Shown here: in pieces, positions 1 to 64,000 of the stretch
Position numbering within the stretch: position 1 is the stretch's first letter
How the letters are laid out: each line of letters starts with the position of its first letter
Assembly (NCBI RefSeq): GCF_036178845.1
Contig: NZ_CP108070.1
Location: forward strand, 11,408,001 to 11,472,000
Length of the DNA: 64,000 nt
Direction: 5' to 3'
Source of the DNA: Streptomyces sp. NBC_00271
Lineage (GTDB): Bacteria > Actinomycetota > Actinomycetes > Streptomycetales > Streptomycetaceae
Notes under the pieces: generated by a model
The model's database searches: none
What the model was told of the DNA's origin: nothing
The model's input: the letters and a program-made list of their open reading frames with translations, nothing else
Made by a program: the position numbers and the translations under genes

Positions 1-424
1 CCAGCTGGATCGCCCGGTTGCTGATGACCTCGTTGATGTTCATGTTGCTCTGCGTGCCGGACCCGGTCTGCCACACGTACAGGGGGAAGTGGTCGTCCAG
101 CGAGCCGGAGATCACCTCGTCGGCGACGTGCGCGATCAGATCGGCCTTCCAGCCGGGCAGACGGCCCTCGCGCCCGTTGACGAGCGCGGCGGCCTTCTTG
201 ACGTAGCCGTAGGCGTGGTAGACGGCCTTCGGCATGCGGTCGTCGCCGATGGAGAAGTGGATCAGGGACCTCTGCGTTTGGGCGCCCCAGTACCGGTCGG
301 CGGGCACCTCAATGGCGCCCATCGAGTCCGTTTCGCGGCGGGTGCCAGTGGCGGTGATGCCGATCGGGATGTCCCGCACCTTCGGTGGCTGCCCGGTGGC
401 GGCGTCCTGGTGCCCGGAGGTCAT
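1..424 (-). CDS. fumC: Class II fumarate hydratase, N-terminal part (runs off window)
   Basis: Encodes the N-terminal ~140 residues of a class II (iron-free, homotetrameric) fumarase, which interconverts fumarate and L-malate in the TCA cycle. The window edge truncates it. Seen directly: an N-terminal [10 protein letters not shown] segment and the substrate-site signature [18 protein letters not shown] near the edge, both characteristic of the fumarase/aspartase superfamily; the RxETDSMG lead-in favours fumarase over aspartase. The ATG overlaps the stop of the upstream malic enzyme as ATGA, so the two are translationally coupled and probably form a C4-acid operon in which malate is hydrated or decarboxylated. 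About 30 residues precede the conserved core, a normal N-terminal length. Confidence 0.9.
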
Positions 425-2082
425 GGCGACGCCTCCTTCTCGGACAGCGGTCCATAGACCGGCTGCCACATGGTGTCCTGCACGGCCTGGATCAGATCGG
501 CCGGCTGGCGGGTGGCGACCTTGTCCTGGACGGCCGCGCGTACTACCGCCACGGCTACCGTCGCCGAGGAAGCGCGCAGGTTCGCCACCGGCGGCAGCAG
601 TGGCGCGCCGGGGGCCCTGGCGTCGACCTGCCCGGCCACTGCCTCCGCGGCGGCGAGCAGCATCCCGGCGGTGAGTCGTGTAGCTCCGGCGACGACGGTG
701 CCCAGGCCCAGACCGGGGTAGAGCAGCGCGTTGTTGGCCTGCCCGATGACGTGGCGGACTCCGCCGTGTTCGACGGGGTCGACCGGGATGCCCGTCGCCG
801 TCAGGACCTTGCCGTCGGTCCAGGCCAGCAGGTCGGCCGGCATGGCCTCGATCTTCTCCGTGGGGTTGGACAGCGGGAAGATGATCGGCCGCTCGACGTG
901 CTCGGCCATTGCGCTGACGACCTGCTGGTCGAAGGCGCCCGGCGAGGTGGAGGTGCCGATCAGCATGGTGGGATGGACGTGTCGGGCGGTGGTCAGCAGG
1001 TCGATGTCTCCGTCCGCCCAGCCCTGCACCTCCGAGGCCGGCCGTGCGTAGGGGGCCTGGTAGTCACGTAGGTCCGGCATGCCCTCGACCAGCAGCCCCT
1101 GCTTGTCGACCAGCCACACCCGGCGGGTGGCCTCCTTGGGCTCCAGTCCGTCGCGGACCATCGCGTCACGCAGCTGGTCGGCAATGCCCACCCCGGCCGT
1201 GCCGGCGCCGAAGACCACGACGCGCTGGTCACGGAAGGACTCGCCGGTGATCTTCAAGGCCGACACCGCGGCGGCCAGGGTGATCGCCCCGGTGCCCTGC
1301 ATGTCGTCGTTGAACATCCGGTAGCGGTCCCCGTACGTCTCCAGGATGCGTCGGGCATTGCCCGGCCCGAAGTCCTCGAAATGCAGCAGCGCGTTCGGAT
1401 ACAGCTCCGAGACCGTCTCCAGGTAGTTCTCGATGAACGAGTCGTACGGCTTCCCGCGCACCCGGCTGTGGCGCACGCCCAGGTAGAGGGGATCATTCAG
1501 CAGGTTCTCGTTGTCGGTGCCGATGTCCATGACCACCGGCACGCAGCGGGCGGGATGCAGCCCCGCCGCAGCGGTGTATACGGCGAGCTTGCCCACCGAG
1601 ATCTGGATGCCCTGCACACCCCAGTCGCCGATACCCAGGATCTCCTCGGCGTCGGTGACCACCACCAGGTCGACCTCATCCCGGTGGAGCTGAAGTGCCT
1701 CGAATGAGCGGCGCACATCCTGCGGCCGGTCGATGGACAAGAACACCCCGCGCGGGCCCCGGTACTCGTGGCTGTACCGCTTGATCGCCTCACCCACGGT
1801 CGGGTCGTAGACGACCGGCAGCAACTCGGCAAGGTGATCTTGCAGTAGTCGGTAGTACAGCACCTCATTGCGGTCGTGCACCTGCTCGAGATTGATGAAC
1901 TTCGCCAGATCGGTCGGCTCCTGCTGCAACTGCTCGTAGGCACGAATCGCCTGCTGGTCAAGGGTGAGCACAGCGTCCGGCAACCGGCCTGCCAGTCCGA
2001 GGCGCTCCCGCTCCTCCGCCGTGAAAGCGGTACCCCGATTGGTCAGCGGATCCAACAGGACGGAATGCGTGTGTATCGGCAT
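421..2082 (-). CDS. NAD-dependent malic enzyme
   Basis: Oxidatively decarboxylates L-malate to pyruvate with NAD(P)+ and a divalent metal in the cytoplasm. The 553-residue product has the length of large (MaeA/SfcA-type) malic enzymes. Seen: an N-terminal malic domain with [24 protein letters not shown], the catalytic region [15 protein letters not shown], the metal-site motif [13 protein letters not shown], the nucleotide-binding [14 protein letters not shown] and the C-terminal [10 protein letters not shown] chose the ATG at 2082 because GAGGGG lies six bases upstream; an in-frame start 36 bases earlier lacks a ribosome site. It overlaps fumarase by ATGA downstream. The sequence shows no key-residue loss and looks functional. 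Confidence 0.93.
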
Positions 2083-2408
2083 GGGAACCCCTCTATGGGC
2101 ATGACTCCAGCAGTCCAACCCCTATTTCCATGCTTGACCCGTTCTCCAAGCAGTGCCACCGGGGAAGCCCGCGCATTCCGACGCCGTGGTCCGCCGCCGT
2201 ATGCCGTCGCTCAGCTGCCGACACGACCGCGCCGACGGCGGGCCCGACTTCTTGCCCACCAGTAACGGCGACTCAAGCCGGGCCAACTGACTGCTCGTCA
2301 GATCTCCACGCCCCACAACGCTTGATCATCCACGACCTTGATTGATTGTGTGCGCCCGCGCAGAACACGCCATTCCTACAACCTCTGCGAGGTGTCCGTC
2401 GACCTGGT
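2083..2408. other. Intergenic, no recognisable gene
   Basis: Region upstream of the malic enzyme. It must hold that operon's promoter on the minus strand, but I see no convincing -10/-35 pair. The right-hand end merges into a degraded insertion sequence. Open frames here lack family signatures. Confidence 0.4.
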
Positions 2409-2790
2409 CCCTGGCCGTCTCCCTGACCGGCGGAAACCGGTGCGATGTCACGCAGTTGATCCCGTTGCTGTCCGCAACCGCGCCGATCCGCGGGTTGCGA
2501 GGGCGGCCCCGCCACAGGCCAAAGCGCCTGTTTGCCGACCGTGGCTACGACTTCGACAAGTATCGCCGCCTGCTGTGGAGGCGCGGCATCAAGCCCCTCA
2601 TCGCCCGACGCGGCGCCGCCCACCTCCGGTCTCGGACGCACCAGGTGGGTGGTCGAACGGACATGTGCCTGGCTCCACCAGTTCAAGCGCCCGCGGATCC
2701 GCTACGAACGCCGCGCCGACCTCCACCAGAGCCTGCTGGAGCTGGCCTGCAGCATCATCTGCCTCCGCCGCCTGCGCAGATCAGGATAAT
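2409..2790 (+). pseudogene. IS5-family transposase, C-terminal remnant with frameshift
   Basis: Remnant of a DDE transposase. One frame reads VSLTGGNRCDVTQLIPLL, then GLRGRPRHRPKRLFADRGYD and YRRLLWRRGIKPLIARRG; near 2620-2640 the reading moves to the next frame, which continues as LGRTRWVVERTCAWLHQF, RIRYERRADLHQSLLELA and ends at CLRRLRRSG. Together these match the distal half of Streptomyces IS5-type transposases. The N-terminal half is missing and a one-base insertion (or two-base deletion) breaks the frame, so it cannot make active enzyme. Its end overlaps the convergent nucleotidyltransferase gene by ten bases. Confidence 0.8.
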
Positions 2791-3407
2791 GGGCCCGTCA
2801 GCGGCGCCGGGGCTGCCGGCCAGTCCAGCACAGTGAGTTCGGGCCATTGCTGCCTCCAGCGGGCCGCCTTGGTCTCGTAGACCTCCTGCGGGGCAAGCAC
2901 CGGATTCGGACGCACGACCAGATTGAACACATCGGCCAGACCGTGCGGCGCGTAGACGCGCCACCGCCCGTCAGGCTCCAGGCGGACTCCCATGCAACAG
3001 GTCGTCGCGGCGAAGCAGTCAATGGCCGACTCTGTGGACGTGTGCGGGTCACAGGGCACGCCGAACTTCTGCTCGTACCAGAGGTGGACGCGCGCCTCGT
3101 TTCGGATCTCGACCTGGGTGGGGAGACCCCCAAAAGCTTCCTGACCTGCCCTGATCACCGCATCTTCCGCCTCCCATGACAAGTCGCTGTCGTCGAAGTA
3201 GAAGACGTCATAGTCCTTGATCCCGCTGGTCGGCGACCTGTCCGTGACGACGTTCCATACGGTCTGGAACAGGCACCCAGCGGTCAAGTACCACCCCGGC
3301 AGGCCCATCGCCGCGGTCCGGGACAGCACCTCCAACAACACGTCGTTGCGGGACAACACCGCTTGCAGAGCGGCGCTTTGCTCATCGAGAGGAAGGCGAC
3401 TGATCAC
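2781..3407 (-). CDS. Nucleotidyltransferase family protein (PF06042-like)
   Basis: 208-residue predicted cytoplasmic protein of the NTP_transf_6 (former DUF925) family, nucleotidyltransferase-fold proteins whose substrates are mostly unknown. Seen: the family core TAGCLFQTVWN followed by GIKDYDVFYFDDSDLSWEAE, where the aspartates of the KDYDVFYFD segment correspond to the predicted metal-binding site, then VEIRNEARVHLWYEQKFG, TSTESAIDCFAATTCCMGVR and a C-terminal YETKAARWRQQWPEL, all usual in full-length members. Ten bases of its 3' end overlap the neighbouring transposase remnant. Substrate cannot be predicted from sequence. Confidence 0.8.
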   Translation of the reverse strand: MISRLPLDEQSAALQAVLSRNDVLLEVLSRTAAMGLPGWYLTAGCLFQTVWNVVTDRSPTSGIKDYDVFYFDDSDLSWEAEDAVIRAGQEAFGGLPTQVEIRNEARVHLWYEQKFGVPCDPHTSTESAIDCFAATTCCMGVRLEPDGRWRVYAPHGLADVFNLVVRPNPVLAPQEVYETKAARWRQQWPELTVLDWPAAPAPLTGPLS

Positions 3408-3469
3408 TCTCCATGCCTATCACCCGCCACAGACACCGCCCGCAGACTCAAGGTCTCATTCTGAAACGG

Positions 3470-4672
3470 TCAGTTGCCCTCGATCGCCACGGGAAGGTGG
3501 CGGGGGCCGCGCAGCACCGCGTTGGCGCGGTACGGCGGCGGGTCCTGGAGCAGCCCGGAGAACTTGACCCGGCGGAACAGTTCGGGAACAGCCACATGTA
3601 GTTCTATACGGGCGAGAGGGGCGCCGAAGCAGTAGTGGATGCCGGTGTAGAAACCCAGGTGCTCGTTGTCCTTGCGGTCGGGATCGAACCGGTCGGGGTC
3701 CTTGAAGCGTCTGGGGTCGCGGTTGGCCGCGGCCACCATGAGCCAGATCGGCGAGCCCTTGGGGATCGTGGTGCCGGCGATGTCGATATCGGCCAGTGCG
3801 GTGGTCCACGGGACGAACTGGACCGGGGGCTCGTACCGCAGCACTTCCTCGATGATCGGGACGGCCAGCTCCGGCTCTTTCTGGAACCGCTGGAGGACGT
3901 CGGGGTGGCGCAGCAGGGTGAGGGTCGTGTTGGTGATGGCGTTGACGGTGGTCTCGTGGCCGGCGACCAGGAGCAGCACCGCGGTGGCCTCCAGGTCTGC
4001 GGGTGTCATGTCGGGGGCGAGCGCGCTGAGGATCCCGGGGCCGGGGTGGCGGCGTTTGGCCTCGATCAGATCGGCCAGGTAGGCGCCCAGGTCCTGGCGT
4101 GCCCGCTGTGCCTTTTCCGGGCCGCCGTCGTCGCCGGAGTGGGGATCGAGTGACGACGCCAGGGCATCGGCCCAGACGTGGAAGCGTGGTTCGTCCTCGC
4201 GCGGCACGCCGAGGACCTTGCAGATGGCGGTGACGGGAAGGGGGTAGGAGAAGTCCTCGACGATGTCGACCTGGTCCTTGCCGTCGAAGGCGTCGAGCAG
4301 CTCGGTGACGACCGTGGCCAGTTCTCCGCGCAGGCCGTCGAGGAATCTGGGGCTGTGCGGGGGACCGAACGGCCGGTTGATGGTGCTGCGCAGCTGGTCG
4401 TGCAAGGGCGGGTCGGTGAAGATGAAGCTGGGCGGCAGGCCGGTCTCCTCCGCCGGTTGCCCGGGGCGGGCGTAGCCGGGTGGGCGGTTCCTCGTGTCGT
4501 TGCTCAGCCGTGGGTCGTTGGCCAGGCTCCGCACCTCGTGGTAGGTGCTGACCAGGTAGGTGCCGTCGTCCTCCCGCCTGACCGGTGTCTTGCGCAGCTC
4601 CGCGTAGAGCGGGTACGGATCGGCCCGATTGGCGTAGTCGGTGATCTGGGCGGAGATGGTGTCGGGCGTCAT
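3470..4672 (-). CDS. Cytochrome P450
   Basis: 400-residue soluble bacterial P450 monooxygenase. Seen: I-helix LLVAGHETTVNAIT with the acid-free HETT variant, the K-helix ExxR in EEVLRYEPPVQF, and the haem loop GIHYCFGAPLAR with the thiolate ligand at about Cys348. The start at 4672 is preceded by AGGAGA; an in-frame ATG thirty bases upstream has no better site. The ferredoxin gene 39 bases upstream on the same strand is the probable electron donor and the two are likely co-transcribed. No reductase or biosynthetic partner lies nearby, so the substrate is not inferable. Confidence 0.93.
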   Translation of the reverse strand: MTPDTISAQITDYANRADPYPLYAELRKTPVRREDDGTYLVSTYHEVRSLANDPRLSNDTRNRPPGYARPGQPAEETGLPPSFIFTDPPLHDQLRSTINRPFGPPHSPRFLDGLRGELATVVTELLDAFDGKDQVDIVEDFSYPLPVTAICKVLGVPREDEPRFHVWADALASSLDPHSGDDGGPEKAQRARQDLGAYLADLIEAKRRHPGPGILSALAPDMTPADLEATAVLLLVAGHETTVNAITNTTLTLLRHPDVLQRFQKEPELAVPIIEEVLRYEPPVQFVPWTTALADIDIAGTTIPKGSPIWLMVAAANRDPRRFKDPDRFDPDRKDNEHLGFYTGIHYCFGAPLARIELHVAVPELFRRVKFSGLLQDPPPYRANAVLRGPRHLPVAIEGN

Positions 4673-4711
4673 GGTGTCTCCTGAGGGCTCCGTGCGGCGC
4701 ATGGCTGGTGA

Positions 4712-5245
4712 TCAGGCATGCGACGGAACGAACTCGACACGCCGCTCGGTCGTTGAGTGACCCGTCAGCGTGACCGTGGCCCCGTGGGTGGGCAGATGGG
4801 GATCCGGGAAGGCGGGGTCGACCGGCTGCAGCGTCTCGGTGCGACGGTCGACCGTGCGGTACTGCGGCGGGAAGGGCGCGTCGGCCGCGATCTGTTGCGC
4901 GTAGAACCCCAGCCACTTGGCTCCGTCGAAGGACGCCGCGGTAATGACGCGGCCGCGGTACCCGTACACGGCGACGAACCGCTCCTCGGTGAGCGTCCCC
5001 CGGGCGACGACCAGCTCGTCGCCCCGCGAAGGCTCCACCTCCTTCGTCGGCTCATCGGAGTAGTCGACAAGGAGGGCCTGGACCGGGCAGGCGGCCGCAG
5101 CCTTCTCCACCTGGTCACGCTCTGCCTCGTCGAAGCGAGGGGAGAACAGCAACGCCTCATCGCGGTGCAGGGCGAAGACGTCCGGGGCGAGAAAGACGCA
5201 TTGCGCGAATCCCTTGCACCGGTTGAGATCGACGACGAGCCTCAT
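4712..5245 (-). CDS. [3Fe-4S]-type ferredoxin fused to a reductase-C-like domain
   Basis: 177 residues. Residues 1-64 form a P450-type ferredoxin: cysteines at 10, 16 and 53 (RCKGFAQC, then AACPVQAL) with the middle cysteine of a 4Fe-4S site absent, as expected for a [3Fe-4S] cluster. Most such ferredoxins end there. Residues about 75-177 add a domain (RFVAVYGYRGRVITAASFDG, LGFYAQQIAADAPFPPQ) resembling the C-terminal domain of rhodocoxin/putidaredoxin-reductase-like flavoproteins, without their FAD and NAD domains. Its ATG overlaps the stop of a small upstream reading frame as ATGA. Role: electron delivery to the adjacent P450; the job of the extra domain is unknown. Confidence 0.82.
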   Translation of the reverse strand: MRLVVDLNRCKGFAQCVFLAPDVFALHRDEALLFSPRFDEAERDQVEKAAAACPVQALLVDYSDEPTKEVEPSRGDELVVARGTLTEERFVAVYGYRGRVITAASFDGAKWLGFYAQQIAADAPFPPQYRTVDRRTETLQPVDPAFPDPHLPTHGATVTLTGHSTTERRVEFVPSHA

Positions 5246-5325
5246 CTGGATCCCGCTCCCTGCGTGGGCCGCGGTTCCCGCAGACTCCGCAGCCATCTGC
5301 GCTCGGCCCATACGGTGGTCGGCAT
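5242..5325 (-). CDS. Possible 27-residue translationally coupled leader ORF
   Basis: A small reading frame MPTTVWAERRW... ending in ATGA shared with the ferredoxin start. It has a strong ribosome site (AAGGAGA, about six bases before its ATG), better than the one in front of the ferredoxin itself (GGAG at about -12). Either ribosomes load here and re-initiate on the ferredoxin, or this is a real small protein. No homologue is known to me and codon evidence is too short to decide. Confidence 0.35.
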   Translation of the reverse strand: MPTTVWAERRWLRSLREPRPTQGAGSR

Positions 5326-5867
5326 GTCTCTCCTTCAGGGTGAGCCTCTGCGTGGGGCGCTCGCAAGGCGAAGGCGGTCGGGCAAGCCGATGCGCACCCG
5401 ACCGGCCAACCGCAAGGGAGACGAGGCGCCGGCCGCCTGAACGTCGGACGGCCTTGGGCCCGACTGCCACCGGTCCGGGTCCCAGGCTGGAGTAGCCGGT
5501 GACGGGCACAGGCTTGAGCGGCGAGGCGAGCAGGTCATGGGCGAGGGCATCGGCACGGAAGACAGCAGCACCAGGGTCTCCTGTTGCTCGGTGATTCGTC
5601 CGATCGGCAAACCCCGAGACCGGTACGACAACAGCTGCTTACAGAGCGAGCAGGTGGTTGTCCCCTACGAAGGCAGGCTGCCCCCGCAGACAACGTAGGG
5701 AACTTTGACAGAGAGGTCCGTAGCAGCGAGGCCTTGGCGAGCCCGTCCAACTGGGCGCGACAAGAGATCAGTTACTGCATCGCTGGCCCAAGGCATTCGG
5801 ATGCCATGTCCTCACAACGGTATCCGGTCCCCAAAGTCACCTGATCACAGAAGTGTGAAACAGGCAC
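5326..5867. other. Intergenic region, no gene recognised
   Basis: About 540 bases between the ferredoxin/P450 unit and the LysR gene. Several open frames exist in both directions, but none carries a recognisable domain or good ribosome site. It should contain the promoter of the ferredoxin-P450 unit (minus strand) and the 3' end signals of the LysR gene, which is on the same strand. Confidence 0.4.
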
Positions 5868-6809
5868 TTACGTCCGCTCCACCCCACCGCTGTCGGCCGC
5901 GGCCGTTTGCGTGACCGCTCGCCGCAGTGCGTGGCGGCATGCCTGGATGGCGGGGTGTTGGCTGCGGCCGCGCCGTACCGCGGTGAAGATGCGGCGTGTT
6001 TGCCGGCCGGTGGGGAGCGGGCGCAGTGCGACGGTCGGGGTCTGACCGTTCCATATGAGGTCGGGGAGCAGGGCGGCGGCGTGGCCTCGCTCGACGAGGC
6101 GTAGGTGGATCAGGAGGTCGGTGGTTTCGAATCGTACGTCGGGTTCGAAACCGGCGGTGCGGCACAGGGTCATGGCCCAGTGCCGGGCGGCTGTTCCTTC
6201 GGGTTCCATGGCCCAGGGATGGTCGGCGAGTGAGCGCAGTGACGCCGTGGGGCTGTTCCCGGCGGTGTCACCCGCTGATGCGGGCAGCGCGAGGTGGAGG
6301 GGGTCGTCGAGCAGGTCTTCCTGTTCCAGTTCGGCGGGCCGGGGGTTGGGGTCGCCCGGGTACTCCTCGGCGATGACCAGGTCGAAGTCGCGGGCCTGAA
6401 GTGCCGAGAGGGCCATTTCCGGTGGCATCTGCGTGACGTGTACCCGCAGGCCGGGGTGGAGGCTGCGCAACAGGCTCAGCGCGCCGGGCACCAGGGTGAG
6501 GGCGGCTGTCTGGAACGAGGCGATGCGCAGGGTGCCGGTGAGATCGGTCAGGGAGGTGGCCAGGTCCGCCTCGGCGCGCTCCAGCCGCTCCAGCACTGCC
6601 TCGGTATGGGCGACCAGGATCTCCGCCTGGGCGGTCAGCCTCACGCGTCGCCCGACCGGTTCCAGCAGCCGCACGCCGACCTCTGCCTCCAGCTGGGAGA
6701 GCTGCTGGGAGATGGAGGAGGGGCTGTAGGAGAGGGCGGCGGCGACGGCCGCGAGGGTGCCGCGGTGTTTGAGCTCGCGCAGCAGGCGCAGTCGGTGCAG
6801 GTCGAACAT
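5868..6809 (-). CDS. LysR-family transcriptional regulator
   Basis: About 313 residues. Residues 1-60 form the winged helix-turn-helix: MFDLHRLRLLRELKHRGTLA, YSPSSISQQLSQLEAEVGV and LLEPVGRRVRLTAQAEILV; the rest is a periplasmic-binding-like effector domain beginning TGTLRIASFQTAALTLVPGA. I prefer the ATG at 6809 since the helix-turn-helix starts immediately; a longer in-frame start at 6842 adds eleven unconserved residues. It is transcribed away from the diaminopropionate ammonia-lyase and amidohydrolase genes with about 90 bases between, the usual LysR arrangement, so it probably controls them in response to a substrate of that pathway (inference). Confidence 0.9.
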   Translation of the reverse strand: MFDLHRLRLLRELKHRGTLAAVAAALSYSPSSISQQLSQLEAEVGVRLLEPVGRRVRLTAQAEILVAHTEAVLERLERAEADLATSLTDLTGTLRIASFQTAALTLVPGALSLLRSLHPGLRVHVTQMPPEMALSALQARDFDLVIAEEYPGDPNPRPAELEQEDLLDDPLHLALPASAGDTAGNSPTASLRSLADHPWAMEPEGTAARHWAMTLCRTAGFEPDVRFETTDLLIHLRLVERGHAAALLPDLIWNGQTPTVALRPLPTGRQTRRIFTAVRRGRSQHPAIQACRHALRRAVTQTAAADSGGVERT

Positions 6810-6843
6810 CGGCGGAGTGCTCTCCTCGGAGTCGCGACGCATC

Positions 6844-6872
6844 TTGACTGGTCGGCTTCTCTGATGAATATA
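6844..6872 (+). promoter_or_regulatory. Candidate promoter for the ammonia-lyase/amidohydrolase pair
   Basis: TTGACT at 6844-6849 and AATATA at 6867-6872, 17 bases apart, lie in the short divergent gap between the LysR gene and the lyase. The -35 is close to consensus, the -10 only moderate. The gap is the expected place for the LysR-type T-N11-A operator, which I could not fix to one site. Confidence 0.35.
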
Positions 6873-6900
6873 GGTCGGAAACGTTCGCTGGACCGAATGG

Positions 6901-8043
6901 ATGTGTGCGCAGCACGCTGTCTGCGTGACTCAAGAGACTTCTGTCCTCCGCACGGTGCGGTGGTGGGCGCGGCCCGCCGCCAGGTCCTGGACCTGCGCGC
7001 CCGCCCCGGTCCAGGTGCGTGCCTTCCACGCCTCCCTGCCCGAGTACGCCCCCACCCCACTGCCCGAACTCCCTTCGCTCGCCGCCGAGCTGGGGGTCGG
7101 GAGGGTGTTCGTCAAGGACGAGTCGTCCCGTCTGGGCCTGCCCGCCTTCAAGGCGCTCGGCGCGTCGTGGGCGGTGCACCGCACCCTTGCCGAGCGGGCG
7201 GCGCACGGTGAGGAGTTGGGTCCGCTCACACTGGTGACCGCCACCGACGGCAACCACGGCCGCGCTGTGGCCCGTGTGGCACGCCTGCTCGGCCAGCGGG
7301 CCCACGTCTTCGTCCCGAAGGGAGTTCATTCGCAGGCCGCGGCCGCCATCGCCGCCGAAGGGGCGGAGGTCATCCGGGTCGCGGGATCCTACGACGAGGC
7401 CGTGCGGCAAGCGGCCGAGGCGGCTGCCGCTCCGGACGCGGTGCTGCTCCAGGACACCGCCTGGCCGGACTACGAGACGATCCCGGGCTGGATCGTCGAG
7501 GGCTACTCCACCCTCTGCGCCGAAATCGACGAGCAGCTTGCGGCCGCCGGTGCCGGGATACCCGATCTCGTCGCCGTCCCGGTAGGCGTGGGCTCGCTGG
7601 CCCAGGCCGTCGTCACCCACTACCGCAGCCGCCCGGCCGGCCACGCACCGGCGCTGCTGGCGGTGGAACCCCAGGCCGCCTCCTGTGTCATCGAGAGCCT
7701 CACGCTCGGCGAACCGGTCAGCGTCACCACGGGTGACACCACCATGGCCGGCCTGAACTGCGGTACTCCCTCCAGCATCGCCTGGCCCCACCTGCGCAGC
7801 GGGCTGGACGCCGCCATCTCCATCACCGACGTCGACAGCGCCCGCGCGGCCGGTGACCTCGCCGCCCTCGGCGTCTCCTCCGGCCCCTGCGGCGCCGCCC
7901 CGCTCGCCGGCCTCCGCGCCGCGCTCACCGGCCACGGCGCCGACGAGCGCCGCACCGCCCTGGGCCTCGGCCCCGCCTCAACGGTGGTGCTGCTGAGCAC
8001 CGAGGGAAGCACCGCCAACCCCCACAGCACCCCCGGCCACTGA
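6901..8043 (+). CDS. Diaminopropionate ammonia-lyase-like PLP enzyme
   Basis: PLP-dependent beta-elimination enzyme of the tryptophan-synthase-beta fold, likely splitting 2,3-diaminopropionate (or a related amino acid) into pyruvate and ammonia. Seen: RVFVKDESSRLGLPAFKALG, with the probable PLP lysine in PAFK; the substrate loop VTATDGNHGRAVARVA; VFVPKGVHSQAAAAI; VLLQDTAWPDYETIPGWIVE, typical of YgeX/DpaL; and the phosphate-binding VPVGVGSLAQAVV. 380 residues is near family length (about 400). No ribosome site precedes the ATG at 6901; a GTG at 6925 also lacks one, so a leaderless or short-leader start is possible. The amidohydrolase follows 73 bases later, as in E. coli ygeX-ygeY-type gene sets. 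Confidence 0.85.
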   Translation: MCAQHAVCVTQETSVLRTVRWWARPAARSWTCAPAPVQVRAFHASLPEYAPTPLPELPSLAAELGVGRVFVKDESSRLGLPAFKALGASWAVHRTLAERAAHGEELGPLTLVTATDGNHGRAVARVARLLGQRAHVFVPKGVHSQAAAAIAAEGAEVIRVAGSYDEAVRQAAEAAAAPDAVLLQDTAWPDYETIPGWIVEGYSTLCAEIDEQLAAAGAGIPDLVAVPVGVGSLAQAVVTHYRSRPAGHAPALLAVEPQAASCVIESLTLGEPVSVTTGDTTMAGLNCGTPSSIAWPHLRSGLDAAISITDVDSARAAGDLAALGVSSGPCGAAPLAGLRAALTGHGADERRTALGLGPASTVVLLSTEGSTANPHSTPGH

Positions 8044-8116
8044 TCCCCACCACTTCGTTCCCCTGCGGTCACGGTCACCGCCGCACCGTTTTGCGACGAC
8101 TTCTGAGAGCCAGGTC

Positions 8117-9391
8117 ATGACGAGCACCACCCCCGACAAGATCACTGTCAATCGCGACCGCCTGTGGCAGTCCCTGATGAACCTCGCCGAGATCGGCGCG
8201 TACGACGACGAGCGCACCGGTCTGTGCGGCGTCAACCGCCTAGCCCTGACCGACGCCGACGCCGCCGGGCGGCGCCGGGTCATCGCGTGGATGGAACAGG
8301 CCGGGCTGAACGTCCGCGTCGACGCCATGGGCAACATCTATGGCCGCCGAGAGGGCACCGACCCCACCGCGGCCCCGGTGCTGACCGGCTCGCACATCGA
8401 CAGCGTCGCCACCGCCGGCGCCTTCGACGGCTGCCTCGGAGTCCTGGGCGGCATCGAAGTCGTACGGGTGCTGAACGAGCACGGCATCACCACCCGCCAC
8501 CCCATCGAGGTCGGCGTCTTCACCGAGGAAGAAGGCGTCCGCTTCGGCACCGACATGCTCGGCAGCGCGGTCGCCGCCGGACGCCTCACTCTTCAGTACG
8601 CCCACGCCCTGACCGACCGCGACGGCCTCACCCTCGGCGCGGAACTTACCCGCACCGGTTTCAACGGCCCCGCCGACGTACGCCTCGAACCGCCGCACGC
8701 CTACGTCGAGTGCCATATCGAACAGGGCCCCGTGCTCGCCGAGAACGGAGTCACGGTCGGCGTCGTGACCGGCGTTCAAGGCATCTCCTGGCAGGAGATC
8801 ACCATCCACGGCCGCGCCGCCCACGCCGGCACCACCCCCACCCACCTGCGCGCCGACGCCTGCCTCGCCGCCGCCCAGATCATCGTCCATCTGCGGACCA
8901 TGGTCGACTCCGGGAACTACGGCGACCTGCGTGCGACGGTCGGCCACCTGACCGTCCACCCGGACCTGACCAACATCGTCCCTGCCCGCGCCGAGATGAC
9001 CGTCGACCTGCGCAACCCCGACGATGCCCGGATGGCCCGCGCCGAGGCGGACCTCGCCGCCTTCCTGCACACTCTGGAAGACAGCCAGCCAGCACTGTCC
9101 CTCCATACCCGGCGAATGGCCCAGACCTCCTGCATTCCCTTCGACGAAGGCGTCCAGAAGGTCATCGCTCAGGCCGCCGACGACCACGGTCTGAAGCACA
9201 TCTCCCTGCTCTCCGGCGCTGGGCACGACGCTCAGGAGATCGCCGCGCTCTGCCCCACAGCCATGATCTTCGTACGCGGTGAGTACGACGGCATCAGCCA
9301 CAACCCCCGCGAATACTCCACCCCCGAAGCATGCGGCCACGGCGTCAACGTCCTCGCGACCACTCTCCTCCGCTTGGCCGGCCAGGACTGA
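8117..9391 (+). CDS. Allantoate amidohydrolase / N-carbamoyl-L-amino-acid hydrolase (M20 family)
   Basis: 424-residue binuclear-metal amidohydrolase. Seen: metal ligands in TGSHIDSVATAGAFDGCLGV, EEEGVRFGTDMLGS, YVECHIEQGPVLAENG, SGAGHDAQEIA and ISHNPREYS, with the dimerisation domain between (ITIHGRAAHAGTTPTHLRAD). These are the hallmarks of hydantoinase/carbamoylase-type M20 enzymes, including allantoate amidohydrolase and ureidoglycolate hydrolase; the exact substrate is not decided by sequence. Context with the ammonia-lyase and LysR regulator suggests release of ammonia from ureides or carbamoyl/diamino acids as a nitrogen source. Confidence 0.88.
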   Translation: MTSTTPDKITVNRDRLWQSLMNLAEIGAYDDERTGLCGVNRLALTDADAAGRRRVIAWMEQAGLNVRVDAMGNIYGRREGTDPTAAPVLTGSHIDSVATAGAFDGCLGVLGGIEVVRVLNEHGITTRHPIEVGVFTEEEGVRFGTDMLGSAVAAGRLTLQYAHALTDRDGLTLGAELTRTGFNGPADVRLEPPHAYVECHIEQGPVLAENGVTVGVVTGVQGISWQEITIHGRAAHAGTTPTHLRADACLAAAQIIVHLRTMVDSGNYGDLRATVGHLTVHPDLTNIVPARAEMTVDLRNPDDARMARAEADLAAFLHTLEDSQPALSLHTRRMAQTSCIPFDEGVQKVIAQAADDHGLKHISLLSGAGHDAQEIAALCPTAMIFVRGEYDGISHNPREYSTPEACGHGVNVLATTLLRLAGQD

Positions 9392-9394
9392 CCA

Positions 9395-9546
9395 CTACCG
9401 GCCTCCGCGCCAGTCCCGCAGGGCAGAGTAGGCGAGGAAGCAGAAGGCGTCCTTGCGGCCCGCGACGAGATCGGGGCGGTTGAGACCCAAGACGCGGATG
9501 GTGTGTTCGCCCGTGGCAGTGCGGTGGCTGTACGCGCCGCTGCGCA
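9395..9546 (-). pseudogene. C-terminal fragment, possibly of an HNH nuclease
   Basis: On the minus strand the reading frame TGEHTIRVLGLNRPDLVAGR, continuing KDAFCFLAYSALRDWRGGR, ends at 9395. The 'I.VLGLNRP.LV..R' pattern recalls the C-terminus of retron/Septu (PtuB-like) HNH proteins. Everything upstream is replaced by the RHS fragment on the other strand, so at most a tail remains. Assignment is by pattern memory only. Confidence 0.25.
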
Positions 9547-9550
9547 GCAT

Positions 9551-10402
9551 CAGTACCTCTACGACGCCGACGGAAGCCTGCTGCTCCGCCACAGCCCCGA
9601 CACCACCACCCTCTACGCGGGCGACGAGGAGATCACGCTCAAGAAGGACGCCACGAGCGCCGACGGCGTCCGCTACATCTCCATCGCCGGTGAGACCGTG
9701 GCCACCCACTCCTCCGATGGCCACTTCACCTACCTGATCCCCGACCGCCAGGGCACGGGCACCCTGGCCATCGACGCCCAGACCCAGCAGGTCACCCGCC
9801 GCCAGTACAAACCCTTCGGCGAGACCCGCGACCAGTCCAGAGCCTGGATCGGGCAACGGGGGTATGCCGGCGGTACCCAGGACGACAACACGGGCCTGAC
9901 CAACCTCGGCGCCCGGGAGTACGCCCCGTCCATCGGCCGATTCCTCAGCCCCGACCCCCTGCTGGACACCGGCGCCCCGCAGTCCTGGAACGCCTACGAC
10001 ACCCCGGTCACCGGCTCCGATCCGACCGGTGCCTGCTCGGACGTCGACTGCCCGGCTCGCAACTGCCCCAGCTGCCTCAGCCGGACGCCCACCGACACCG
10101 ACTCTCACTCGCCGGTGCTGCACCACCACGCGGGTTCGGGCAGCACGCCCACCAACCTGGCAGCGGACGTCATCGGCCTCACCGACGCCTATAGGACGCG
10201 GTCGGCGGAACGCTTCGTGGTCGACGCGGAGAAGGCGGAGGGCGCGGGAGCCTGCGCGGCCGAAGACGCGGCAGCCTGCGTGACGTACAGCGCCGAGTGG
10301 CCGGCCTGCCGACCGGACACAACCCAGCCCCTCAGACGCCAAGCGCTCCGCACTCATCCGGGTCACCGGGCGCGCGGACACCGCGACCGGGCGGCAGGGT
10401 AG
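9551..10402 (+). pseudogene. RHS/YD-repeat toxin, C-terminal fragment (tip)
   Basis: The sequence begins abruptly in the YD-repeat shell (QYLYDADGSLLLRHSPDTTT), runs through SIAGETVATHSSDGHFTYL and YKPFGETRDQ, and reaches the RHS core ending TNLGAREYAPSIGRFLSPDP, after which a variable C-terminal tip of about 145 residues follows. In RHS polymorphic toxins this tip is the toxin domain; the PxxxxDPxG-like boundary TPVTGSDPTGA is visible. The thousand-residue-plus shell and secretion parts are missing, so this is an orphan tip or dead fragment. I do not recognise the tip fold; it is followed at once by a probable immunity gene. Confidence 0.75.
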
Positions 10403-10508
10403 TGGTGCCGACGTCGGAGGGCACCGATCGGTATCGCCGTCCAGACCGCGTCGCCCGCGTTCCCCGTCCCGGACGAGGGGCCCTTGAGAGCGTTCATCAG
10501 GAGGTTTC

Positions 10509-11165
10509 GTGCACGACAAGCCGCTCCTCAAGAGCGTCGGTGAACTGTTGCGCCGGCGGCACGGCTCCTCACGCCTCACCCACCAGGCAGGGCCGGACGG
10601 GTTCGCCCTGGACAGCTTGAAGGTCGGCGGGTTCACCGCCGGTACGCTCAGCCCCGAGGACGAGGCGAGCCTCGCCGACGAAGTGGCCCAGCTCCTTCCC
10701 CACCACTGGGATCTCCCCACCAAGTCGGTGGAGGCGCTGACCCCGCTCATCGACCACCTCGGTGGCCAGCGGGAGCTGATGGCCTGGCTGGACCGCCACC
10801 CCGGGCGGCCACGGCTGATCGCGCGGATCTACGTCCTCCTGGGCCATCTCGACCGGTACAGCGACGACCCCGCGGTACTTGCCGCTGTGCGGCAGGCCAG
10901 AGCGCAGGACCCGTACCCCACCGGCCTGCGCGGCTACCTGACGCCCGAGACCAACGATGAAACCCTGGGCGGTCTCGCCTTCCGGATCGAGGAACTCCTC
11001 GGCGACAACCGCGAAGAAGACGCCACCACACTCGCCCTGACGACCGCCGACTGGCTGCGCCGTGCGGCGCAGAACGCCGACACCCCGAACTCCGACATCC
11101 GCGAGATGGGCGAACTCATGGACCATATGTACCAGGACATCAGTGAGGCCGCCCCGGGCTCCTGA
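10509..11165 (+). CDS. Hypothetical protein, probable RHS-tip immunity protein
   Basis: 218 residues from a GTG at 10509, preceded by a near-perfect AGGAGG. The product is acidic and helical-looking with no membrane segment (for example LSPEDEASLADEVAQLLPHHW and LAFRIEELLGDNREEDATTL), consistent with a cytoplasmic binding protein. I recognise no domain. Position directly after an RHS C-terminal tip on the same strand is the standard place of the cognate immunity gene, hence the inference. It ends about 220 bases before an IS3 element. Confidence 0.6.
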   Translation: MHDKPLLKSVGELLRRRHGSSRLTHQAGPDGFALDSLKVGGFTAGTLSPEDEASLADEVAQLLPHHWDLPTKSVEALTPLIDHLGGQRELMAWLDRHPGRPRLIARIYVLLGHLDRYSDDPAVLAAVRQARAQDPYPTGLRGYLTPETNDETLGGLAFRIEELLGDNREEDATTLALTTADWLRRAAQNADTPNSDIREMGELMDHMYQDISEAAPGS

Positions 11166-11456
11166 CTCGGCAGCGCGACAGGGAGCGAGCGAGGCCTCGA
11201 GGATTGTCACTGGTCGAAGGGTTCCGGGCAGCGCTCGGCGAGCCGTTGTACATGATCTTCCAGCCCATCCTGTGCCCACTGGCGCAGGCCGTCAGCAGCA
11301 GTTCACACGCGCGCTTGACGCTGTAACCGTCTCGCGCCTTCGTGGACCTTCATCTGTCCAGTCCCTGGAAGGCGCGGAGGTAGAGATTGAGCTTCCCCCG
11401 AGATGCGGAGTGAGTTGACAGGGGGTCAGATGGGACTCATGAGAGGAACATCGACC

Positions 11457-11765
11457 ATGGCTGCCCCCAGAAAGTACTCGCTGGAGTTGCGTGAGCGTGC
11501 GGTACGGATGTACCGCACCGCCGATCCAAAGCCGCAGATCAAGAAGCTCGCGGTCGACCTCGGCGTGCATCCGGAGGCTCTGCGCGGCTGGATCCGCCAG
11601 GCCGAGGCGGACGCCGGCGAGCGGGATGACCGGCTGACCACCGATGAACGCGCCGAGCTCGCCGCGCTGCGCAAGGAGAACGTCCAGCTCAAGCGGGCGA
11701 ACGAGGTCCTGCGGACGGCTTCGGCGTTTTTCGCGGCGCAGCTCGACCCGACCCGGCCCAGGTGA
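11457..11765 (+). CDS. IS3 OrfA (helix-turn-helix transposase subunit)
   Basis: About 102 residues: a helix-turn-helix YSLELRERAVRMYRTADPKP and LAVDLGVHPEALRGWIRQAE followed by the leucine-zipper-like LAALRKENVQLKRANEVLR, which mediates OrfA/OrfAB multimerisation. The start at 11457 follows AGAGGA. The stop (TGA 11763-11765) overlaps the orfB GTG as GTGA. A T-run (TTTTTC near 11728) is a plausible slip site for the -1 frameshift that would make OrfAB. Confidence 0.85.
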   Translation: MAAPRKYSLELRERAVRMYRTADPKPQIKKLAVDLGVHPEALRGWIRQAEADAGERDDRLTTDERAELAALRKENVQLKRANEVLRTASAFFAAQLDPTRPR

Positions 11766-12679
11766 CGGCGCTCGTTGACGAGCACCCGCACCTGGGGGTC
11801 GAGTGCGTACTCCGGGAACTCTCCATCGCCTCCTCGACGTACTACCGCTGGCGTCGTGCCGAGCGCGAGCCGTGCGAACGCCGGCGCCGCGACGTGGAAC
11901 TCACCGAGCAGATCAAGGAGATCCACGCCGACTCGGGCGGGATCTACGGCTCGCCGCGCGTGCACGCCGTGCTCAAGCGCGAGGGCGTCCACGTGGGCCG
12001 CAAGCGGGTCGAGCGGTTGATGCGCGAGGCCGAGATCGCGGGGATCAGCCCACGCCGGGGCGGCTTCACGCGCCGCGATCCCAAGGCCACACTCGCCCCG
12101 GACCTGGTCGAGCGGGACTTCACTGCACCCGCGCCGAACCGGCTGGGGGTCACCGACCTCACCATGATCACCACCAGTGAGGGGCCCTTGTGGCTCTCGG
12201 CGATCCGGGACGCGTTCTCCCGCCGGGTGGTCGCCTGGGAGACCTCCGCCCGCGCGGACGCCGACCTGGTCCTGACCACCCTCGAGTACGCTCTCGCGAG
12301 CCGGGAAGTCGAACCGGGCAAGCTGATCCACCATGCGGATCACGGCTGTCAATACACATCCGTGAAGCTCACAACCCGACTGCCACGAGCGGGAGTTGAA
12401 GCATCCATGGGCTCGGTCGGGGACAGCTACGACAACGCTCTCGCGGAGAACCTGTGGATGATCATCAAGACGGAGTGCATCCGCGGCCGCGTCTTCGCCA
12501 CCCGCGCCGAGGCGAATCTCGCTCTGTTCGAGTACATCGACGGCTTCTATAACTCCCGGCGCATCCAGAAGCGGCTCGGCTACCTCAGCCCGATCGAGTT
12601 CGAGGAGAAGCACTACGCCGACCAGGCAACGGCCGAACGAACGAGCCTGAAACCCCGTCAACCCGCCCTGACCAGCTGA
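11762..12679 (+). CDS. IS3 OrfB (DDE integrase)
   Basis: 305 residues, full length for IS3 OrfB. HTH_21-type region IKEIHADSGGIYGSPRVHAV and VGRKRVERLMREAEIAGISP precede an rve integrase core. Catalytic residues: D in GVTDLTMITT, D in HHADHGCQYTS and E in NALAENLWMIIKTE, with the usual spacing; the canonical C-terminal motif YNSRRIQKRLGYLSPIEFE is present. No internal stop, so the element may be active, probably as an OrfAB fusion. The aromatic residue normally before VTDLT is Leu-Gly here. Confidence 0.88.
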   Translation: MTALVDEHPHLGVECVLRELSIASSTYYRWRRAEREPCERRRRDVELTEQIKEIHADSGGIYGSPRVHAVLKREGVHVGRKRVERLMREAEIAGISPRRGGFTRRDPKATLAPDLVERDFTAPAPNRLGVTDLTMITTSEGPLWLSAIRDAFSRRVVAWETSARADADLVLTTLEYALASREVEPGKLIHHADHGCQYTSVKLTTRLPRAGVEASMGSVGDSYDNALAENLWMIIKTECIRGRVFATRAEANLALFEYIDGFYNSRRIQKRLGYLSPIEFEEKHYADQATAERTSLKPRQPALTS

Positions 12680-12710
12680 TCAGCACCTCCCGCACGCCGG
12701 GGGAACCTCA

Positions 12711-13220
12711 CTCAAGGAGTTCATGGATACCGAGGCAGAGGGCTTCAGCCATCTGGCTCTGGTCGCGCACAGCCAGGGCGGGCTGGTCGTGCAACGCTTC
12801 CTGGCGCGAATGCCCATCGAAGGGCGCGGTGAGGAGTTGAAGCGGATCCGCCGCGTAGTCTTGTTTGCCTGCCCGAACAACGGCTCCGAGTTGGGTCTGA
12901 CGCTGCGCCGTTGGACCCTTCGGGCCAATCCCCAGGAGCGCCAGCTGCGCCCCTTTGACGAGCAGATCACCGACACCCAGCGCATCGTTCTGCGCGACAT
13001 CGTCAACGCCGACGTTGCCACCGAGCGGACGTGCCCGATCCCGTTCTCGGTCTACGCGGGGGAGACCGACAACGTCGTCACGCCTGCGTCGGCCCGCGGC
13101 GTATTCCCTGACGCCGGGGTTCTGCCAGGTGACCACTTCACCATCGTGCGCCCTGACACGACCAGTCATCGGTCCTACACCACCCTCAAGCGCCTCCTGC
13201 TGGCCGCGGCCGACACCGAT
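12711..13220 (+). pseudogene. Alpha/beta hydrolase (esterase/lipase), 5'-truncated
   Basis: Immediately right of the IS3 end, an open frame begins mid-protein: SHLALVAHSQGGLVVQRFLA contains the nucleophile elbow (AHSQGG) of lipase-type hydrolases; FACPNNGSELG and YAGETDNVVTPASARGVFP (probable catalytic Asp) and LPGDHFTIVRP (probable catalytic His) follow. The oxyanion-hole half is gone, so it is not functional. The frame then runs into antisense folP sequence. Confidence 0.75.
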
Positions 13221-13289
13221 CCGCCGACGGACATCGCCATATCGCGCCCTGGGCGGCGGCCAACGCCGATACCGCCGCGGTGGGAGCAT

Positions 13290-13625
13290 CGCGGGCGCGG
13301 GCCGGACGGGGGTTCGCCCGTGTCCCGGTCGGCCCGCAGCGTTCCCAGGAATCGCTTGCGGGAGGCCGCGACCAGGACGGGACGGCCGAGCTGGGCCCAG
13401 GTATCGATCCTTGCCAACAGCGTCCAGTCGTTCTTGCGGGTCTTGACGAAGCCCAGCCCTGGGTCGACGATCACCTGGGAGGGGTCGACCCAGGCGGACA
13501 CCACGATGCCCATCTGGTGTTGGACTTCCTAGACGACCTCGCACACGACGTCGTTGTAGCCGGCCAGGTCGTCCGTGCCGGCGGACTGCCCGTGCCAGTG
13601 GTCTGGTTCGGCCCCCGGCCAGTGC
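13290..13625 (-). pseudogene. folP: Dihydropteroate synthase (folP) fragment
   Basis: Minus-strand frame shows the DHPS signatures VIVDPGLGFVKTRKNDWTLL and LGRPVLVAASRKRFLGTL, which bind pterin pyrophosphate and phosphate, preceded by YNDVVCEVV, an in-frame stop (TAG, 13531-13529) and EVQHQMGIVVSAWVDPS. Upstream, DHWHGQSAGTDDL resembles the degraded MHWRGHS segment. Both termini are missing and the stop interrupts it. Folate synthesis must rely on a housekeeping copy elsewhere. Confidence 0.72.
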
Positions 13626-13725
13626 CCTTGTTTGAACAACCGCCAGCCGGTGGCGCCCTCCTCGCGTCGGCTACATGCTGGTGAGCCCGCACCGTTGTCG
13701 AGTCCATCGAACCCCACCCATGTCG
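13600..13725 (-). pseudogene. IS5-family transposase, internal fragment
   Basis: Minus strand, in a frame different from the folP remnant: GSMDSTTVRAHQHVADARRA followed by PPAGGC. This is the first catalytic-Asp region (VDSTxxRAHQHAAGAR) of Streptomyces IS5-type transposases. Only about 40 residues remain. It abuts one end of the inverted duplication carrying DUF4142. Confidence 0.6.
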
Positions 13726-14760
13726 GGGGATACGAGGGACAGCGTCTAGCTGCCGTTGGTGGGCTGGCCGTTCAGGGCCGGGCCCAGGTCTACCGGGGTG
13801 GATGTGGCGTTCGGCGGGGGAGGGAGGACGATGGGGGGCTGGCCGGCGGGCGGGACCGGCGGGGTCATGTCCGACTTGGGCAGCTTCGGTGGGGTGGTCT
13901 GCTTGAACAGCGTGGTGTCGAAGTCGACCAGGCCGGTCTTCTCCATCACCGTGATGTGATCCAGGACGGTGTCGTTGGCCTGGTCGGCCAGGGCGCGCAC
14001 CAGGGTGTTCTTCGTCGTCGAGCGGATCTTTGCCACGGTGTTGAAGATCGAACCGTGCGTCTGGCGAAGAATGTTGGCGAAGTCGATGTCGAACTGCTTG
14101 CCGGTGTCCGCCTTGAGGGCGGTGACGAAACCTTCCTGCTGCGGGCTGGCCACGTTGGGCAGCGTCACGTTCAGCATCGGTGCGATCTTGCGGCAGGTCT
14201 CGTCCAGCGCCGCGTGCCCGTCGATGAGGTGCTGACTGGCGGTGAGGACCCCCTTGCTCTGCCCCTTCTGGAGGCCGATCTGCCCCACCGGGTGCTCCCA
14301 CAGACCGGCAGCGCGCACCGCCACCACGAAGGCCCGGTCACCCTCGGTCAACGGCCCCCACTGGGTGTTGGCGATGATCCGGTCGTTCGAGGTCGACACG
14401 GTGTCAACTCCGAGCATTGATGGGTAGACCAGCGCGCCAAGTGTCAGGGCCAGCGCGCCCCCTACGAAGATACCGCCCACCATGTTCAGCGAACGTTGCA
14501 CCGTTCCTCCTGCCCGTCAAGAAAGCCGCCGGTCCGTCATCGCCCGACTGGGGCGGACGAAGAGCATTACGCACACGGCGCCGGTCAGGTTCACCCGGCC
14601 CGGAAAAAGGGTTCATGAACCGCGCACGGGAAGCGCGCGAGTGTGCGCGACGACGGCACACGGCGTCTTTGGATGGTCCGGGTGCCAGGCTGGTCCAGAG
14701 CGAGGACGGCCGGGCAGCGCGGGTGACCTGCGGCGCGACCAGGAACTGGAGATCGGCAGG
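13718..14760. repeat. Inverted duplication, arm 1 (about 1.04 kb)
   Basis: This segment recurs in opposite orientation at 44708-45757 with only scattered base differences, covering the whole DUF4142 gene, its 5' region and about 250 bases beyond. The inner boundary is the sequence CGTATCCCCCGACATGGGTG (minus strand), present with one change in arm 2. IS5 fragments lie beside both copies. Homologous recombination between the arms would invert the 30 kb between them. Confidence 0.9.
13746..14501 (-). CDS. DUF4142 domain protein (copy 1, intact C-terminus)
   Basis: 251 residues. Residues about 8-30 (MVGGIFVGGALALTLGALVY) form a signal anchor or signal peptide; residues 50-200 are a helical ferritin-like DUF4142 domain (ALDETCRKIAPMLNVTLP, FANILRQTHGSIFNTVAKI), a family of secreted or membrane-bound bacterial proteins of unknown function. 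The tail is proline-rich (PPIVLPPPPNATSTPVDLGP). The tract coding PP is six C long here; the second copy near 45 kb has seven and a different tail. RBS AGGAGGAA lies upstream of the ATG. Function unknown. Confidence 0.82.
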   Translation of the reverse strand: MQRSLNMVGGIFVGGALALTLGALVYPSMLGVDTVSTSNDRIIANTQWGPLTEGDRAFVVAVRAAGLWEHPVGQIGLQKGQSKGVLTASQHLIDGHAALDETCRKIAPMLNVTLPNVASPQQEGFVTALKADTGKQFDIDFANILRQTHGSIFNTVAKIRSTTKNTLVRALADQANDTVLDHITVMEKTGLVDFDTTLFKQTTPPKLPKSDMTPPVPPAGQPPIVLPPPPNATSTPVDLGPALNGQPTNGS

Positions 14761-15085
14761 TCCGGCGTCAGCGCGCTGCCCGGTTCCACGAAGCTGACCG
14801 GCCCGGCGTCGGCGCGTTGGTCACCGATTCCCCGCATCGTCCCAGGGGTCAGGGCGCCAAAACCGAAGCAACGGTCAAGGCAGCCACCCCTGGCCTGACT
14901 AGCCATGAAGGGCCTCTGACTAAGTCATAAAGGGCCTCTGACTAGGCATTTTGTCGTCCGGATGCAGGTTCTCGCTTACCGCCTAGTGCCCTGACCGGGA
15001 GGGTTCGCCGGGTTGTCGCAGGCGGCGCAGGGTTCGCGGAAATCCGTTTCGAGCGTTGCCCTGGCGCCTCTACTGTGGCGCGGTG
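14761..15085. other. Intergenic with short tandem repeat
   Basis: No gene recognised. It contains the repeat cluster at 14890-14947 and the 5' region of the kinase gene at 15086. Confidence 0.5.
14890..14947 (+). repeat. Tandem repeat, about 22-base unit, 2.5 copies
   Basis: Units GGGCCTCTGACTA at 14910 and 14932, each preceded by AA, with spacers AGTCATAA and GGCATTTTG; a partial copy TGGCCTGACTAGCCAT precedes them from 14890. The unit carries in-frame-looking TGACTA stop doublets. Role unknown. Confidence 0.6.
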
Positions 15086-15616
15086 ATGACTCAGGTGATC
15101 GTTGTCAACGGTGGTTCCAGCTCGGGGAAATCCGGCATCGTTCGGTGTCTGCAGGCAGTCCTGCCGGATCCGTGGCTGGCCCTCGGGACAGACACGCTGG
15201 TTGAGGCGATGCCAGCTTCCATGCAGGCGTCGGATGGCGGTATCGAGTTCGCTCCGGACGGAGAGGTGGTCGTCGGTCCTGAGTTCCGAACGCTGGAAGC
15301 GGCATGGATCGAGGGGGTTGCAGCGATGGCCCGTGCGGGCGCCCGGGTGATCGTCGATGAGGTCTTCCTCGGCGGAGCGTACTCACAGCAGCGATGGCAG
15401 GAAGCCTTGGGTGAACTGCGGGTGCTGTGGGTCGGCGTAAGGTGTGACGCCGCGGTGGCCGCAGGCCGGGAGGTCGCACGAGGCGATCGGACCGTCGGGA
15501 TGGCCGCGTCCCAGGCGGAAGTGGTCCACCAGGGCGTGGTCTATGACCTGGAGGTGGACACCACACATGCAGAGGCGATGGAGTGCGCACGGACCATCGC
15601 AGCACGTGCCAAGTGA
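15086..15616 (+). CDS. Chloramphenicol phosphotransferase-like kinase
   Basis: 176 residues, close to the 178 of Streptomyces venezuelae CPT. Walker [18 protein letters not shown] at residues 8-23; [14 protein letters not shown] places an aspartate at 36, equivalent to the CPT catalytic Asp37; [20 protein letters not shown] is the lid/arginine region. CPT phosphorylates the 3-hydroxyl of chloramphenicol; family members also act on unknown alcohols. ATG chosen at 15086 since the conserved strand begins there. No chloramphenicol biosynthesis genes are nearby, so it is either a resistance trait or a house kinase. Confidence 0.82.
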
Positions 15617-15662
15617 TCGACGGCCCGGCTGCCTGCCGTTGTGACCGCAGCGCCGGAACGAG

Positions 15663-15960
15663 TCAGGCGGAGGTGGTGAGGGGGCGTCCGCCCCAGCGGA
15701 GGCCCTTCTCGCTGAGGGTGCGGGCGCGTTCCTTGCGTTGTGCGGCGAGGATGTCAGGGTGGCGGGCGTTGGCGTTGCGCCGGCGCAGGTAGGTGTGCGG
15801 GGCCCGGGTCTGCACGGTGTCGTTGGAGTTGGCGATGATTGTCCGCGGTTCCGTCAGCCGAGCATGCACGCATTCACTCGTACGACCCAACGAGCCGCAC
15901 GGGCCGAGCTTCTGCCGCGGCGCGAGCAGGTTCGCCACGGTCGTGCCGATAGCCTGCCGG
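15663..15960 (-). CDS. Unrecognised ORF, possible transposon-derived tail
   Basis: Minus-strand frame ending at 15663 with a strongly basic C-terminus (HTYLRRRNANARHPDILAAQ, then RKERARTLSEKGLRWGG). Such Arg-rich tails occur at the ends of some actinobacterial transposases, but I cannot name the family. The upstream part of the frame runs under the start of the TsaC-like gene and is unlikely to be coding. Treat as a fragment or unknown. Confidence 0.3.
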
Positions 15961-16009
15961 AGTGACTGAGCAGGTGCGGGCGGAACGCCCGACGCGAGGA
16001 AGGACAGCG

Positions 16010-16657
16010 ATGGCTCGTCGCTATGACTGCGCCACGGTATCCGGGCGAGCCGACGTGCTGCGTGAGGCAACCTTGGCGGTGCGCCGGGGTGAGTTGGTGG
16101 TGTTGCCCACGGACACCGTGTACGGCATCGGTGCCGACGCATTCAACGGCGAGGCGGTGGATCGGCTGCTGCGGGCCAAGGGCCGGGGCCGCGCCATGCC
16201 CTCACCGGTGCTGGTCGCCTCCGCCGACGCGCTGCACGACCTGATCGTCGACTTCCCCGAACAGGGCTGGGCTCTGGTGGAGGCATTCTGGCCCGGCGGT
16301 CTGACCCTGGTCGCGCGTCACCAGCCCTCACTGGACTGGGATCTCGGGGAGACCCACGGGACGGTCGCGGTTCGGATGCCCTCCCATCCGGTGGCGTTTG
16401 AACTGCTGGCCGAGACCGGGCCAATGGCCGTCTCAAGCGCCAATCTGACCGGCAAGCCGTCCCCGCAGGACTGCGATGCCGCCCAGGGCATGCTCGGCGA
16501 CTCGGTCGCCGTCTACCTGGACGGCGGTCCCACTGCGGCCGCCGTAGCCTCCACGATTGTGGATCTCACCGGCCCGGTCCCTGTCCTGAAGCGCGCGGGC
16601 GCGATCAGCGCCGAACGGCTGCGCACGGTGGCGCCCGACCTACAGGACGGCGCGTGA
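16010..16657 (+). CDS. L-threonylcarbamoyladenylate synthase family (Sua5/YciO/YrdC)
   Basis: 215 residues with the single YrdC-type domain. Seen: LPTDTVYGIGADAFNGEAVD, the phosphate-binding FWPGGLTLVAR, GTVAVRMPSHPVAFELLAE and AVSSANLTGKPSPQDCD. The enzyme makes threonylcarbamoyl-AMP from threonine, bicarbonate and ATP for tRNA t6A37. It lacks the long C-terminal Sua5 domain, and the usual KxR of the catalytic site appears as RAKGRGRAMP, so it may be a paralogue (YciO-like) rather than the essential enzyme. ATG at 16010 follows GGAAGGA. A beta-carbonic anhydrase, which supplies bicarbonate, lies 99 bases downstream. Confidence 0.82.
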   Translation: MARRYDCATVSGRADVLREATLAVRRGELVVLPTDTVYGIGADAFNGEAVDRLLRAKGRGRAMPSPVLVASADALHDLIVDFPEQGWALVEAFWPGGLTLVARHQPSLDWDLGETHGTVAVRMPSHPVAFELLAETGPMAVSSANLTGKPSPQDCDAAQGMLGDSVAVYLDGGPTAAAVASTIVDLTGPVPVLKRAGAISAERLRTVAPDLQDGA

Positions 16658-16756
16658 CCTCGCCCGACGGCGTCGCAGCCGGCCTGATGAAGCGCCCGCG
16701 CCCGGTGTGGCGGACCCCATGGTGTGCTGAGCCGGCCCTCGTCGTAGCCTGCCGAC

Positions 16757-17407
16757 ATGAGTGACGCCCCGGCCCTGACCCCGTCCGAAGCCTTCGAGCT
16801 GCTGCTGGCCGGCAACCAGCGGTTCGTCGCAGGCGAACCGCAGCACCCGAACCAGGATGCCGCCCGCCGCGCCGAGACCGCACCCGGCCAGCGCCCCTTC
16901 GCGGTGCTCTTCGGCTGTTCCGACTCACGCCTGGCCGCCGAGATCATCTTCGACCGGGGTCTGGGTGACTTGTTCGTGGTCCGCACTGCGGGCCACGTGG
17001 CCGGTCCGGAGGTACTCGGCAGCATCGAGTACGGAGTGACCGTGCTGGACTGCCCGCTGGTAGTGATCCTGGGCCACGACTCGTGCGGAGCAGTCGCTGC
17101 GACCCGCGCCGCCCTGACCGACGGTGTCGGTGCCAGCGGCTACGTACGCGACCTCATTGAGCGCGTGACGCCGAGCATCCTCGCCGCACGCGCCGCCGGT
17201 CTCACCGCGGACGACGACATCATCGCCGAGCACATACGGCACACCGTCGACCTTCTCCTGGATCGCTCCCGAATCCTCGCCGACCAGGTCAACAGCGGAC
17301 GGACCGCCGTAGTGGGCCTGTCCTACCGGCTGGCCGACGGCAGCGCCCGCCTGGTCACGACCCGCGGGCTGGAGGCGGAAGCGGCCACCTCCGGCTCCAG
17401 CGCCTGA
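16757..17407 (+). CDS. Beta-carbonic anhydrase
   Basis: 216 residues; interconverts CO2 and bicarbonate in the cytoplasm. Zinc ligands are visible as Cys in VLFGCSDSRLAAE and His/Cys in ILGHDSCGAVAA; the Asp-Arg dyad of CSDSR is intact and FVVRTAGHVAGPEVLGSIEYG is the canonical core. Length is normal. It follows the TsaC-like gene on the same strand. Confidence 0.93.
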   Translation: MSDAPALTPSEAFELLLAGNQRFVAGEPQHPNQDAARRAETAPGQRPFAVLFGCSDSRLAAEIIFDRGLGDLFVVRTAGHVAGPEVLGSIEYGVTVLDCPLVVILGHDSCGAVAATRAALTDGVGASGYVRDLIERVTPSILAARAAGLTADDDIIAEHIRHTVDLLLDRSRILADQVNSGRTAVVGLSYRLADGSARLVTTRGLEAEAATSGSSA

Positions 17408-17611
17408 GCAGTTTCACTGGGCAGACGACGACCGGAGGCCCGCCCCGCCGAGAGGTGTCCCGTGGTCCTAACCGCCGACGCTACGATTGGTCCGAGCGTG
17501 CTGACGTTCAGCATGCTCGGCGGCTCGCCGCGCGCGACAGGGCGCTGGTGGTGAGCGACGCTCACCTGTTGCTGTTTCATTCTCCCGGCATAGCGCGGCC
17601 CATGACAGCCG

Positions 17612-18181
17612 TCACGGGTCGTGCTGCGCCGCATGATGTAGGCCGTGAGCCTCTCTGCGGGGGATCCGGTACAGCACACACTGGCGAAGCGGCCCCTCGG
17701 GCACGCTCGGATCCTCGAAGTCGTCGGCCGGATCCCGGGTCATGCCGATCCGGCGCATCACTGCCTGAGAACGAAGGTTGTGGACGGTCGTCGATGCCAC
17801 CACTTCCGGCAGCCCGAGGGCCTCGAAGCCGAAAGCCAGGCAGGCCAGGGCGGCCTCGGTGGCGTAACCGTGCCCCCACGCGGAACGCATCAACCGCCAA
17901 CCGATATCCACCCCCGCGAACGGCATGTCCTCGCCCACCGCATCCAAGCCGGCACGTCCGATGAACTCACCAGTCGCTCGTGCTTCGAGCGCCCACCACC
18001 CAAAACCTCGCTCGTCAAACTCGGCCTGCATGAGTGCCACCGTGGCATCGCTTTGCTCCCGCGTCAGCAGTTCCCCCAGGTGTTCTCGGACTTCAGGATC
18101 GGCGTTCATGGCCGCCCACGGTTCGAGGTCGGACTCCCGCCACCGGCGGAGCAGAAGACGAGCGGTTCGCAGCTCTGGCAT
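17612..18181 (-). CDS. GNAT N-acetyltransferase (RimJ/RimL type)
   Basis: 189 residues. LRTARLLLRRWRESDLEPWA at the start, WWALEARATGEFIGRAGL in strands 2-4, the acetyl-CoA loop WRLMRSAWGHGYATEAALA, and VVASTTVHNLRSQAVMRRIG toward the end match Acetyltransf_3. These enzymes acetylate ribosomal-protein N-termini or small amines; the target here is unknown. About 200 bases separate it from the convergent carbonic anhydrase gene. Confidence 0.87.
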   Translation of the reverse strand: MPELRTARLLLRRWRESDLEPWAAMNADPEVREHLGELLTREQSDATVALMQAEFDERGFGWWALEARATGEFIGRAGLDAVGEDMPFAGVDIGWRLMRSAWGHGYATEAALACLAFGFEALGLPEVVASTTVHNLRSQAVMRRIGMTRDPADDFEDPSVPEGPLRQCVLYRIPRREAHGLHHAAQHDP

Positions 18182-18344
18182 GCCACCCAGCCAACCCGAT
18201 CAGGATCAGGGTGTCGATCGGTTATGCCGAACCCTTCGGTGCTCGCCCAGGCCGGACCCGCTGCGCAGATCCTCACGGACTACACCACCCGGCGGGACAC
18301 CATCCCGTCACGACCCGCCGTAACCCCGCGCCGTTAAAGGTCTC

Positions 18345-19920
18345 TAGCTACTTGCCCCTGAAAAAGGGTTTGGGCTGGTGACGGGGCCGGTGCTGTAGGA
18401 ATGCGAAACGCCGTCGGCCGGTCGGCGGTGTGTCCCTCACCGGCTGAGGACGGTCATCCGCTGGAGGTTGTAGGCGAAGATCCCCAGTCCGGCCCAGGTC
18501 TGGGCGCCGGCCAAGCGGCGCAGGCGCGTGCGACGGAAGCCGAAGCTGCGCTTGAGGTGACTGATGCGGGCCTCGACGCCGACTCTCCAGTTGCGCATCC
18601 GCCGGAATGGGCGGCTCTGTTCGTACTCACGCCGTGCCTTTCCAGGTTTCCCGGCGCGTTGCAGGCCGATCCGCTCGACACCGAGTTCAGCCAGGGCCAG
18701 ATCGTTGGCCGCGGTGCCGAAGCCGCGGTCGGCGACGACCGTGCCGGGCGGGCGGCCGGTCAGTGACACGGCGCGCTGCACCGAAGGAACCAGCTGTGGC
18801 GCATCGGCCGGATTCCCGCGCTGGACCTGATGGTCGACGATGAAGCCGCGTTCGTCCTCGGCCACGAGCGCGGTGTAGCCGAACTGGGTGGGGTGCTGGG
18901 GCTTGCCCTTGCGGATCGGCCGGGCGTCGGGGTCGGCCAATGAGACCAGCCGGTCGGGGATGGTGCGGATGCCCGCCAGCCGCAAGGCGGTCTGCCCCAG
19001 CAGCCGGCGGGTGCCCACCACGGTCTCGGCCAGCTCACCCACCAGGTGCGCGAGTCGTCCCGAAGGCTGCTTGCCCAGCGTGCGCCGGGCATTGCGCTCC
19101 ACCGCCGCCACGTCCCGCAAGGTCGCGCGGGCTACCGCGGCGATTTCACCGGTGAGCCGGTCGATCTCGCCCAGCGCCTGGCCGGTGCGCCGCCGCAGCG
19201 TGCGCGAGATCTCCTTCACGCGGCGTCCCGCAGCCCGGCTGCGATCACGGAAGCGGGTGCGCCTGGCTGCCCCGACGCCTTGATCCGCCCCACCAGCCGG
19301 CCCAGTTTGCGTACCCCGTGTTCGAGCAGGTCGGCGTCCGTGGGGTGGTCGATGTCGGCTTCCATCACGGTCGTGTCGATGCGCAGCTTGCGGCACCGCA
19401 GCAGCTTGTCCTCGACCAGCTTGCCCAGCAGAGCCGCGTTCAGCTCGTCCACCGCCTGCGCTCCGCCACGGCGTACCAGCTTGACCAACGTGGTCGGGTG
19501 CGGCACCGGGGAAGTCAGCGGGATACGGCAGAACCGGCGCCAGCTCAGCGAGTCCGCGACCTCACGGCACAGGGTCTCGTAACCCAGCTGGTAACGGTGC
19601 TTGAGATACAGCAGGCGCAGCAGCGTCTCCACCGGCACCGACGGCCGCCCCAGCCGCTCGGCGAACATCGCCCGCCACGGAGCGATGAAACGCTCGTCGT
19701 CCAAGAACGCGTCGACCAGGCTCAGTTCGGCGGATAACAGCCGCGCATGCTCCGGCAGTACCTCCCACCAGGCGTCTTGCACTCCCGCGACACGCAACAC
19801 CGCCCCCACCCCCGACCCCAAGACCCGTCTCCACTGTGACGGCCATAGCCCGGCCCTCACCAGCTCTCCCCAGAGGACAACCCAGAGGCAGACCCGGACT
19901 TCTTCAGGGGCAAGTAGCTA
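18345..19920 (-). mobile_element. Complete insertion sequence with 18-bp TIRs and 7-bp target duplication
   Basis: 1,576 bases. Both ends read TAGCTACTTGCCCCTGAA inward (18345-18362 and the reverse complement ending at 19920). Directly outside, AGGTCTC occurs at 18338-18344 and again at 19921-19927: a 7-base target-site duplication, showing a clean transposition event. Joining the flanks restores a DUF1707 reading frame that stops (TAA) at the insertion point. The element carries one transposase reading frame split by a frameshift. Confidence 0.93.
18437..19860 (-). pseudogene. DDE transposase of the IS, interrupted by a frameshift
   Basis: The N-terminal part (19860-19216) contains the InsH N-terminal-type region VDAFLDDERFIAPWRAMFAE, VETLLRLLYLKHRYQLGYE and the first catalytic Asp region RKLRIDTTVMEADIDHPTDA; the C-terminal part (19219-18437) has YTALVAEDERGFIVDHQVQR, GTVVADRGFGTAANDLAL and the closing SHLKRSFGFRRTRLRRLAGA. 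The downstream frame extends backwards as RTRFRDRSRAAGRR, expected transposase sequence. One extra G in the GGGG at about 19271-19274 (CCCC on plus) would join ASG to AARRTRFRD. So either a one-base deletion or a recoding site; the two frames also overlap as GTGA. Confidence 0.82.
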
Positions 19921-20291
19921 AGGTCTCCACCTTCACGAGCACTCTCCAGGGCCTGCGGCCGTGGGTTCCTTCGACGTACCGAGCGTTGGGAGACGAGCCA
20001 GTAAACGAGCGCCGCGGGAGGCGAGACGCGCAGCAGGACGATCAGCAGGCGGGAGTCGATCAAACGAATGGGCGACGCAGGTATTTCCTCTTCGCCCGGC
20101 AGATCGCTCAAGAGGACATGGAGTTGCTCGCGGGTGCGCGCTTCGTAGGCCGCGACCACCCGCTCTTCAAGTTCGGGAAGTGTCAGTCTGCCTACTGCGT
20201 AGTGGTGTTGCAGTTGCGCCTCGACCTGGTCGCGTTCGGCGTCCGAGGCTCGTAACGCGGGGCTGGTGATGTGCTCCTCGCTGTCATTCAT
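19857..20291 (-). CDS. DUF1707 (SHOCT-like) protein, C-terminus extended by IS insertion
   Basis: 144 residues as read. Residues 13-65 are the DUF1707 domain (LRASDAERDQVEAQLQHHYA, VGRLTLPELEERVVAAYEAR, LLSDLPG), common in actinobacteria near cell envelope genes; residues 74-97 (RLLIVLLRVSPPAALVYWLV) are a membrane segment. The IS at 19920 replaced the native stop: flanks rejoined give ...GGDL-TAA, whereas now the frame continues through the IS end as SYLPLKKSGSASGLSSGESW. The start overlaps the upstream ArsR-type gene by eight bases, so they form one operon. Confidence 0.85.
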   Translation of the reverse strand: MNDSEEHITSPALRASDAERDQVEAQLQHHYAVGRLTLPELEERVVAAYEARTREQLHVLLSDLPGEEEIPASPIRLIDSRLLIVLLRVSPPAALVYWLVSQRSVRRRNPRPQALESAREGGDLSYLPLKKSGSASGLSSGESW

Positions 20292-20871
20292 GGCGACCTC
20301 GCAGGCGCGGGGGAGTGGCGTCCGGGGATGGGCGGTCTTGCAGGTCGACTACCGCGATTACCACCCGCGTCCACACCCCTGGAGCGTCCCGGTCCCCGAA
20401 TTGGGTGGCGAGCCGTTCGATGTGACCGCGCAGCTCAGCGAGCGCCTCGTCGGTCAACCTCAGCGCACCACGATGCAGGTCGACCTCCCGGCGGCCTCCA
20501 GCCTGCTTGGACCGGTAGGCAGCGTTGATGTCGGCCCGGGTGGCGTCCAGCATCGAGCCGAGGAACTCAGCCATCTCTTCGGGGTTCGCAGCATCGCTGG
20601 GGGGTTCTGTCACCGCGGGGGTATAGACCCGCCCGACCTTGCCGCGGGCCAGCGGCCGGTATTCGGCGATCTCGACAAGCCCGGCCCGTTCGAGGTGATT
20701 GAGGTGGTAGTAGAGCCGGTCAGGTGGAAGGTCGACGTGGTCGGCGAGTTCGCGTGCGGACTGTGGCATCTCCCACAACGCTTCCAGGAGCCGGATGCGC
20801 AGGGGATCGGCGAGCGCTTTGTGTACACCGTGCCACCGCCGGGGTGACGCCCCGGAGCCTTGCGTGCTCAT
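20284..20871 (-). CDS. ArsR-like winged-helix transcriptional regulator
   Basis: 195 residues. Winged helix at 15-85: ALADPLRIRLLEALWEMPQS, LPPDRLYYHLNHLERAGLVE and EIAEYRPLARGKVGRVYTP. The C-terminal helices (EEMAEFLGSMLDATRADINA, LTDEALAELRGHIERLATQF) are the usual dimer region of HTH_20/YdfF-type regulators. No metal-binding cysteine pair is present, so it does not look like a classic metal sensor. Its stop overlaps the DUF1707 start, suggesting it controls that membrane protein. Confidence 0.85.
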   Translation of the reverse strand: MSTQGSGASPRRWHGVHKALADPLRIRLLEALWEMPQSARELADHVDLPPDRLYYHLNHLERAGLVEIAEYRPLARGKVGRVYTPAVTEPPSDAANPEEMAEFLGSMLDATRADINAAYRSKQAGGRREVDLHRGALRLTDEALAELRGHIERLATQFGDRDAPGVWTRVVIAVVDLQDRPSPDATPPRLRGRHE

Positions 20872-21433
20872 CCATCCCCCTCATTGCACAAGTCTTCACT
20901 AATTGGAAAATTCTACAACCAGCAGGCGAGCGCGGCCAGTTGCAACTGTTGATGCCCGGCGGGGGAGGGGTTTCCCTCCCGGACGCGGGGCTGGTGCGAT
21001 ACTTGGGCGGCCCCGTCAGCCGGCTGCGGCTTGCTGGGCTTGCGCCTTGGTGTGTGCGAGGCGGTAGGACTCGGTGCCGGTGAAGGTCTTCGTCCAGCCG
21101 CTGAAGGACTCCGGCGCACCTGTTCAGCCTCCGAGGCCGGACTTCTCACCCACGTCGACGCGATGGTGCCGACACACAGCGAGTACGCCGTCGATGTCAT
21201 GCCGCTCACGCAGGTCGTGATCGACAGTGCCGCCGCCACCGCCCAGCCCTGGCGCATTCCGCTACCCGGCGGCCCGTCCCGGGGGCCCAGCCCAACGGCG
21301 AGCCGTCTCGCGTCCATGAGCCGGAGACCGGTCACGACCGCATGATCACCAAGCCCACTTGCGAAACAGAGCACGACCGTCCAGGTCATCCGATGTGTAG
21401 TCACCAGACCCCGTCAAACAGTTGAGGTCTCGC
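20872..21433. other. Intergenic region with IstB-like remnant
   Basis: Contains the promoter region of the ArsR-DUF1707 unit and a short transposition-protein remnant at 21016-21115. No intact gene seen. Confidence 0.45.
21016..21115 (-). pseudogene. IS21-type IstB ATPase, C-terminal remnant
   Basis: Minus-strand frame ESFSGWTKTFTGTESYRLAH plus TKAQAQQAAAG ends at 21016. It resembles the tail of Streptomyces IstB-like helper ATPases with an internal deletion between WTKTFT and GTESYRLAHT. About 32 codons only; identity rests on short motifs. Confidence 0.4.
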
Positions 21434-21634
21434 ATGTTCATCGCCTGTGCCATCGTCGCCGCACTCATGTCGGCAGTACTTCTGGCTTCGGCCGGTGCCA
21501 CATTCACCCGGCCGAAGCGATACGTCGATCAAATGTCTACCCTCGGACTGACGCCCTAGTTCAAGGGCGCGCCCTTGGCGGCCGTCCTCATCGGATTGCG
21601 CGCCGCCACCCTCCGACTGCCCGCCGATACCTGA
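21434..21634 (+). pseudogene. DoxX-like membrane protein, decayed
   Basis: MFIACAIVAALMSAVLLASA followed by GATFTRPKRYVDQMSTLGL matches the N-terminus of small DoxX-like proteins (four-helix membrane proteins), with a ribosome site (TTGAGG) upstream. An in-frame TAG at 21557-21559 interrupts it, the middle helices are missing, and the frame resumes as APLAAVLIGLRAATLRLPA before a stop. Not functional. Confidence 0.5.
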
Positions 21635-21708
21635 CGGGCGTCGGACGCTGGTCTGGGGTGATAGGCACCCCAGAAGCTATAGCAACGTCATGGACGGTGC
21701 CGGTCGCG

Positions 21709-23253
21709 TCACGGGTTCTCGAGGTGGTGTCGGGCTGCGTCGATGTGCTGGATCAGGTTTTGGTATCGGTCGTGCAGTACACGGGCGGTGTGCCGGTCAC
21801 CGAGTTCGGTACGCAGACGCCACCGGTCGGAGAGTTCCACCGCGCGGTCCCGAAGCTCCGTCAGTGAGGCGGTGTTCGGCAGGCCGAGACGTTGGTGCGC
21901 GGCCCGGCCGTGTTCCCCGATGGCGTTCAGGAGGTCGTCGAGGTCCCGCTCGCCGGGTTTTGTCGCGCCTGTGACGACGCGCTGCAACAGGTCCAGTTCC
22001 CGAAGTCCGAGCTCTTCGCCGACGAAAGCACCGATCAGGGCGGCAGAGGCGTCCAGCCGATGTTTGTCCGGGTCGCTCAGGTGGCGACGCAGCCGGTGGT
22101 CGGCTTGGTGGAGCAGCTCCGCGGTGATCCGGATTTTCAGCAGGTCGGCGCGGTGGGTGAAGTGGTTGGTGAGCCGGGTACGGAGCTCTTCCAAGCCGCT
22201 GTGCCGGTCGAGGAGCTCCCGCAACTCGGTCACGGAGTCAACGCCGTCGCGTAGCAGCCGAGTGGCGATCAGTAGTCCGTATCCGGTGTAGCGGTCGTAC
22301 AGCTGCTTGCGGCGACCGGGGGCGAGTGGCAGACCGCGGTCGGGGCGGCAGAACATGTCCGCGCCGCGCAGTGCCGTCTCCAGTTGGCCGGCGGGCAGGT
22401 CAGCGAGTGTCTTGAAATCGCAGAGGTCCGACTCGTCCAGGGTGGCGGCGCTTTCCGCGAGTCGGCCGCACACCGGCTGGATCTCGAACAGCACTTCGCG
22501 GACTCTCGGCTTCGTCAGCATTGTGCTGATGATCTGTCGAGCTGCTTCGAAGGGGGAGTCGTTCGCGGGGCACAGATCCTCGACCTTGGTCATGACAGCT
22601 GTCGTGGTCACAGGGGAGCGGAAGGCCGATTCAGGCCCGAGGAACGTGCGCAGCATCTCCTGGTCGCTCTCGGCCATGCCCCGGTGGCTCATCATCACCA
22701 GGAGCGCGTCCGCCTCAGTGGACGCCTCGACCGTCTCAGCCCGCACCTCGGCGCGGGAGCGCTGGAGGAACTCGAGTGTCCCCTCGGAGTCCTCGCCCCA
22801 GATGGAGTCCAGGCCTGCCGTGTCGATCAGGTCGAAGCCGACGAGGTAAGGCTGGTCGGACACCACGTCGAGGAACTTGACTGAGGAGAGCAGCTCGCGG
22901 TTGTCGTCGCGGCGCGCCGCGTACTTCTCCAGCTCCTCGAGACTGGCCGACGTGGAGGTGCCGTCCTTGAAGTGAACGGTCATGGTGGGCGGCGAGCCGT
23001 AGCGGATGTGGTTGATGCTGTAGGAAAGCTCCAGCGTTCCGGTGGGTGTGAGCCGTTTCCCGAGGAGCGCGTTGACCAGGGTGGACTTTCCCTGGCAGAT
23101 TCGTCCGACCACGGCGACTCGCATCCTCGCGTCGAGGAGCCCGGCGCGTTCGGCGAGCGTGGTCCGTAGCCCGGCCAGTTCGGGTGCGCCGTCGAGCCGC
23201 TGGATCGCCTCGGCCAGCGTCTGCCGGAACCGGTCGGCCACTCCGCCGCTCAC
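21709..23253 (-). CDS. Dynamin-like GTPase B (last gene of five-gene operon)
   Basis: 514 residues from a GTG whose GTGA overlaps the preceding dynamin stop. G1/P-loop VVGRICQGKSTLVNALLGKR at about 48-67, with Gly-Lys-Ser-Thr at 55-58; G3 IDTAGLDS at about 143-150; G4 probably TKVED. The C-terminal half is helical (ELLDRHSGLEELRTRLTNHF, LRELDLLQRVVTGATKPGE) as in bacterial dynamin stalks; no obvious paddle or transmembrane helix. Bacterial dynamins act on membranes as pairs (for example DynA halves, LeoA/B-C), and this gene directly follows a second, different one, so a heteromeric GTPase is likely. Confidence 0.8.
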   Translation of the reverse strand: MSGGVADRFRQTLAEAIQRLDGAPELAGLRTTLAERAGLLDARMRVAVVGRICQGKSTLVNALLGKRLTPTGTLELSYSINHIRYGSPPTMTVHFKDGTSTSASLEELEKYAARRDDNRELLSSVKFLDVVSDQPYLVGFDLIDTAGLDSIWGEDSEGTLEFLQRSRAEVRAETVEASTEADALLVMMSHRGMAESDQEMLRTFLGPESAFRSPVTTTAVMTKVEDLCPANDSPFEAARQIISTMLTKPRVREVLFEIQPVCGRLAESAATLDESDLCDFKTLADLPAGQLETALRGADMFCRPDRGLPLAPGRRKQLYDRYTGYGLLIATRLLRDGVDSVTELRELLDRHSGLEELRTRLTNHFTHRADLLKIRITAELLHQADHRLRRHLSDPDKHRLDASAALIGAFVGEELGLRELDLLQRVVTGATKPGERDLDDLLNAIGEHGRAAHQRLGLPNTASLTELRDRAVELSDRWRLRTELGDRHTARVLHDRYQNLIQHIDAARHHLENP

Positions 23254-25208
23254 GAGTCCGTTCCCGGCAGTTCCTCGACCTCTTCCGAGAGACGCCCGAC
23301 GGCCTGCAGGGCTGCGACGAACGGCTGCTGCTCGGCGGCGAGTTCGCTGAGACGGCTCCGGGCCTCCGTCTCGGTACGCGTACGAGCCTGTTCCAGTAGC
23401 GGCAGGGTGTTGTCGAGGGTCTCCAGCTCCTGGGCAATGAGACTGTCCATCTCCGCGGTGATCGCCTCCGTGAAGTCCTCGATCTGTTCGGCTACGGCCG
23501 CCACGGTCGTCCGGTGTTGCCGGGGACGAGCCTCCCGAAGCACCTCGAGCAGTTCCGCGCGGCGCTTGCTCAGCTTCGCCGGGGAGATGCCCTCCTTGCC
23601 CGTCGTGTAGTAGCTTCCGGCTCCGGAGGTGATCGTCGTCTCCGGCATGTAGCTGACGCCGACCATCTTCGCGGTCACGCGTTCCGCGCCCTTGCCGAGT
23701 TCCTTGGCGATGGCCATGGCACCGCGTTGGAGCAGGTTGGGTTTTCCTCCGGTCCGGCTGACATATCCGCCGCCGATGGTCTTCCGGGTCTCCGGTACGT
23801 CGTGGCGGATCTTGCGGGTCTTGGCCTTGAGTGTCTGGAACGACGGCAGGCTGACGATCGAGACCGCCGCGGTGTGCCTCAGGACAGTGGTACTCAGCTT
23901 CAGTCCGCAGCGGGCCGCGCACTCCTGCTGGATGGCGGTGGCCCGTCGGCCGCCCCATTCGTCGACGCCACTCATCGCGAGCGCGAACTCGCTGTTCAGC
24001 TGCTGCTCCAGGCGTGCCGGACGGGTCAGGTACCACTCCTGCGCCAGGAGTTCGGTCTCACCGCGCTGCCAGATCTCGTCGAAGATCCGCGAGGCCCGTT
24101 GGGTCATCTCCCGCCCGAGTTCGGCGAGTTGCTCATGGATGTCGGTCCGCCACTGCGCGCTTTCCTCCCGGAGCCGTACGAGCCGGGCGTGCGAGGCCGT
24201 GGTCTCCTCCTCGAGCTCGGCCAGTCTCCTTCCGGTGCGGTCGCGCAGACTCGCCTCCTCGGCCCGCAGAGGATTGACCATGGCGTTCGCCGTCTCCTCG
24301 ACCGCGGCGAGCGTCCCGCCCAGCAGCACCCTGATCCGACGGTCGGCGAGTTGCTTCCACAGGGCCGCCTCCAGTTCAGAAATCCCGCTCTCTTCCAAGA
24401 ACGCCTTGTCGCCCGTGTCGAGGTAGTGCATCTTGTGGAGCCCGGAGACGGGCAGCACCGGTGTCTGGGCCAGGGTTCTGCCCGTGCGTTCGGCGACACG
24501 GCGCCGGGTCTCGGTGAGCAGATCCGCGTAGTCCGTCCGGGTGTCGATCATGTTGAGGGCTACCAGGAGGCCGTCCCGGGTGTCGGATGCCCGCATCAGT
24601 GTTCCGGCTGCGTAGAGGAAGTCGAGTTCTGCCTCGCGTAGCGGTTCGGTGACGCTCGCCACGAACACGATGGCGTCGGCCGTCGGGAGGACGTGCTCTG
24701 TGATCTTGGAGTGCACGGGGTGGATGCCGCCGACCCCCGGGGTGTCCATCAGAACGAGACCGGATTTGAGACGCCGGTCGGGGAGGAGGATTTCCACCAT
24801 GACCGCGTCCGCGTGGTCTGCCGAGCCGGCGTGGTCCGGTTCGCCCACGTAGGTTTCGATGTCCTCGCGGGTGATCGGTTTGCGCTCGGTGGCTCCGTCC
24901 GGGCCGGTGACCTTGGCGAAATACTGCTCGGTCTCGCCGTAGGCGACAGAGGTGATGAGCCTGGTCTTCGGCGTGGGAGCGACGGGGAACAGCGGGATCC
25001 GCAGGTCCAGCAACGCGTTGAGCAGCGTGGACTTGCCGCGCTTGAACTCGCCGCAGAGGATGACGACCAACTTGCCGTCGGTGAGCCGGGCCGCGGCCTG
25101 CCGCAGGCGTTCCGCAGTGTGGGGAACGTTCCGGCCGTCGGTCCGGGCGTCGAGGTCGGCGCAGAGGCTGAGGATTTCCTCGCGGAGTTCGTCGAAGGTG
25201 GCGGTCAT
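23250..25208 (-). CDS. Dynamin-like GTPase A
   Basis: 652 residues. P-loop LCGEFKRGKSTLLNALLDLR (Gly53-Thr61), G2 threonines in PTPKTRLIT, G3 LMDTPGVGG (Asp155-Gly158), and ALNMIDTR at the G4 position, where Asn-Met-Ile-Asp replaces the usual N/TKxD. A long coiled region follows (RRLAELEEETTASHARLVRL and further heptads), then a region with several glycines and aromatic residues (TIGGGYVSRTGG, TITSGAGSYYTT) that could be a membrane-contact paddle. Start and stop overlap its neighbours by ATGA and GTGA, implying near-equal production with patatin and GTPase B. Confidence 0.83.
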   Translation of the reverse strand: MTATFDELREEILSLCADLDARTDGRNVPHTAERLRQAAARLTDGKLVVILCGEFKRGKSTLLNALLDLRIPLFPVAPTPKTRLITSVAYGETEQYFAKVTGPDGATERKPITREDIETYVGEPDHAGSADHADAVMVEILLPDRRLKSGLVLMDTPGVGGIHPVHSKITEHVLPTADAIVFVASVTEPLREAELDFLYAAGTLMRASDTRDGLLVALNMIDTRTDYADLLTETRRRVAERTGRTLAQTPVLPVSGLHKMHYLDTGDKAFLEESGISELEAALWKQLADRRIRVLLGGTLAAVEETANAMVNPLRAEEASLRDRTGRRLAELEEETTASHARLVRLREESAQWRTDIHEQLAELGREMTQRASRIFDEIWQRGETELLAQEWYLTRPARLEQQLNSEFALAMSGVDEWGGRRATAIQQECAARCGLKLSTTVLRHTAAVSIVSLPSFQTLKAKTRKIRHDVPETRKTIGGGYVSRTGGKPNLLQRGAMAIAKELGKGAERVTAKMVGVSYMPETTITSGAGSYYTTGKEGISPAKLSKRRAELLEVLREARPRQHRTTVAAVAEQIEDFTEAITAEMDSLIAQELETLDNTLPLLEQARTRTETEARSRLSELAAEQQPFVAALQAVGRLSEEVEELPGTDS

Positions 25209-26425
25209 TCGGCGTCTCCTTCGGACGGGATGCGGTGCAACGGCTCTCCCAGTTCGGCGACGGCGCTGCGACGGTGCTCGTTCATGAAGGTCGCGACCTG
25301 GCCCACGGCGTCCTCGGCCCAGGCCCGGGACAGTTGTTCGCGCGCGTCGTCGTAGCCGGTCTCGTACAGTGCGTCGACCCGAGCGGGCGACAGGTCGAGG
25401 ACGGCGCTCAGCGCGCCCACCGGTCCCTTCGGCTCCAGCGGTCTGCTGGGCCGGATTTCGATCACCTCGTGGTCCGCGTACTCGCCTGGGTGAAACAGCG
25501 GGAGCGCCTTGAGGTGCACGGCGATCATCCGACGGCAGGGGATGCGGCCGACGAGCGCCCCGACCGGCATGTTCCCGCCTCCGAGCAGGTCCCCGTCGCG
25601 CATGGGCACACCACCGACGTTGCGCGGCGGCATCACGACCGGTATCGCGGCACTCGCCAGGATCACGTTGTGCATGGTCCGCAAGGGCAGGTCGTTGATG
25701 TACAGCCAGTCCGACCTGGCCTTGAACGCCCAGGAACGGATGATGTCGACGGCCCAGCCGACGCGCACCCTCCCGGCGGCCCGCACCGGGCCGTCGAGTT
25801 CGCGTACTTCCAGCAGGTCGCGCCAGCTCAACGGGACCAGGGCCGGGTCGACGCCGCGGAAGGTCGTCACATACATCGGCAGGCCACGGTGCAGCCCGCC
25901 GGGATCCACGTACCGGGCCAGCAGGTCGTCGAGGAACCCTGGCCGGAGCATGGGGCCGAGCGCCCGAGCCGGAAGATTGAGCAGCTGCTCCAGCGTCCCT
26001 TCATCCAGCGCAACGCCGGACGTGAACGGCGGCGGTCCGGTCTCCTCGGCGACATGCCGCCACACCTTGTACAGCAGCTCTGCGCCCTGGCCCAGCGTGG
26101 GGGCGGCGGCGAGCACGGCGCCGTTGAGCGCCCCGATACTCGCCCCTGCGACCGCGACGACCTGCACTCCCGATTCGGCCAGGAACCGGGCCACCCCCGC
26201 CTGGTAGGCGCCCTTGGCGCCGCCGCCAGCCAGTACCAGCCCCACCGGTCGGCGTCTGGGATCGTCGGCGACCCCGGATGTCCGGAAGGCCTCCACCGGA
26301 TCGCGCAGGCCGCGCGGCTGGCCCCCGGGCAGCGGCGCCCCGGAGCCGTAGGAGGGCGAGGCGGCATCCGATGCCCCACGATCCCCCACCCTGCGCGCGA
26401 TCCTCGCGACCTCAGCTGGGTCCAC
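25205..26425 (-). CDS. Patatin-like phospholipase
   Basis: 406 residues from GTG 26425, overlapping the upstream coiled-coil gene by 14 bases. Oxyanion loop LAGGGAKGAYQAGVARFL (glycines about 67-69), nucleophile Ser96 in AVAGASIGALNGAV, and the catalytic Asp about 277 in VPMRDGDLLGGG, where DGD replaces the usual DGG/DGA; ILASAAIPVVMPP is a family hallmark. Patatins cleave acyl ester bonds of membrane lipids. No signal peptide, so it acts from the cytoplasm. Sitting between a coiled-coil protein and dynamin GTPases, it is a candidate effector whose access to the membrane is controlled by partners (inference). Confidence 0.88.
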   Translation of the reverse strand: MDPAEVARIARRVGDRGASDAASPSYGSGAPLPGGQPRGLRDPVEAFRTSGVADDPRRRPVGLVLAGGGAKGAYQAGVARFLAESGVQVVAVAGASIGALNGAVLAAAPTLGQGAELLYKVWRHVAEETGPPPFTSGVALDEGTLEQLLNLPARALGPMLRPGFLDDLLARYVDPGGLHRGLPMYVTTFRGVDPALVPLSWRDLLEVRELDGPVRAAGRVRVGWAVDIIRSWAFKARSDWLYINDLPLRTMHNVILASAAIPVVMPPRNVGGVPMRDGDLLGGGNMPVGALVGRIPCRRMIAVHLKALPLFHPGEYADHEVIEIRPSRPLEPKGPVGALSAVLDLSPARVDALYETGYDDAREQLSRAWAEDAVGQVATFMNEHRRSAVAELGEPLHRIPSEGDAE

Positions 26426-27467
26426 TGCCGTGCTCCGTTCCCTGTGCTGTCGCCCGCTCCGCAAGGGGTGACGCGGCCCGGCGTGCCTGAAGAGCGGTGT
26501 CCGCCTGTTCGTTGACGACCTGGTGCAGGAAGCCGGCACCGGTGAGCCTCGAAGGCGCCCAGGAGGAGGGCATGTCGGTCCGCTCCCCTGTGAGCTGGTC
26601 GCGCAGTCTGCTGACGACGGGACCGCGTCGGACGTCGAGAGGCGGTTCGAGTCCGGCGCCCAGCAGTTCGGCAACCAGGATCGCGAGGTCGCCGCTGCCG
26701 ATGTCGTCCGCGGTCTCGGCGAGGATCTCCGCGACAGACCTCCGCTCGCTCCACGACACGGGGCCGGTGTCGAGGACGGCCTCGACCAGGTTACGACGGT
26801 AGGCAGTGTCGGCGGTGAGCTGCTCGTAGTGGCCGCAGGGTCCGGTGAAGACCTCCTGGGCCAACAAGGTCACCCGGCAGGTCCATGGAAGTCCCGGATA
26901 GGTCGCGCCGCTCTGCCACGTCCTCAGGGAGGCTTTCAACGACCGGTCGGATGCGTTCTTCACCTCCAGCGTGGTGACCCGCCGCTCCAGCCGGACCATG
27001 GCCAAGTCCAGTGTGTCGATGCGGCCTTGGAGCTTCGTCTCCAGATCGGCCGCGTAGTCGGCCAGGGCGGCCACCGCTTCGGCAAGGTCGGCGAGGCCGG
27101 CCTGTGCCCGACGGACGCTGTGTTCGGCGTGTGCGGCCACATACTGGGTACGCCTGAGATGTCCAGCGATCACCGCCACATCCGCGTCGACGGCCATACC
27201 GTGACGCAGCAGGCTGTCGACCCGCAGCGCCAACTCCCGCTGGTGGCCCACCAGATCGCGCTCAACCTTGGCTTGTTCTTCGCGGCCCCGTTTCCCGACG
27301 GCTCCGACCAGCCGCGCGATGCGCGAGCGCCCCGCCCGCTCTTCGACCAGCCGACTGGTCTGATCGATCTCGGCGAGGACCCGTTGCAGCAACTCCTTGG
27401 CGATCCTGCCCTGTGCTACCGGATAGTGCCGGAGCACCAAGTCGAGTTCGGCGTGAGCGCCTGTCAT
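26412..27467 (-). CDS. Coiled-coil protein, RdcB/YjcZ-like
   Basis: 351 residues without membrane segments. Helical and coiled through about residue 175 (VEERAGRSRIARLVGAVGKR; AQAGLADLAEAVAALADYAA; GRIDTLDLAMVRLERRVTTL), then a compact conserved-looking core: LRTWQSGATYPGLPWTCRVT and LLAQEVFTGPCGHYEQLTAD. That combination recalls the RdcB (YjcZ) family; in E. coli RdcB partners the dynamin-like RdcA (YjdA) to activate the diguanylate cyclase DgcE. I make that match from memory of motifs, so it is tentative. ATGA overlap with the Hsp70 gene upstream, 14-base overlap with patatin downstream. Likely an adaptor within the operon's complex. Confidence 0.6.
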   Translation of the reverse strand: MTGAHAELDLVLRHYPVAQGRIAKELLQRVLAEIDQTSRLVEERAGRSRIARLVGAVGKRGREEQAKVERDLVGHQRELALRVDSLLRHGMAVDADVAVIAGHLRRTQYVAAHAEHSVRRAQAGLADLAEAVAALADYAADLETKLQGRIDTLDLAMVRLERRVTTLEVKNASDRSLKASLRTWQSGATYPGLPWTCRVTLLAQEVFTGPCGHYEQLTADTAYRRNLVEAVLDTGPVSWSERRSVAEILAETADDIGSGDLAILVAELLGAGLEPPLDVRRGPVVSRLRDQLTGERTDMPSSWAPSRLTGAGFLHQVVNEQADTALQARRAASPLAERATAQGTEHGSGPS

Positions 27468-29059
27468 CGCCGCCCGCCCGTAGCCGCGTTGAGGGAAACA
27501 CTCTCCACGTTGGAGGAGTACTTATAGCCGTAGGTGATCTTCACGACACCGTCCGAGACCTCCATGGTCTGCACGGTCCTGCTTTCATAGGCGAAGGAGT
27601 TCTGCCAGAGACAGGTCCCGGTCATCATGTCGAAGGCCCAGCACTGATGTCTCACCGCCACGAACAGCACGCCGTCGCTGGTGGCAACGCACAGCCTCAC
27701 TTTCGCGGACACGTAGAACTGCTTTGTGGCCCAGTGCGGGAAGCCCCGCCGCTCGGTGGTGGCCAGCCAGTGACCTGACTCGACGCGGTCACCGGGGCGT
27801 GCGTGTCTGGCGCGCAGCACGCTGGAGTGTTCCGCCCTGAGCCGGACCAGCGTGCCATTGGGCAGCCGTACCCGGGCCAGCTCGTCCCCGGCCGAGAAGC
27901 CCGCTCCTTCCTCGACGTTCCAGTCGAGCAGCGTGCCGACGCCCCCGGGGAAGTCCCAGCGAAGTGGTTCCTCGTCGGCCACGTAGTCGAGCGGCATGCA
28001 GGAGCGGGACTCACCGCGGCTCGCCCAGGCGGCGGCGCCCCGGACGACGGCGAGTTCCGGGTCCCGGGCGGTACGGGGCGCCGAACCGAACGCCGCCTCC
28101 AGGGCCGTTGCCACCAGCGGCATGCGCGAGCTGCCACCCGCGATGAAGACTCCGTTGAGGTGCTCCGCCGCATATCCCGAGGAATCGAGCAGTGCCCGGC
28201 AGCATTCGACGGTCCGGTCGACCAGGTCCCCGACCAAGGCGTCGAACTGCTCACGGGTCAGGAGCACTTCGACGCCCAGAGACTTGATCTCCTCCGCCCC
28301 GTCGGGCCGGTCGCTGAGCTGGTGCTTCAACGCCTGCGCCGCGTCCATCACCTCGAGCCGGCCCCGGTTGGTGGCGTTGTACAGCTTCTCGATGTCCTCG
28401 TGGAGCGCGCACAGGTGGGCGGCCACCCGCTCGTCGATGTCGTAGCCGCCGCAGTCCTCGAGTGCCGAACTGGCCACCACCTCGTGGTCCCTGCTGCCGA
28501 CATGGACCAGCGCGGCGTCGAACGTGCCGCCGCCGAAGTCGTACGCCAACACCAGATCGCCGGGCTGGAAAGGCTGTCCGGACGGCGTGGACAGCGCGGC
28601 TGCGACGGGTTCGGGCAGCAGTTCCACGGCGGTGAAACCAGCCGCTTCCCCCGCGCTGATCATTTGTTCGTTCCGTCGGTCGCCCGTGCGGTACGCCGCC
28701 GGTACCGTCAGCACAGCGTGTGTGACCGGACCACCATGTACGGCCTCGGCCTCCCTGCGCAGTGTGGCCAGGATGGCCGTCACCAACTCGCCAGGGGAGT
28801 ACTGTCGCCCGTCGATCACGCTTGCCTGATTGTGGCTCAGTAGCCGTTTGATCTCGGAGCGGTAGTTGGCCGACCGGACTCCTTTGCGACGAGTCGCCAA
28901 CGAGCCGACCAGGATCTCCTCGCCGTCCACCAGCACCGAAGAGGGCCAGCCGAGTCTTCCGGTTGCGGGCTCCTGGAGCAATTCCAGCTGCCCGTCCACC
29001 AAGAGGGCCGCCGCCGTCGACGTTGTACCGAAATCTACGACCAGGACTGGTTCATGCAC
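27464..29059 (-). CDS. Hsp70-family ATPase with beta-rich C-terminal region
   Basis: 531 residues. Residues 1-355 are an actin-fold nucleotide-binding domain: VVDFGTTSTAAALLVDG (phosphate 1), VLAYDFGGGTFDAALVHV (phosphate 2) and GVFIAGGSSRMPLVATALEA (adenosine). The DnaK substrate-binding domain and lid are absent. Instead residues about 385-455 resemble a biotinyl/barrel-sandwich domain (LLDWNVEEGAGFSAGDELAR, ARPGDRVESGHWL), and the last 75 residues look like PQQ/WD-type blades (CVATSDGVLFVAVRHQCWAF; GTCLWQNSFAYESRTVQT). First gene of the operon; GGGGAG precedes the ATG. It may sense misfolded or foreign ligands and use ATP to gate its partners (inference). Confidence 0.85.
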   Translation of the reverse strand: MHEPVLVVDFGTTSTAAALLVDGQLELLQEPATGRLGWPSSVLVDGEEILVGSLATRRKGVRSANYRSEIKRLLSHNQASVIDGRQYSPGELVTAILATLRREAEAVHGGPVTHAVLTVPAAYRTGDRRNEQMISAGEAAGFTAVELLPEPVAAALSTPSGQPFQPGDLVLAYDFGGGTFDAALVHVGSRDHEVVASSALEDCGGYDIDERVAAHLCALHEDIEKLYNATNRGRLEVMDAAQALKHQLSDRPDGAEEIKSLGVEVLLTREQFDALVGDLVDRTVECCRALLDSSGYAAEHLNGVFIAGGSSRMPLVATALEAAFGSAPRTARDPELAVVRGAAAWASRGESRSCMPLDYVADEEPLRWDFPGGVGTLLDWNVEEGAGFSAGDELARVRLPNGTLVRLRAEHSSVLRARHARPGDRVESGHWLATTERRGFPHWATKQFYVSAKVRLCVATSDGVLFVAVRHQCWAFDMMTGTCLWQNSFAYESRTVQTMEVSDGVVKITYGYKYSSNVESVSLNAATGGRR

Positions 29060-29214
29060 TCCCCGTTTCCCCCCGGTGCGAGCGACGCAATAGCCCAGCT
29101 TGAAGCGTTATCGAATTATGAGCGGATTGATGGCCCCATGTATAGGTTTCTCGCTCATGTCTAGTACTACAGCTGGTGGTTCACGTGACGTGACATGACG
29201 GTGGTGGACTCGTT

Positions 29215-29560
29215 GGGCCGTCTACCTCCTGGGCGGAGAACTGCACGAGCTCGGCGGTGAGTTGAGCGGGCGTGCAGTAGGCGGCGAGCGCGGCGCGGGC
29301 GGCGGACGTTCGTGGAGCAGGTCCCGGGGCTGACTCGCCGCCACGGCAGGGTCACGGAGCGGCTGCGCGGTGTGCTGGGTGAGTCGAGATGGCCTCGAGG
29401 GTCGGGCCGGCGTCCGTCTCGCCCAGGCACCGTTCTGGCGCCTACGCCGATGCGGCGGCCACCACCGCGCCGCAGGCCCTCCAGGCCGCCGACTGTTTCC
29501 ACCTCTGCCACCACCCACGTCGGAGCCGGAGCTCGACTGGGAGACGCCTTCGGAGGCCGC
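29215..29560 (+). pseudogene. ISL3-family transposase remnant
   Basis: Plus-strand pieces in shifting frames: RRTFVEQVPGLTRRHGRVTE (the end of the ISL3 zinc-binding/helix-turn-helix region), LEGRAGVRLAQAP, and QALQAADCFHLC, which corresponds to the 'VADRFHL' catalytic area. Several frameshifts and missing segments leave no coding capacity. Confidence 0.6.
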
Positions 29561-30011
29561 GTCCGGCCGGGACGACAAAACAGATGGCCCAACCGGCAAG
29601 TTCAGCAGTACGCCCGCGCGGCGCACTGGCAAGACATGGCCAAGGGCCGCAAACGCCCGGCGCGGATATGGACGGCGGCAGACAGGAGCCGCGCGGCGGC
29701 ACCGTGGGTGGCGACCGTTCTGGTCGCGACCGTCAACGCGGGGCGGTGACCGGCGCATTTGATGAAGCGGTACGCGCCCAGGGGCTTGCGCCGCGGGACC
29801 TGACGCGCTCTGACGGCTGCCGGGCGCGGTTCGAGTGGGCGGTGGGGACCTGGGCGCGGATGTGAAGGCCACCGACCCCTGTGGGCGATGCTGGGCGATC
29901 CAGTGCAGGCACCGTCGCAACGGCCCGCCGGCTCCGCGGTGGGCACGCCCGAATGCCGGGTGGGCCCGGACGGTCCGCCGTCGGCGGCGCCAGGTCCCAC
30001 CCGGCGGTGTC
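29561..30011. other. No gene recognised
   Basis: About 450 bases between the ISL3 remnant and the phospholipase C gene. Open frames are antisense or shifted continuations without domain signatures. I see no clear terminator for the phospholipase gene here. Confidence 0.4.
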
Positions 30012-31982
30012 TCACACGGTGTGGACGGTTCCGGCGTACCGCTGGGCGAACCGGGTGCCGGTAGCCGCGGTGACCGTCACGTCGTACCGCCCCTCGTCGG
30101 TGCGCCACGTCAGGCGGGTGCGGTCGCCGGCCCCGACCCACACGGTCCGCTCCTCGCCGGCGAAGTCGTTCGGCGTGATCGTGAACGCCGCCTCGGTGCC
30201 ACCGGCGTTGCGGAGCTCCAGCTCCAGCGAGGCGTGCTCCGGCTGCCCGGAGTGCCGCAGGGCCGCCGTGACCGACGGCACCGCCACATCGTCCTGGCCC
30301 GCGCGGACGACGGTGCCGGAGAAGCGGCGGACGAAACCGTCGGCGCCGTACACGGAGAAGTCGTAGCGGCCGTCGGTTTCGGCGGCGTCCCACACATAGG
30401 TGCGGGACGAGTGCGGCGGGACCGTGAAGGGCGTGCCGGTGAAGGGCAGCGAGACGTTCGGTAGCACGCTGAAGTGGTAGCCGACGCTGCCGTCGTTGGT
30501 GAGCGTGCAGGTGACCTTGCCGGTGGTCCGGTCGACCGTGACGTCGGCCCACGGACGATACGGCAGTGCGCGGTGCGGGCGTCGGCCCTGCTCCTGCGCC
30601 GGCATGGACTGTTGGTCGGGCACCTTGACCGGCGGCAGGGAGCTGCCGGCGTCGGCCTTGGCCATCAGGGCGACCGTGTCGGGCAGCGTCGGGATGCTGT
30701 AGTCGGGCTTGCCGAAGTCGAAGCAACTGGTGAGGTCGCCGCATACGGTGCGCCGCCAGTCGGAGATGTTGGGCTCCCGCACACCGGTGACCCGCTCCAG
30801 GAAGCGCAGCACCGACGTGTGGTCGAAGACCTGGGAGTTGACCCAGCCGCCGCGCGACCACGGCGACACGACCCACAACGGCACCCGGCTGCCCAGGCCG
30901 ATGGGCTTGCCGTTCGCGAACTCGTCCTTGGTGCCCGGCTCGGGGAACGGCGGTATGACGTGGTCGAAGTACCCGTCGTTCTCGTCGTACATGAGCAGGA
31001 AGACGGTGTGCTTCCACACCTCCGGGTTGCTGAAGAGCGACTGCAGCGCGGTGTCGACCCAGTGGGCGCCGTAGTCGGGGCTGGCGTTCGGGTGCTCGCA
31101 GAACAGGTAGGGCGCCACCAGCCAGGAGACGGTGGGCAGAGTGCCGTCCTTGCAGTGCCGGTCGAAGGCCGTGAGGTCGAACTTCGTCATGGCGTTGACA
31201 TAGCGCGGATCGTCCTTGGGAAACGCGTGGAACTGCTTGAAGTACGACAGGGCGTTGTCGTCGTAGTCGCCGTAACGGTCGTCCGAGCCGTCGGGGTTGT
31301 GGTAGACGCGCCAGCTGATCCCGGCTTCCTCCAGGCGCTCGGCGTACGTCGTCCAGTCGGCCACCGGGTTGCCCGTGACCGGTGTGTTGTCGGTCCACGG
31401 GCCGGTGGTGCCGTCGACTCCGGGTCCGGCCGTGCCGGTCCACAGGTAGAGGCGGTTGGGGTCCGTGGGGCCGTTCAGCGAGCAGAAGTAGCCGTCGCAG
31501 AGGGTGAAGGCGTCGGCCAGCGCGTACTGGTAGGGGATGTCCTGCCGGGTGAAGTAGCCCATGGTCCGCTCGCCCTTGGCGGGGACCCACTTGTCCATGG
31601 CGCCGCCGTTGACGGCCGTGTGGCCGGTGTCCCAGTCGTGCGGAAGGCCGCCCGCGTTCTGTGCGTTGTACTTCGTGGTGTCCATGCGGAACGGCAGGAG
31701 GTAGCCCTCTTTGCGGCCTCTGGCGGGCTGGCGGAACACCGGGTCGCCGCCCGGTAGGACGGCCGCCTGGCGGTCGGCGAAGCCCCGTACGCCACTCAGG
31801 GTGCCGAAGTAGTGATCGAAACTGCGGTTCTCCTGCATCAGGATGACGACGTGCTTGACGTCGGCGATGCTGCCGTGGCGGGCGTCGTTGCCGGCGGCCT
31901 CGGCCGTGCCGGGGAGTCCGGCCGCGAGGGCGGCTCCGGCCGCGGCGGTGCCGATGAAGGAGCGGCGGCTGATCTCGGTCAT
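30012..31982 (-). CDS. plcC: Tat-exported phosphocholine-type phospholipase C
   Basis: 656 residues. Twin-arginine signal at 1-30 (EISRRSFIGTAAAGAALAAG, cleavage after AEA). Alkaline-phosphatase-fold phosphoesterase: HVVILMQENRSFDHYFGTLS (metal and nucleophile region), YQYALADAFTLCDGYFCSL, LLMYDENDGYFDHVIPP and RVPLWVVSPWSRGGWVNSQ with FDHTSVLRFLE are diagnostic of bacterial phospholipase C. Two C-terminal DUF756-type beta domains follow (from about 515). It hydrolyses phospholipid head groups outside the cell for phosphate scavenging. The secreted EEP-fold gene lies 29 bases upstream and the pair sits behind a likely PHO box. The symbol is a best guess among plc paralogues. Confidence 0.9.
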   Translation of the reverse strand: MTEISRRSFIGTAAAGAALAAGLPGTAEAAGNDARHGSIADVKHVVILMQENRSFDHYFGTLSGVRGFADRQAAVLPGGDPVFRQPARGRKEGYLLPFRMDTTKYNAQNAGGLPHDWDTGHTAVNGGAMDKWVPAKGERTMGYFTRQDIPYQYALADAFTLCDGYFCSLNGPTDPNRLYLWTGTAGPGVDGTTGPWTDNTPVTGNPVADWTTYAERLEEAGISWRVYHNPDGSDDRYGDYDDNALSYFKQFHAFPKDDPRYVNAMTKFDLTAFDRHCKDGTLPTVSWLVAPYLFCEHPNASPDYGAHWVDTALQSLFSNPEVWKHTVFLLMYDENDGYFDHVIPPFPEPGTKDEFANGKPIGLGSRVPLWVVSPWSRGGWVNSQVFDHTSVLRFLERVTGVREPNISDWRRTVCGDLTSCFDFGKPDYSIPTLPDTVALMAKADAGSSLPPVKVPDQQSMPAQEQGRRPHRALPYRPWADVTVDRTTGKVTCTLTNDGSVGYHFSVLPNVSLPFTGTPFTVPPHSSRTYVWDAAETDGRYDFSVYGADGFVRRFSGTVVRAGQDDVAVPSVTAALRHSGQPEHASLELELRNAGGTEAAFTITPNDFAGEERTVWVGAGDRTRLTWRTDEGRYDVTVTAATGTRFAQRYAGTVHTV

Positions 31983-32011
31983 GGGAGGAAGGTCCTTCGG
32001 ATCGGTCGCGG

Positions 32012-33775
32012 TCAGCCGCGGGCGGGCAGGGAGAAGGTGACGACGGCGGCGGCGTGGTCGGAGGGCCAGCCGTTGGCGGCGGTGTCCGGCACCGGTCGGG
32101 GCCAGCCGGTGAAGAGGTTGTGCGCCTCCAGCACCTTGAGTCGCCCGGCGAACTGGATCTGGTCGATCCGGTCCTGCGGTTCCGCGCCCCCGCCCTCGTG
32201 CTGCGTCCTGACGGGGGACCAGGTGATGCCGGGCGTCTTCAGCGGGCCGGGGTGGGCGTCGCGGAAGGCGTCGACGAGTCCGGCCCGCTCCAGCGTCTCG
32301 GTGACGGGCCACCGCACCCGGCCCACTCCGCCGTGCGCGGACGCCGTCCGGCTCGTCCAGTCGTGGTGGGACGGCGAGGCGAGTCCCGCCGCCAGCACGA
32401 GGGGGGTGCGCGCGGCGAGTTCCGGTCGCAACGCGGCCACCAGCGCCTGCACCTGCTGGTAGCGGGTGGTCGCCTTCTCCGCAGCCTCGGCCTGCGCGGG
32501 GGTCCGGCCCGCGAGCAGCGCGTACGGCCCGTAGTCGGCTTCGTCCAACCGGGCCGTCCACAGACGCACCGTGCGGTCGCCGGGCAGATGCAGTGTCGCA
32601 GCGGCGGCCGGCAGTGCCGCGGTCGGGGCGACGACGTCGGTGAGCGGATAGCGGCTCACAAGGCCCAGGCCGCCTGCTTGGTGCACGTGCCAGCCGAGCG
32701 CACCGGCGAGGTTGCCGGCCCCGTTTTCACCGCACTCCTGGAGCGTGACGACGTCCAGGTCCTGGGTGAGGACCAGCCGCAGCTGCTTCTCCAGGAACCC
32801 GTCTACGTGGCTACCGGCGTCCCAGAGGTTCAGCGTGGCGACCTTCAGGCGCAGCCGGTCCCGGGCGGCGCGCACGGGTACCTGGACAGCGACGGTGTCG
32901 GTGCCGACGGCGCTGTCGGTCACGGCGACCACGATCCGGCCGGGCGTGCGCGGGCCGGAGGCCGGGGCTCTGCCGTTGACCGTGCCGTCCTCGGCCACCG
33001 ACAGCCACGGGTCACCCGCGACCCGTCTGAAGGTCGCGCCGCCGGGGGCATTGCCCTCCGGTCTGACCCACAGACCACCCAGCTTCACCGAAACGTCCGT
33101 GCCGGCGGTCTGTGGGGCCGTGGTCAGGGCGTCCACCACCGCATGCGGGCGGGGGATCACGGGGCGGACAGCGAAGCTGAACGCGGCCGAGCGGGCGAGG
33201 ACGCCGTAGCCGTCCTTGGCCAACAGGTAGGCGGTGTACGGCCCGCCGCTCAGACCGGAGGTGTCGAGGGTGATGTCGCCGGCGGCGCCGGGGGTGTACT
33301 CCCAGGCGAGGGAGGAGCCTTGCCCAGGCACCCGGTCGCCGTCGTACACACCGATCCAGTTCTTCGCGTCGGGTGTGTCCGTCGTCCAGTGGAAGGCGAC
33401 CTTGTCCCCCTCGTGCGGGGTGGCTGTGGTCAGCTTGATCGAGTCGCCGGCGGGCGCGCCCGCGAAGCTGAACGACTCTGTCCGGGCGAGGATGCCGTAG
33501 CCGTCCTTGGCCAGCAGATACGCGGTGTAGGGGCCGTCGATCAGGCCCGAGGTGTCGAGGGTCGTCCGGCCGGACGCGCCGGGCGTGTACGCCCACACCA
33601 GGGAGTTGCTGCCACTGCCGGGCAGCCGGTCGCCGGGGTAGACGCCGATCCAGTTCTTGGGGTCGGGCGCGTCCGTCGCCCAGGTGAAGGACAGTTTGTC
33701 CCCGAGCTGCGGGGCTGTCGTGGAGCCGGTCGTGATGCTGCTCCCGGACGCTGCGGTCTGTGAGAGGGATGACAC
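32012..33775 (-). CDS. EEP-fold phosphohydrolase with two tandem lectin-like repeats
   Basis: 587 residues from a GTG at 33775 with GGAGAGG upstream. Residues about 14-105 and 111-192 are two copies of one beta domain (DPKNWIGVYPGDRLPGSGS / DAKNWIGVYDGDRVPGQGS; GPYTAYLLAKDGYG in both). Then an Ig-like segment, and from about 300 an endonuclease/exonuclease/phosphatase domain: LKVATLNLWDAGSHVDGFL, DVVTLQECGENGAGN, LVLAAGLASPSHHDW, DRIDQIQFAGRL and GWPSDHAAAVVTFSL (catalytic His). Export is expected from the context, but the N-terminus is not a typical signal peptide, so the true start may differ. Co-transcribed with the phospholipase C. Confidence 0.82.
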   Translation of the reverse strand: MSSLSQTAASGSSITTGSTTAPQLGDKLSFTWATDAPDPKNWIGVYPGDRLPGSGSNSLVWAYTPGASGRTTLDTSGLIDGPYTAYLLAKDGYGILARTESFSFAGAPAGDSIKLTTATPHEGDKVAFHWTTDTPDAKNWIGVYDGDRVPGQGSSLAWEYTPGAAGDITLDTSGLSGGPYTAYLLAKDGYGVLARSAAFSFAVRPVIPRPHAVVDALTTAPQTAGTDVSVKLGGLWVRPEGNAPGGATFRRVAGDPWLSVAEDGTVNGRAPASGPRTPGRIVVAVTDSAVGTDTVAVQVPVRAARDRLRLKVATLNLWDAGSHVDGFLEKQLRLVLTQDLDVVTLQECGENGAGNLAGALGWHVHQAGGLGLVSRYPLTDVVAPTAALPAAAATLHLPGDRTVRLWTARLDEADYGPYALLAGRTPAQAEAAEKATTRYQQVQALVAALRPELAARTPLVLAAGLASPSHHDWTSRTASAHGGVGRVRWPVTETLERAGLVDAFRDAHPGPLKTPGITWSPVRTQHEGGGAEPQDRIDQIQFAGRLKVLEAHNLFTGWPRPVPDTAANGWPSDHAAAVVTFSLPARG

Positions 33776-33865
33776 GGTGTTGGATCCTCTCCGCCCCGGG
33801 TGCGGCCGTGGCGACACCCGGGTGAGCAAAGTTGTCTAGATAACTTCGCTCCCCAGCAAGCCGTC

Positions 33866-33887
33866 TCCGGGTGACACCCCCGTGAAC
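33866..33887 (-). promoter_or_regulatory. Candidate PHO box (PhoP-binding direct repeat)
   Basis: On the minus strand GTTCACGGGGG is followed directly by TGTCACCCGGA, two 11-base units matching the Streptomyces PhoP direct-repeat consensus (GTTCACCCG-like), about 90 bases before the EEP/phospholipase C operon. Phosphate control of secreted phospholipases is known in streptomycetes. Only two units are seen and the second is degenerate. Confidence 0.5.
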
Positions 33888-34805
33888 GAGGGGTTGCCGC
33901 TCCCCGGGTAACAGACGGAAATCTGAAGCTTCCCAGTGCGCGGCGGACTATCGAATCGTTTCGGAAGGCGACGTCTGACCTGCAATTTTCTAAAGCTTTC
34001 AGCCTCCATCGGAACTCGCGGAAGCCATCACCATCTCCTTGTGTCCAGTCGCCGTCCCGGGTGGGCGCAAGAACTCACGTCGGCCACCGGCGCGTACCGA
34101 ACTGTGCACAGGAGGGTCGCTGAGCGAGCACAACGGGACGGTCAGGTACGGCTGATGTTCCCCAGGGGCTACCGCGTCGGCCGTGACCTTCGCCAAGCAG
34201 CAGCAGTTGCACGTGGTTGACCGCCATGCAGCAGTATGGGCGTCCGGCTAGCGTCCCCTGCGGGAGCTGCTCCGGCCCATGCCGCCGCCTCGCGAACCGA
34301 CCGCTCTCTTGAACAGGCCCTGCATCAGGATCGAGGGCGGCGCCACCCGCGCCCACGCGCTGCGCCGGGCCCGGGAAACAAGGCGTCGCACCCGGGGACC
34401 GTCGCTGGGACGGCTGCAACACCCGCCGTTGACGATGCAACAGTGGCTCCAGGAACCAGGCCACCAGTCGGGCGTTGCCGGCGCCGCCTGGCATGGGTTC
34501 TCCCGGACGTCGCCGCTGACGAAGCGCATCCGAGAAGGCAGCTCTCGACGGCCGCTGTTGGCTGCGCTCGGCCGGGGACAGAAGTCAAAGGGTCAGCTTG
34601 TCGTTTAGCCCCCATGGCCCCGCGCCGCAGTCCCGTTCCCCGGCGTGCGCCGCGGCCGTGGCGGGGAGATGAGCGGGGTTCCCGTCCCGGTTCCTGTAAG
34701 GCAGGGACCTTCCCCGGTGTGCGGTGGTAGGACGGGGCTGCATCGGCACTGCGGACAGCAGCCAGAGAGCGGGCCGAACGAGGTGACCGCGAGAGGGAGT
34801 TGGGT
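33888..34805. other. Long intergenic stretch, no gene recognised
   Basis: About 900 bases. It begins with promoter sequence of the PHO-box operon, including unusually AT-rich patches for this genome near 33940-34010, and ends with the ribosome site of the DUF5995 gene. Several overlapping open frames exist in both directions but none has a family signature. Confidence 0.45.
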
Positions 34806-35591
34806 ATGGCGGCAGAGAACATCGACGATGTCGTGGACAGGCTCGCCGGGATCGTGCGGGAGGCCGGCCGCGCCGGTGACCGGGTCGGGTACTTCGCGGC
34901 GCTGTACCGTCAGGTGACCGTTGAGGTCCGCACGGCCATTCACGGTGGGCTGTTCGAAGACGGCGCCCGAATGGACCGTTTCGACACGTTCTTTGGCAAC
35001 CGCTACTTCGACGCGTACGACGCCTGGCGTCGTGACCGGAGCGGGCCGCGTTGTTGGCGCGAGGCGTTCGGGCTGCTCGACGACGCGGACACCGTCATCG
35101 TCCAGCACCTGATACTCGGCGTGAACGCGCACATCAACCTCGACCTGGCCATCGCCGCCGCGCGGACCAGTCCAGGCAAGGCCATCCATGCGTTACGGCA
35201 CGACTTTCTGCTGATCAACGACATCCTTGGGCGGGTGGTGCTGGCGGTGCAGGACTCGGTCGGCGCCCTGTCGCCGCTCCTGTCGCTGCTGGATCAGGTT
35301 GGAGCCCGCACCGACGAGCGGATCCTCGACTTCAGTGTCCGTCAGTCCCGCGAGGAGGCCTGGTACAACGCCGTGCTGCTTGCCGGCCAGAACAAGGAGG
35401 AGCGCGAGGCCACCATCGAGCGGCTCGACATCCGGGCCGCCGTGCTCGCACGGTTGATAGCGCGACCGGGCGTTCTCGTCCGGCCGGCCCTGCAGCTGAT
35501 CCGGAGCACCGAGAGTGATGACGTGCCGGCCGTCATCACTCATCTGGACAACGCCATGGAGCGACCCTCCGTGCGGCAGGAGATGGGGTGA
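34806..35591 (+). CDS. DUF5995 family protein
   Basis: 261 residues, with GGGAG eight bases upstream. Features of DUF5995: YFAALYRQVTVEVRTAIHGG, RMDRFDTFFGNRYFDAYDAW, WREAFGLLDDADTVIVQHLI and LGVNAHINLDLAIAAARTSP, where conserved His/Asn/Asp residues might bind metal. All-helical cytoplasmic protein of unknown function, widespread in actinobacteria. Single gene; a strong palindrome follows about 130 bases downstream. Confidence 0.85.
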   Translation: MAAENIDDVVDRLAGIVREAGRAGDRVGYFAALYRQVTVEVRTAIHGGLFEDGARMDRFDTFFGNRYFDAYDAWRRDRSGPRCWREAFGLLDDADTVIVQHLILGVNAHINLDLAIAAARTSPGKAIHALRHDFLLINDILGRVVLAVQDSVGALSPLLSLLDQVGARTDERILDFSVRQSREEAWYNAVLLAGQNKEEREATIERLDIRAAVLARLIARPGVLVRPALQLIRSTESDDVPAVITHLDNAMERPSVRQEMG

Positions 35592-35942
35592 GGCCCGGCG
35601 GATCGACCGTCCGGCATCCCGCTGGAGCCGGTGCCGAACACCTGCTCACCTAGTGTCAGAAGGAGCCTTGGCTGTCGCTCGACGAAGCGATTCAGCAGGC
35701 CCATGTGGGGACGGTTCCCATGCCGACGCCCCGGGGGACCGCGGTCCCCCGGGGCGTCGGCGGTCACGTGCGGGGCGGCATACGGACCAGAAGCGCCTCG
35801 ATGCCCAGGTGTTCGCGTGGCAGAGCTTTCACGGCCGACCAGGATGCCCCGGATGAGATTTTCGGCACGGGCAAGGTCTCCCCGTTTCCGTGAGTGCTGC
35901 GCTCGGGCCGCGAGGACACCTGACACGACCGGACCCAGGGCG
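35592..35942. other. Intergenic with 40-bp palindrome
   Basis: No gene recognised between the converging DUF5995 and proline-rich genes; it holds the perfect palindrome at 35722-35761. Confidence 0.5.
35722..35761. terminator. Perfect 40-bp palindrome, likely bidirectional terminator
   Basis: Each half reads GCCGACGCCCCGGGGGACCG, with no loop and no mismatch. It lies between two converging genes (DUF5995 on plus, the proline-rich protein on minus), the usual place for a shared terminator. There is no U-tract, as is common in Streptomyces. Confidence 0.75.
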
Positions 35943-36875
35943 CTACCAGATCAGGCACCAGTAGTTGCCGGCCTGCCCGGTGCCGACCGATGTGAGGCCC
36001 TTCGGAAGCAGCGCCGGGTCCGGCTTGCCGACGGCCGCCAGCGAACAGGCAGGATCGCCGACCACTCCGGCGGCGGCCATGCGCTGAGCAGCGGCCGTCG
36101 CTGCCGCGCTCGTGTACCACCGTGTCGGCGACGGCGACGGCGGCGGGGGCGTGGGCGACACAGAAGGCGGGGGCGACACGGATGGCGGGGGCGGCGTGGA
36201 CGGCACGGACGGTGTGGACGGTACGGACGGTGGGCGCGGCGTGGGCGGTACGGATGGCGGGGGCGGCGTGGACTTGGGCGCAGGTGACGTTGGTGCGGGC
36301 TTCGGTGTTGTCGTCGGCGACTCGGGCGCAGAGGGCGGTATCGGTGTGGCCTTGGGCGGGAGCGGCGCGGTCAGTGTCGCTAGGGGTGTTGCAGTTGCAG
36401 TTGCTGTCGGTGGTTTGGGTGCTGGAGGCTGCGTGGGAGTGGGAGGCTGCGTGGGAGTGGGAGTGGGAGTGGGAGTGGGAGTGGGAGTGGGAGTGGGCAG
36501 GGATGGTACAGGCGGTTTCGGCGTGGGCTTCGGCGCTGCTGTCGCCGTCGGTTTGGGCACGGGGTGGAGGGGGGACCGGGTGGCCGGTGGCTTCGGTTTC
36601 GGCCCGGACGAGGGTGCCGTCGCCGTCTGGTGAGGCGTCGGCTGAGGCCGGTTGCTCGAGGGTGCCGATTGCCGGGGACGAGCCGTCGCTGTCGGCTTGG
36701 GCTTCGGGGTGCGTGCAGACGTGGGCTGTGTTATCTCCGACGGTGTGGGCCGAGAGGCTTCATGGTCGGGCGTCCCTGTCGCCCAAATGCCGACGCCGAT
36801 GCCACCGGCGACCAGCACGGCGGCGCCGCCCGCGATCCAAGGGGCTCGACGGGGTGAGCGTCGGTGACGGTTCAT
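35943..36875 (-). CDS. Membrane-anchored Pro/Thr/Ser-rich protein
   Basis: 310 residues from MNRHRRSPRR. Basic N-terminus, one membrane helix (WIAGGAAVLVAGGIGVGIWA), then about 200 residues almost entirely Pro, Thr, Ser, Ala and Lys, including a perfect (PT)n run encoded by a hexanucleotide repeat, and a short folded-looking tail (RWYTSAAATAAAQRMAAAGV, GDPACSLAAVG, GQAGNYWCLIW) with two cysteines. Such an architecture suggests a wall-spanning stalk carrying a small C-terminal domain outside the membrane. No homologous function recognised. An in-frame start 18 bases upstream is also possible. Confidence 0.65.
   Translation of the reverse strand: MNRHRRSPRRAPWIAGGAAVLVAGGIGVGIWATGTPDHEASRPTPSEITQPTSARTPKPKPTATARPRQSAPSSNRPQPTPHQTATAPSSGPKPKPPATRSPLHPVPKPTATAAPKPTPKPPVPSLPTPTPTPTPTPTPTPTQPPTPTQPPAPKPPTATATATPLATLTAPLPPKATPIPPSAPESPTTTPKPAPTSPAPKSTPPPPSVPPTPRPPSVPSTPSVPSTPPPPSVSPPPSVSPTPPPPSPSPTRWYTSAAATAAAQRMAAAGVVGDPACSLAAVGKPDPALLPKGLTSVGTGQAGNYWCLIW
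36451..36496. repeat. Hexanucleotide microsatellite GTGGGA, about 7.7 copies
   Basis: Perfect tandem GTGGGA units on the plus strand, encoding Pro-Thr pairs on the minus strand inside the proline-rich gene; shorter interrupted copies flank it from 36433. As a multiple of three, length changes keep the frame but would vary stalk length. Confidence 0.85.
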
Positions 36876-36893
36876 ATTTCTTACTGTCTGCAA

Positions 36894-37453
36894 GGGGTGG
36901 CGGTTGCGCCACTTGGGTCAGTGGCTTTGGGGTTTCCAGCTGATGCAGGTACACGGCCGCGAGAGCCGGTTGTCGCGATGAGCCGGTTGGGCCGTTGGAG
37001 TGACACGGGAGGCGCTGGAGCTTGCTGCACGAGAGAATCTCGAGAGGGCGGGCCGGGGTCGGCCGGGCGACCGGACGGCAGACACCCCGCCCGAGGAATG
37101 GACGGCACGCCTGCATGCCGGACAGCACCGGTCTACTGGTGAAGAGGCGACCCCGGACATGTGTCGAAGGCGGCCGACTGGTTCGGCCACCGGAGTCAGT
37201 GAGAGGCCCTCGCCGATTTGCGCGAGCGCGCCGTATTCACCCGTCCTGCGCCTCAGTCCGCGAATAGCCACGGCCGGGGCGGCGTCGGCTACGGCAGGAC
37301 AAGTGCTACGCCATTCGCGCGGCGGCCGAACGGGCGAACCTCAAATCTCGTCCAAGCCGGTCAGCGCCTCCTCACGACGGGGAGATACCCCCTGTATCGG
37401 GCGTTCCACGTCTGCGTTCGTGCAGTCGAGGTAAAAGGGTCGGTGGTGGGTGT
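36894..37453. other. No gene recognised
   Basis: About 560 bases upstream of the proline-rich gene. No frame shows a known domain; the right end leads without a start signal into the fragment at 37454. Confidence 0.4.
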
Positions 37454-37807
37454 TTGGTCCTATCAGTCACCGCGGGCCTGGCGACGTCGAACTTCAAGCA
37501 GGTGGAAGAGACAGCCGGCGTCAAGGTCTCGGCGAAGACCGGGTTCAGCTTCCTCGGTGCGGCCAACGAGCTGAGCATGGAAGCCGAGTGCCAGCTCAAG
37601 ACGACCACCAACACCATGACAAGCACCCAGGACACCACCAGCACCACGATCCAGCGGCAGTACACAGGAAGGCAAGCGCCGAGCAGAAGTCATCTGGTAC
37701 CGCGGGACCGCTTCGTGCTGGAGCGCCTGAACGGGCAGAAGGTCGTCGACTGGATCATCCGCAACCCGGACCGCATGATTGCCGACGTCTGCCCGCCTGG
37801 CAACTGA
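37454..37807 (+). pseudogene. Fragment of a beta-rich, possibly pore-forming-like protein
   Basis: About 117 residues with no ribosome site: NFKQVEETAGVKVSAKTGFS, then TKT-rich QLKTTTNTMTSTQDTTSTT with alternating Thr/Ser pattern, then DRFVLERLNGQKVVDWIIRN and DRMIADVCPPGN. Amphipathic Thr/Ser-rich strands of this kind occur in aerolysin/ETX-type beta-pore proteins, but I cannot name the family. The beginning is missing and a frame irregularity near 37660 is possible, so it is probably a remnant. Confidence 0.4.
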
Positions 37808-38135
37808 CGCTCCTGCCCCCGACGACAATTCTCTCGGCCATCCGCCGCGTTGCACCCATCCGACAGGGGCGGGCCACGCGGCAGTCGGCCCGGGCCCGGC
37901 ACTGCGCGTGTTGGTGATCGACAAGTCGGCGGCCGGTCAGTTACCGCCCCGCGCTCTCCGGTCGGGATCGAGGGTCGGGTTCGCGGCTCTGTAGATGAGT
38001 AGCTCGGGCAGCGTACGGGGCGCGGCGTGCGGCTTCATCCTGTTACTGGCCGGCGTCGATCGATCACGATTCGCATGCGAGTGACTACTCTTCGTGGCGA
38101 AGGTCGCTCATTCGCAGGAGAACAGGTGGTGTGTG
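37808..38135. other. Intergenic, no gene recognised
   Basis: Contains the upstream region of the amidohydrolase gene, with GCAGGAG at 38115-38121 as its probable ribosome site. Nothing else recognised. Confidence 0.4.
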
Positions 38136-39914
38136 ATGTCCCAGGAAATCTCGCCGGGAACGCGGTCCGGAGATGCTGACATCATCTACTCCGGCGGTTG
38201 CATCGTGGCGGTTGCCGACGAGAAGTCGGCGGCGCCCGAGGCGGTGGCGGTCAAGGACGGCCGGATCGTCTTCGTCGGCAACCTGACCCAGGCGCAGGCC
38301 AAGTGGCAGGGGCCAGACACGCGGATGCACGACCTGCTGCCGGACCAGGCTCTGCTGCCGGGTTTCATCGATGCGCACGGCCACATCACCGGCACCGGCC
38401 TGCAGGCCACCATCGCCAATCTCCTGGCCGCTCCCGACGGCAACGTCACCGACATCGCATCCCTCCAGGACAAGCTGCGCGCGTTCGCCGAAAGTGAGGT
38501 GGGGGAACGCTCGGACTGGATCATCGGTTTCGGTTACGACGACTCCATGCTCACCGAGGGCAGGCACCCCACCCGCGACGACCTGGACGCGGTGTCCACC
38601 GAGAAGCCCGTTCTGGCGATCCACCAGTCCTTCCATCTGGGAGCGGTCAACAGCCCGGGGCTCGAACGGCTCAAGTACACCGCCACGACACCGGACCCGA
38701 AGGGCGGGGTGATCCGGCGGAGGCTGGAGCGCGCGACCGAATCCGAACCCGTGTACGGAGAGCCGAACGGGGTGCTGGAAGAGACCGCGTTCAACCCCGC
38801 CGCCGATCTGGCCGTCGCCGGGATGGACCCCATCGACAGCGGGCAGTTCCTGGCCATGGGCCTCCTGACGGCGGCGAGATTCGGCTTCACGACCGTGCAG
38901 GAGGGGGGAGCGAGCCTGGAGGTCCTGGACCTCCTGCGGCAGGTCGCGGACGCCCACCCCGATGGCCTGCCCACCGATGTGGTCGTCTACGTCAAGGCCG
39001 ACCAGGCCATGAAAGCCCCTGACACGGTCGAGGCGAGCCGGGAGTACACCAAGGGCCTGCGCACGGCCGGAGTGAAGCTGCTCCTGGATGGCTCGCCCCA
39101 GGGGCGCACCGCCTGGCTCACCGAGGCCTACCTCACCGCTCCCGACGGCCTGAACGAGAACTACCGCGGCTATGCGACCCTGCCGGACGAGGACGTCCTG
39201 GCCCAGGTCCGGGCGGGGTTCGCCAGCAACTGGCAGGTCATTGCGCACGTGAACGGCGACGCCGCCATCGACCAGTTCATCCAGTGCGTGCGCACGGCCA
39301 CCAAAGAAGCGGGAGAGGACCGGCGTACGACGGCGATCCACTGCCAGACTGCCCGCGAGGACCAGATTGAGGCGTTCCGGGAACTCGGGATCATTCCGTC
39401 GTTCTTCTCCATGCACACCTACTACTGGGGCGACTGGTACCGCAAGACCGTGCTCGGTCCCGAACGTGCTGTCGACATCTCGCCGGCCCGGTGGGCGGTG
39501 GACCGCGGCATGGCCTACACCTCACACCACGACGCCCCCGTCGCCCTGCCCAACTCGATCGCCATCCTGTCCAGCCAGGTCACCCGCGTCACCCGCACCT
39601 CAGGAAGCGTCCTGGGCCCGGATCAGTGTGTGTCGGCCCTGGACGCGGTGAAGTCCATCACCATCAACGCCGCCCGCCAGTACTTCGAAGAGGACACCAA
39701 GGGCAGCATCGAGGTTGGCAAGCTCGCCGACTTCGTGATCCTCAGCCACAACCCGCTCTCGATCCCCGAGCGGAAGATCAAGGACATCACCGTCGTGGAG
39801 ACCATCAAGGAGGGCAGGACCGTCTACCCGCCCCCTCCCACCCGCCCAGACCCCGTCCTCGTCCCTGTCCCTGTCCTGCGAAAGGCCATGTCCGCAGCCT
39901 TTGCCCACTGTTGA
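38136..39914 (+). CDS. YtcJ-type amidohydrolase (amidohydrolase 3 family)
   Basis: 592 residues. Metal-dependent hydrolase: LLPGFIDAHGHITGTGLQ carries the HxH pair, VKLLLDGSPQGRTAWLTEAY and VIAHVNGDAAIDQFIQCV are typical, and AYTSHHDAPVALPNSIAILS holds the last His/Asp ligands; SITINAARQYFEEDTKGSIE and GKLADFVILSHNPLSIP close the composite domain. No signal peptide. Substrates of this family are mostly unknown (N-acyl or N-substituted formamide-type compounds). The ATG at 38136 gives about 14 bases to the GGAG; in-frame GTGs at 38133 and 38094 are alternatives. Confidence 0.85.
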   Translation: MSQEISPGTRSGDADIIYSGGCIVAVADEKSAAPEAVAVKDGRIVFVGNLTQAQAKWQGPDTRMHDLLPDQALLPGFIDAHGHITGTGLQATIANLLAAPDGNVTDIASLQDKLRAFAESEVGERSDWIIGFGYDDSMLTEGRHPTRDDLDAVSTEKPVLAIHQSFHLGAVNSPGLERLKYTATTPDPKGGVIRRRLERATESEPVYGEPNGVLEETAFNPAADLAVAGMDPIDSGQFLAMGLLTAARFGFTTVQEGGASLEVLDLLRQVADAHPDGLPTDVVVYVKADQAMKAPDTVEASREYTKGLRTAGVKLLLDGSPQGRTAWLTEAYLTAPDGLNENYRGYATLPDEDVLAQVRAGFASNWQVIAHVNGDAAIDQFIQCVRTATKEAGEDRRTTAIHCQTAREDQIEAFRELGIIPSFFSMHTYYWGDWYRKTVLGPERAVDISPARWAVDRGMAYTSHHDAPVALPNSIAILSSQVTRVTRTSGSVLGPDQCVSALDAVKSITINAARQYFEEDTKGSIEVGKLADFVILSHNPLSIPERKIKDITVVETIKEGRTVYPPPPTRPDPVLVPVPVLRKAMSAAFAHC

Positions 39915-40033
39915 CGCCCCGAAGGTCACCCAGCCGAGGGGCTGAGTACGGGGAAACTTCACTGCGCCCGTCGACCACGGATCCGGACACTGTGCGTGAG
40001 TGGCTGTCGTGGGCGGCGGTCGGGATGGAGTGA

Positions 40034-40480
40034 GCGGTCTACAAACGGCCGGATGGCGCCTACGAGCCGTCGGTGAGGGGCTGGATGAAGTACAAGGTGC
40101 GCGAGGCGACGGAGGCAGCCGTCGGCGCGGTCACCGGCCCTGTGGCCGCTCCCCGCAGTCTGCCGCTCGGCAGGTACGACGACCATGGGCGCCTTCGGTA
40201 CATCGGCCGCACCACCACCCTCGTCCAGGCGGCCGACAGCACGGTCGGCGCACTGCTTGCTCCGGCGTGGCCCGGCCATCCATGCACGGGCTGGTCGTTC
40301 TCCGCCAGGTGGGGCACCAGGGAGACGTTGAACGTCATGCTGGTGAACCCGAGCTGGTGGTGGAAGTTGTCGTCGACGTCGCCCGCGACGCTTCCGGCCA
40401 GTGGCGCCATCCGGCACGCCTGCACCGCGCCCGCCCCGACCTCCAGCCCGCTGACATCCCCCGCCTGACGTCGCCGCCGC
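40034..40480 (+). pseudogene. ATP-dependent DNA ligase, C-terminal (OB-fold) remnant
   Basis: YKRPDGAYEPSVRGWMKYKV begins at motif V of an ATP-dependent ligase; TEAAVGAVTGPVAAPRSLPL and GRYDDHGRLRYIGRTTTLV continue into the OB domain. Near 40345 the frame shifts to GEPELVVEVVVDVARDASGQ and WRHPARLHRARPDLQPADIP, the normal ligase C-terminus. The adenylation domain is missing, so it is inactive. Confidence 0.75.
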
Positions 40481-40658
40481 ACTGACGGCGGCGCGGCGGC
40501 CCGGCCGACGCGCAACCCGGCCGCGCGCGCCCCGATCCCCGGGGCGTCCGCGCCGCCCATTCCGCCCTGTCCTCCAAGGAACATGGGCAAAAGCGGCCGC
40601 CACGGGGATGTCTGGCTCTGTTCACGAGAACGGGCTCTGGCACAGATTTCGTCATCGG

Positions 40659-41309
40659 TTACGGTGCGTGTTGGCCACTGGTACCCGGCAGTGGTGCACT
40701 GATGGCCAGATCTTCGTCGAGTCTGGCTGCCAGGTCCTCGGCGAGAGTCGGAACATGGCGAGTGGCCCACTGCTTGGTCAGACAGAGAAAGCCTTGCAGT
40801 CCCTCCTGCACGGTATGCAGGATCCCCGGTGGGTCACCCACCACGATCTCGATGGGCTGCCCGGAAGGAGTTTCTTGAGCGTCTACGCTGTCCGGCCACA
40901 GCTGCACGACCTCGTCGGCATGCTCAAGCCTTGGTGAAGGGTCATGGCCGAGCCACAGGGTCTCTCCGTCTGCGACGTTGAGCCACTCGCGCCAGTCCTC
41001 CAGCCCACAACAACATCCTGGCTGGACGGTGACGTTGGTACGGGTGTCGTGGACGCGCGGCCCTCCCGGTGCGATGACTTTGTCTGCCTCCAGCAGGCGG
41101 CGAATCGCCTCGCTGGCGTCCATCAAAGGGAGATCGTCGTCACCTGTCCGCGAGTTGTAGTCAGCCAGCATGGCCAGCGCGCTGCCGACTTCGAGCGGGG
41201 ACATACTGCTCGACAGAGCTATGAACTGGTACGGAGGCAGGTCAGCCACCGGCCAGAAAGAGAAGTCAACGGTGTCTGGGGTTTCCAGGACAGCATTCAC
41301 GATCAACAC
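40659..41309 (-). CDS. Hypothetical protein
   Basis: 216 residues from GTG 41309. No membrane segment. Notable sequence: TVQPGCCCGLEDWREWLNVA, with three adjacent cysteines, WLGHDPSPRLEHADEVVQLW and GILHTVQEGLQGFLCLTKQW. The regular amino-acid composition and long open frame argue for a real gene, but I recognise no domain. Flanked by a ligase remnant and an ISL3 remnant. Confidence 0.65.
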   Translation of the reverse strand: MLIVNAVLETPDTVDFSFWPVADLPPYQFIALSSSMSPLEVGSALAMLADYNSRTGDDDLPLMDASEAIRRLLEADKVIAPGGPRVHDTRTNVTVQPGCCCGLEDWREWLNVADGETLWLGHDPSPRLEHADEVVQLWPDSVDAQETPSGQPIEIVVGDPPGILHTVQEGLQGFLCLTKQWATRHVPTLAEDLAARLDEDLAISAPLPGTSGQHAP

Positions 41310-41365
41310 CGCGTCATTCTCGCCTGGGGCGGTCCAGCCCGCTTAGCGATTTCTCCCGGGACTCA

Positions 41366-41760
41366 TCACGCCAAGAGAACGCGCTTCCGGAGGAGGTTGA
41401 AGCCGGTGCTGCCGAACATCTGGCGCTTGAGCATCTTGATGCGGTTGACGTGCCCTTCCACGACTCCGGACCTCCAGGGCAGGGGGAGGCCGGCGACGAC
41501 GGCGTCACGGTCGCGGTCGATGCCCGCAGCGAGGGTGTGGAGACCGGGCAGGTCATCTTGGCGGACGGCATCGAGCCACTCGGGCAGCCGTTGGCCCTGT
41601 CACTCGGTGAGGATCTGAGCGAACGAACGGACGTGTCTGGTGAGGGCTTCCAGTTCGGGGCAGGGGGCCAAGACGGCCTTCATCCAGAGCTGTTCGCCCT
41701 CGGAGAGGGACTCGGGGTGCTGGAGGATCCAGCCGGCGACCGTGCGGGGTGAGGTGAAGT
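41366..41760 (-). pseudogene. ISL3-family transposase, C-terminal fragment
   Basis: Minus strand: SPRTVAGWILQHPESLSEGE, LAPCPELEALTRHVRSFAQI, an in-frame stop at 41602-41600, then DLPGLHTLAAGIDRDRDAVV, AGLPLPWRSGVVEGHVNRIK and MLKRQMFGSTGFNLLRKRVL. The 'S(G/V)VEGxVNRIKxLKRQxxGRA' motif is the ISL3 end. N-terminal half missing. Confidence 0.82.
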
Positions 41761-41765
41761 CTTCT

Positions 41766-42600
41766 TGGCAACCCGACGGTTGCGGTGCGTGACGATCCGC
41801 TGGACGGTGGCATGGTGACCCAGCGCCAGGCACGAATGAAGTCCCTGGTAGGAAACAGGTCTGCGAAGATCCCGTTCCCAAGCACCACAGGCTCCACGCG
41901 TTGACCAGTGTCACCTGCACCGCGGTGCTCAATGCCCGTCGGGGGAGCGCCGAGCCCGTCGCGAAACTGCTGCACGAGCACCGGGAACGGCTCGGGACTC
42001 GCAGAGGCACCCGCGCGCTGGGCGCCTTCAAGCAGGCAGTCCTCGTGCTGCGGTGGTTCATCGACGGGGCCCGGCTCGTCCAACTGGCCCGGGACAACGG
42101 CATCTCCACAACGACCGCCTACCGCTACCTGCACGAGGGCCTGACGGTGCTCGCCGACCACGCCCGGACCTGGCCACCGCCCTGGAGCGCGCGACGGCCG
42201 CCAGATACACCCACCTCAACCTGGAGGGCACCGTCATCCGTACCGACCGCGTCGCTGCCCCCGGCCCCAACAAAGCAGACCTCTGGTGGTCGGGAAAACA
42301 CCGGCACCATGGTGGCAACGTCCAGGTCATCTCCGCCCCGGACGGCTGGCCGATCTGGGTCTCCCCGGTCCGCCCTGGCCGCGACACCCCGTCAAGAAGC
42401 CACAGGGACGCGAACTCGACCTCAGGCAGAAGACGTTCAACAAGGTGATCCGCGGCATCCACGGCGTCGCCGAACGCGCCAATGCCCTGTTCAAGGTCAC
42501 CTTCAGGGCCCTGCGCAGAGTCAGCCTCGACCCCGGCAGCATCACCCGAATCGCACGAGCCACCCTTGCCCTGCTATAGGTGGAGCACGGCCGCACCACC
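41766..42600 (+). pseudogene. IS5-type element, transposase with deletion and frameshifts
   Basis: From TTG 41901: SVTCTAVLNARRGSAEPVAK, RRGTRALGAFKQAVLVLRWF and NGISTTTAYRYLHEGLTVLA; after a shift, YTHLNLEGTVIRTDRVAAPG and WWSGKHRHHGGNVQVISAPD (first catalytic Asp replaced by Glu in LEGTVIRTDR); then a deletion jumps to RELDLRQKTFNKVIRGIHGV and ANALFKVTFRALRRVSLDPG. The central DDE part is lost. The left ~170 bases recur inverted at 43096-43298. Confidence 0.8.
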
Positions 42601-42630
42601 TGAACGAAGATCACGAACCGTCACGAGACG

Positions 42631-42867
42631 TTACCCACGAAGGTTCAATCGCTGGACGGCGAACAGTTCCAGGTGCGCGCAGTTCGGGCAGCGGAAGGCA
42701 TCGATCTGCCATTGCGGCAGGCCCCGCGTCTTGGCTATGCCCATTACGCCCCGCTCTAGGACGCTTCCGAACCATCTCGCGTACCCCCGGGCGCCGCTGC
42801 CACTGTCGCTGACAAAGCCCTGCTCAAGCCCGACCTGACCGCATTGGGTGCACCGTATGTCGTTCAT
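42631..42867 (-). CDS. Small zinc-ribbon protein
   Basis: 78 residues with two knuckles, IRCTQCGQVGLEQGF at the start and FRCPNCAHLELFAVQRL at the end, separated by SGSGARGYARWFGSVLERGV. The CxxC...CxxC spacing suits one structural zinc. Similar small proteins are found in streptomycetes with unknown function. It survives among transposase remnants. Confidence 0.7.
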   Translation of the reverse strand: MNDIRCTQCGQVGLEQGFVSDSGSGARGYARWFGSVLERGVMGIAKTRGLPQWQIDAFRCPNCAHLELFAVQRLNLRG

Positions 42868-43095
42868 CGAGGGAGTGTAAGCGGGGGCCGGGGGCTGATG
42901 CTGGTGAGTTTCGTGTATTCAACTGTCGCGAGTTCCCCAGGTCACCGCGTCCATTAGCTGCAGAAAGTGACGTTCGTTCCTGGTCGGCCGATGCATCAGT
43001 GACGAATGAACATGCGAGCTCACCAGTCTCCGCAGTGGCGGCCCGGGACGCTCGGGCCGACGAGCTCCTCGGCGGGGTTGCGGGCCAGGAGTCAC

Positions 43096-43298
43096 TGCTC
43101 GCGACGTGCTCAGCGGTCTCGCGACGGGCATGGAGCACTGCGGTGTAGGTGACACTGGCCAACGCGTGAAGCCTCTGGCGCTCGGGAACGTGATCTTCGC
43201 AGACCTGTCTCTACCAGGGACTTCATTCACGCCTGATGCTAGATCACCATGCCACCTTCCAAAGGGTGGTTACGCACTGCAACTGTCAGGTTGCCGAG
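43096..43298 (-). repeat. Second copy of the IS5-type left end (inverted relative to 41766)
   Basis: Minus strand from 43298: GGCAACCTGACAGTTGCAGT, matching GGCAACCCGACGGTTGCGGT near 41768 on plus, and further shared blocks such as GAATGAAGTCCCTGGTAG and ACAGGTCTGCGAAGATC. It includes only the first ~22 transposase codons (ASVTYTAVLHARRETAEHVA). The rest of the element is gone. Confidence 0.78.
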
Positions 43299-43654
43299 AA
43301 GACCTCACTGAGCGGACGCTACTTGGGGCAGAGTGCCGCTGTCGGGCCAGCCAGCTGGAGGCGTACTCTCCTTAGCGTTGTTTGCGATCTGGCGTTTAAG
43401 GTCCGCCTGTTGGCGAGGGGCATCTCTTCTCGCGGCGTAAATTTTGGCCAGCTGCTCGATCGCGTCCGGCTGCGGCGAGTGCCGCCCATGAGCCTCGAAG
43501 TCTCGTGACGATCTGTCGGCCCCTTCGGTGGGCCGTTTCGGCTTGTCGGGGCGGTGGTGGGCATGTTGGCGGCCCGGCTTTCGCGTCGGGTGGGCGTCGG
43601 GTTCCACGGCTCCGGGGGCGTTCTGCTGCTCGTCGGGGTGGATCGTTTCGCTGG
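43299..43654. other. No gene recognised
   Basis: About 350 bases between the IS5 end and the IS1380 remnant; frames are short or lack signatures. Confidence 0.4.
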
Positions 43655-44393
43655 TCAGTCGGGGTTCGGCAGGGCCTGGAGCCGGGTGAAGGCCGTGGTG
43701 ATCACGTCGGTCCAGGGCCAATGGCGGGCCAAGCAGAGGATGCGTCGGCGGCCGGTGGTGACCAGGCGGGCGGCGGCGGTGAACAGCCGCAGCCGGAGGC
43801 GCTTGGGCTCCCAGCGGCGCGCTCGGCCGGGCAGGGCGAGCATCGGCATCCATGCCAGCAGCTCCAGGGCGAGCTGGACGATCTCCAGCCAGCCTGGTTC
43901 TGGGCGGTGCGGTGCAGTGGCAGGTTGCGCAGGCCAGTGTCGCGAGCGGCGCGGATCCGGTCCTCGGCGCGGGCGCGCTGGCGGTGCCGCAGTTCCAAGA
44001 GCGCGATCGCGGTGCCCGTGGTGTTGGCGGCGAAGCAGGTCAGACGCATGCCGTCGGCGTCGGTGAACCTCAACTGCGCGCCGGGGTGGGGTCGTTCCTT
44101 GCGCACGATCAACCGCATCCCGGCTGGCCAGCCTTTGAGGACGTCACCGGCCAGTTCGGCCACCCAGGCACCGTCGCGAACCTGGCCGTCGGGTTCGACC
44201 GCCACCGTCCAGGCCGACTCCGGGACCCGCAGCACGGCGTGGTGGACCGCGTCGGTGATCGTCATCCCGACCGAGTAGGACAGCCACCGGCCGCGCCTGG
44301 TGAGCCAGTCGAGGAACTCGTGGGTGCCGCCGGCGGAGTCGGTGCGGATCAGGGTCTGCCGACCGCGTCGGTACTCGTGAAAGCCCGAGGTTA
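43655..44393 (-). pseudogene. IS1380-family transposase, 5'-truncated and frameshifted
   Basis: Minus strand: RRGRQTLIRTDSAGGTHEFL contains the first catalytic Asp; RGRWLSYSVGMTITDAVHHA, GDVLKGWPAGMRLIVRKERP, LRFTDADGMRLTCFAANTTG and LRHRQRARAEDRIRAARDTG follow in one frame up to GLRNLPLHRTAQNQ. A shift near 43885 leads to MPMLALPGRARRWEPKRLRL and WPWTDVITTAFTRLQALPNP. The N-terminus is replaced at 44393 by an IS5 piece on the other strand. Confidence 0.85.
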
Positions 44394-44570
44394 GATCAAA
44401 GGCCGCAAGCGCCGTCTGATCACGGACGCCCTCGGCCTGATCCTCGCCGTGATCGTCACAGCCGCCTCCGTACACGACACGGCCGACGGCATCCGGCTGC
44501 TCGACGAGTTCACCATCGCGCGCCCCGGCGTGTGCAAGGTCTGGGCCGACGGCGCACGCCTGTCGATCCT
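44394..44570 (+). pseudogene. IS5-family transposase, internal fragment
   Basis: IKGRKRRLITDALGLILAVI followed by VTAASVHDTADGIRLLDEFT and VCKVWADGA: the second catalytic-Asp region (VWADGGY) of DDE_Tnp_1-type IS5 transposases, cut immediately afterwards. Joins the IS1380 remnant on its left and lies just before duplication arm 2. Confidence 0.75.
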
Positions 44571-44707
44571 GTGCATCTTGGACATGAGCCGCAAGACATC
44601 ACCCATCGACGTATCGGAGAACCACCTCTTCACCCTCCAGCCGGCGCTCCGCGGACTGACCAACCCGCAAGCACCTTCACTCGTCGCAGCGATCGTCGTC
44701 AACGGCA

Positions 44708-45757
44708 ATCTGCCGATCTCCAGTTCCTGGTCGCGCCGCAGGTCACCCGCGCTGCCCGGCCGTCCTCGCTCTGGATCAGCCTGGCACCCGGACCATCCGA
44801 AGACGCCGTGTGCCGTCGTTGCGCACACTCGCGCGCTTCCCGTGCGTGGTTCGTGAACCCTTTTTCCGGGCTGGGTGAACCTGAACGGTGCCGTGTGCGT
44901 AATGCTCTTCGTCCGCCCCAGTCGGGCGATGACGGACCGGCGGCTTTCTTGACGGGCAGGAGGAACGGTGCAACGTTCGCTGAACATGGTGGGCGGTATC
45001 TTCGTAGGGGGCGCGCTGGCCCTGACACTTGGCGCGCTGGTCTATCCGTCAATGCTCGGAGTTGACACCGTGTCGACCTCGAACGACCGGATCATCGCCA
45101 ACACCCAGTGGGGGCCGTTGACCGAGGGTGACCGGGCTTTTGTGGTGGCGGTGCGCGCTGCCGGTCTGTGGGAGCACCCGGTGGGGCAGATCGGCCTCCA
45201 GAAGGGGCAGAGCAAGGGGGTCCTCATCGCCAGTCAGCACCTGATCGACGGGCACGCGGCGCTGGACGAGACCTGCCGCAAGATCGCACCGATGCTGAAC
45301 GTGACGCTGCCCAACGTGGCCAGCCCGCAGCAGGAAGGTTTCGTCACCGCCCTCAAGGCGGACACCGGCAAGCAGTTCGACATCGACTTCGCGAACATTC
45401 TTCGCCAGACGCACGGTTCGATCTTCAACACCGTGGCAAAGATCCGCTCGACGACGAAGAACACCCTGGTGCGCGCCCTGGCCGACCAGGCCAACGACAC
45501 CGTCCTGGATCACATCACGGTGATGGAGAAGACCGGCCTGGTCGACTTCGACACCACGCTGTTCAAGCAGACCACCCCGCCGAAGCTGCCCAAGTCGGAC
45601 ATGACCCCGCCGGTCCCGCCCGCCGGCCAGCCCCCCCATCGTCCTCCCTCCGCCGCCGAACGCCACATCCACCCCGGTAGACCTGGGCCCGGCCCTGAAC
45701 GGCCAGCCCGCCAAGGGCAGTTAGACGCTGTTCCTCGTATCCCCCGGCATGGGTGAG
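44708..45757. repeat. Inverted duplication, arm 2 (about 1.05 kb)
   Basis: Reverse-complement copy of 13718-14760, starting at CTGCCGATCTCCAGTTCCTG and ending at CGTATCCCCCGGCATGGGTG. Differences are scattered single bases plus one extra C in the tract at 45631-45637. Bounded by IS5 fragments on both sides, which suggests transposition-linked duplication. Confidence 0.9.
44968..45756 (+). CDS. DUF4142 domain protein (copy 2, altered C-terminus)
   Basis: 262 residues. Identical to copy 1 through most of the membrane anchor and DUF4142 domain, with rare substitutions (SKGVLIASQH here, SKGVLTASQH in copy 1). After PPVPPAGQPP a C7 tract (six Cs in copy 1) shifts the frame, replacing IVLPPPPNATSTPVDLG by HRPPSAAERHIHPGRPG and lengthening the tail. 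The helical domain is intact, so the protein may still work; the shift confirms this as the derived copy. Confidence 0.75.
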   Translation: MQRSLNMVGGIFVGGALALTLGALVYPSMLGVDTVSTSNDRIIANTQWGPLTEGDRAFVVAVRAAGLWEHPVGQIGLQKGQSKGVLIASQHLIDGHAALDETCRKIAPMLNVTLPNVASPQQEGFVTALKADTGKQFDIDFANILRQTHGSIFNTVAKIRSTTKNTLVRALADQANDTVLDHITVMEKTGLVDFDTTLFKQTTPPKLPKSDMTPPVPPAGQPPHRPPSAAERHIHPGRPGPGPERPARQGQLDAVPRIPRHG

Positions 45758-45789
45758 GTGTGGGGGCCAGGCTGGCTGTACGGGTCGTG

Positions 45790-45895
45790 GGGATCTGGCG
45801 CATGCGCAGTGGGATCGGCTGGACGGGTGTGCAGCGGTGGGATCTGCTGGAGCGGTTCGGGCCATGGGAGACGGTCTATAAACACCCCGGTGGGA
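45790..45895 (+). pseudogene. IS5-family transposase, N-terminal scrap
   Basis: MRSGIGWTGVQRWDLLERFG followed by PWETVYK resembles the N-terminal 'RTGxPWRDLPERFGPWxTVYKR' region of IS5 transposases. Thirty-odd codons; adjacent frames are scrambled. Confidence 0.45.
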
Positions 45896-46228
45896 TGGGT
45901 CAGTGGCGCGGTTCTGATTGGTGGTTGTTCCTTCGAGCCAGCCACAACCGCAGATGCATGCTTTCCAGGCAGTGGGGAAGCTGCGTGATGGCGCAGCGAG
46001 TCTAGCCGCGGCCGGAATGGGCGTCGCCTTCAAGGAAATGGGAGAGTCCCTGGTGCGAACGGCAGCGGGTGTCCCGTTTCTTTACGTGAATGGCCGCCAT
46101 GGGAGGGACGGCAGTAATACGACTCGGTTCGTCAATGCCAACATCAGTTCGGTCGGGTATGCGGCCATCGGGACGACTACGGGGAGAAACCTAGCTTGAC
46201 TCTGTCGGAGATCTTGGTGACGCCGAGG
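45896..46228. other. No convincing gene
   Basis: An open frame ending at 46199 (LAAAGMGVAFKEMGESLVRT; RHGRDGSNTTRFVNANISSV) starts without a ribosome site inside transposase scrap. It may be a fragment; no family recognised. Confidence 0.35.
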
Positions 46229-47790
46229 TCAACGGCTGACGGCTCGCCAGAACTTCAGCCGAGGGAATCCGTGCTGGTCCAGGAAGTCCTGGAATGCGGT
46301 AGGCGGCCGGGACGGGGGTGCTTCGCCGGTCGACGGCAGACCGCTGAGGCGCTCGATGTTCACAGCGATGGCCGTGAATACGTGCTGCAAGTGGGCCTTC
46401 GGTTGTTCCCGGCAGCGGCAGCGGCGCATGCCGTGTCCATGGGCGAACTCGTTGACGGTGCCCTTCACCCCAGAGTGAACCGCAAAACGGGCTTGCCAAT
46501 CGGGCGTCTGCTGTTCGGCGCGAATGCGGACTTGCAGGTCGCGGAGCTCCCGCGGGGGAAAGCTCACGTTCTGGACGGTTTCACGGGAGGTGGCGCACCG
46601 AGCGCGGACCGGCCAGGGCTGACACTGCCCCTGGGTGAACCGCGCCACGACCAGCGGCGCCGCGGTGGGCGAGGAGGTCGGGTAGGGCCATGCCATCCTC
46701 CCTTGCTGCCCGGGCCCTGAGGGCAGGTCACCTGTCGGCGGTCGAAGTCGATGAGGAAGTCGTCCCGGCCGAAGCCCTCGTTCTGGCGGTGCTGGCGGGC
46801 GGGGTTGCCCGGCAGCGGCCCGGTGACCGTGACCTGGTGCTCCCGGGCGCCCTGGTCCACGTGGACCAGGGAGGGTGTAGCCACCGTCGAGCAAGTGCTC
46901 GGCGGGCAGCAGCTCGCGGCGCCGCAGCCGGGTGTGGATGCCGGGCGGGGCCTGGGCGTCGTAGGCGGTGGCCGCAGTGGTGGCCACATCCGTGATCACG
47001 TCGGCCCCATCAGCGGTGCAGATCTCAGTGAGTGCGTGACAAATCCCTTCCAGCGGGTTATCTGCCCGCGACGGGCCTAGCGGGCCGTCAGGTCGTAGGG
47101 AGAGACGATCGCGACCGACGAGGGCGGCAGTCCGCTGCCCTCGTCGGTGTGCCAGCGCAGGCGGTCTGCCGCGTCGCGGTCCAAGCTATGCGGCACATCG
47201 TCGTGCAGAACTACCTTGCCGGTGGTGTTGATCCTGGTCTTGGGCCGGGTGGGGTACTGGCCCGGGCGGACCGGACGGCCGTAGCGGCGCCCTCACTGCT
47301 CGTCGACCAGGCCGGCCGGCAGGTGTGGGTCGGTGCTGGCGAGCTCTTCCAGGCGGCCCGCACCGCCTCGGTGACCAGCTGCGGCCGGGTCAAGCTGCGC
47401 ACCGAGGCCAGGACATGGGTGGAATCGGTGCGCTGCGTGGTGCGTTCACACACGAGCTCGGCCTCCTTGAGACGGGTCGGCGCGGGGTCCAGGAGCCGGT
47501 CGGCACGGTCGCCCTCAGCGACGCGCTTGCGGAAGTCGGACAACACGCTGTGGTGGAAGCCTGGATCGTCGAGCTCCAGCGCGGGGGCGTACTTGAAGTC
47601 GATGCGGCAGCGCACCGTCTCGGCCGCCTGTCGGTCGGAAAAATTGAGCAGGAACTGCAGCACGTTCGCGGTGGCGAGTTGGGCGGGCGAGAGGCCCGGA
47701 CGCTCATCTCGCGGGTACCGGTCAGCGAAATACTCGCCGTTCCACAGTCCGTCGAGGCGGTCACGTACTCATATCGCCGTCGTACCGTCC
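46229..47790 (-). pseudogene. IS1182-family transposase, frameshifted
   Basis: Minus strand: LQFLLNFSDRQAAETVRCRI, DFKYAPALELDDPGFHHSVL, LSDFRKRVAEGDRADRLLDP and TTQRTDSTHVLASVRSLTRP (first Asp), then after frame changes [20 protein letters not shown] and [20 protein letters not shown], and finally [40 protein letters not shown] and [10 protein letters not shown]. All parts of IS1182 are recognisable but spread over at least three frames. Confidence 0.85.
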
Positions 47791-47961
47791 GGGTTGCTCG
47801 CCCGCGCGAGCTGCGCGGTCAGAGACGGGACCTGTTCACCAGAACGGGGACGGAGGGACACCGGGCACGTCTACAACGGCATCGGTTTTCGAAACAGCCC
47901 GAGCATGCCTGCTGATCAGGCTGCGGCACCGGAAGGCTCCAAGATTCCCGACAGAGTCAAG

Positions 47962-49533
47962 CTAGTGCTCTGTGGAATCGGTATGTGGGGCGGCTCGGCT
48001 GCGTAGTGTGATGAGGGCCAGCAGTGCGGAGAACAGTGCGGCCGAGCCGCAGACGACGAAGCCGATGGAGTAGCCGTGGCCGAGGGCGTCCAGGGCGAGT
48101 GGGTGTAGGTCGGCCAGTTTTGGTGACGTTGTGGAGGCGCCGTTGACCGCGAGTGGGCCACCCTCGTCGAGTACGGCCGTGCCTGCGCCTTTCAGCGCCC
48201 CGGGCAGGGCGGAGTCGTGCAGGGAGTCGGAGAAGTTGCTCGCCGCGCGGCTCAGGGCCACGGCGCCGATGATGGCCGGCCCGAGGGTGAAGCCGAAGTC
48301 TCGCAGCAGGTTGGTGGTGGCGCTGGCCATGCCGGCCAGGTGCACTGGCACGGTGTTGACGGCCGTTGCCGTGATGGACGTGACGGTGATCGCGAAGCCT
48401 AGGCCGACGAGGCCGAGCGGCAGGATCAGTGAGGTGAAGGCGCTGTCGGTGATCGGCAGTGTGGCTGCCCAGTAGTCTCCCGCTGCGATCAGCAGCAGCC
48501 CCGCGCCGAGCAGCAGCCCGGGTGCTGCGGTTCTCAGCAGCCGTTCCGTCAGTGGCAGCATTACCAGTGTGATGCCGTTGAGCAGGACGAATGCCAGGGC
48601 TGTCCGCATCGGGGCCTGGTCCTGCACCGGGCCGAGTCGGATGCTGACGGAGTAGGCGGTGCCCAGGAAGGCGAACATGCCCACCACGGCCACGACCGAG
48701 GCCACCGCGAAGGCGCGGTTGCGGAACAGGTCCAGGCGTAGGAGGGGGGACTTGGCGCGTTTCTCGGCGAGGACGAAGGCGGCGAGGAACACGGCCGCGA
48801 GGGCGAAGGCGATGATGATCGAGGGTGAGGCCCAGCCGTCCGTCGGGCCCTGGATGATGGCGTAGAGCAGGGAGAACAGGCCGAGACCGATGGTCAGTTG
48901 GCCCGCTATGTCGAGTGAACGCCCTGCGGGGGCGCTGGAGTTGACGGCGAACAGGGCGCTGACGGCGGCGCTTGCCGCTGCGATGGCGGTGACCACGACG
49001 AATGACCATCGCCACGAGCCGTAGGTGGCGGTGATGCCTCCGAGTAGCGGGGCGAGGAATCCGCCGGTGGAGAGCAGGGCTGCCCACATCGCGATGACCC
49101 GGGCCCGCTGTGCGGGCGAGGTGGTGCCGGCGGCCAGGACGGCCAGCGAGGTCGGGAACAGGGCGGCGGCGCCCAGGCCTGCCAGGGCCTGTCCGGCCCA
49201 GAGTTGGTGGATGCCGGAGGCGGTGGCGCTGACCAGCTCGCCCGCGGCCAGCAGTGAAGCGCCGCCGATCAGCAGCCGCTTGCGGCCGAAGAGGTCGCCG
49301 AGCAGGCCGAAGGTCAGTTCCAGTACGGCGACCGGGAGCAGGAAGGCGTCGGAGATCCAGGTGAGCTGCGAGCCGACCGGGTGCAGGTCGGACTGGAACA
49401 GGCCGTTGAGGGTGGCCGGTATGGCCAGACCGATCTGGGCGAGGCAGACGGCGAGGAGACCGGCGACCAGGGTGCCGGTGGTCAGGCCTCGGCCGGTGGC
49501 GGTTCTGGTGGAGGGTTCGGTCGTCATTGACAC
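47962..49533 (-). CDS. MFS exporter, DHA2 (14-TMS) drug:H+ antiporter family
   Basis: 523 residues with about 14 hydrophobic helices. Motif A-like LTFGLLGDLFGRKRLLIGGA between helices 2 and 3, FPTSLAVLAAGTTSPAQRAR, and the antiporter motif C-like LLSTGGFLAPLLGGITATYG. DHA2 exporters expel drugs, dyes or own metabolites. GTG 49533 is favoured: GGAG lies six bases upstream; ATG 49527 is the alternative. Fifty bases separate it from the secreted hydrolase upstream, with the PaaX-type regulator further upstream, all on one strand. Confidence 0.88.
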   Translation of the reverse strand: MSMTTEPSTRTATGRGLTTGTLVAGLLAVCLAQIGLAIPATLNGLFQSDLHPVGSQLTWISDAFLLPVAVLELTFGLLGDLFGRKRLLIGGASLLAAGELVSATASGIHQLWAGQALAGLGAAALFPTSLAVLAAGTTSPAQRARVIAMWAALLSTGGFLAPLLGGITATYGSWRWSFVVVTAIAAASAAVSALFAVNSSAPAGRSLDIAGQLTIGLGLFSLLYAIIQGPTDGWASPSIIIAFALAAVFLAAFVLAEKRAKSPLLRLDLFRNRAFAVASVVAVVGMFAFLGTAYSVSIRLGPVQDQAPMRTALAFVLLNGITLVMLPLTERLLRTAAPGLLLGAGLLLIAAGDYWAATLPITDSAFTSLILPLGLVGLGFAITVTSITATAVNTVPVHLAGMASATTNLLRDFGFTLGPAIIGAVALSRAASNFSDSLHDSALPGALKGAGTAVLDEGGPLAVNGASTTSPKLADLHPLALDALGHGYSIGFVVCGSAALFSALLALITLRSRAAPHTDSTEH

Positions 49534-49584
49534 GGAGGGCTCCTGAGGCGCGCGAGCTTGGGACGGGGAGAGGACGCTTCGGGA

Positions 49585-50937
49585 TCAGCGGGTACCGGTC
49601 AGACGATTCGGCCGGTAGTCGGTGAAGGCGGCGCCGTCGAGGCCCAGTTCGTCGGCGCTGTGCTGGAGTTCGGCGGTGGTGGCGGAGTTGTTCCAGTGCC
49701 CGGTGTCCAGCCGGTGCTCCACGGCGTGCAGAGCGGCGAGTACTTCTGCGGTGGTGAAGTTGCAGTGGCTCTGGCGTGCCACATAGGCCTGTCGCAGCAG
49801 CGTGGAGTCTCCGGCCCTGCGCACCCGCCCGGCGAAGGCCGATTCCTGTTCGACGGGCACCAGTTGGTCGGCGGTGGTGTGGATGTCGAGCAGCGGCACG
49901 TCCAGGCCCTGTCCGGCGGTGGAGGTCCGCTTCAGATGAGCCACTGCGGCCGGGTCGGCTGTGATGTCGGCACTGTGGGTGAGCCGGTTCAGGTCATTGC
50001 GCAGGTCGAGCCCGGCGCCGCGGTAGAGCGCCTCGACCTGCTTGGCGTGGGCGGACTTGCGCAGCAGCCCGGCGTAGTCGACGCCCTTGTTCCAGGACGT
50101 GTTGCCGCCGGCGGACTGCTCCACCGACCAGCGCGCCGGGACGATGAACCCGAGCAGGCCCTGTGCCAGCCATGCGTACTGCTGCTCCTCCTGGCCCGCG
50201 AAGTCGTCGCGCGAGGGCGGTTGCCGACCGGGAGCCCAGTCGGCCAGATTGAGGTAGGCGGCGGCCAGGGCGATTCGGGCGCGTCCCGCCGGGGTCTGCT
50301 GCGCCGATTCCACCGCCTTCGTGAGCCGGTCGGCGACGGCGCCGGCGTCGGTCTGGCTGTCCAGGTTCACGAGCTTGTCGGCATCGGCGGGGTCGAAGAA
50401 CGTGGCCAGGGTGTACTCGGCGTCCAGTTGGTAGTTGTCCAGATCTACGCCGCCCGCGACCAGTCCGCACAGGCCGAGCGCACCGTCGACGCGGCCCGCG
50501 CCGTCGCGGGCGATCTGGGCGTTGATGAGGCCGCCCATGGACTGGCCCACCGAGATGACCCGGGTTGGTGTGCCGACCTGTCGGCGGAAGGCGGTGAGTG
50601 CGGCGAACTGATCCCGCTCGGCCGAGTCGAGCGCCCACATCGAGCCGTTCGGGTCGTAGGAGGAGCCGACGAGGGCGTAGCCGGCGTCCAGCAGGGCCTG
50701 GCGTACCGCGGTTGACGGGGCGTCGGCAGCGGTGGTCGGTCCGAAGCCGTGGCTGAACAGCAGCAGGCTGCCGTTCCACTGCGCGGGCTTGTCCGCGATC
50801 CAGGTGGCGCCGTCGGACAGCGTGCCCGAGTAGTGGCCTTCCGTGGTGGCGTGGGCGCCGGTCGCCGGCCCGATCAGGGCTGTCGCGAGAGCGGTTGCAC
50901 TGGCGGCGGCGAGGGTCGAAAAACGGGGTCGGGGCAT
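49585..50937 (-). CDS. Secreted alpha/beta hydrolase
   Basis: 450 residues. Sec signal peptide at 1-31 (STLAAASATALATALIGPAT, cleavage near AHA-TT). Nucleophile elbow ISVGQSMGGLINAQIARDG with Ser in GQSMG; the probable acid is in LDIHTTADQLVPVEQESAF and the His in YVARQSHCNFTTAEVLAALH. The central region (150-330) is a large lid. It resembles extracellular esterase/tannase-like hydrolases; substrate unknown. Likely co-expressed with the downstream MFS exporter. Confidence 0.85.
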   Translation of the reverse strand: MPRPRFSTLAAASATALATALIGPATGAHATTEGHYSGTLSDGATWIADKPAQWNGSLLLFSHGFGPTTAADAPSTAVRQALLDAGYALVGSSYDPNGSMWALDSAERDQFAALTAFRRQVGTPTRVISVGQSMGGLINAQIARDGAGRVDGALGLCGLVAGGVDLDNYQLDAEYTLATFFDPADADKLVNLDSQTDAGAVADRLTKAVESAQQTPAGRARIALAAAYLNLADWAPGRQPPSRDDFAGQEEQQYAWLAQGLLGFIVPARWSVEQSAGGNTSWNKGVDYAGLLRKSAHAKQVEALYRGAGLDLRNDLNRLTHSADITADPAAVAHLKRTSTAGQGLDVPLLDIHTTADQLVPVEQESAFAGRVRRAGDSTLLRQAYVARQSHCNFTTAEVLAALHAVEHRLDTGHWNNSATTAELQHSADELGLDGAAFTDYRPNRLTGTR

Positions 50938-51110
50938 GGCGGCGGCTCCGCGAGTCGAGGGGGGACCGAGTGGGGGAGCGAGCTGGAAGAGCGCTGCGAA
51001 TGTAGGGCTCTTTTTTCATTGCCGTCAATAGAGTGACCAATAATGCGGCAGACGGGTCCGCGTGTGGATGCACGGGACTCGGGAGCGGACGGGTGGGGGC
51101 TGGGTGCGGA

Positions 51111-51965
51111 TCAGTCCAGCGTCAGGGTGTCGAGCAACCGGGCGGCCGCGCGCGCGGCTGGGCGTTCCCAGCGGCCGGCCAGGCCGCGGAAGACGGTCTC
51201 CGCCTGAGCGGCGGGCCAGTCCCCCGGAAGGTGCTCGGCGGGCAGATGCGGGTCCCGTCGCACCAGGTCCAGCCAGTCGGTGTGCAGCAGGAGCTGGCCT
51301 GCGAGTTCGTCGCCGGAGACCGCTGCGGGAAGCGGGTCGGTGCGGTCCCAGCGCTCCAGGAACGCCCGGTACCGTGCGCCGATGGCCGGCACGTCGAACG
51401 CCTGCTCCAGCACCTCGCGGACGTCGGTCGGCGACTCCACTTCCGCCCGGAACACCCGCAGATACGGCTCCAGACCGAGACCCGCCACCATCTCACGGAC
51501 GTCGACGCGCGCCGGGGCCACCCACAGGCCGTTCTGCAGCGGGCCGAAGCCCGCCCAGATCAGCCGGGAGCGCAGGTCGTGCCGTTCGCGACTCCATGCC
51601 TCGGGCAGCGAGAAGCCCACCATCGTCCACCGGCCGTCCCAGTCCCGGTTCACCGCGCCGGTCCGCCAGATACGGTCCCTGCCGTCCGTCAGAACCTGGA
51701 CGGCGTGCGGCGTCAGTCCGAAGTAGGTCTTCCGGCCCTGGCGACGACGCTCCAGCAGACCGCGTTTGACCATCCGGTTCAAGGTGGTCCGCACCGCCTC
51801 CTCGCTACTGCCCAACCTCCCAAGAGCAGCGATCACGCTCCCCGACGACACGGCGATGGGCCGCCCCAGCACGTGAGCACCGAAGAACGTCAGCATCAGG
51901 GACTGGGTGCGCGGCTCGGGACCGCTCTCGGCGGTCGGTCCGGCGGCGACATCGACACTGGTCAC
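51111..51965 (-). CDS. PaaX-family transcriptional regulator
   Basis: About 284 residues. N-terminal winged helix SLMLTFFGAHVLGRPIAVSS, LGRLGSSEEAVRTTLNRMVK and RGLLERRRQGRKTYFGLTPH; then the PaaX central and C-terminal domains (RDWDGRWTMVGFSLPEAWSR, RLIWAGFGPLQNGLWVAPAR, VFRGLAGRWERP). PaaX of E. coli represses phenylacetate catabolism in response to phenylacetyl-CoA; no paa genes are here, so the ligand may be a CoA ester tied to the hydrolase/exporter pair downstream. Start GTG 51965 or 51971; neither has a strong ribosome site. Confidence 0.87.
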   Translation of the reverse strand: MTSVDVAAGPTAESGPEPRTQSLMLTFFGAHVLGRPIAVSSGSVIAALGRLGSSEEAVRTTLNRMVKRGLLERRRQGRKTYFGLTPHAVQVLTDGRDRIWRTGAVNRDWDGRWTMVGFSLPEAWSRERHDLRSRLIWAGFGPLQNGLWVAPARVDVREMVAGLGLEPYLRVFRAEVESPTDVREVLEQAFDVPAIGARYRAFLERWDRTDPLPAAVSGDELAGQLLLHTDWLDLVRRDPHLPAEHLPGDWPAAQAETVFRGLAGRWERPAARAAARLLDTLTLD

Positions 51966-52056
51966 CGACACAGCGTAGGCCCGGGGCGAGCGTGCACTGC
52001 CTCCACTCAGGAGAAATGTGTCATTTCTGTGACGGCAATTGAAGAATGGCCCGATA

Positions 52057-52416
52057 TTAGCGATCGAGACACGAAGGTGGAAGGCGAGGGGGGACCCAAG
52101 CCTCCGAAGGCAGAGCGTCCAGCAGCTCGGACGCACCGTCGAAGGCCGCGTACACGCCGGACCGGACGTCCTCGTCCTCGAGTTCATGCAGTGCGGCCAG
52201 GCACTCCTGCGGATCACGGTCCGGAACGACCTGCGCGAACGTTTCCATCGGCCTCGTCCGCAGGGCTACTTGGTGGACCTCATCGGGGTCGAGTCCGTAT
52301 CGCTCGGCCCACCCCCTCCAAATCCGGCGCTGGTTGTCCAGGGGGTCATTTAACGTGCCATCGACTTCGAACAGGACGTACCTTTTGGCTCCGAGCCGGG
52401 CAGGTGACGCACGCAT
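52057..52416 (-). pseudogene. HAD-family hydrolase, N-terminal fragment
   Basis: RYVLFEVDGTLNDPLDNQRR is HAD motif I, but the nucleophilic Asp (normally FDVDGTL) is Glu. AERYGLDPDEVHQVALRTRP, METFAQVVPDRD and VYAAFDGASELLDALPSEAW continue the cap domain. Motifs II-IV are missing: the frame ends at 52057. Truncation and nucleophile loss indicate a dead gene. Confidence 0.65.
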
Positions 52417-52622
52417 TCAAGGTCAGCAATAGGCGCGTTCGTGCAACGAGGCACCATGCGCCGCTGGAGTTCTGCACACGCTGCTCAGGACACCGGCGAG
52501 TGATTCGACATACCCCCGTGCGCCACTGTCCGTGAACAACTCGGACATGTTGAATCGAGGCCTGCTGACGCATTCCTCTCCTGGCCGAGGAGAGTGGCCG
52601 AGCGCCGGCACCAAGGGGGACC

Positions 52623-53006
52623 ATGACGATCAAACAGGTAATGCGTCGGGCTTTGGCAGCCGTGTGCGTGGCTCTCGCAGTCACCGCGGTGGGGGCCTAT
52701 CCGGCGACGGCCGATACCCGAGACGGGTGTACGTATCCGCGTGTGTGCTTCTACAAGACAGAGGCGGACTGGCAGGCGCGCAAGCCGACTGCAGCCTACA
52801 AGGATGTCACCAGCACCTACCAGCAGCTCGGCCCAAGGTCGTTCGGTTCCGTGGCAATCCTGAACTCGCGCAACGATGACGGCGCACTGCTGCACTTCGC
52901 CGACGGTGGCACGATGTGCCTGGAGCCGGATTACACCCTCTTCCCCGCCTACCCTGGGGCGCCACCGGTTGATGCGATCCGCATCATGGACTCTCCTACC
53001 TGTTGA
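52623..53006 (+). CDS. Small secreted cysteine-containing protein
   Basis: 127 residues, ATG preceded by GGGGGA. Sec signal peptide MRRALAAVCVALAVTAVGAY with cleavage about ATA-DTR, leaving roughly 96 residues with four cysteines (GCTYPRVCFYKTEADW, GGTMCLEPDYTLFP, terminal SPTC), probably two disulfides. It resembles small secreted Streptomyces proteins of the peptidase-inhibitor/beta-gamma-crystallin-like type, but I cannot assign a family. Confidence 0.65.
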   Translation: MTIKQVMRRALAAVCVALAVTAVGAYPATADTRDGCTYPRVCFYKTEADWQARKPTAAYKDVTSTYQQLGPRSFGSVAILNSRNDDGALLHFADGGTMCLEPDYTLFPAYPGAPPVDAIRIMDSPTC

Positions 53007-53009
53007 CGG

Positions 53010-53115
53010 GGCTTCTGGCCGCGTCTTCGCCTTGGAGGTCCAGCGGTATCCGTGGAGCAACTTCCGTACGAGGCCCTGGATGAACGATGCGGCGAGGGAA
53101 TTGTCGTAGCTCGAG
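53010..53115 (-). pseudogene. IS3-family OrfB scrap
   Basis: Minus strand: SSSYDNSLAASFIQGLVRKL followed by LHGYRWTSKAKTRPEAP. This corresponds to the third catalytic region (SYDNAxAESF...LKxEL) of IS3 OrfB with the Glu replaced by Ala. Confidence 0.6.
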
Positions 53116-53274
53116 CTCGGGCGAAGCGGGCCGTGCTGCGGCGGATGCCGCCTGTCCACGGGCCACCCCCCGTAGATCGGCAGCCTGCTGCCGATCTACC
53201 TCCCGGCCAACGGCGGGCTGCCCGCCGCCGTCTCCCGCGTGGCTGCCCGCTGGGACGCCGCCGACGCCGGCTGC

Positions 53275-53473
53275 CGGAGGTACCCCTTGATCGCGCCGGA
53301 GGCTATCCCGGCGGCAATCTGCCGGTTGAAGAACAGGAACATCAGCGGGGGCGGGATGGTAATCAGAGGGATGTTCATGAAGTGCAGGTTGTACTGAGTG
53401 CCGTAACGGCTGGAGAAGTTGTAGAGGGTCAGCTGCACCGTGGCGTTCTTGTCCCCGGGCAGTAAGAACTCCT
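53275..53473 (-). pseudogene. Sugar ABC transporter permease (MalG type), C-terminal fragment
   Basis: Minus strand: EFLLPGDKNATVQLTLYNFS, SRYGTQYNLHFMNIPLITIP and PLMFLFFNRQIAAGIASGAI followed by KG. The last is the canonical C-terminus of carbohydrate ABC permeases. Only about 60 codons remain, including a TTA codon. Confidence 0.7.
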
Positions 53474-53512
53474 AACGAAAGGAGTGGCGCGGACCGCTAG
53501 GCTCAGGTGGTC

Positions 53513-53857
53513 ATGAGTCAGAGTTTTCGCAAGCAGCAGCATTCTTCCGAGACGTCCGCCAGGGCGGAGTTGTCTAGCTTGTGCGGGACGACGAGGGTAG
53601 CCCGGCTTCCCTCGCGGCTGAACGGCACCCGGAGTCTTCCCTACTGGTCGACATCGGCCCGCGCCGCGCGGGCGGCGAAGATCTGGGGGAGTGGGCTACG
53701 GGTTGAATCCATGCCTCTGGATGCCTGGCGCGATAGCGAACTGCCTGCTGCCGCCAGTGAGGGACTCATGATCGGCGTCAAATGGAGCGGACCCCGTCTC
53801 GTCGGGTGGAGTTTCACTCCGGTCGAAGTCCTCAGACGACTCGCGGCGGCCGACTAG
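53513..53857 (+). CDS. DUF2750-like protein
   Basis: 114 residues. RLNGTRSLPYWSTSARAARA, SMPLDAWRDSELPAAASEGL and MIGVKWSGPRLVGWSFTPVE match the layout of DUF2750 proteins (LPxWS, then a W/F-acidic segment, then 'GVxWSGxRxxG'). Small cytoplasmic protein of unknown function. A repeat element begins two bases after its stop. Confidence 0.55.
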   Translation: MSQSFRKQQHSSETSARAELSSLCGTTRVARLPSRLNGTRSLPYWSTSARAARAAKIWGSGLRVESMPLDAWRDSELPAAASEGLMIGVKWSGPRLVGWSFTPVEVLRRLAAAD

Positions 53858-53858
53858 C

Positions 53859-53914
53859 GATCTTTAGCGGCTGGAGTTACGAAGGTTGGGCGATTCTGGT
53901 CTTGATGACGAGGG
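53859..53914 (+). repeat. Dispersed direct repeat, copy 1
   Basis: GATCTTTAGCGGCTGGAGTT, then ACGAAGGTT and a tail CTGGTCTTGATGACGAGG. It starts two bases after a TAG stop, exactly as copy 2 at 54705 does. Possibly an IS end or a mobile intergenic element. Confidence 0.6.
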
Positions 53915-54074
53915 CATGAAGCCATGATCGACCTGCTGCCGCAGTCGAGCACAGCAGGATTGCGAACCTTGAGCACATCACCTTGGACAAGCCGTGGGTG
54001 CCGCGCGGAGCCATCGATCTGGGAGGTCGGCGGCAGGCTGCTAATCGCTGCCACCCGTTGCCTACGACGTCTAC

Positions 54075-54313
54075 GATGTGGCGTCCGTACCGAGCGGACC
54101 CAGACGGCTCTCCACGACAGCGCCAGCCTGGCGGGCGGCCTCGCCGACGCGGGCAATGGCGCCGAGACCGGGGCGGAAGTCGGCTTCGTCGGCGGGCCGG
54201 TCGGGACCGTGGTCGACGGCGTCGTGGGCGGTGGCCTCGGTGACGTGGTCGGAATCGGCATCGGCATCGGCGAGGGCACCTTGTGGACGGGATCGAGGAT
54301 TTGTTGCAGATGA
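54075..54313 (+). pseudogene. Glycine-rich helical fragment (possible toxin N-part)
   Basis: DSASLAGGLADAGNGAETGA, EVGFVGGPVGTVVDGVVGGG and LGDVVGIGIGIGEGTLW show repeated Gly-zipper spacing, as in membrane-inserting or RHS/colicin-type toxin segments. No start or clear beginning; the frame overlaps the next gene by 31 bases. Tentative. Confidence 0.3.
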
Positions 54314-54702
54314 GGACCTGGCTGGAGGGGCTGTTCACACAGGGACGGCGCCGCACCTCGGATGAAACCGTGCTGGAGAGCCGGGCGGAGATCTCGCCCG
54401 AGGAGCGGGCGGTTCTGCTTGTCGGAATCCTTGACGACCCCACGGCGCGCGAGGATGAAAAGTCCGACGCGGCTATGGACCTGGAGTTTTTCTCCGGCCC
54501 GCTCGTCGAATCGGGCCTAATCCGGATCATCCGCGCCGAGGACTTCACCAGCGTGCTGGCCCAGGAGTGTGCGGAGTCCCTCGGCGGGATCTGGGCCAGG
54601 ACCGGCCGCGTGGACCTCGCCTTCATGACGCCGGCGAAGAACGAGGTCTTCGGCATCCTCGGCGTCCGCGCCCCGCACCTGCTGCCCCCTGGCGCCTTCT
54701 AG
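54283..54702 (+). CDS. Hypothetical acidic protein, possible immunity protein
   Basis: 139 residues from GTG 54283 (GAGGG upstream). Acidic, helical: SPEERAVLLVGILDDPTARE, MDLEFFSGPLVESGLIRIIR, EDFTSVLAQECAESLGGIWA. HEAT-like helical composition and overlap with the glycine-rich fragment suggest a toxin-immunity remnant, but no family is recognised. Repeat copy 2 begins two bases after its stop. Confidence 0.5.
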   Translation: MDGIEDLLQMRTWLEGLFTQGRRRTSDETVLESRAEISPEERAVLLVGILDDPTAREDEKSDAAMDLEFFSGPLVESGLIRIIRAEDFTSVLAQECAESLGGIWARTGRVDLAFMTPAKNEVFGILGVRAPHLLPPGAF

Positions 54703-54704
54703 AA

Positions 54705-54762
54705 GATCTTTAACGGCTGGGTTAGGGAGGTTCGAGGTCGAGCCTGGTCTTGGCGATGAGGC
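54705..54762 (+). repeat. Dispersed direct repeat, copy 2
   Basis: GATCTTTAACGGCTGGGTTA, then GGGAGGTT and CCTGGTCTTGGCGATGAGG; about 75 percent like copy 1, same orientation, same position relative to the preceding stop codon. Confidence 0.6.
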
Positions 54763-54998
54763 CCTACACGAGGGTAGGCGGCGAGCCCTCGCTCCCTCAG
54801 CCGCCCGCCTCAACGATGCGGGGCGGGCTTTAGCTGCGGTGTCGCCCGGGCTGGGCACGGGGAACGCGCTGAGCTGCTGGTGCAGCTCGGGGTGGTGGCG
54901 GTGACGGGGCTGCCGAATCTGCGGCTGCCCCGGGTGTTCAGCTGAGACGCGGGTGGCCGACCGAGAGCTGAGCGGGACCGACCGCGCCCGGTACGGCA

Positions 54999-55035
54999 GC
55001 AGGGCCCGGACCGCGCGTCGCGGTCCGGGCCCTGC
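54999..55035 (-). terminator. Strong stem-loop terminator
   Basis: Perfect 17-bp stem GCAGGGCCCGGACCGCG with a three-base CGT loop, 32 bases downstream of the DUF6243 stop. No U-tract. Confidence 0.8.
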
Positions 55036-55067
55036 CCCGTGCGGTGCCGCCCTACGACGGCGGTGCG

Positions 55068-55283
55068 TCAGCTCTGTGCGGTGTCGTCGCCCGCCTGCCC
55101 GGCGCCCTCAGCTGCGCCTGCCTTCTCGCGCATCTTGCGCACCAGCTCCGCCTTCTGGTCGGCCGCACCCTGGCGGTCGAGGTTGCGGTACGGACCGTTG
55201 TTCTGCCGTTCGGCGCGGGACAGCTTCTTGCGCTGGCCGCCGCCCATGCCCACGGGGTTGTTGATGTTCTTGCTCACGGTCAC
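55068..55283 (-). CDS. DUF6243 family small protein
   Basis: 71 residues from GTG 55283 with GGGAG eight bases upstream. Sequence SKNINNPVGMGGGQRKKLSR, QNNGPYRNLDRQGAADQKAE and LVRKMREKAG is typical of the Streptomyces DUF6243 family: small, highly charged, probably disordered or nucleic-acid-associated, function unknown. Followed by a strong terminator. Confidence 0.8.
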   Translation of the reverse strand: MTVSKNINNPVGMGGGQRKKLSRAERQNNGPYRNLDRQGAADQKAELVRKMREKAGAAEGAGQAGDDTAQS

Positions 55284-55671
55284 GGGTTCTCCCGGTAATG
55301 ATTTGAAGTGATCTACGGATTCATCGGTGGAGGATGGGCGGCGACCTCGAAGGACGTCAGCAGGGGCCCATCACGCTCTCACTCGTAAATCGGCGTCTGG
55401 AAGAACATGACAAAGACGATACCCGCTTCCGTCGGCCCCGCACACCAACCTTTTCGCCGCCCCGGCGTCGGCCGGGCCTTCGGCGAGCGCCCGGGGTCAG
55501 CCCGATTCCTTCCGGGAATCTCAGCACCGCCAGCACCCGCCGGTGGTCGCCGCCCGCCCGGGCAAGTCCAGATGGGCGTTACTGGGCCGCCGCGGGCGTT
55601 GTCAGTGGTCGCGAGCACACTGACGGCATGAGAGATCATCTCACTTGCGCCCCGCCGCTACGGGTCAACCT
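55284..55671. other. Intergenic, no gene recognised
   Basis: About 390 bases upstream of the DUF6243 gene, presumably with its promoter. No recognisable coding sequence. Confidence 0.45.
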
Positions 55672-56202
55672 TCAGGCAGCGTCGAAGCCGCTGCCCGCGA
55701 GGGCCTGTAGATAGGGGTTCCGTCGTGTCACGGGTTGGCTCGAGAAAATCAGAGCGAGAGCGTCCTTCAGCGACTGCTCCACCAGGCTGTCGAACTCACT
55801 CGCCGGGCAGTGCCCTTCTGCGGGGCGGAAGTGCCAGCCCTCCCGGGTGGCGTATCGGGTGCGCAATCCAATGAGTTCCTTGTCCCGCGTGAAGCGCCAT
55901 TCGCCCTGTCGATCAGACAGTTCAAACACTGCGAGCCCTTCCTCGCGGAGCGTGACCCTTACGCCGTGAAGCATTAGGACAAAGTCCAGAACGCAGACGG
56001 AGGTCGCGGCGTCGGAGAAGTCGCCATTGCCGATCCTGAGGCTGACGTCAACCTTGAAGTTGTCCCAGATGAAGGCAGACTGGGTGAGCTCCTCAACCAC
56101 CGTGGGCTCGCGGAAGGCATCGAGTGGGACCCACCCTGGGCCCCATGACTTGTCTCCAGGGCTGGGAACGAAACTGAGTGAAGGCGTTGCGGGTGTGCTC
56201 AC
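55672..56202 (-). CDS. Hypothetical protein
   Basis: About 176 residues from GTG 56202 (a longer in-frame form exists). WGPGWVPLDAFREPTVVEEL, ATSVCVLDFVLMLHGVRVTL, FELSDRQGEWRFTRDKELIG and EFDSLVEQSLKDALALIFSS look like a folded alpha/beta cytoplasmic protein, but no family is recognised. Isolated gene between unrelated units. Confidence 0.55.
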   Translation of the reverse strand: MSTPATPSLSFVPSPGDKSWGPGWVPLDAFREPTVVEELTQSAFIWDNFKVDVSLRIGNGDFSDAATSVCVLDFVLMLHGVRVTLREEGLAVFELSDRQGEWRFTRDKELIGLRTRYATREGWHFRPAEGHCPASEFDSLVEQSLKDALALIFSSQPVTRRNPYLQALAGSGFDAA

Positions 56203-56433
56203 CGCTCCAGGATGCCGGACGGGGTGACGGCCGTTGCGGGTCTGGCCACATTGGTATCGCGTTCGATGGCGGCTAGGAGTGTGTCTCACTAACCGGCAAC
56301 CCGCTTCTGAGGCTTTCACTTCGGGGTGGCGGTCCGCAGGTAGCGAGCATCCTGTGCTGAGGCGCGGACATGTGTCCAGCCGAAAGGGTAATATTCTTCT
56401 CTTTCACGGCTGTTAGCGGCGAGTGGGGCAGAT

Positions 56434-56895
56434 GTGTCACGCCAGGAGACGTTGATCAGGTGGCTGGCCAAGGCCGGGATCCGAGATGATCGTGTTCCGC
56501 TGGAGGGGTTGGCCGCCGTTCCGGCGTTGGTGTCCATCGCGGGGGTTTCGCTTCGTGTTGACACCGTTCTGTGGCGCGACTTCCAGCCAATTTCTCCGCC
56601 GGACGGTCAACCGCTGATCGCGGCGGCCTTGGTCCAAGCCGTCGGATCCATGGCATTGCCTGAGGGCCTGGTGGCGAAGCGCATTGCAATCGTCCACGAG
56701 CGCACCGCTTGGATTGCGCCCGTGGTCGAAGGACACCGCCGGGAACAGGGCGAATCCCGCTTCGAGGTGATCGCCCGGACTGGACCGAAATGGGGGCCGG
56801 GTGTCGCAGTCGACGTGATTCTCCAGCTCCAGGACGCGGAGGGCCGCACTTACCTGCTGCGTGCCGCCAACCAGATGATCAAGCGTACGGACTGA
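56434..56895 (+). CDS. Hypothetical protein
   Basis: 153 residues from GTG 56434; the ribosome site is weak. LIRWLAKAGIRDDRVPLEGL, LPEGLVAKRIAIVHERTAWI, GWGVAVDVILQ-like PKWGPGVAVDVILQLQDAEG and TYLLRAANQMIKR suggest a beta-sandwich protein. No family recognised. Confidence 0.5.
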   Translation: MSRQETLIRWLAKAGIRDDRVPLEGLAAVPALVSIAGVSLRVDTVLWRDFQPISPPDGQPLIAAALVQAVGSMALPEGLVAKRIAIVHERTAWIAPVVEGHRREQGESRFEVIARTGPKWGPGVAVDVILQLQDAEGRTYLLRAANQMIKRTD

Positions 56896-57016
56896 CGCCG
56901 AGTCCGAATGCCCCGCGGTCAGGTCGGCCCACTCGGATGTCGCATGACATCGCGATACTCCGCCGGCCAGGGCGTCACCCCGAGGCAACAATCTCAGTTG
57001 CGGTTCGGGATCATTC

Positions 57017-58250
57017 ATGCGGGATGATCCCGGTATGTATGAAGGGGATGGGCTGTTCGAGGTCGAGCCGGTCGGGAAGAAGCGGCCGCAGGGCCCTGTG
57101 TCGGCGGTGGACAAGACGTTTCGGGCGTTCGACCCGCATCAGGTCCTGCTGTTGCCGCCGTTGCTGGACGGCTGGCTGCCCGAGGACCACCTGGCCCGGT
57201 TTGTCGCCGATCTGGTCGACGAGGTGCTCGACCTCGGGCCGGTCCTGGCCGACTACACCGAAGAGCGCGGTACCCGCCCTACGACCCGCGGCTGATGGTG
57301 CGTCTGCTGATCTACGGCTACACCACCGGCGTCCGCTCCTCCCGGACGATTGAGCGCCGCCTGGCCGACGATGTCGCGTTCCGCTTCCTGGCCGTCGGCC
57401 AGGCCCCGGGCCTCCGCTCGATCGCCCGGTTCCGCCGCCGCCACCTCGATGCGCTCGCCGGTCTGTTCACCCAGTCCCTGCACCTCGCGCAGAAGCTCGG
57501 CATGGTCAAGTCGGGCCGCGTCGCGCTGGTCGGCACCAAACTGGAGGCCGGCGCCTCCAAGCATAAGGCGATGAGCTACGGCCGCCTGATCGGCAAGGAA
57601 GGGCGGATCGAGGCCGAGATCGCCCAGCTGGAGGCGAAGGCCCAGGCCCTGCTGGCCGATGCGGAGGCCGCCGACGAAGCCGAGGACCAGACCTTCGGCG
57701 TGGACGGCAAGGAGTGGACCTGCCCGCCGAGCTGGACCGGCGCGAGAAGCGCGTGGCGAAGCTGCAAGCCGCCCGCGCGCAGATCGAGGCCGAGGCCGCC
57801 GACAAGGCCTCAGCCCACGCCGAGGACAAGGAACGCCGCAGTCAGGAGCGTGCCGGCACCAGCGACGAGCAGGCCGTCACCGACGCCGGCCAGAAGGCCG
57901 CCGCCACCGCCCGCCGCAGGCCCAAGGCCCAGGCCAACTTCACCGACCCCGACTCGTGGATCATGAAGAACAGCGACGGCGCCCACATCCAGGCCTACAA
58001 CGCCCAGGCCGTCGTCGATGAGGAACATGAGGTCATCACCGCCGCCGACGTGACGTGCAACCCCTCGGACGCGCTGAACTACACCACAATGCTCGACCAG
58101 TCCGCAGCGAACACCGGCACCCACCCCAAGCACGCGCTGGTCGACGCCGGATACTGCTCCGAGACCAACCTTGAGGCCGCGCGAGAGCGCCAACTCGTCT
58201 GCGACACCGACACGTTCGTGGCCACCGATCGGAGCAATGGGAGCCAGTGA
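57017..58250 (+). pseudogene. IS1182-family transposase, two frameshifts, 3'-truncated
   Basis: Frame 1 (57017-57295): FRAFDPHQVLLLPPLLDGWL, LARFVADLVDEVLDL. Frame 2 from 57295: MVRLLIYGYTTGVRSSRTIE, FLAVGQAPGLRSIARFRRRH and VALVGTKLEAGASKHKAMSY, in which the catalytic Asp (usually 'DGTKxxANAS') reads VGTK. Frame 3 from 57714: ERRSQERAGTSDEQAVTDAG, DPDSWIMKNSDGAHIQAYNA and HPKHALVDAGYCSETNLEAA (second Asp). The C-terminal Glu region is absent. Confidence 0.87.
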
Positions 58251-58851
58251 CACTGGATCAGCTCCTTGAATCGAGTATGCGCGAAAGGTTCGCCGCTGTT
58301 TGGCGGGGCGGCGACATGGCAGGAGATGAGTCGTGATGGCCTTGCTCCACGTCTGATCCCTCTGCGGTCCTCGTGGTGTGTGACCGAGAACGACCGGAGA
58401 GCCTGGGCCGAGCTTGGCATAGACGCCACAGGCGTCGGTCAGGAAGACGTCGTGGCCGTCGTCGCGGATATCCAGGGGATCCGCAGTTGACGCAACCAGT
58501 GCTGGTGGGCGAGGGCACGCGCTGAGTTCACGTCATCGATGGGTGATGGGCTTCCCGCGGGGGGCCGACAGCCCCACAGCCGGTACCCACTCGCCGTCAC
58601 CCCGGCGGAGGGCATGCGCCAAGCCGCCGACCGGGATGCCCCACAGGCCCGTTGCTCCGTCCCTCGACACGCCGAATTCATGGGGCGGTCCGCCGCTGTC
58701 CCCCCGGACGCGCGGTGGCCGACGACCCCGTCTGCTCGCGGCGTAACTGTGCCATGGCGCAAGAGCGACACGGGTGACCCCTTGAACGACGGCGGGGGAG
58801 GCCGGAGGATCCAGTGATCTTTCGCTTTTCGCCGCGTCTCAGGAGTCTTCC
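58251..58851 (+). other. Intergenic region with a possible short ORF
   Basis: About 600 bases. A frame at 58266-58490 (TTG start; REAWAELG-like [20 protein letters not shown]) might encode 74 residues of unknown function. The right end contains AGGAG at 58840-58844, the ribosome site of the protease gene. No other gene seen. Confidence 0.35.
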
Positions 58852-61800
58852 TTGCCCAAGGTTCCCATCCCCCGGCCCGGGCCGATCGCCCTCGCCGTGG
58901 CGGCCGCGCTCACACTCGGCGTCATACCGGCGACTGCCGCTGTGTCCGCGTACTCCGCCGGTGAGGTGTCGCACAACGACGCCGGACACCACACCCCCGG
59001 CGATGCCGGCACGCACACCGTCACCCTGATCACGGGTGACAAGGTCACCATCGGGACCGCCGCCGACGGCACCGTCGTGCGCTCCTTCCAGGCCGCCAGC
59101 GGAGCCACCACCGGCTTCCACCGCGCTGTCGTGGACGGCGCCACCTATGTCTACCCCGACGCCGCCCTGCCGTACGTGAGCGCCGGCAAACTCGACAAGC
59201 AGCTCTTCAACGTGACGCGGCTGATCACCGAGGGCTATGACGACGCGCACAGCTCCCGGCTGCCGCTGATCGTGCGCTACACCGGAGCCGCCGCCAAGGC
59301 CCGCACCCGGACGAAGATGGCCGGCTCGACCAACGTCCGCCGCCTGGACAGCATCCAGGGCGCGGCCCTCGCGCAGAACCACAAGCAGGCACCGGAGTTC
59401 TGGTCCTCGCTCACCAGGGGTTCCGGCGCGGCGGCCCGGTCCGCGAAGCCGTCCTTCGCGGGCGGCGTCGCCAACGTGTGGCTCGACGGCAAGGTGAAGG
59501 CCGACCTGGCCGACTCCACCGCCCAGATCGGCGCGCAGAAGGTATGGGCGGAGGGCGACACCGGCCAGGGCGTGAAGGTCGCGATGCTCGACAGCGGCGC
59601 GGACACCGAACACCCGGACCTGGTCGGGCAGGTGTCCGACAGTGCCAGCTTCGTCCCCGGCGAGGACGACATCGCCGACTACAACGGCCACGGCACGCAC
59701 GTCGCCTCGACCATCGCCGGCACGGGCAGTGCCTCCGACGGCAAGGAGCGGGGTGTCGCCTCCGGCGCCCGGCTGGCCGTCGGCAAGGTGCTCAACTCCG
59801 AGGGCAGCGGCCAGGAATCCTGGATCATCGCGGGCATGGAGTGGGCCGCCCGCGACCAGAAGGCCAGGATCATCAGCATGAGTCTGGGCGGCGGCGGTGA
59901 CAAGACAGACCCGATGAGCCAGGCCGTCGACGAACTCAGCCACGACACGGGCGCGTTGTTCGTGATCGCGGCGGGCAACGGCGGCCCGCACTCCATCAGC
60001 AGCCCCGGTGCCGCAGACTCCGCGCTGACCGTCGGTGCCGTCGACTCCACCGACACGCTCGCCGACTTCTCCAGCCAGGGCCCGCGTGACGGCGACGGCG
60101 GGCTGAAGCCGGAGATCACCGCGCCCGGCGTCGACATCGTCGCGGCGCGCTCGCACTACAAGCGCGGCTCCGGCTACTACACCACGATGAGCGGCACGTC
60201 GATGGCGACGCCGCACGTCGCCGGTGCCGCCGCGCTCCTCGCCTCTGAGCACCCCGACTGGACGGGCACCCAGCTCAAGGAGGCGCTGGTCAGCAGCGCC
60301 AAGGCAACCCCGGCGTACACCCCGTACCAGGCGGGCGCGGGCCGACTCGACGCGCTGGCGGCCGTGCACACCACGGTCTTCGCCACTACGAGCGCCTACT
60401 CCGGCTTCCACACGTGGCCCCCGAAGCCCGGGGAGACCGACGTCCAGACGGTGACGTACACCAACGTCGGCGACGCCCCGGTCAGCCTCGACCTGGCGGT
60501 CAACGGCACTGTGCCCGCAGGGTTGTTCAGCCTCTCCTCGGACCACGTCACCGTGCCCGCGCACGGCACCGCCACGGTCAAGCTGACCGCGGCTCTGGAC
60601 AAGCTGGCCGGCGACCAGTCGGTCAGCGCCATGATCACCGGTACGGACGGCACCGGAGCCGTCCGCGCCCGGACCCTGATCGGCGCGGCCCGAGAGGGCC
60701 AGCGGCAGAATCTGACTGTCGTCGCGAAGGACCGTGCGGGCAAGCCGCTGGCGGGCCGGGTCGTCCTCACCGCCGAGCACCTTTTCACGGTGATGGACCT
60801 CGACGCGTCCGGCACCGGCACGACGCGGCTGCCCGTCGGCAGCTACAGCGGCTGGCTCACCGGGGACGTGCAGGGCTCCGAAGGCCCGCACTCGCGCGGC
60901 ATGGTGCTGCTCGCCTTCAACGACGTGAAGCTGGACCAGGACCGCACCGTCACCCTGGACGGCCGCAAGGCACGCCGGATCCTGGCGCGCGTGCCGCAGC
61001 AGACCACCGCCGTCGCGCCGCGCCTGGACGCCCACCGGTCCTTCAGCGACAGCCTGGTGGAGACGTCGATGCTGCCCAACCCGTCGTACGACAGCATCTG
61101 GGCGCTCCCGACCGGCAAGAAGGTCACCGACGGCGAGTTCGAGACCGGCGCCCGCTTCCGCCTCGAGCAGCCCGCGCTGACCGTGAGCACGAAGTCGACG
61201 ACTTTCAACGACCCGCTGGTCAAGCGCGCGGCCACGCCGCTGCCCGCCGGTACCCGGAACCTGACGGCGGTCTTCGCCGGTGACGGTACGGCCGAGGAGC
61301 TCGCGCGGCAGAACGTGCGTGGCAAGGCCGTCGTGGTGCGCGGCGCCGGCACGGAAGGGATCAAGGCCCAGGCGGAGGCCGCCGCGGCCGCCGGCGCCCG
61401 GCTGCTGCTGGTCGTCAACGACGGCGTCGGCCGCCTGCAGCCCTGGGACGAGAACCCCTGGAGCCCGGAGAGCCCGGCCCCGGTGACGGTGGCGACGCTC
61501 AACGCCGACCAGGGCGCCGACCTGCTCGGCCAACTCCGGCACGGCGCGGTCTCGCTGAAGGTCACCTCGCACCCCACGACCGACTACGTCTACGACGTCG
61601 TGCACCACTGGACGGGCGCCGTTCCGGCGGACCCGACCTGGCGTGAGAAGTCCAAGGACCTCGGCCGGGTGAACGTCTCCTTCCGGAACTACCGGCAGGG
61701 CAAGGCGATGGAGTTCCGTCCGGACGTCTGGCGCGGCTGGGCCGTCGGCAACCAGCTCACCGCGCCCGCCCAGGGCGAGCGCACCGACTGGGTCACCGCC

Positions 61801-62565
61801 GGCACCACGTGGCTTGACGACGCCTTCATCCAGGGCGAGACCGGGCAGCACTCGATCGACCCGCTGAACTACCCGGCGCGCAAGACCGGCAAGGTCAGCT
61901 GGTTCGGCCCGATCCAGCGGCCCCGCATGGGCCCGATCAACTACCAGCCGGTGCGCTACCTCGACACGATGTACATCACCGCGCCCGGCTGGGGTGACTC
62001 GGGGTCCGGCCACGTCGGCGAGGCCGGCGCGAACTTCGACGTCAAGGACTGGATGTCGCTCTACCAGGGCGACCAGCAGCTCGACTGGGGCAACGCCGAG
62101 TACCTGCAGGTTCCCGGCCTCGGCGCCGAGCGCCTGCCCTACCGGCTGGTCCTCGACAACGACCGCGGTACCTGGGCCAACCCGTACTCGACGCACACGC
62201 TGACCGAGTGGGACTTCACCTCCGCGGTCACCGGCAGCGATGCGGCGGTGTCCCTGCCGCTCATCCAGCTCGACTACGGCGTGGACACCGACAAGTCCGG
62301 CCGTGCCGACCGGCACGCCGGCCTGACGGTGACCGCCTCGCACCTGCCGGGCACCACCGCCACCATCGGGAAGCCGACCGTCGAGGTGTCGTACGACGAC
62401 GGTGCGACCTGGCAGCGGACCGACCTGAGCCGGTGCGACGACGGATGGCGGACGAACCTGCGCGCGCCGCGGTCCGCCGACTTCGTCACCCTCCGGGTCG
62501 GCGCCCGGGACAGCGCGGGCAACACCGTCTCGCAGACGATCACCCGGGCCTTCGGCCTGCGCTGA
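58852..62565 (+). CDS. Large secreted subtilisin-like serine protease (S8)
   Basis: 1,237 residues from TTG 58852 with AGGAG nine bases upstream. Signal peptide 1-33 (PIALAVAAALTLGVIPATAA), propeptide to about 220, S8 domain 225-510 with Asp247 (VAMLDSGADTEHPDL), His280 (NGHGTHVASTIAG) and Ser450 (MSGTSMATPHVAGA), and oxyanion Asn in IAAGNGGPHS. Beyond it lie Ig-like and protease-associated domains (GKAVVVRGAGTEGIKAQAEA, LLLVVNDGVGRLQPW) and a beta-rich C-terminus (TVEVSYDDGATWQRTDLSRC). It should degrade extracellular protein. Single gene with a terminator behind it. Confidence 0.93.
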   Translation: MPKVPIPRPGPIALAVAAALTLGVIPATAAVSAYSAGEVSHNDAGHHTPGDAGTHTVTLITGDKVTIGTAADGTVVRSFQAASGATTGFHRAVVDGATYVYPDAALPYVSAGKLDKQLFNVTRLITEGYDDAHSSRLPLIVRYTGAAAKARTRTKMAGSTNVRRLDSIQGAALAQNHKQAPEFWSSLTRGSGAAARSAKPSFAGGVANVWLDGKVKADLADSTAQIGAQKVWAEGDTGQGVKVAMLDSGADTEHPDLVGQVSDSASFVPGEDDIADYNGHGTHVASTIAGTGSASDGKERGVASGARLAVGKVLNSEGSGQESWIIAGMEWAARDQKARIISMSLGGGGDKTDPMSQAVDELSHDTGALFVIAAGNGGPHSISSPGAADSALTVGAVDSTDTLADFSSQGPRDGDGGLKPEITAPGVDIVAARSHYKRGSGYYTTMSGTSMATPHVAGAAALLASEHPDWTGTQLKEALVSSAKATPAYTPYQAGAGRLDALAAVHTTVFATTSAYSGFHTWPPKPGETDVQTVTYTNVGDAPVSLDLAVNGTVPAGLFSLSSDHVTVPAHGTATVKLTAALDKLAGDQSVSAMITGTDGTGAVRARTLIGAAREGQRQNLTVVAKDRAGKPLAGRVVLTAEHLFTVMDLDASGTGTTRLPVGSYSGWLTGDVQGSEGPHSRGMVLLAFNDVKLDQDRTVTLDGRKARRILARVPQQTTAVAPRLDAHRSFSDSLVETSMLPNPSYDSIWALPTGKKVTDGEFETGARFRLEQPALTVSTKSTTFNDPLVKRAATPLPAGTRNLTAVFAGDGTAEELARQNVRGKAVVVRGAGTEGIKAQAEAAAAAGARLLLVVNDGVGRLQPWDENPWSPESPAPVTVATLNADQGADLLGQLRHGAVSLKVTSHPTTDYVYDVVHHWTGAVPADPTWREKSKDLGRVNVSFRNYRQGKAMEFRPDVWRGWAVGNQLTAPAQGERTDWVTAGTTWLDDAFIQGETGQHSIDPLNYPARKTGKVSWFGPIQRPRMGPINYQPVRYLDTMYITAPGWGDSGSGHVGEAGANFDVKDWMSLYQGDQQLDWGNAEYLQVPGLGAERLPYRLVLDNDRGTWANPYSTHTLTEWDFTSAVTGSDAAVSLPLIQLDYGVDTDKSGRADRHAGLTVTASHLPGTTATIGKPTVEVSYDDGATWQRTDLSRCDDGWRTNLRAPRSADFVTLRVGARDSAGNTVSQTITRAFGLR

Positions 62566-62599
62566 CGTCATACCCCGGGAGGTCACCTGGGACAGCACC

Positions 62600-62636
62600 G
62601 CGTGGGTGGGACCGCAGCCGGCGGTCCCGCCCACGC
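62600..62636 (+). terminator. Stem-loop terminator of the S8 protease gene
   Basis: GCGTGGGTGGGACCG pairs with CGGTCCCGCCCACGC (15 bp, one G-U pair) around a seven-base loop, 35 bases after the protease stop. Confidence 0.8.
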
Positions 62637-62639
62637 GGC

Positions 62640-63005
62640 GTTCCCAGTTGTCAGAGGATCTATGAGGACACCTCGTCGCGGAACGGCAAGCGAGTGCTCG
62701 TGGACCGCCTGTGGCCCCGCGGAATGAGCAAAGAACGGGCCCACCTGGACGAATGGCTCCGCGACGTGGCGCAGTCGGCGGACCTGCGCCACTGGCACCA
62801 CCACGACCAGGAGCGCTTCGCGGAGTTCCGGGATCGCTACATCGGCGAACCGGAGGACGCCGATCACCGGCCAGCCGTGCAGCACCTGCGTGATCTCGCC
62901 GCCCACGACAAGGTCACCTTGCTCACCGCCACCAAGGACCTCGGCCACAGTGAGGCCGCCGTGCTCGCCCAGTGGCTCGGCGCCGCCGGCACAGCGAGCC
63001 GCTAG
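62640..63005 (+). pseudogene. DUF488 family protein without a visible start
   Basis: CQRIYEDTSSRNGKRVLVDR, LWPRGMSKERAHLDEWLRDV, HHHDQERFAEFRDRYIGEPE and LLTATKDLGHSEAAVLAQWL cover almost a whole DUF488 domain (about 115 residues). No ATG, GTG or TTG occurs in frame between the upstream terminator and the conserved RIYE; the expected 'VxRIYE' beginning reads VVRG in the neighbouring frame, so a one- or two-base deletion near 62654 is likely. Could instead be a sequencing error. Confidence 0.65.
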
Positions 63006-63146
63006 ATCCGTTGCTGCGTCATCCGGCGCCCCTGGCGGACTGCGCGGCAGCAGAGACCCGGTCGTCCGCCACGATCTCCGTCGCGTGAGCGGAGCGAGGC
63101 TGCTGAGGGTCAGCATCTCCAGGCGGAACTGCTGGCCCGCCCAGCG

Positions 63147-64000
63147 CTACGGCGTGGGGGGCTGCTGTGGGGAGCGGAGTACGAGCAGGGTGATCTCGCT
63201 GGGGGCGAAGACGCGGAAGGGCGGGCCCCAGAAGCCGGTGCCACGGCTGGTGTAGAGGAGGGTGCGGGTGCCGTGGTGGCTGAGGCCGGCGAGGGCGGGC
63301 TGGTCGATGCGGACCAGGTGGTGGAAGGGCCAGATCTGGCCGCCGTGGGTGTGGCCGGAGAGTTGGAGGTCGACGCCGCCGGCTGCCGCCCGGTCGACGA
63401 ACTTGGGCTGGTGGGCCAGGAGCAGGACGGGGTGGTCGGGGTCGGCGCCTTGCAGGGCTCCGGCGAGGTGGGCGCGGTGGCCGGCGAGGCCGGAGGATTC
63501 GGCGGTGACGTCGTCCACGCCGGCGACCACGAGGGTGTCGCCGCCGCGTTCGAGTAGTAGATGGCGGTTGCGCAGCGGCTCCCAGCCCAGCTCGTCCATG
63601 AGGTCGACCCAGCCCTGGGCCTCGCTGTAGTACTCGTGGTTGCCGGTGACGTAGACCCGGGCCCGGGTGGCCTGCACGGTGCCGAGTGGGGTGGCCTGGG
63701 CGCGGCGGCGTTCGGCCGTGCCGTCCGCGATGTCTCCGGTGTGGCAGACCAGGTCGGCCTGCAGAGTGTTCACCGTCTCGCAGACCCGCGCCGACCAGCG
63801 GGCGCGGTCGAGCGGGCCGTAGTGGGTGTCGGTGATGAGGACGACGCGCGTGCCGTCCAACCCGGCCCCCAGGCGCGGAAGTTGCACGTCGAGGCGGCGT
63901 ACCCGTGGTACCCGGCGGGCCTCGGCGTACCCCCAGGTGAGCAGCACGGCGGCTGTGCCGAGGACCGCCCAGGTGACGATCCGGGCCCGGTCCTGGCCGT
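63147..64000 (-). CDS. Membrane-associated metallophosphoesterase (N-terminus outside window)
   Basis: The frame is open to the window edge. Calcineurin-like metal sites: VVLITDTHYGPLDRARWSAR (D-x-H), DLVCHTGDIADGTAERR (GDxxD), VYVTGNHEYYSEAQGWVDL (GNHE) and LQLSGHTHGGQIWPF (GHxHGGQ); LLYTSRGTGFWGPPFRVFAP is typical of the YkuE/YaeI-like group. An upstream hydrophobic stretch (RIVTWAVLGTAAVLLTWGY) suggests membrane anchoring, with catalysis outside. Substrate may be a phospholipid or nucleotide diester. Confidence 0.9.
   Translation of the reverse strand, partial: GQDRARIVTWAVLGTAAVLLTWGYAEARRVPRVRRLDVQLPRLGAGLDGTRVVLITDTHYGPLDRARWSARVCETVNTLQADLVCHTGDIADGTAERRRAQATPLGTVQATRARVYVTGNHEYYSEAQGWVDLMDELGWEPLRNRHLLLERGGDTLVVAGVDDVTAESSGLAGHRAHLAGALQGADPDHPVLLLAHQPKFVDRAAAGGVDLQLSGHTHGGQIWPFHHLVRIDQPALAGLSHHGTRTLLYTSRGTGFWGPPFRVFAPSEITLLVLRSPQQPPTP

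Follow-up and report, generated by a model that had tools for sequence, protein, structure and literature searches.

Gene content

Five overlapping genes were identified at positions 21709–29059 of a 64,000-nucleotide stretch of the Streptomyces sp. NBC_00271 contig NZ_CP108070.1 (the window). All lie on the minus strand. Their open reading frames predict an Hsp70-type ATPase, a coiled-coil protein, a patatin and two dynamin-like GTPases, and direct reading of the joints gave overlaps of 4, 14, 4 and 4 bases between successive genes (Table 1). Gene names, strand and overlaps agree with a first-pass annotation of this DNA. GTG starts were assigned to the patatin, giving the 14-base overlap, and to dynamin B, at position 23253; the two frames stay open to 26674 and 24036, respectively. 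The motifs searched for are intact in all four enzymes.

Table 1. Genes of the five-gene operon, in order of transcription (window coordinates)
Predicted product	Position	Strand	Length (aa)	Remarks
Hsp70-type ATPase	27464..29059	-	531	First gene
RdcB/YjcZ-like coiled coil, putative adaptor	26412..27467	-	351	ATGA overlap with Hsp70
Patatin-like phospholipase	25205..26425	-	406	GTG start; 14-base overlap
Dynamin-like GTPase A, IniA-like	23250..25208	-	652	ATGA overlap
Dynamin-like GTPase B	21709..23253	-	514	GTGA overlap

Predicted proteins

The Hsp70-type protein matches Pfam HSP70 (1.5e-48) and, over residues 5–359, DnaK in the PDB (2.7e-42), with motifs DFGTT, DFGGGTFD and GGSSR intact. A DnaK-like nucleotide-binding domain (residues ~1–346) is followed by a small beta region (~363–436) and a short beta tail (~444–524), which stand where the usual substrate-binding domain would be. 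The AlphaFold model is of moderate confidence (pLDDT 76.5), contains only strands after residue 346 and has no helical lid. A weak PQQ_2 propeller match falls under the Pfam cut-off. A plain DnaK chaperone was rejected, as the DnaK equivalog model scored 157.5 bits (cut-off 648), its match ends at residue 346, and the substrate-binding domain and lid are missing. With the substrate-binding domain lacking, the first-pass description of a chaperone-like sensor is a guess.

The coiled-coil protein was reached at 1.5e-37 by an iterated profile built from Escherichia coli RdcB, and searching in the other direction, with actinomycete coiled coils as queries, returned E. coli RdcB at 2e-29. Aligned without intermediates by hhalign, it matched proteobacterial RdcB at 95.7% (E 8.4e-9 over 95 columns; control 1.4%). 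A direct Pfam scan gave no family and YjcZ was not matched, and identity to RdcB proteins outside the close group is remote (11–27%). The AlphaFold model (pLDDT 87.2) contains a single 127-residue helix and a helical C-terminal region. By profile, the protein is a member of the RdcB/YjcZ family, which bears out the earlier label "RdcB-like".

The third product matches Pfam Patatin (1.1e-20) and contains GGGAKG, GASIG (Ser96) and DG (Asp277) motifs. Ser96 of the GxSxG motif and Asp277 of the DG motif are invariant across 20 aligned relatives, and on this dyad the protein is predicted to be a patatin-family phospholipase and putative lipase. The CBASS patatin CapV had been named as a precedent. 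The window patatin shares the family and Ser/Asp dyad with CapV but scored far under the cut-off of the CBASS lipase model (11.8 versus 200 bits), and no CBASS family was among the PADLOC matches at 1e-15 for 37 hand-chosen ORFs of the 68 predicted in the window. CBASS membership fails on both results.

Dynamin A matches Pfam Dynamin_N (3.3e-19) and contains P-loop GEFKRGKS, DTPG and NMID motifs. Among solved structures it is closest to IniA (PDB 6j72; residues 29–474, 7.5e-28). Dynamin B matches Dynamin_N (1.1e-14) and, over residues 28–166, PDB 5owv chain C (5.4e-13), with P-loop GRICQGKS, DTAG and TKVE motifs. The pair resembles mycobacterial IniA/IniC and the tandem dynamins of 5owv in the sequence relation of dynamin A to IniA and in its tandem genes. 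It differs in having Hsp70, RdcB and patatin as partners, whereas iniBAC includes IniB, according to the accessible text of PMC6715688. PADLOC matched dynamin A to LeoA (2.2e-23) and LeoBC (2.8e-12). LeoABC membership was nevertheless rejected on the NCBIfam LeoA model (16.8 bits, cut-off 325), and the neighbouring genes also differ. No window ORF, neither dynamin included, matched an RdcA profile at 1e-20. The RdcA/RdcB precedent cited at first pass holds for the RdcB relation but, at this threshold, not for the dynamins.

Related loci

Of the 80 patatin loci that were the best matches in the genome collection, 40 have an RdcB homologue immediately 5′ of the patatin, a fraction among the matches listed and not a census. 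In one of the 40, a Verrucomicrobiaceae MAG, RdcB (its C-terminal half, as the contig starts there) and patatin share one ORF. An RdcA/CrfC-type dynamin is present in 31 of these 40 loci versus 0 of the other 40, which lack RdcB. Such triads, named dynamin-RdcB family-patatin by automatic annotation, occur in E. coli islands, plasmids, cyanobacteria and pseudomonads. As in the window, the RdcB gene comes immediately before the patatin gene on the same strand, in many cases with an overlap, and both proteins belong to the window's families. Unlike the window, they have a single RdcA/CrfC-type dynamin of ~800 aa, not Hsp70 and a dynamin pair. One locus (L028) has no RdcA match, and another (L014) has a double-GTPase pair instead of the RdcA-type dynamin. 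The window shares the RdcB-patatin arrangement of the triads, with an NTPase gene adjacent. The wider conserved unit is NTPase-RdcB-patatin, usually with an RdcA/CrfC-type dynamin (31/40), which corrects the five-part reading put forward at first pass.

Five actinomycete clusters (L004, L007, L011, L018 and L095) share the Hsp70-type ATPase, RdcB and patatin with the window. They differ in that the Hsp70 is divergent, an extra coiled coil is present and no dynamin was matched. Judged from gene content, a divergent Hsp70 has replaced the dynamin partner of RdcB-patatin in several Actinomycetes. A metagenomic Hsp70 linkage, for which shared contig size (9914, 11661 and 12277) was the sole basis, was kept out of the counts.

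One further fetched locus, in Streptomyces sp. MA5143a (L006), holds all five families together. Identity to the window is 44% for the coiled coil, 55% for the patatin, 49 and 52% for the dynamins, and 37% for Hsp70. The order RdcB, patatin, dynamin A, dynamin B recurs there, but Hsp70 is last rather than first, and so the proposed gene order is conserved in one other genome in part. Hsp70 and an IniA-like dynamin also occur without RdcB or patatin in all seven actinomycete regions fetched from among the best non-window matches, one of them from this genome; dynamin B is present in six. Hsp70 is not invariably beside IniA-like dynamins, as its profile, which may also pick up ordinary DnaK, matched only 4 of 37 short loci from the same searches (flanks of ~1.5 kb), all in genomes that had also supplied one of the seven regions. 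In the window and MA5143a, the Hsp70/dynamin trio occupies the place of the NTPase partner. The five-part unit thus recurs beyond what chance would explain, but seems to combine two modules, RdcB-patatin and Hsp70 with an IniA-like dynamin pair, that are also found apart.

The trees of RdcB and of the patatin share their deep splits, and in both of them three cyanobacterial copies that have moved horizontally take corresponding positions. Distances of the two proteins correlate at 0.893 over 40 loci, a value reached in 0 of 2000 permutations. The seven Hsp70-type loci cluster together in 92% of bootstrap trees for each protein; a larger RdcB tree does not separate this group from L029. In both trees the nearest relatives of the window include L007, and the trees conflict in placing the window with L007 by RdcB and with L006 by patatin. 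These comparisons show that RdcB and patatin were inherited together while the NTPase gene changed between relatives.

Escherichia coli loci

Of the 5426 complete E. coli genomes examined, 2426 (~45%) contain triad DNA, and all three genes are listed for strain ATCC 25922. In E. coli 55989, antirestriction, yeeS and cbeA genes share the island that carries the triad; triads are also carried on plasmids. Patatin and rdcB appear as separate island genes in the accessible part of PMC13182975. No patatin was found in 13 kb around chromosomal rdcAB, and in the tree the chromosomal RdcB clusters with RdcB of the island triads (96/81), on a long branch. This is consistent with chromosomal rdcAB having lost the patatin and gained a new output.

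E. coli RdcA/RdcB (YjdA or CrfC/YjcZ) shares with the window the RdcB family, by profile, and an NTPase gene that in the window precedes and overlaps the coiled-coil gene. It differs in its RdcA/CrfC-type partner, in place of which the window has Hsp70 and two other dynamins, and in lacking the patatin. As described in the accessible sections of PMC6510439, RdcA is soluble and cytoplasmic and binds RdcB by two-hybrid, and the pair switches on DgcE, a c-di-GMP synthase; RdcB there has as its partner an NTPase acting as the switch of an output enzyme. In those sections, RdcA and not RdcB touched DgcE, RdcB-DgcE contact being absent. GTP was proposed as an inhibitor, and RdcA K82A, expected not to bind GTP, was fully functional. 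Relief of GTP inhibition therefore fits these sections better than a power stroke does.

Proposed function

The first-pass idea of an adaptor acting with a lipase and membrane GTPases is upheld. On balance, and by a little, we favour a model in which RdcB helps an exchangeable NTPase to control the patatin as an NTP-gated phospholipase. The output module would be the RdcB-like adaptor and the patatin-family phospholipase; the driver would be the Hsp70-type ATPase and the IniA-like dynamin pair, a role taken at most other loci seen by one RdcA/CrfC-type dynamin. In the arrangement we infer, these proteins would contact one another in a complex at the membrane, and RdcB together with the NTPase would either restrain or activate the lipase. 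An NTP-dependent change in the driver, triggered by a signal from the membrane or from infection, would then allow the lipase to hydrolyse membrane phospholipids. Several points count against this model. In the E. coli precedent RdcA, not RdcB, touched the output enzyme, and RdcA is soluble; the five-gene set is backed by a single further fetched locus, with Hsp70 placed elsewhere; the coiled coil is remote from RdcB in sequence; the RdcB and patatin trees conflict over the placing of the window; and the operon is rare.

More broadly, and tentatively, RdcB-patatin may form the centre of a class of NTP-gated lipase devices, widespread but unrecognised, with a role in immunity or in programmed membrane damage. 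The driver would be exchangeable (RdcA dynamin, divergent Hsp70, Hsp70 with an IniA-like pair, perhaps double-GTPases), and E. coli RdcA/RdcB would descend from this class by lipase loss; its DNA is in ~45% of the complete E. coli genomes analysed. The first-pass statement that no system of this composition is described stands, as the open-access literature yielded no paper with the five-part composition and none proposing a joint rdcB-patatin function. The adaptor-lipase pair, without a described working role in that literature, recurs in many bacteria, and in E. coli the uncharacterised gene set is common. An actin-like Hsp70 has taken over from a dynamin as the power unit of the adaptor-lipase pair, so that experiments can address what the NTPase contributes.

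The best model with a committed role, held at somewhat under even chances, is an anti-phage or abortive device in which the NTPase senses an infection-linked disturbance and frees the patatin on the infected cell's membrane. The spread is patchy, as at least 3 of 392 same-genus genomes surveyed carry the system and the patatin was found at E 1e-40 in at least 1 of 245 order-level genomes. Weak RdcB matches occurred in at least 5 of 394 genomes of the class besides its own, a lower bound because only the top five candidates per genome were scored; three of the five were fetched and had no patatin match, and at the weak match in G113 none of the five proteins was matched. The E. coli 55989 island, the plasmids and the many E. 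coli genomes fit this reading. In Amphritea the triad is flanked by Zorya II genes (ZorA2, ZorB2, ZorE2) on one side and a DruE-like helicase on the other, and in Pseudomonas matsuisoli a type I restriction enzyme and AbiLi come after it. WYL regulators, which control known defence systems, lie within ~2.5 kb 5′ of eight Pseudomonadota triads (8/8 candidates picked by eye from flanks).

Against the anti-phage reading, a flank scan at E 1e-15, a check of the kind suggested at first pass, gave no clean defence enrichment. The scan compared random samples of crudely called genes (GC3-weighted ORFs), 132 of 241 at 38 RdcB loci versus 122 of 313 at 39 control loci, which were not taxon-matched because most are of other phyla. 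WYL stood out (6 members), and the rest were scattered in both sets (25 of 45 and 25 of 27 families listed). Neighbours of the operon gave only subtilase and IetS matches among the 37 hand-chosen ORFs of 68, and several triads sit among ordinary genes. The operon is absent as a system from PADLOC-DB 2.0.0, in which the window coiled coil and Hsp70 matched 0 families, as did RdcB of two other loci. No RdcB match was found in 50,697 phage records, and no RdcB relative in a viral contig collection scanned with actinomycete, E. coli-island and Pseudomonas queries, scans that reach close relatives. The defence hints are real but thin.

Membrane upkeep, in which the dynamin pair and lipase would remodel or repair damaged membrane by fission and lipid turnover under envelope stress without killing, is rather unlikely. 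It draws on the closeness of dynamin A to IniA, which cuts membranes with GTP and for which repair of compromised membrane was proposed (accessible text of PMC6715688), and on a GDPD gene after the patatin in L004; the patchy spread and the island, plasmid and occasional defence contexts fit it poorly. Less probable still is a lack of coupling, the trio and the RdcB-patatin pair merely being under a common promoter. Both modules exist apart, and in MA5143a ~150 bases, between patatin and dynamin A, separate the pair from the trio that comes after it, with a 6-base gap between coiled coil and patatin and, by our own reading, two further joints, those of the trio, readable as GTGA overlaps. In the window, however, Hsp70 and dynamin A flank the pair on either side and all four joints overlap, and relatives have an NTPase, RdcA or divergent Hsp70, in the position before the pair. 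Signalling, with the NTPase reporting nucleotide level and the patatin making a lipid-derived signal instead of damage, is improbable despite the c-di-GMP synthase activation described, and the GTP inhibition proposed, for E. coli RdcA/RdcB in the same sections of PMC6510439, as the enzyme adjoining in the triads is a lipase and not a cyclase.

Operon structure

The first-pass annotation had placed five overlapping ORFs on the minus strand, and all five were recovered at those positions with each joint intact (see table). Pfam identified HSP70, Patatin and, twice, Dynamin_N, and key motifs are present in all four enzymes. The second gene, a coiled coil, was left unnamed by Pfam and every other family library scanned. 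The best-named relative of the patatin is from Streptomyces mirabilis (98% identical), and genomes called same-genus below are accordingly taken to be Streptomyces. The window lies towards one end of an 11.93-Mb contig (11.41–11.47 Mb) in a 12.28-Mb genome.

Coordinates of the operon, nearby features and comparison loci
Feature	Location	Coordinates	Observation
Hsp70	Window, minus strand	27464–29059	ATGA at 27467
RdcB-like coiled coil	Window, minus strand	26412–27467	14-base overlap, 26412–26425
Patatin	Window, minus strand	25205–26425	ATGA at 25208
Dynamin A	Window, minus strand	23250–25208	GTGA at 23253
Dynamin B	Window, minus strand	21709–23253	
Transposase-like protein	Window	18437–19860	Two overlapping frames, beside operon (by eye)
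Secreted phospholipase C-like and endonuclease/exonuclease/phosphatase-like proteins	Window	30012–33829	5′ of operon, same strand (by eye)
Two ORFs with the same starting sequences	Window	13746–14898 and 44391–45756	Opposite orientation; apparent inverted duplication
Second Hsp70–dynamin trio (L143)	Window's own genome, G000:C1:8430500-8447500	3470–9437	Order dynamin A–dynamin B–Hsp70
Double-GTPase pair (L014)	Scytonematopsis	4180–8661	Two genes (DO-GTPase1/2), each with a 402–404-aa neighbour, 5′ of RdcB–patatin
Tandem dynamins (L045)	Acinetobacter	4915–9027	Two RdcA-type dynamins ahead of RdcB–patatin
Triad in defense genes (L036)	Amphritea atlantica	1549–16192	RdcA–RdcB–patatin between Zorya II genes (ZorA2, ZorB2, ZorE2) and a 2162-aa DruE-like helicase
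Plasmid triad (L100)	Enterobacter plasmid	12885–15419	Patatin interrupted by IS3-family insertion

Identity of the second gene

In a Pseudomonas gingeri locus (L031), the corresponding place before a related patatin is occupied by YjcZ/RdcB (PF13990, 7.4e-65), preceded by a dynamin of CrfC/RdcA type (1.1e-150, short of the equivalog cut-off). Iterated profile searches were run over 2517 ORFs from 80 patatin loci, the actinomycete Hsp70 cluster L004, Escherichia coli K-12 and the window. The E. coli RdcB profile reached the window coiled coil at 1.5e-37, and in the other direction the actinomycete coiled-coil profile found E. coli RdcB (2e-29). Forty-two hits came up in both directions, and no locus had more than a single hit to the RdcB profile. 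Setting K-12 aside, each shared hit either sits immediately 5′ of its locus's patatin ORF or overlaps it; at L044 the patatin ORF is short and so starts 344 bases beyond RdcB. Profile–profile comparison without intermediate families scored 95.7% (E 8.4e-9, 95 columns), against 1.4% for a control coiled coil from the same clusters. These two-way searches and the profile comparison uphold the earlier naming of the gene as RdcB-like. Its AlphaFold model has one 127-residue helix and a helical C-terminal region (mean pLDDT 87.2, pTM 0.61).

RdcB and patatin as a unit

RdcB and patatin belong together as a unit. A genome collection was scanned with a patatin alignment, and the best 80 of at least 80 matching loci were examined. 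At 40 of them patatin has an RdcB homologue immediately 5′, fused to it in one case. The accompanying NTPase is an RdcA-type dynamin at 31, a divergent Hsp70 at three (L007, L011, L018) and an Hsp70 with a dynamin pair at one (L006, Streptomyces sp. MA5143a). No such NTPase was found at five: L017, L024 and L030 (contig ends), L028, and L014, where the double-GTPase pair is a possible further driver swap. RdcA was found at none of the 40 loci without RdcB among these best 80. Record titles place the loci in Actinomycetota, Cyanobacteriota, Pseudomonadota and Campylobacterota, with single MAG contigs of Bacillota, Verrucomicrobiota and Binatota. In L017 (Verrucomicrobiaceae MAG), the C-terminal half of RdcB and patatin are one ORF, which may be an assembly error.

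The association was also seen from the RdcB side. L031 RdcB matched 42 of 72,556 plasmid records, and the window protein matched one Nostoc plasmid. Patatin is 3′ of RdcB in all three plasmid loci fetched this way, one of them split by an insertion sequence. A Klebsiella oxytoca plasmid triad (NTPase–RdcB–patatin; L101) has a 4-base overlap at each joint, and a Nostoc plasmid triad (L102) adjoins an integrase gene.

Trees of RdcB and patatin were built from 40 loci, three of 43 being omitted as partial. They share the same deep splits, and both place cyanobacterial loci L028, L033 and L038 inside the proteobacterial group. RdcB and patatin distances correlate at 0.893 over 40 loci (0 of 2000 permutations as high). 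Within actinomycete, cyanobacterial and proteobacterial groups the correlations are 0.982, 0.808 and 0.887 (1, 0 and 0 of 2000 permutations as high). None of these permutation tests corrects for species history that the two genes share.

The chromosomal rdcA–rdcB pair of K-12 is a counter-example, with no patatin within the 13 kb examined. Its RdcB clusters with island-triad RdcB (support 96/81) on a long branch, as would fit a triad that had lost its lipase. By megablast, 2426 of the 5426 complete E. coli genomes hold at least 80% of the L101 triad DNA and 2596 have any match, counts of DNA presence and not of intact genes. All three genes are annotated in 18 of the 20 E. coli records listed. 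The E. coli 55989 triad is on an island, which we take to be of CP4-44 type, with antirestriction, yeeS, yeeT, cbeA and frameshifted cbtA genes.

No description of the triad as a system was found in open-access literature; preprints and subscription journals, outside the search, could hold one. For an E. coli O118 genomic island, patatin and rdcB are given as island genes, with no joint function proposed in the accessible text (PMC13182975). The accessible text on E. coli ATCC 25922 under a drug gives many mutations in genes called crfC (122), rssA (75, patatin domain) and yeeP (10) (PMC7696260). By megablast the island triad matches this strain's record at two sites, and our guess is that the mutations may stem from exchange among triad copies and not from change in the core genes.

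Hsp70 and the dynamin pair

Dynamin A matches IniA (7.5e-28). At E 1e-15, 8 of 150 same-genus genomes carry a similar protein, as do 29 of 197 class-level genomes. Seven regions, picked among the best hits, were fetched; one of them, L143, is a second site in the window's own genome. All encode the dynamin and an Hsp70 matching the window's Hsp70 profile, and six encode dynamin B, the seventh being cut by a contig end; none encodes RdcB or patatin. Hsp70 is adjacent and on the same strand in five, ~1.9 kb further on in L145, and divergent and ~1.9 kb away in L147. Weaker dynamin hits have no Hsp70 inside their short flanks. WD40-type propellers are found on the Hsp70s of trios L143, L144 and L146, and none on that of L147. 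Beyond the ATPase domain the window Hsp70 is predicted to have no more than short beta regions, and this tail is common to six proteins, itself included.

Origin of the operon

The RdcB tree and the patatin tree both unite the seven Hsp70-type loci (92% of bootstrap trees in each case, with branch support of 94/82 and 91/52). This group adjoins L029, an actinomycete locus with an RdcA-type dynamin, in both; the branch separating them is not resolved in a larger RdcB tree. The divergent-Hsp70 locus L007 groups with the window and L006 in both trees. The proposed recurrence of gene order holds in part: RdcB–patatin–dynamin A–dynamin B is kept in L006, but Hsp70 is last there and first in the window.

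The simplest path we infer to this hybrid operon has three steps. A dynamin-driven triad would have entered Actinomycetes, a divergent Hsp70 would have replaced the dynamin (L004, L007, L011, L018, L095), and the Hsp70–dynamin trio would have taken the NTPase place in the window/L006 line. The trees differ on the final step: the window pairs with L006 by patatin and with L007 by RdcB.

In L018, L095 and L004, the Hsp70–RdcB–patatin cluster lies beside fatty acid/polyketide synthesis-like genes (ketoreductase, acyl carrier protein, ketosynthase; by eye). Two same-genus genomes and one Streptosporangium record share this neighborhood in almost the same form.

Mechanism and role

In the accessible text of PMC6510439, E. 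coli RdcA binds RdcB and also DgcE, a cyclase activated by RdcA and RdcB together; no RdcB–DgcE contact was observed. GTP hydrolysis by RdcA is required, yet a functional variant is expected to be unable to bind GTP. Patatin is not mentioned in its main text. We favor a mechanism in which the NTPase and RdcB-like protein would together gate patatin. We infer each element of this: the binding, the gating and its direction, the location at the membrane and the trigger. Because RdcA itself touches the output enzyme, RdcB may by analogy be a co-activator rather than a bridge. Unrelated NTPase folds hold the same gene position, which argues that the conserved work would be NTP-dependent patatin control and not dynamin chemistry as such.

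A defense role is a tentative reading, which we rate somewhat short of an even chance. The distribution is patchy (3 of 392 same-genus genomes), and triads occur on islands and plasmids. Defense genes flank two single triads, L036 (Zorya II and DruE-like genes) and L021 (followed by type I restriction and AbiLi), and WYL regulators lie near eight Pseudomonadota triads (all eight candidates chosen by eye). However, the flank scan gave no clean enrichment, nor was any seen among the 37 of 68 predicted window ORFs scanned; several triads are in ordinary neighborhoods, and no RdcB match was found in 50,697 phage records. Membrane upkeep was weighed as another candidate role: the accessible text of PMC6715688 describes membrane cutting by IniA with GTP and proposes repair as its purpose.
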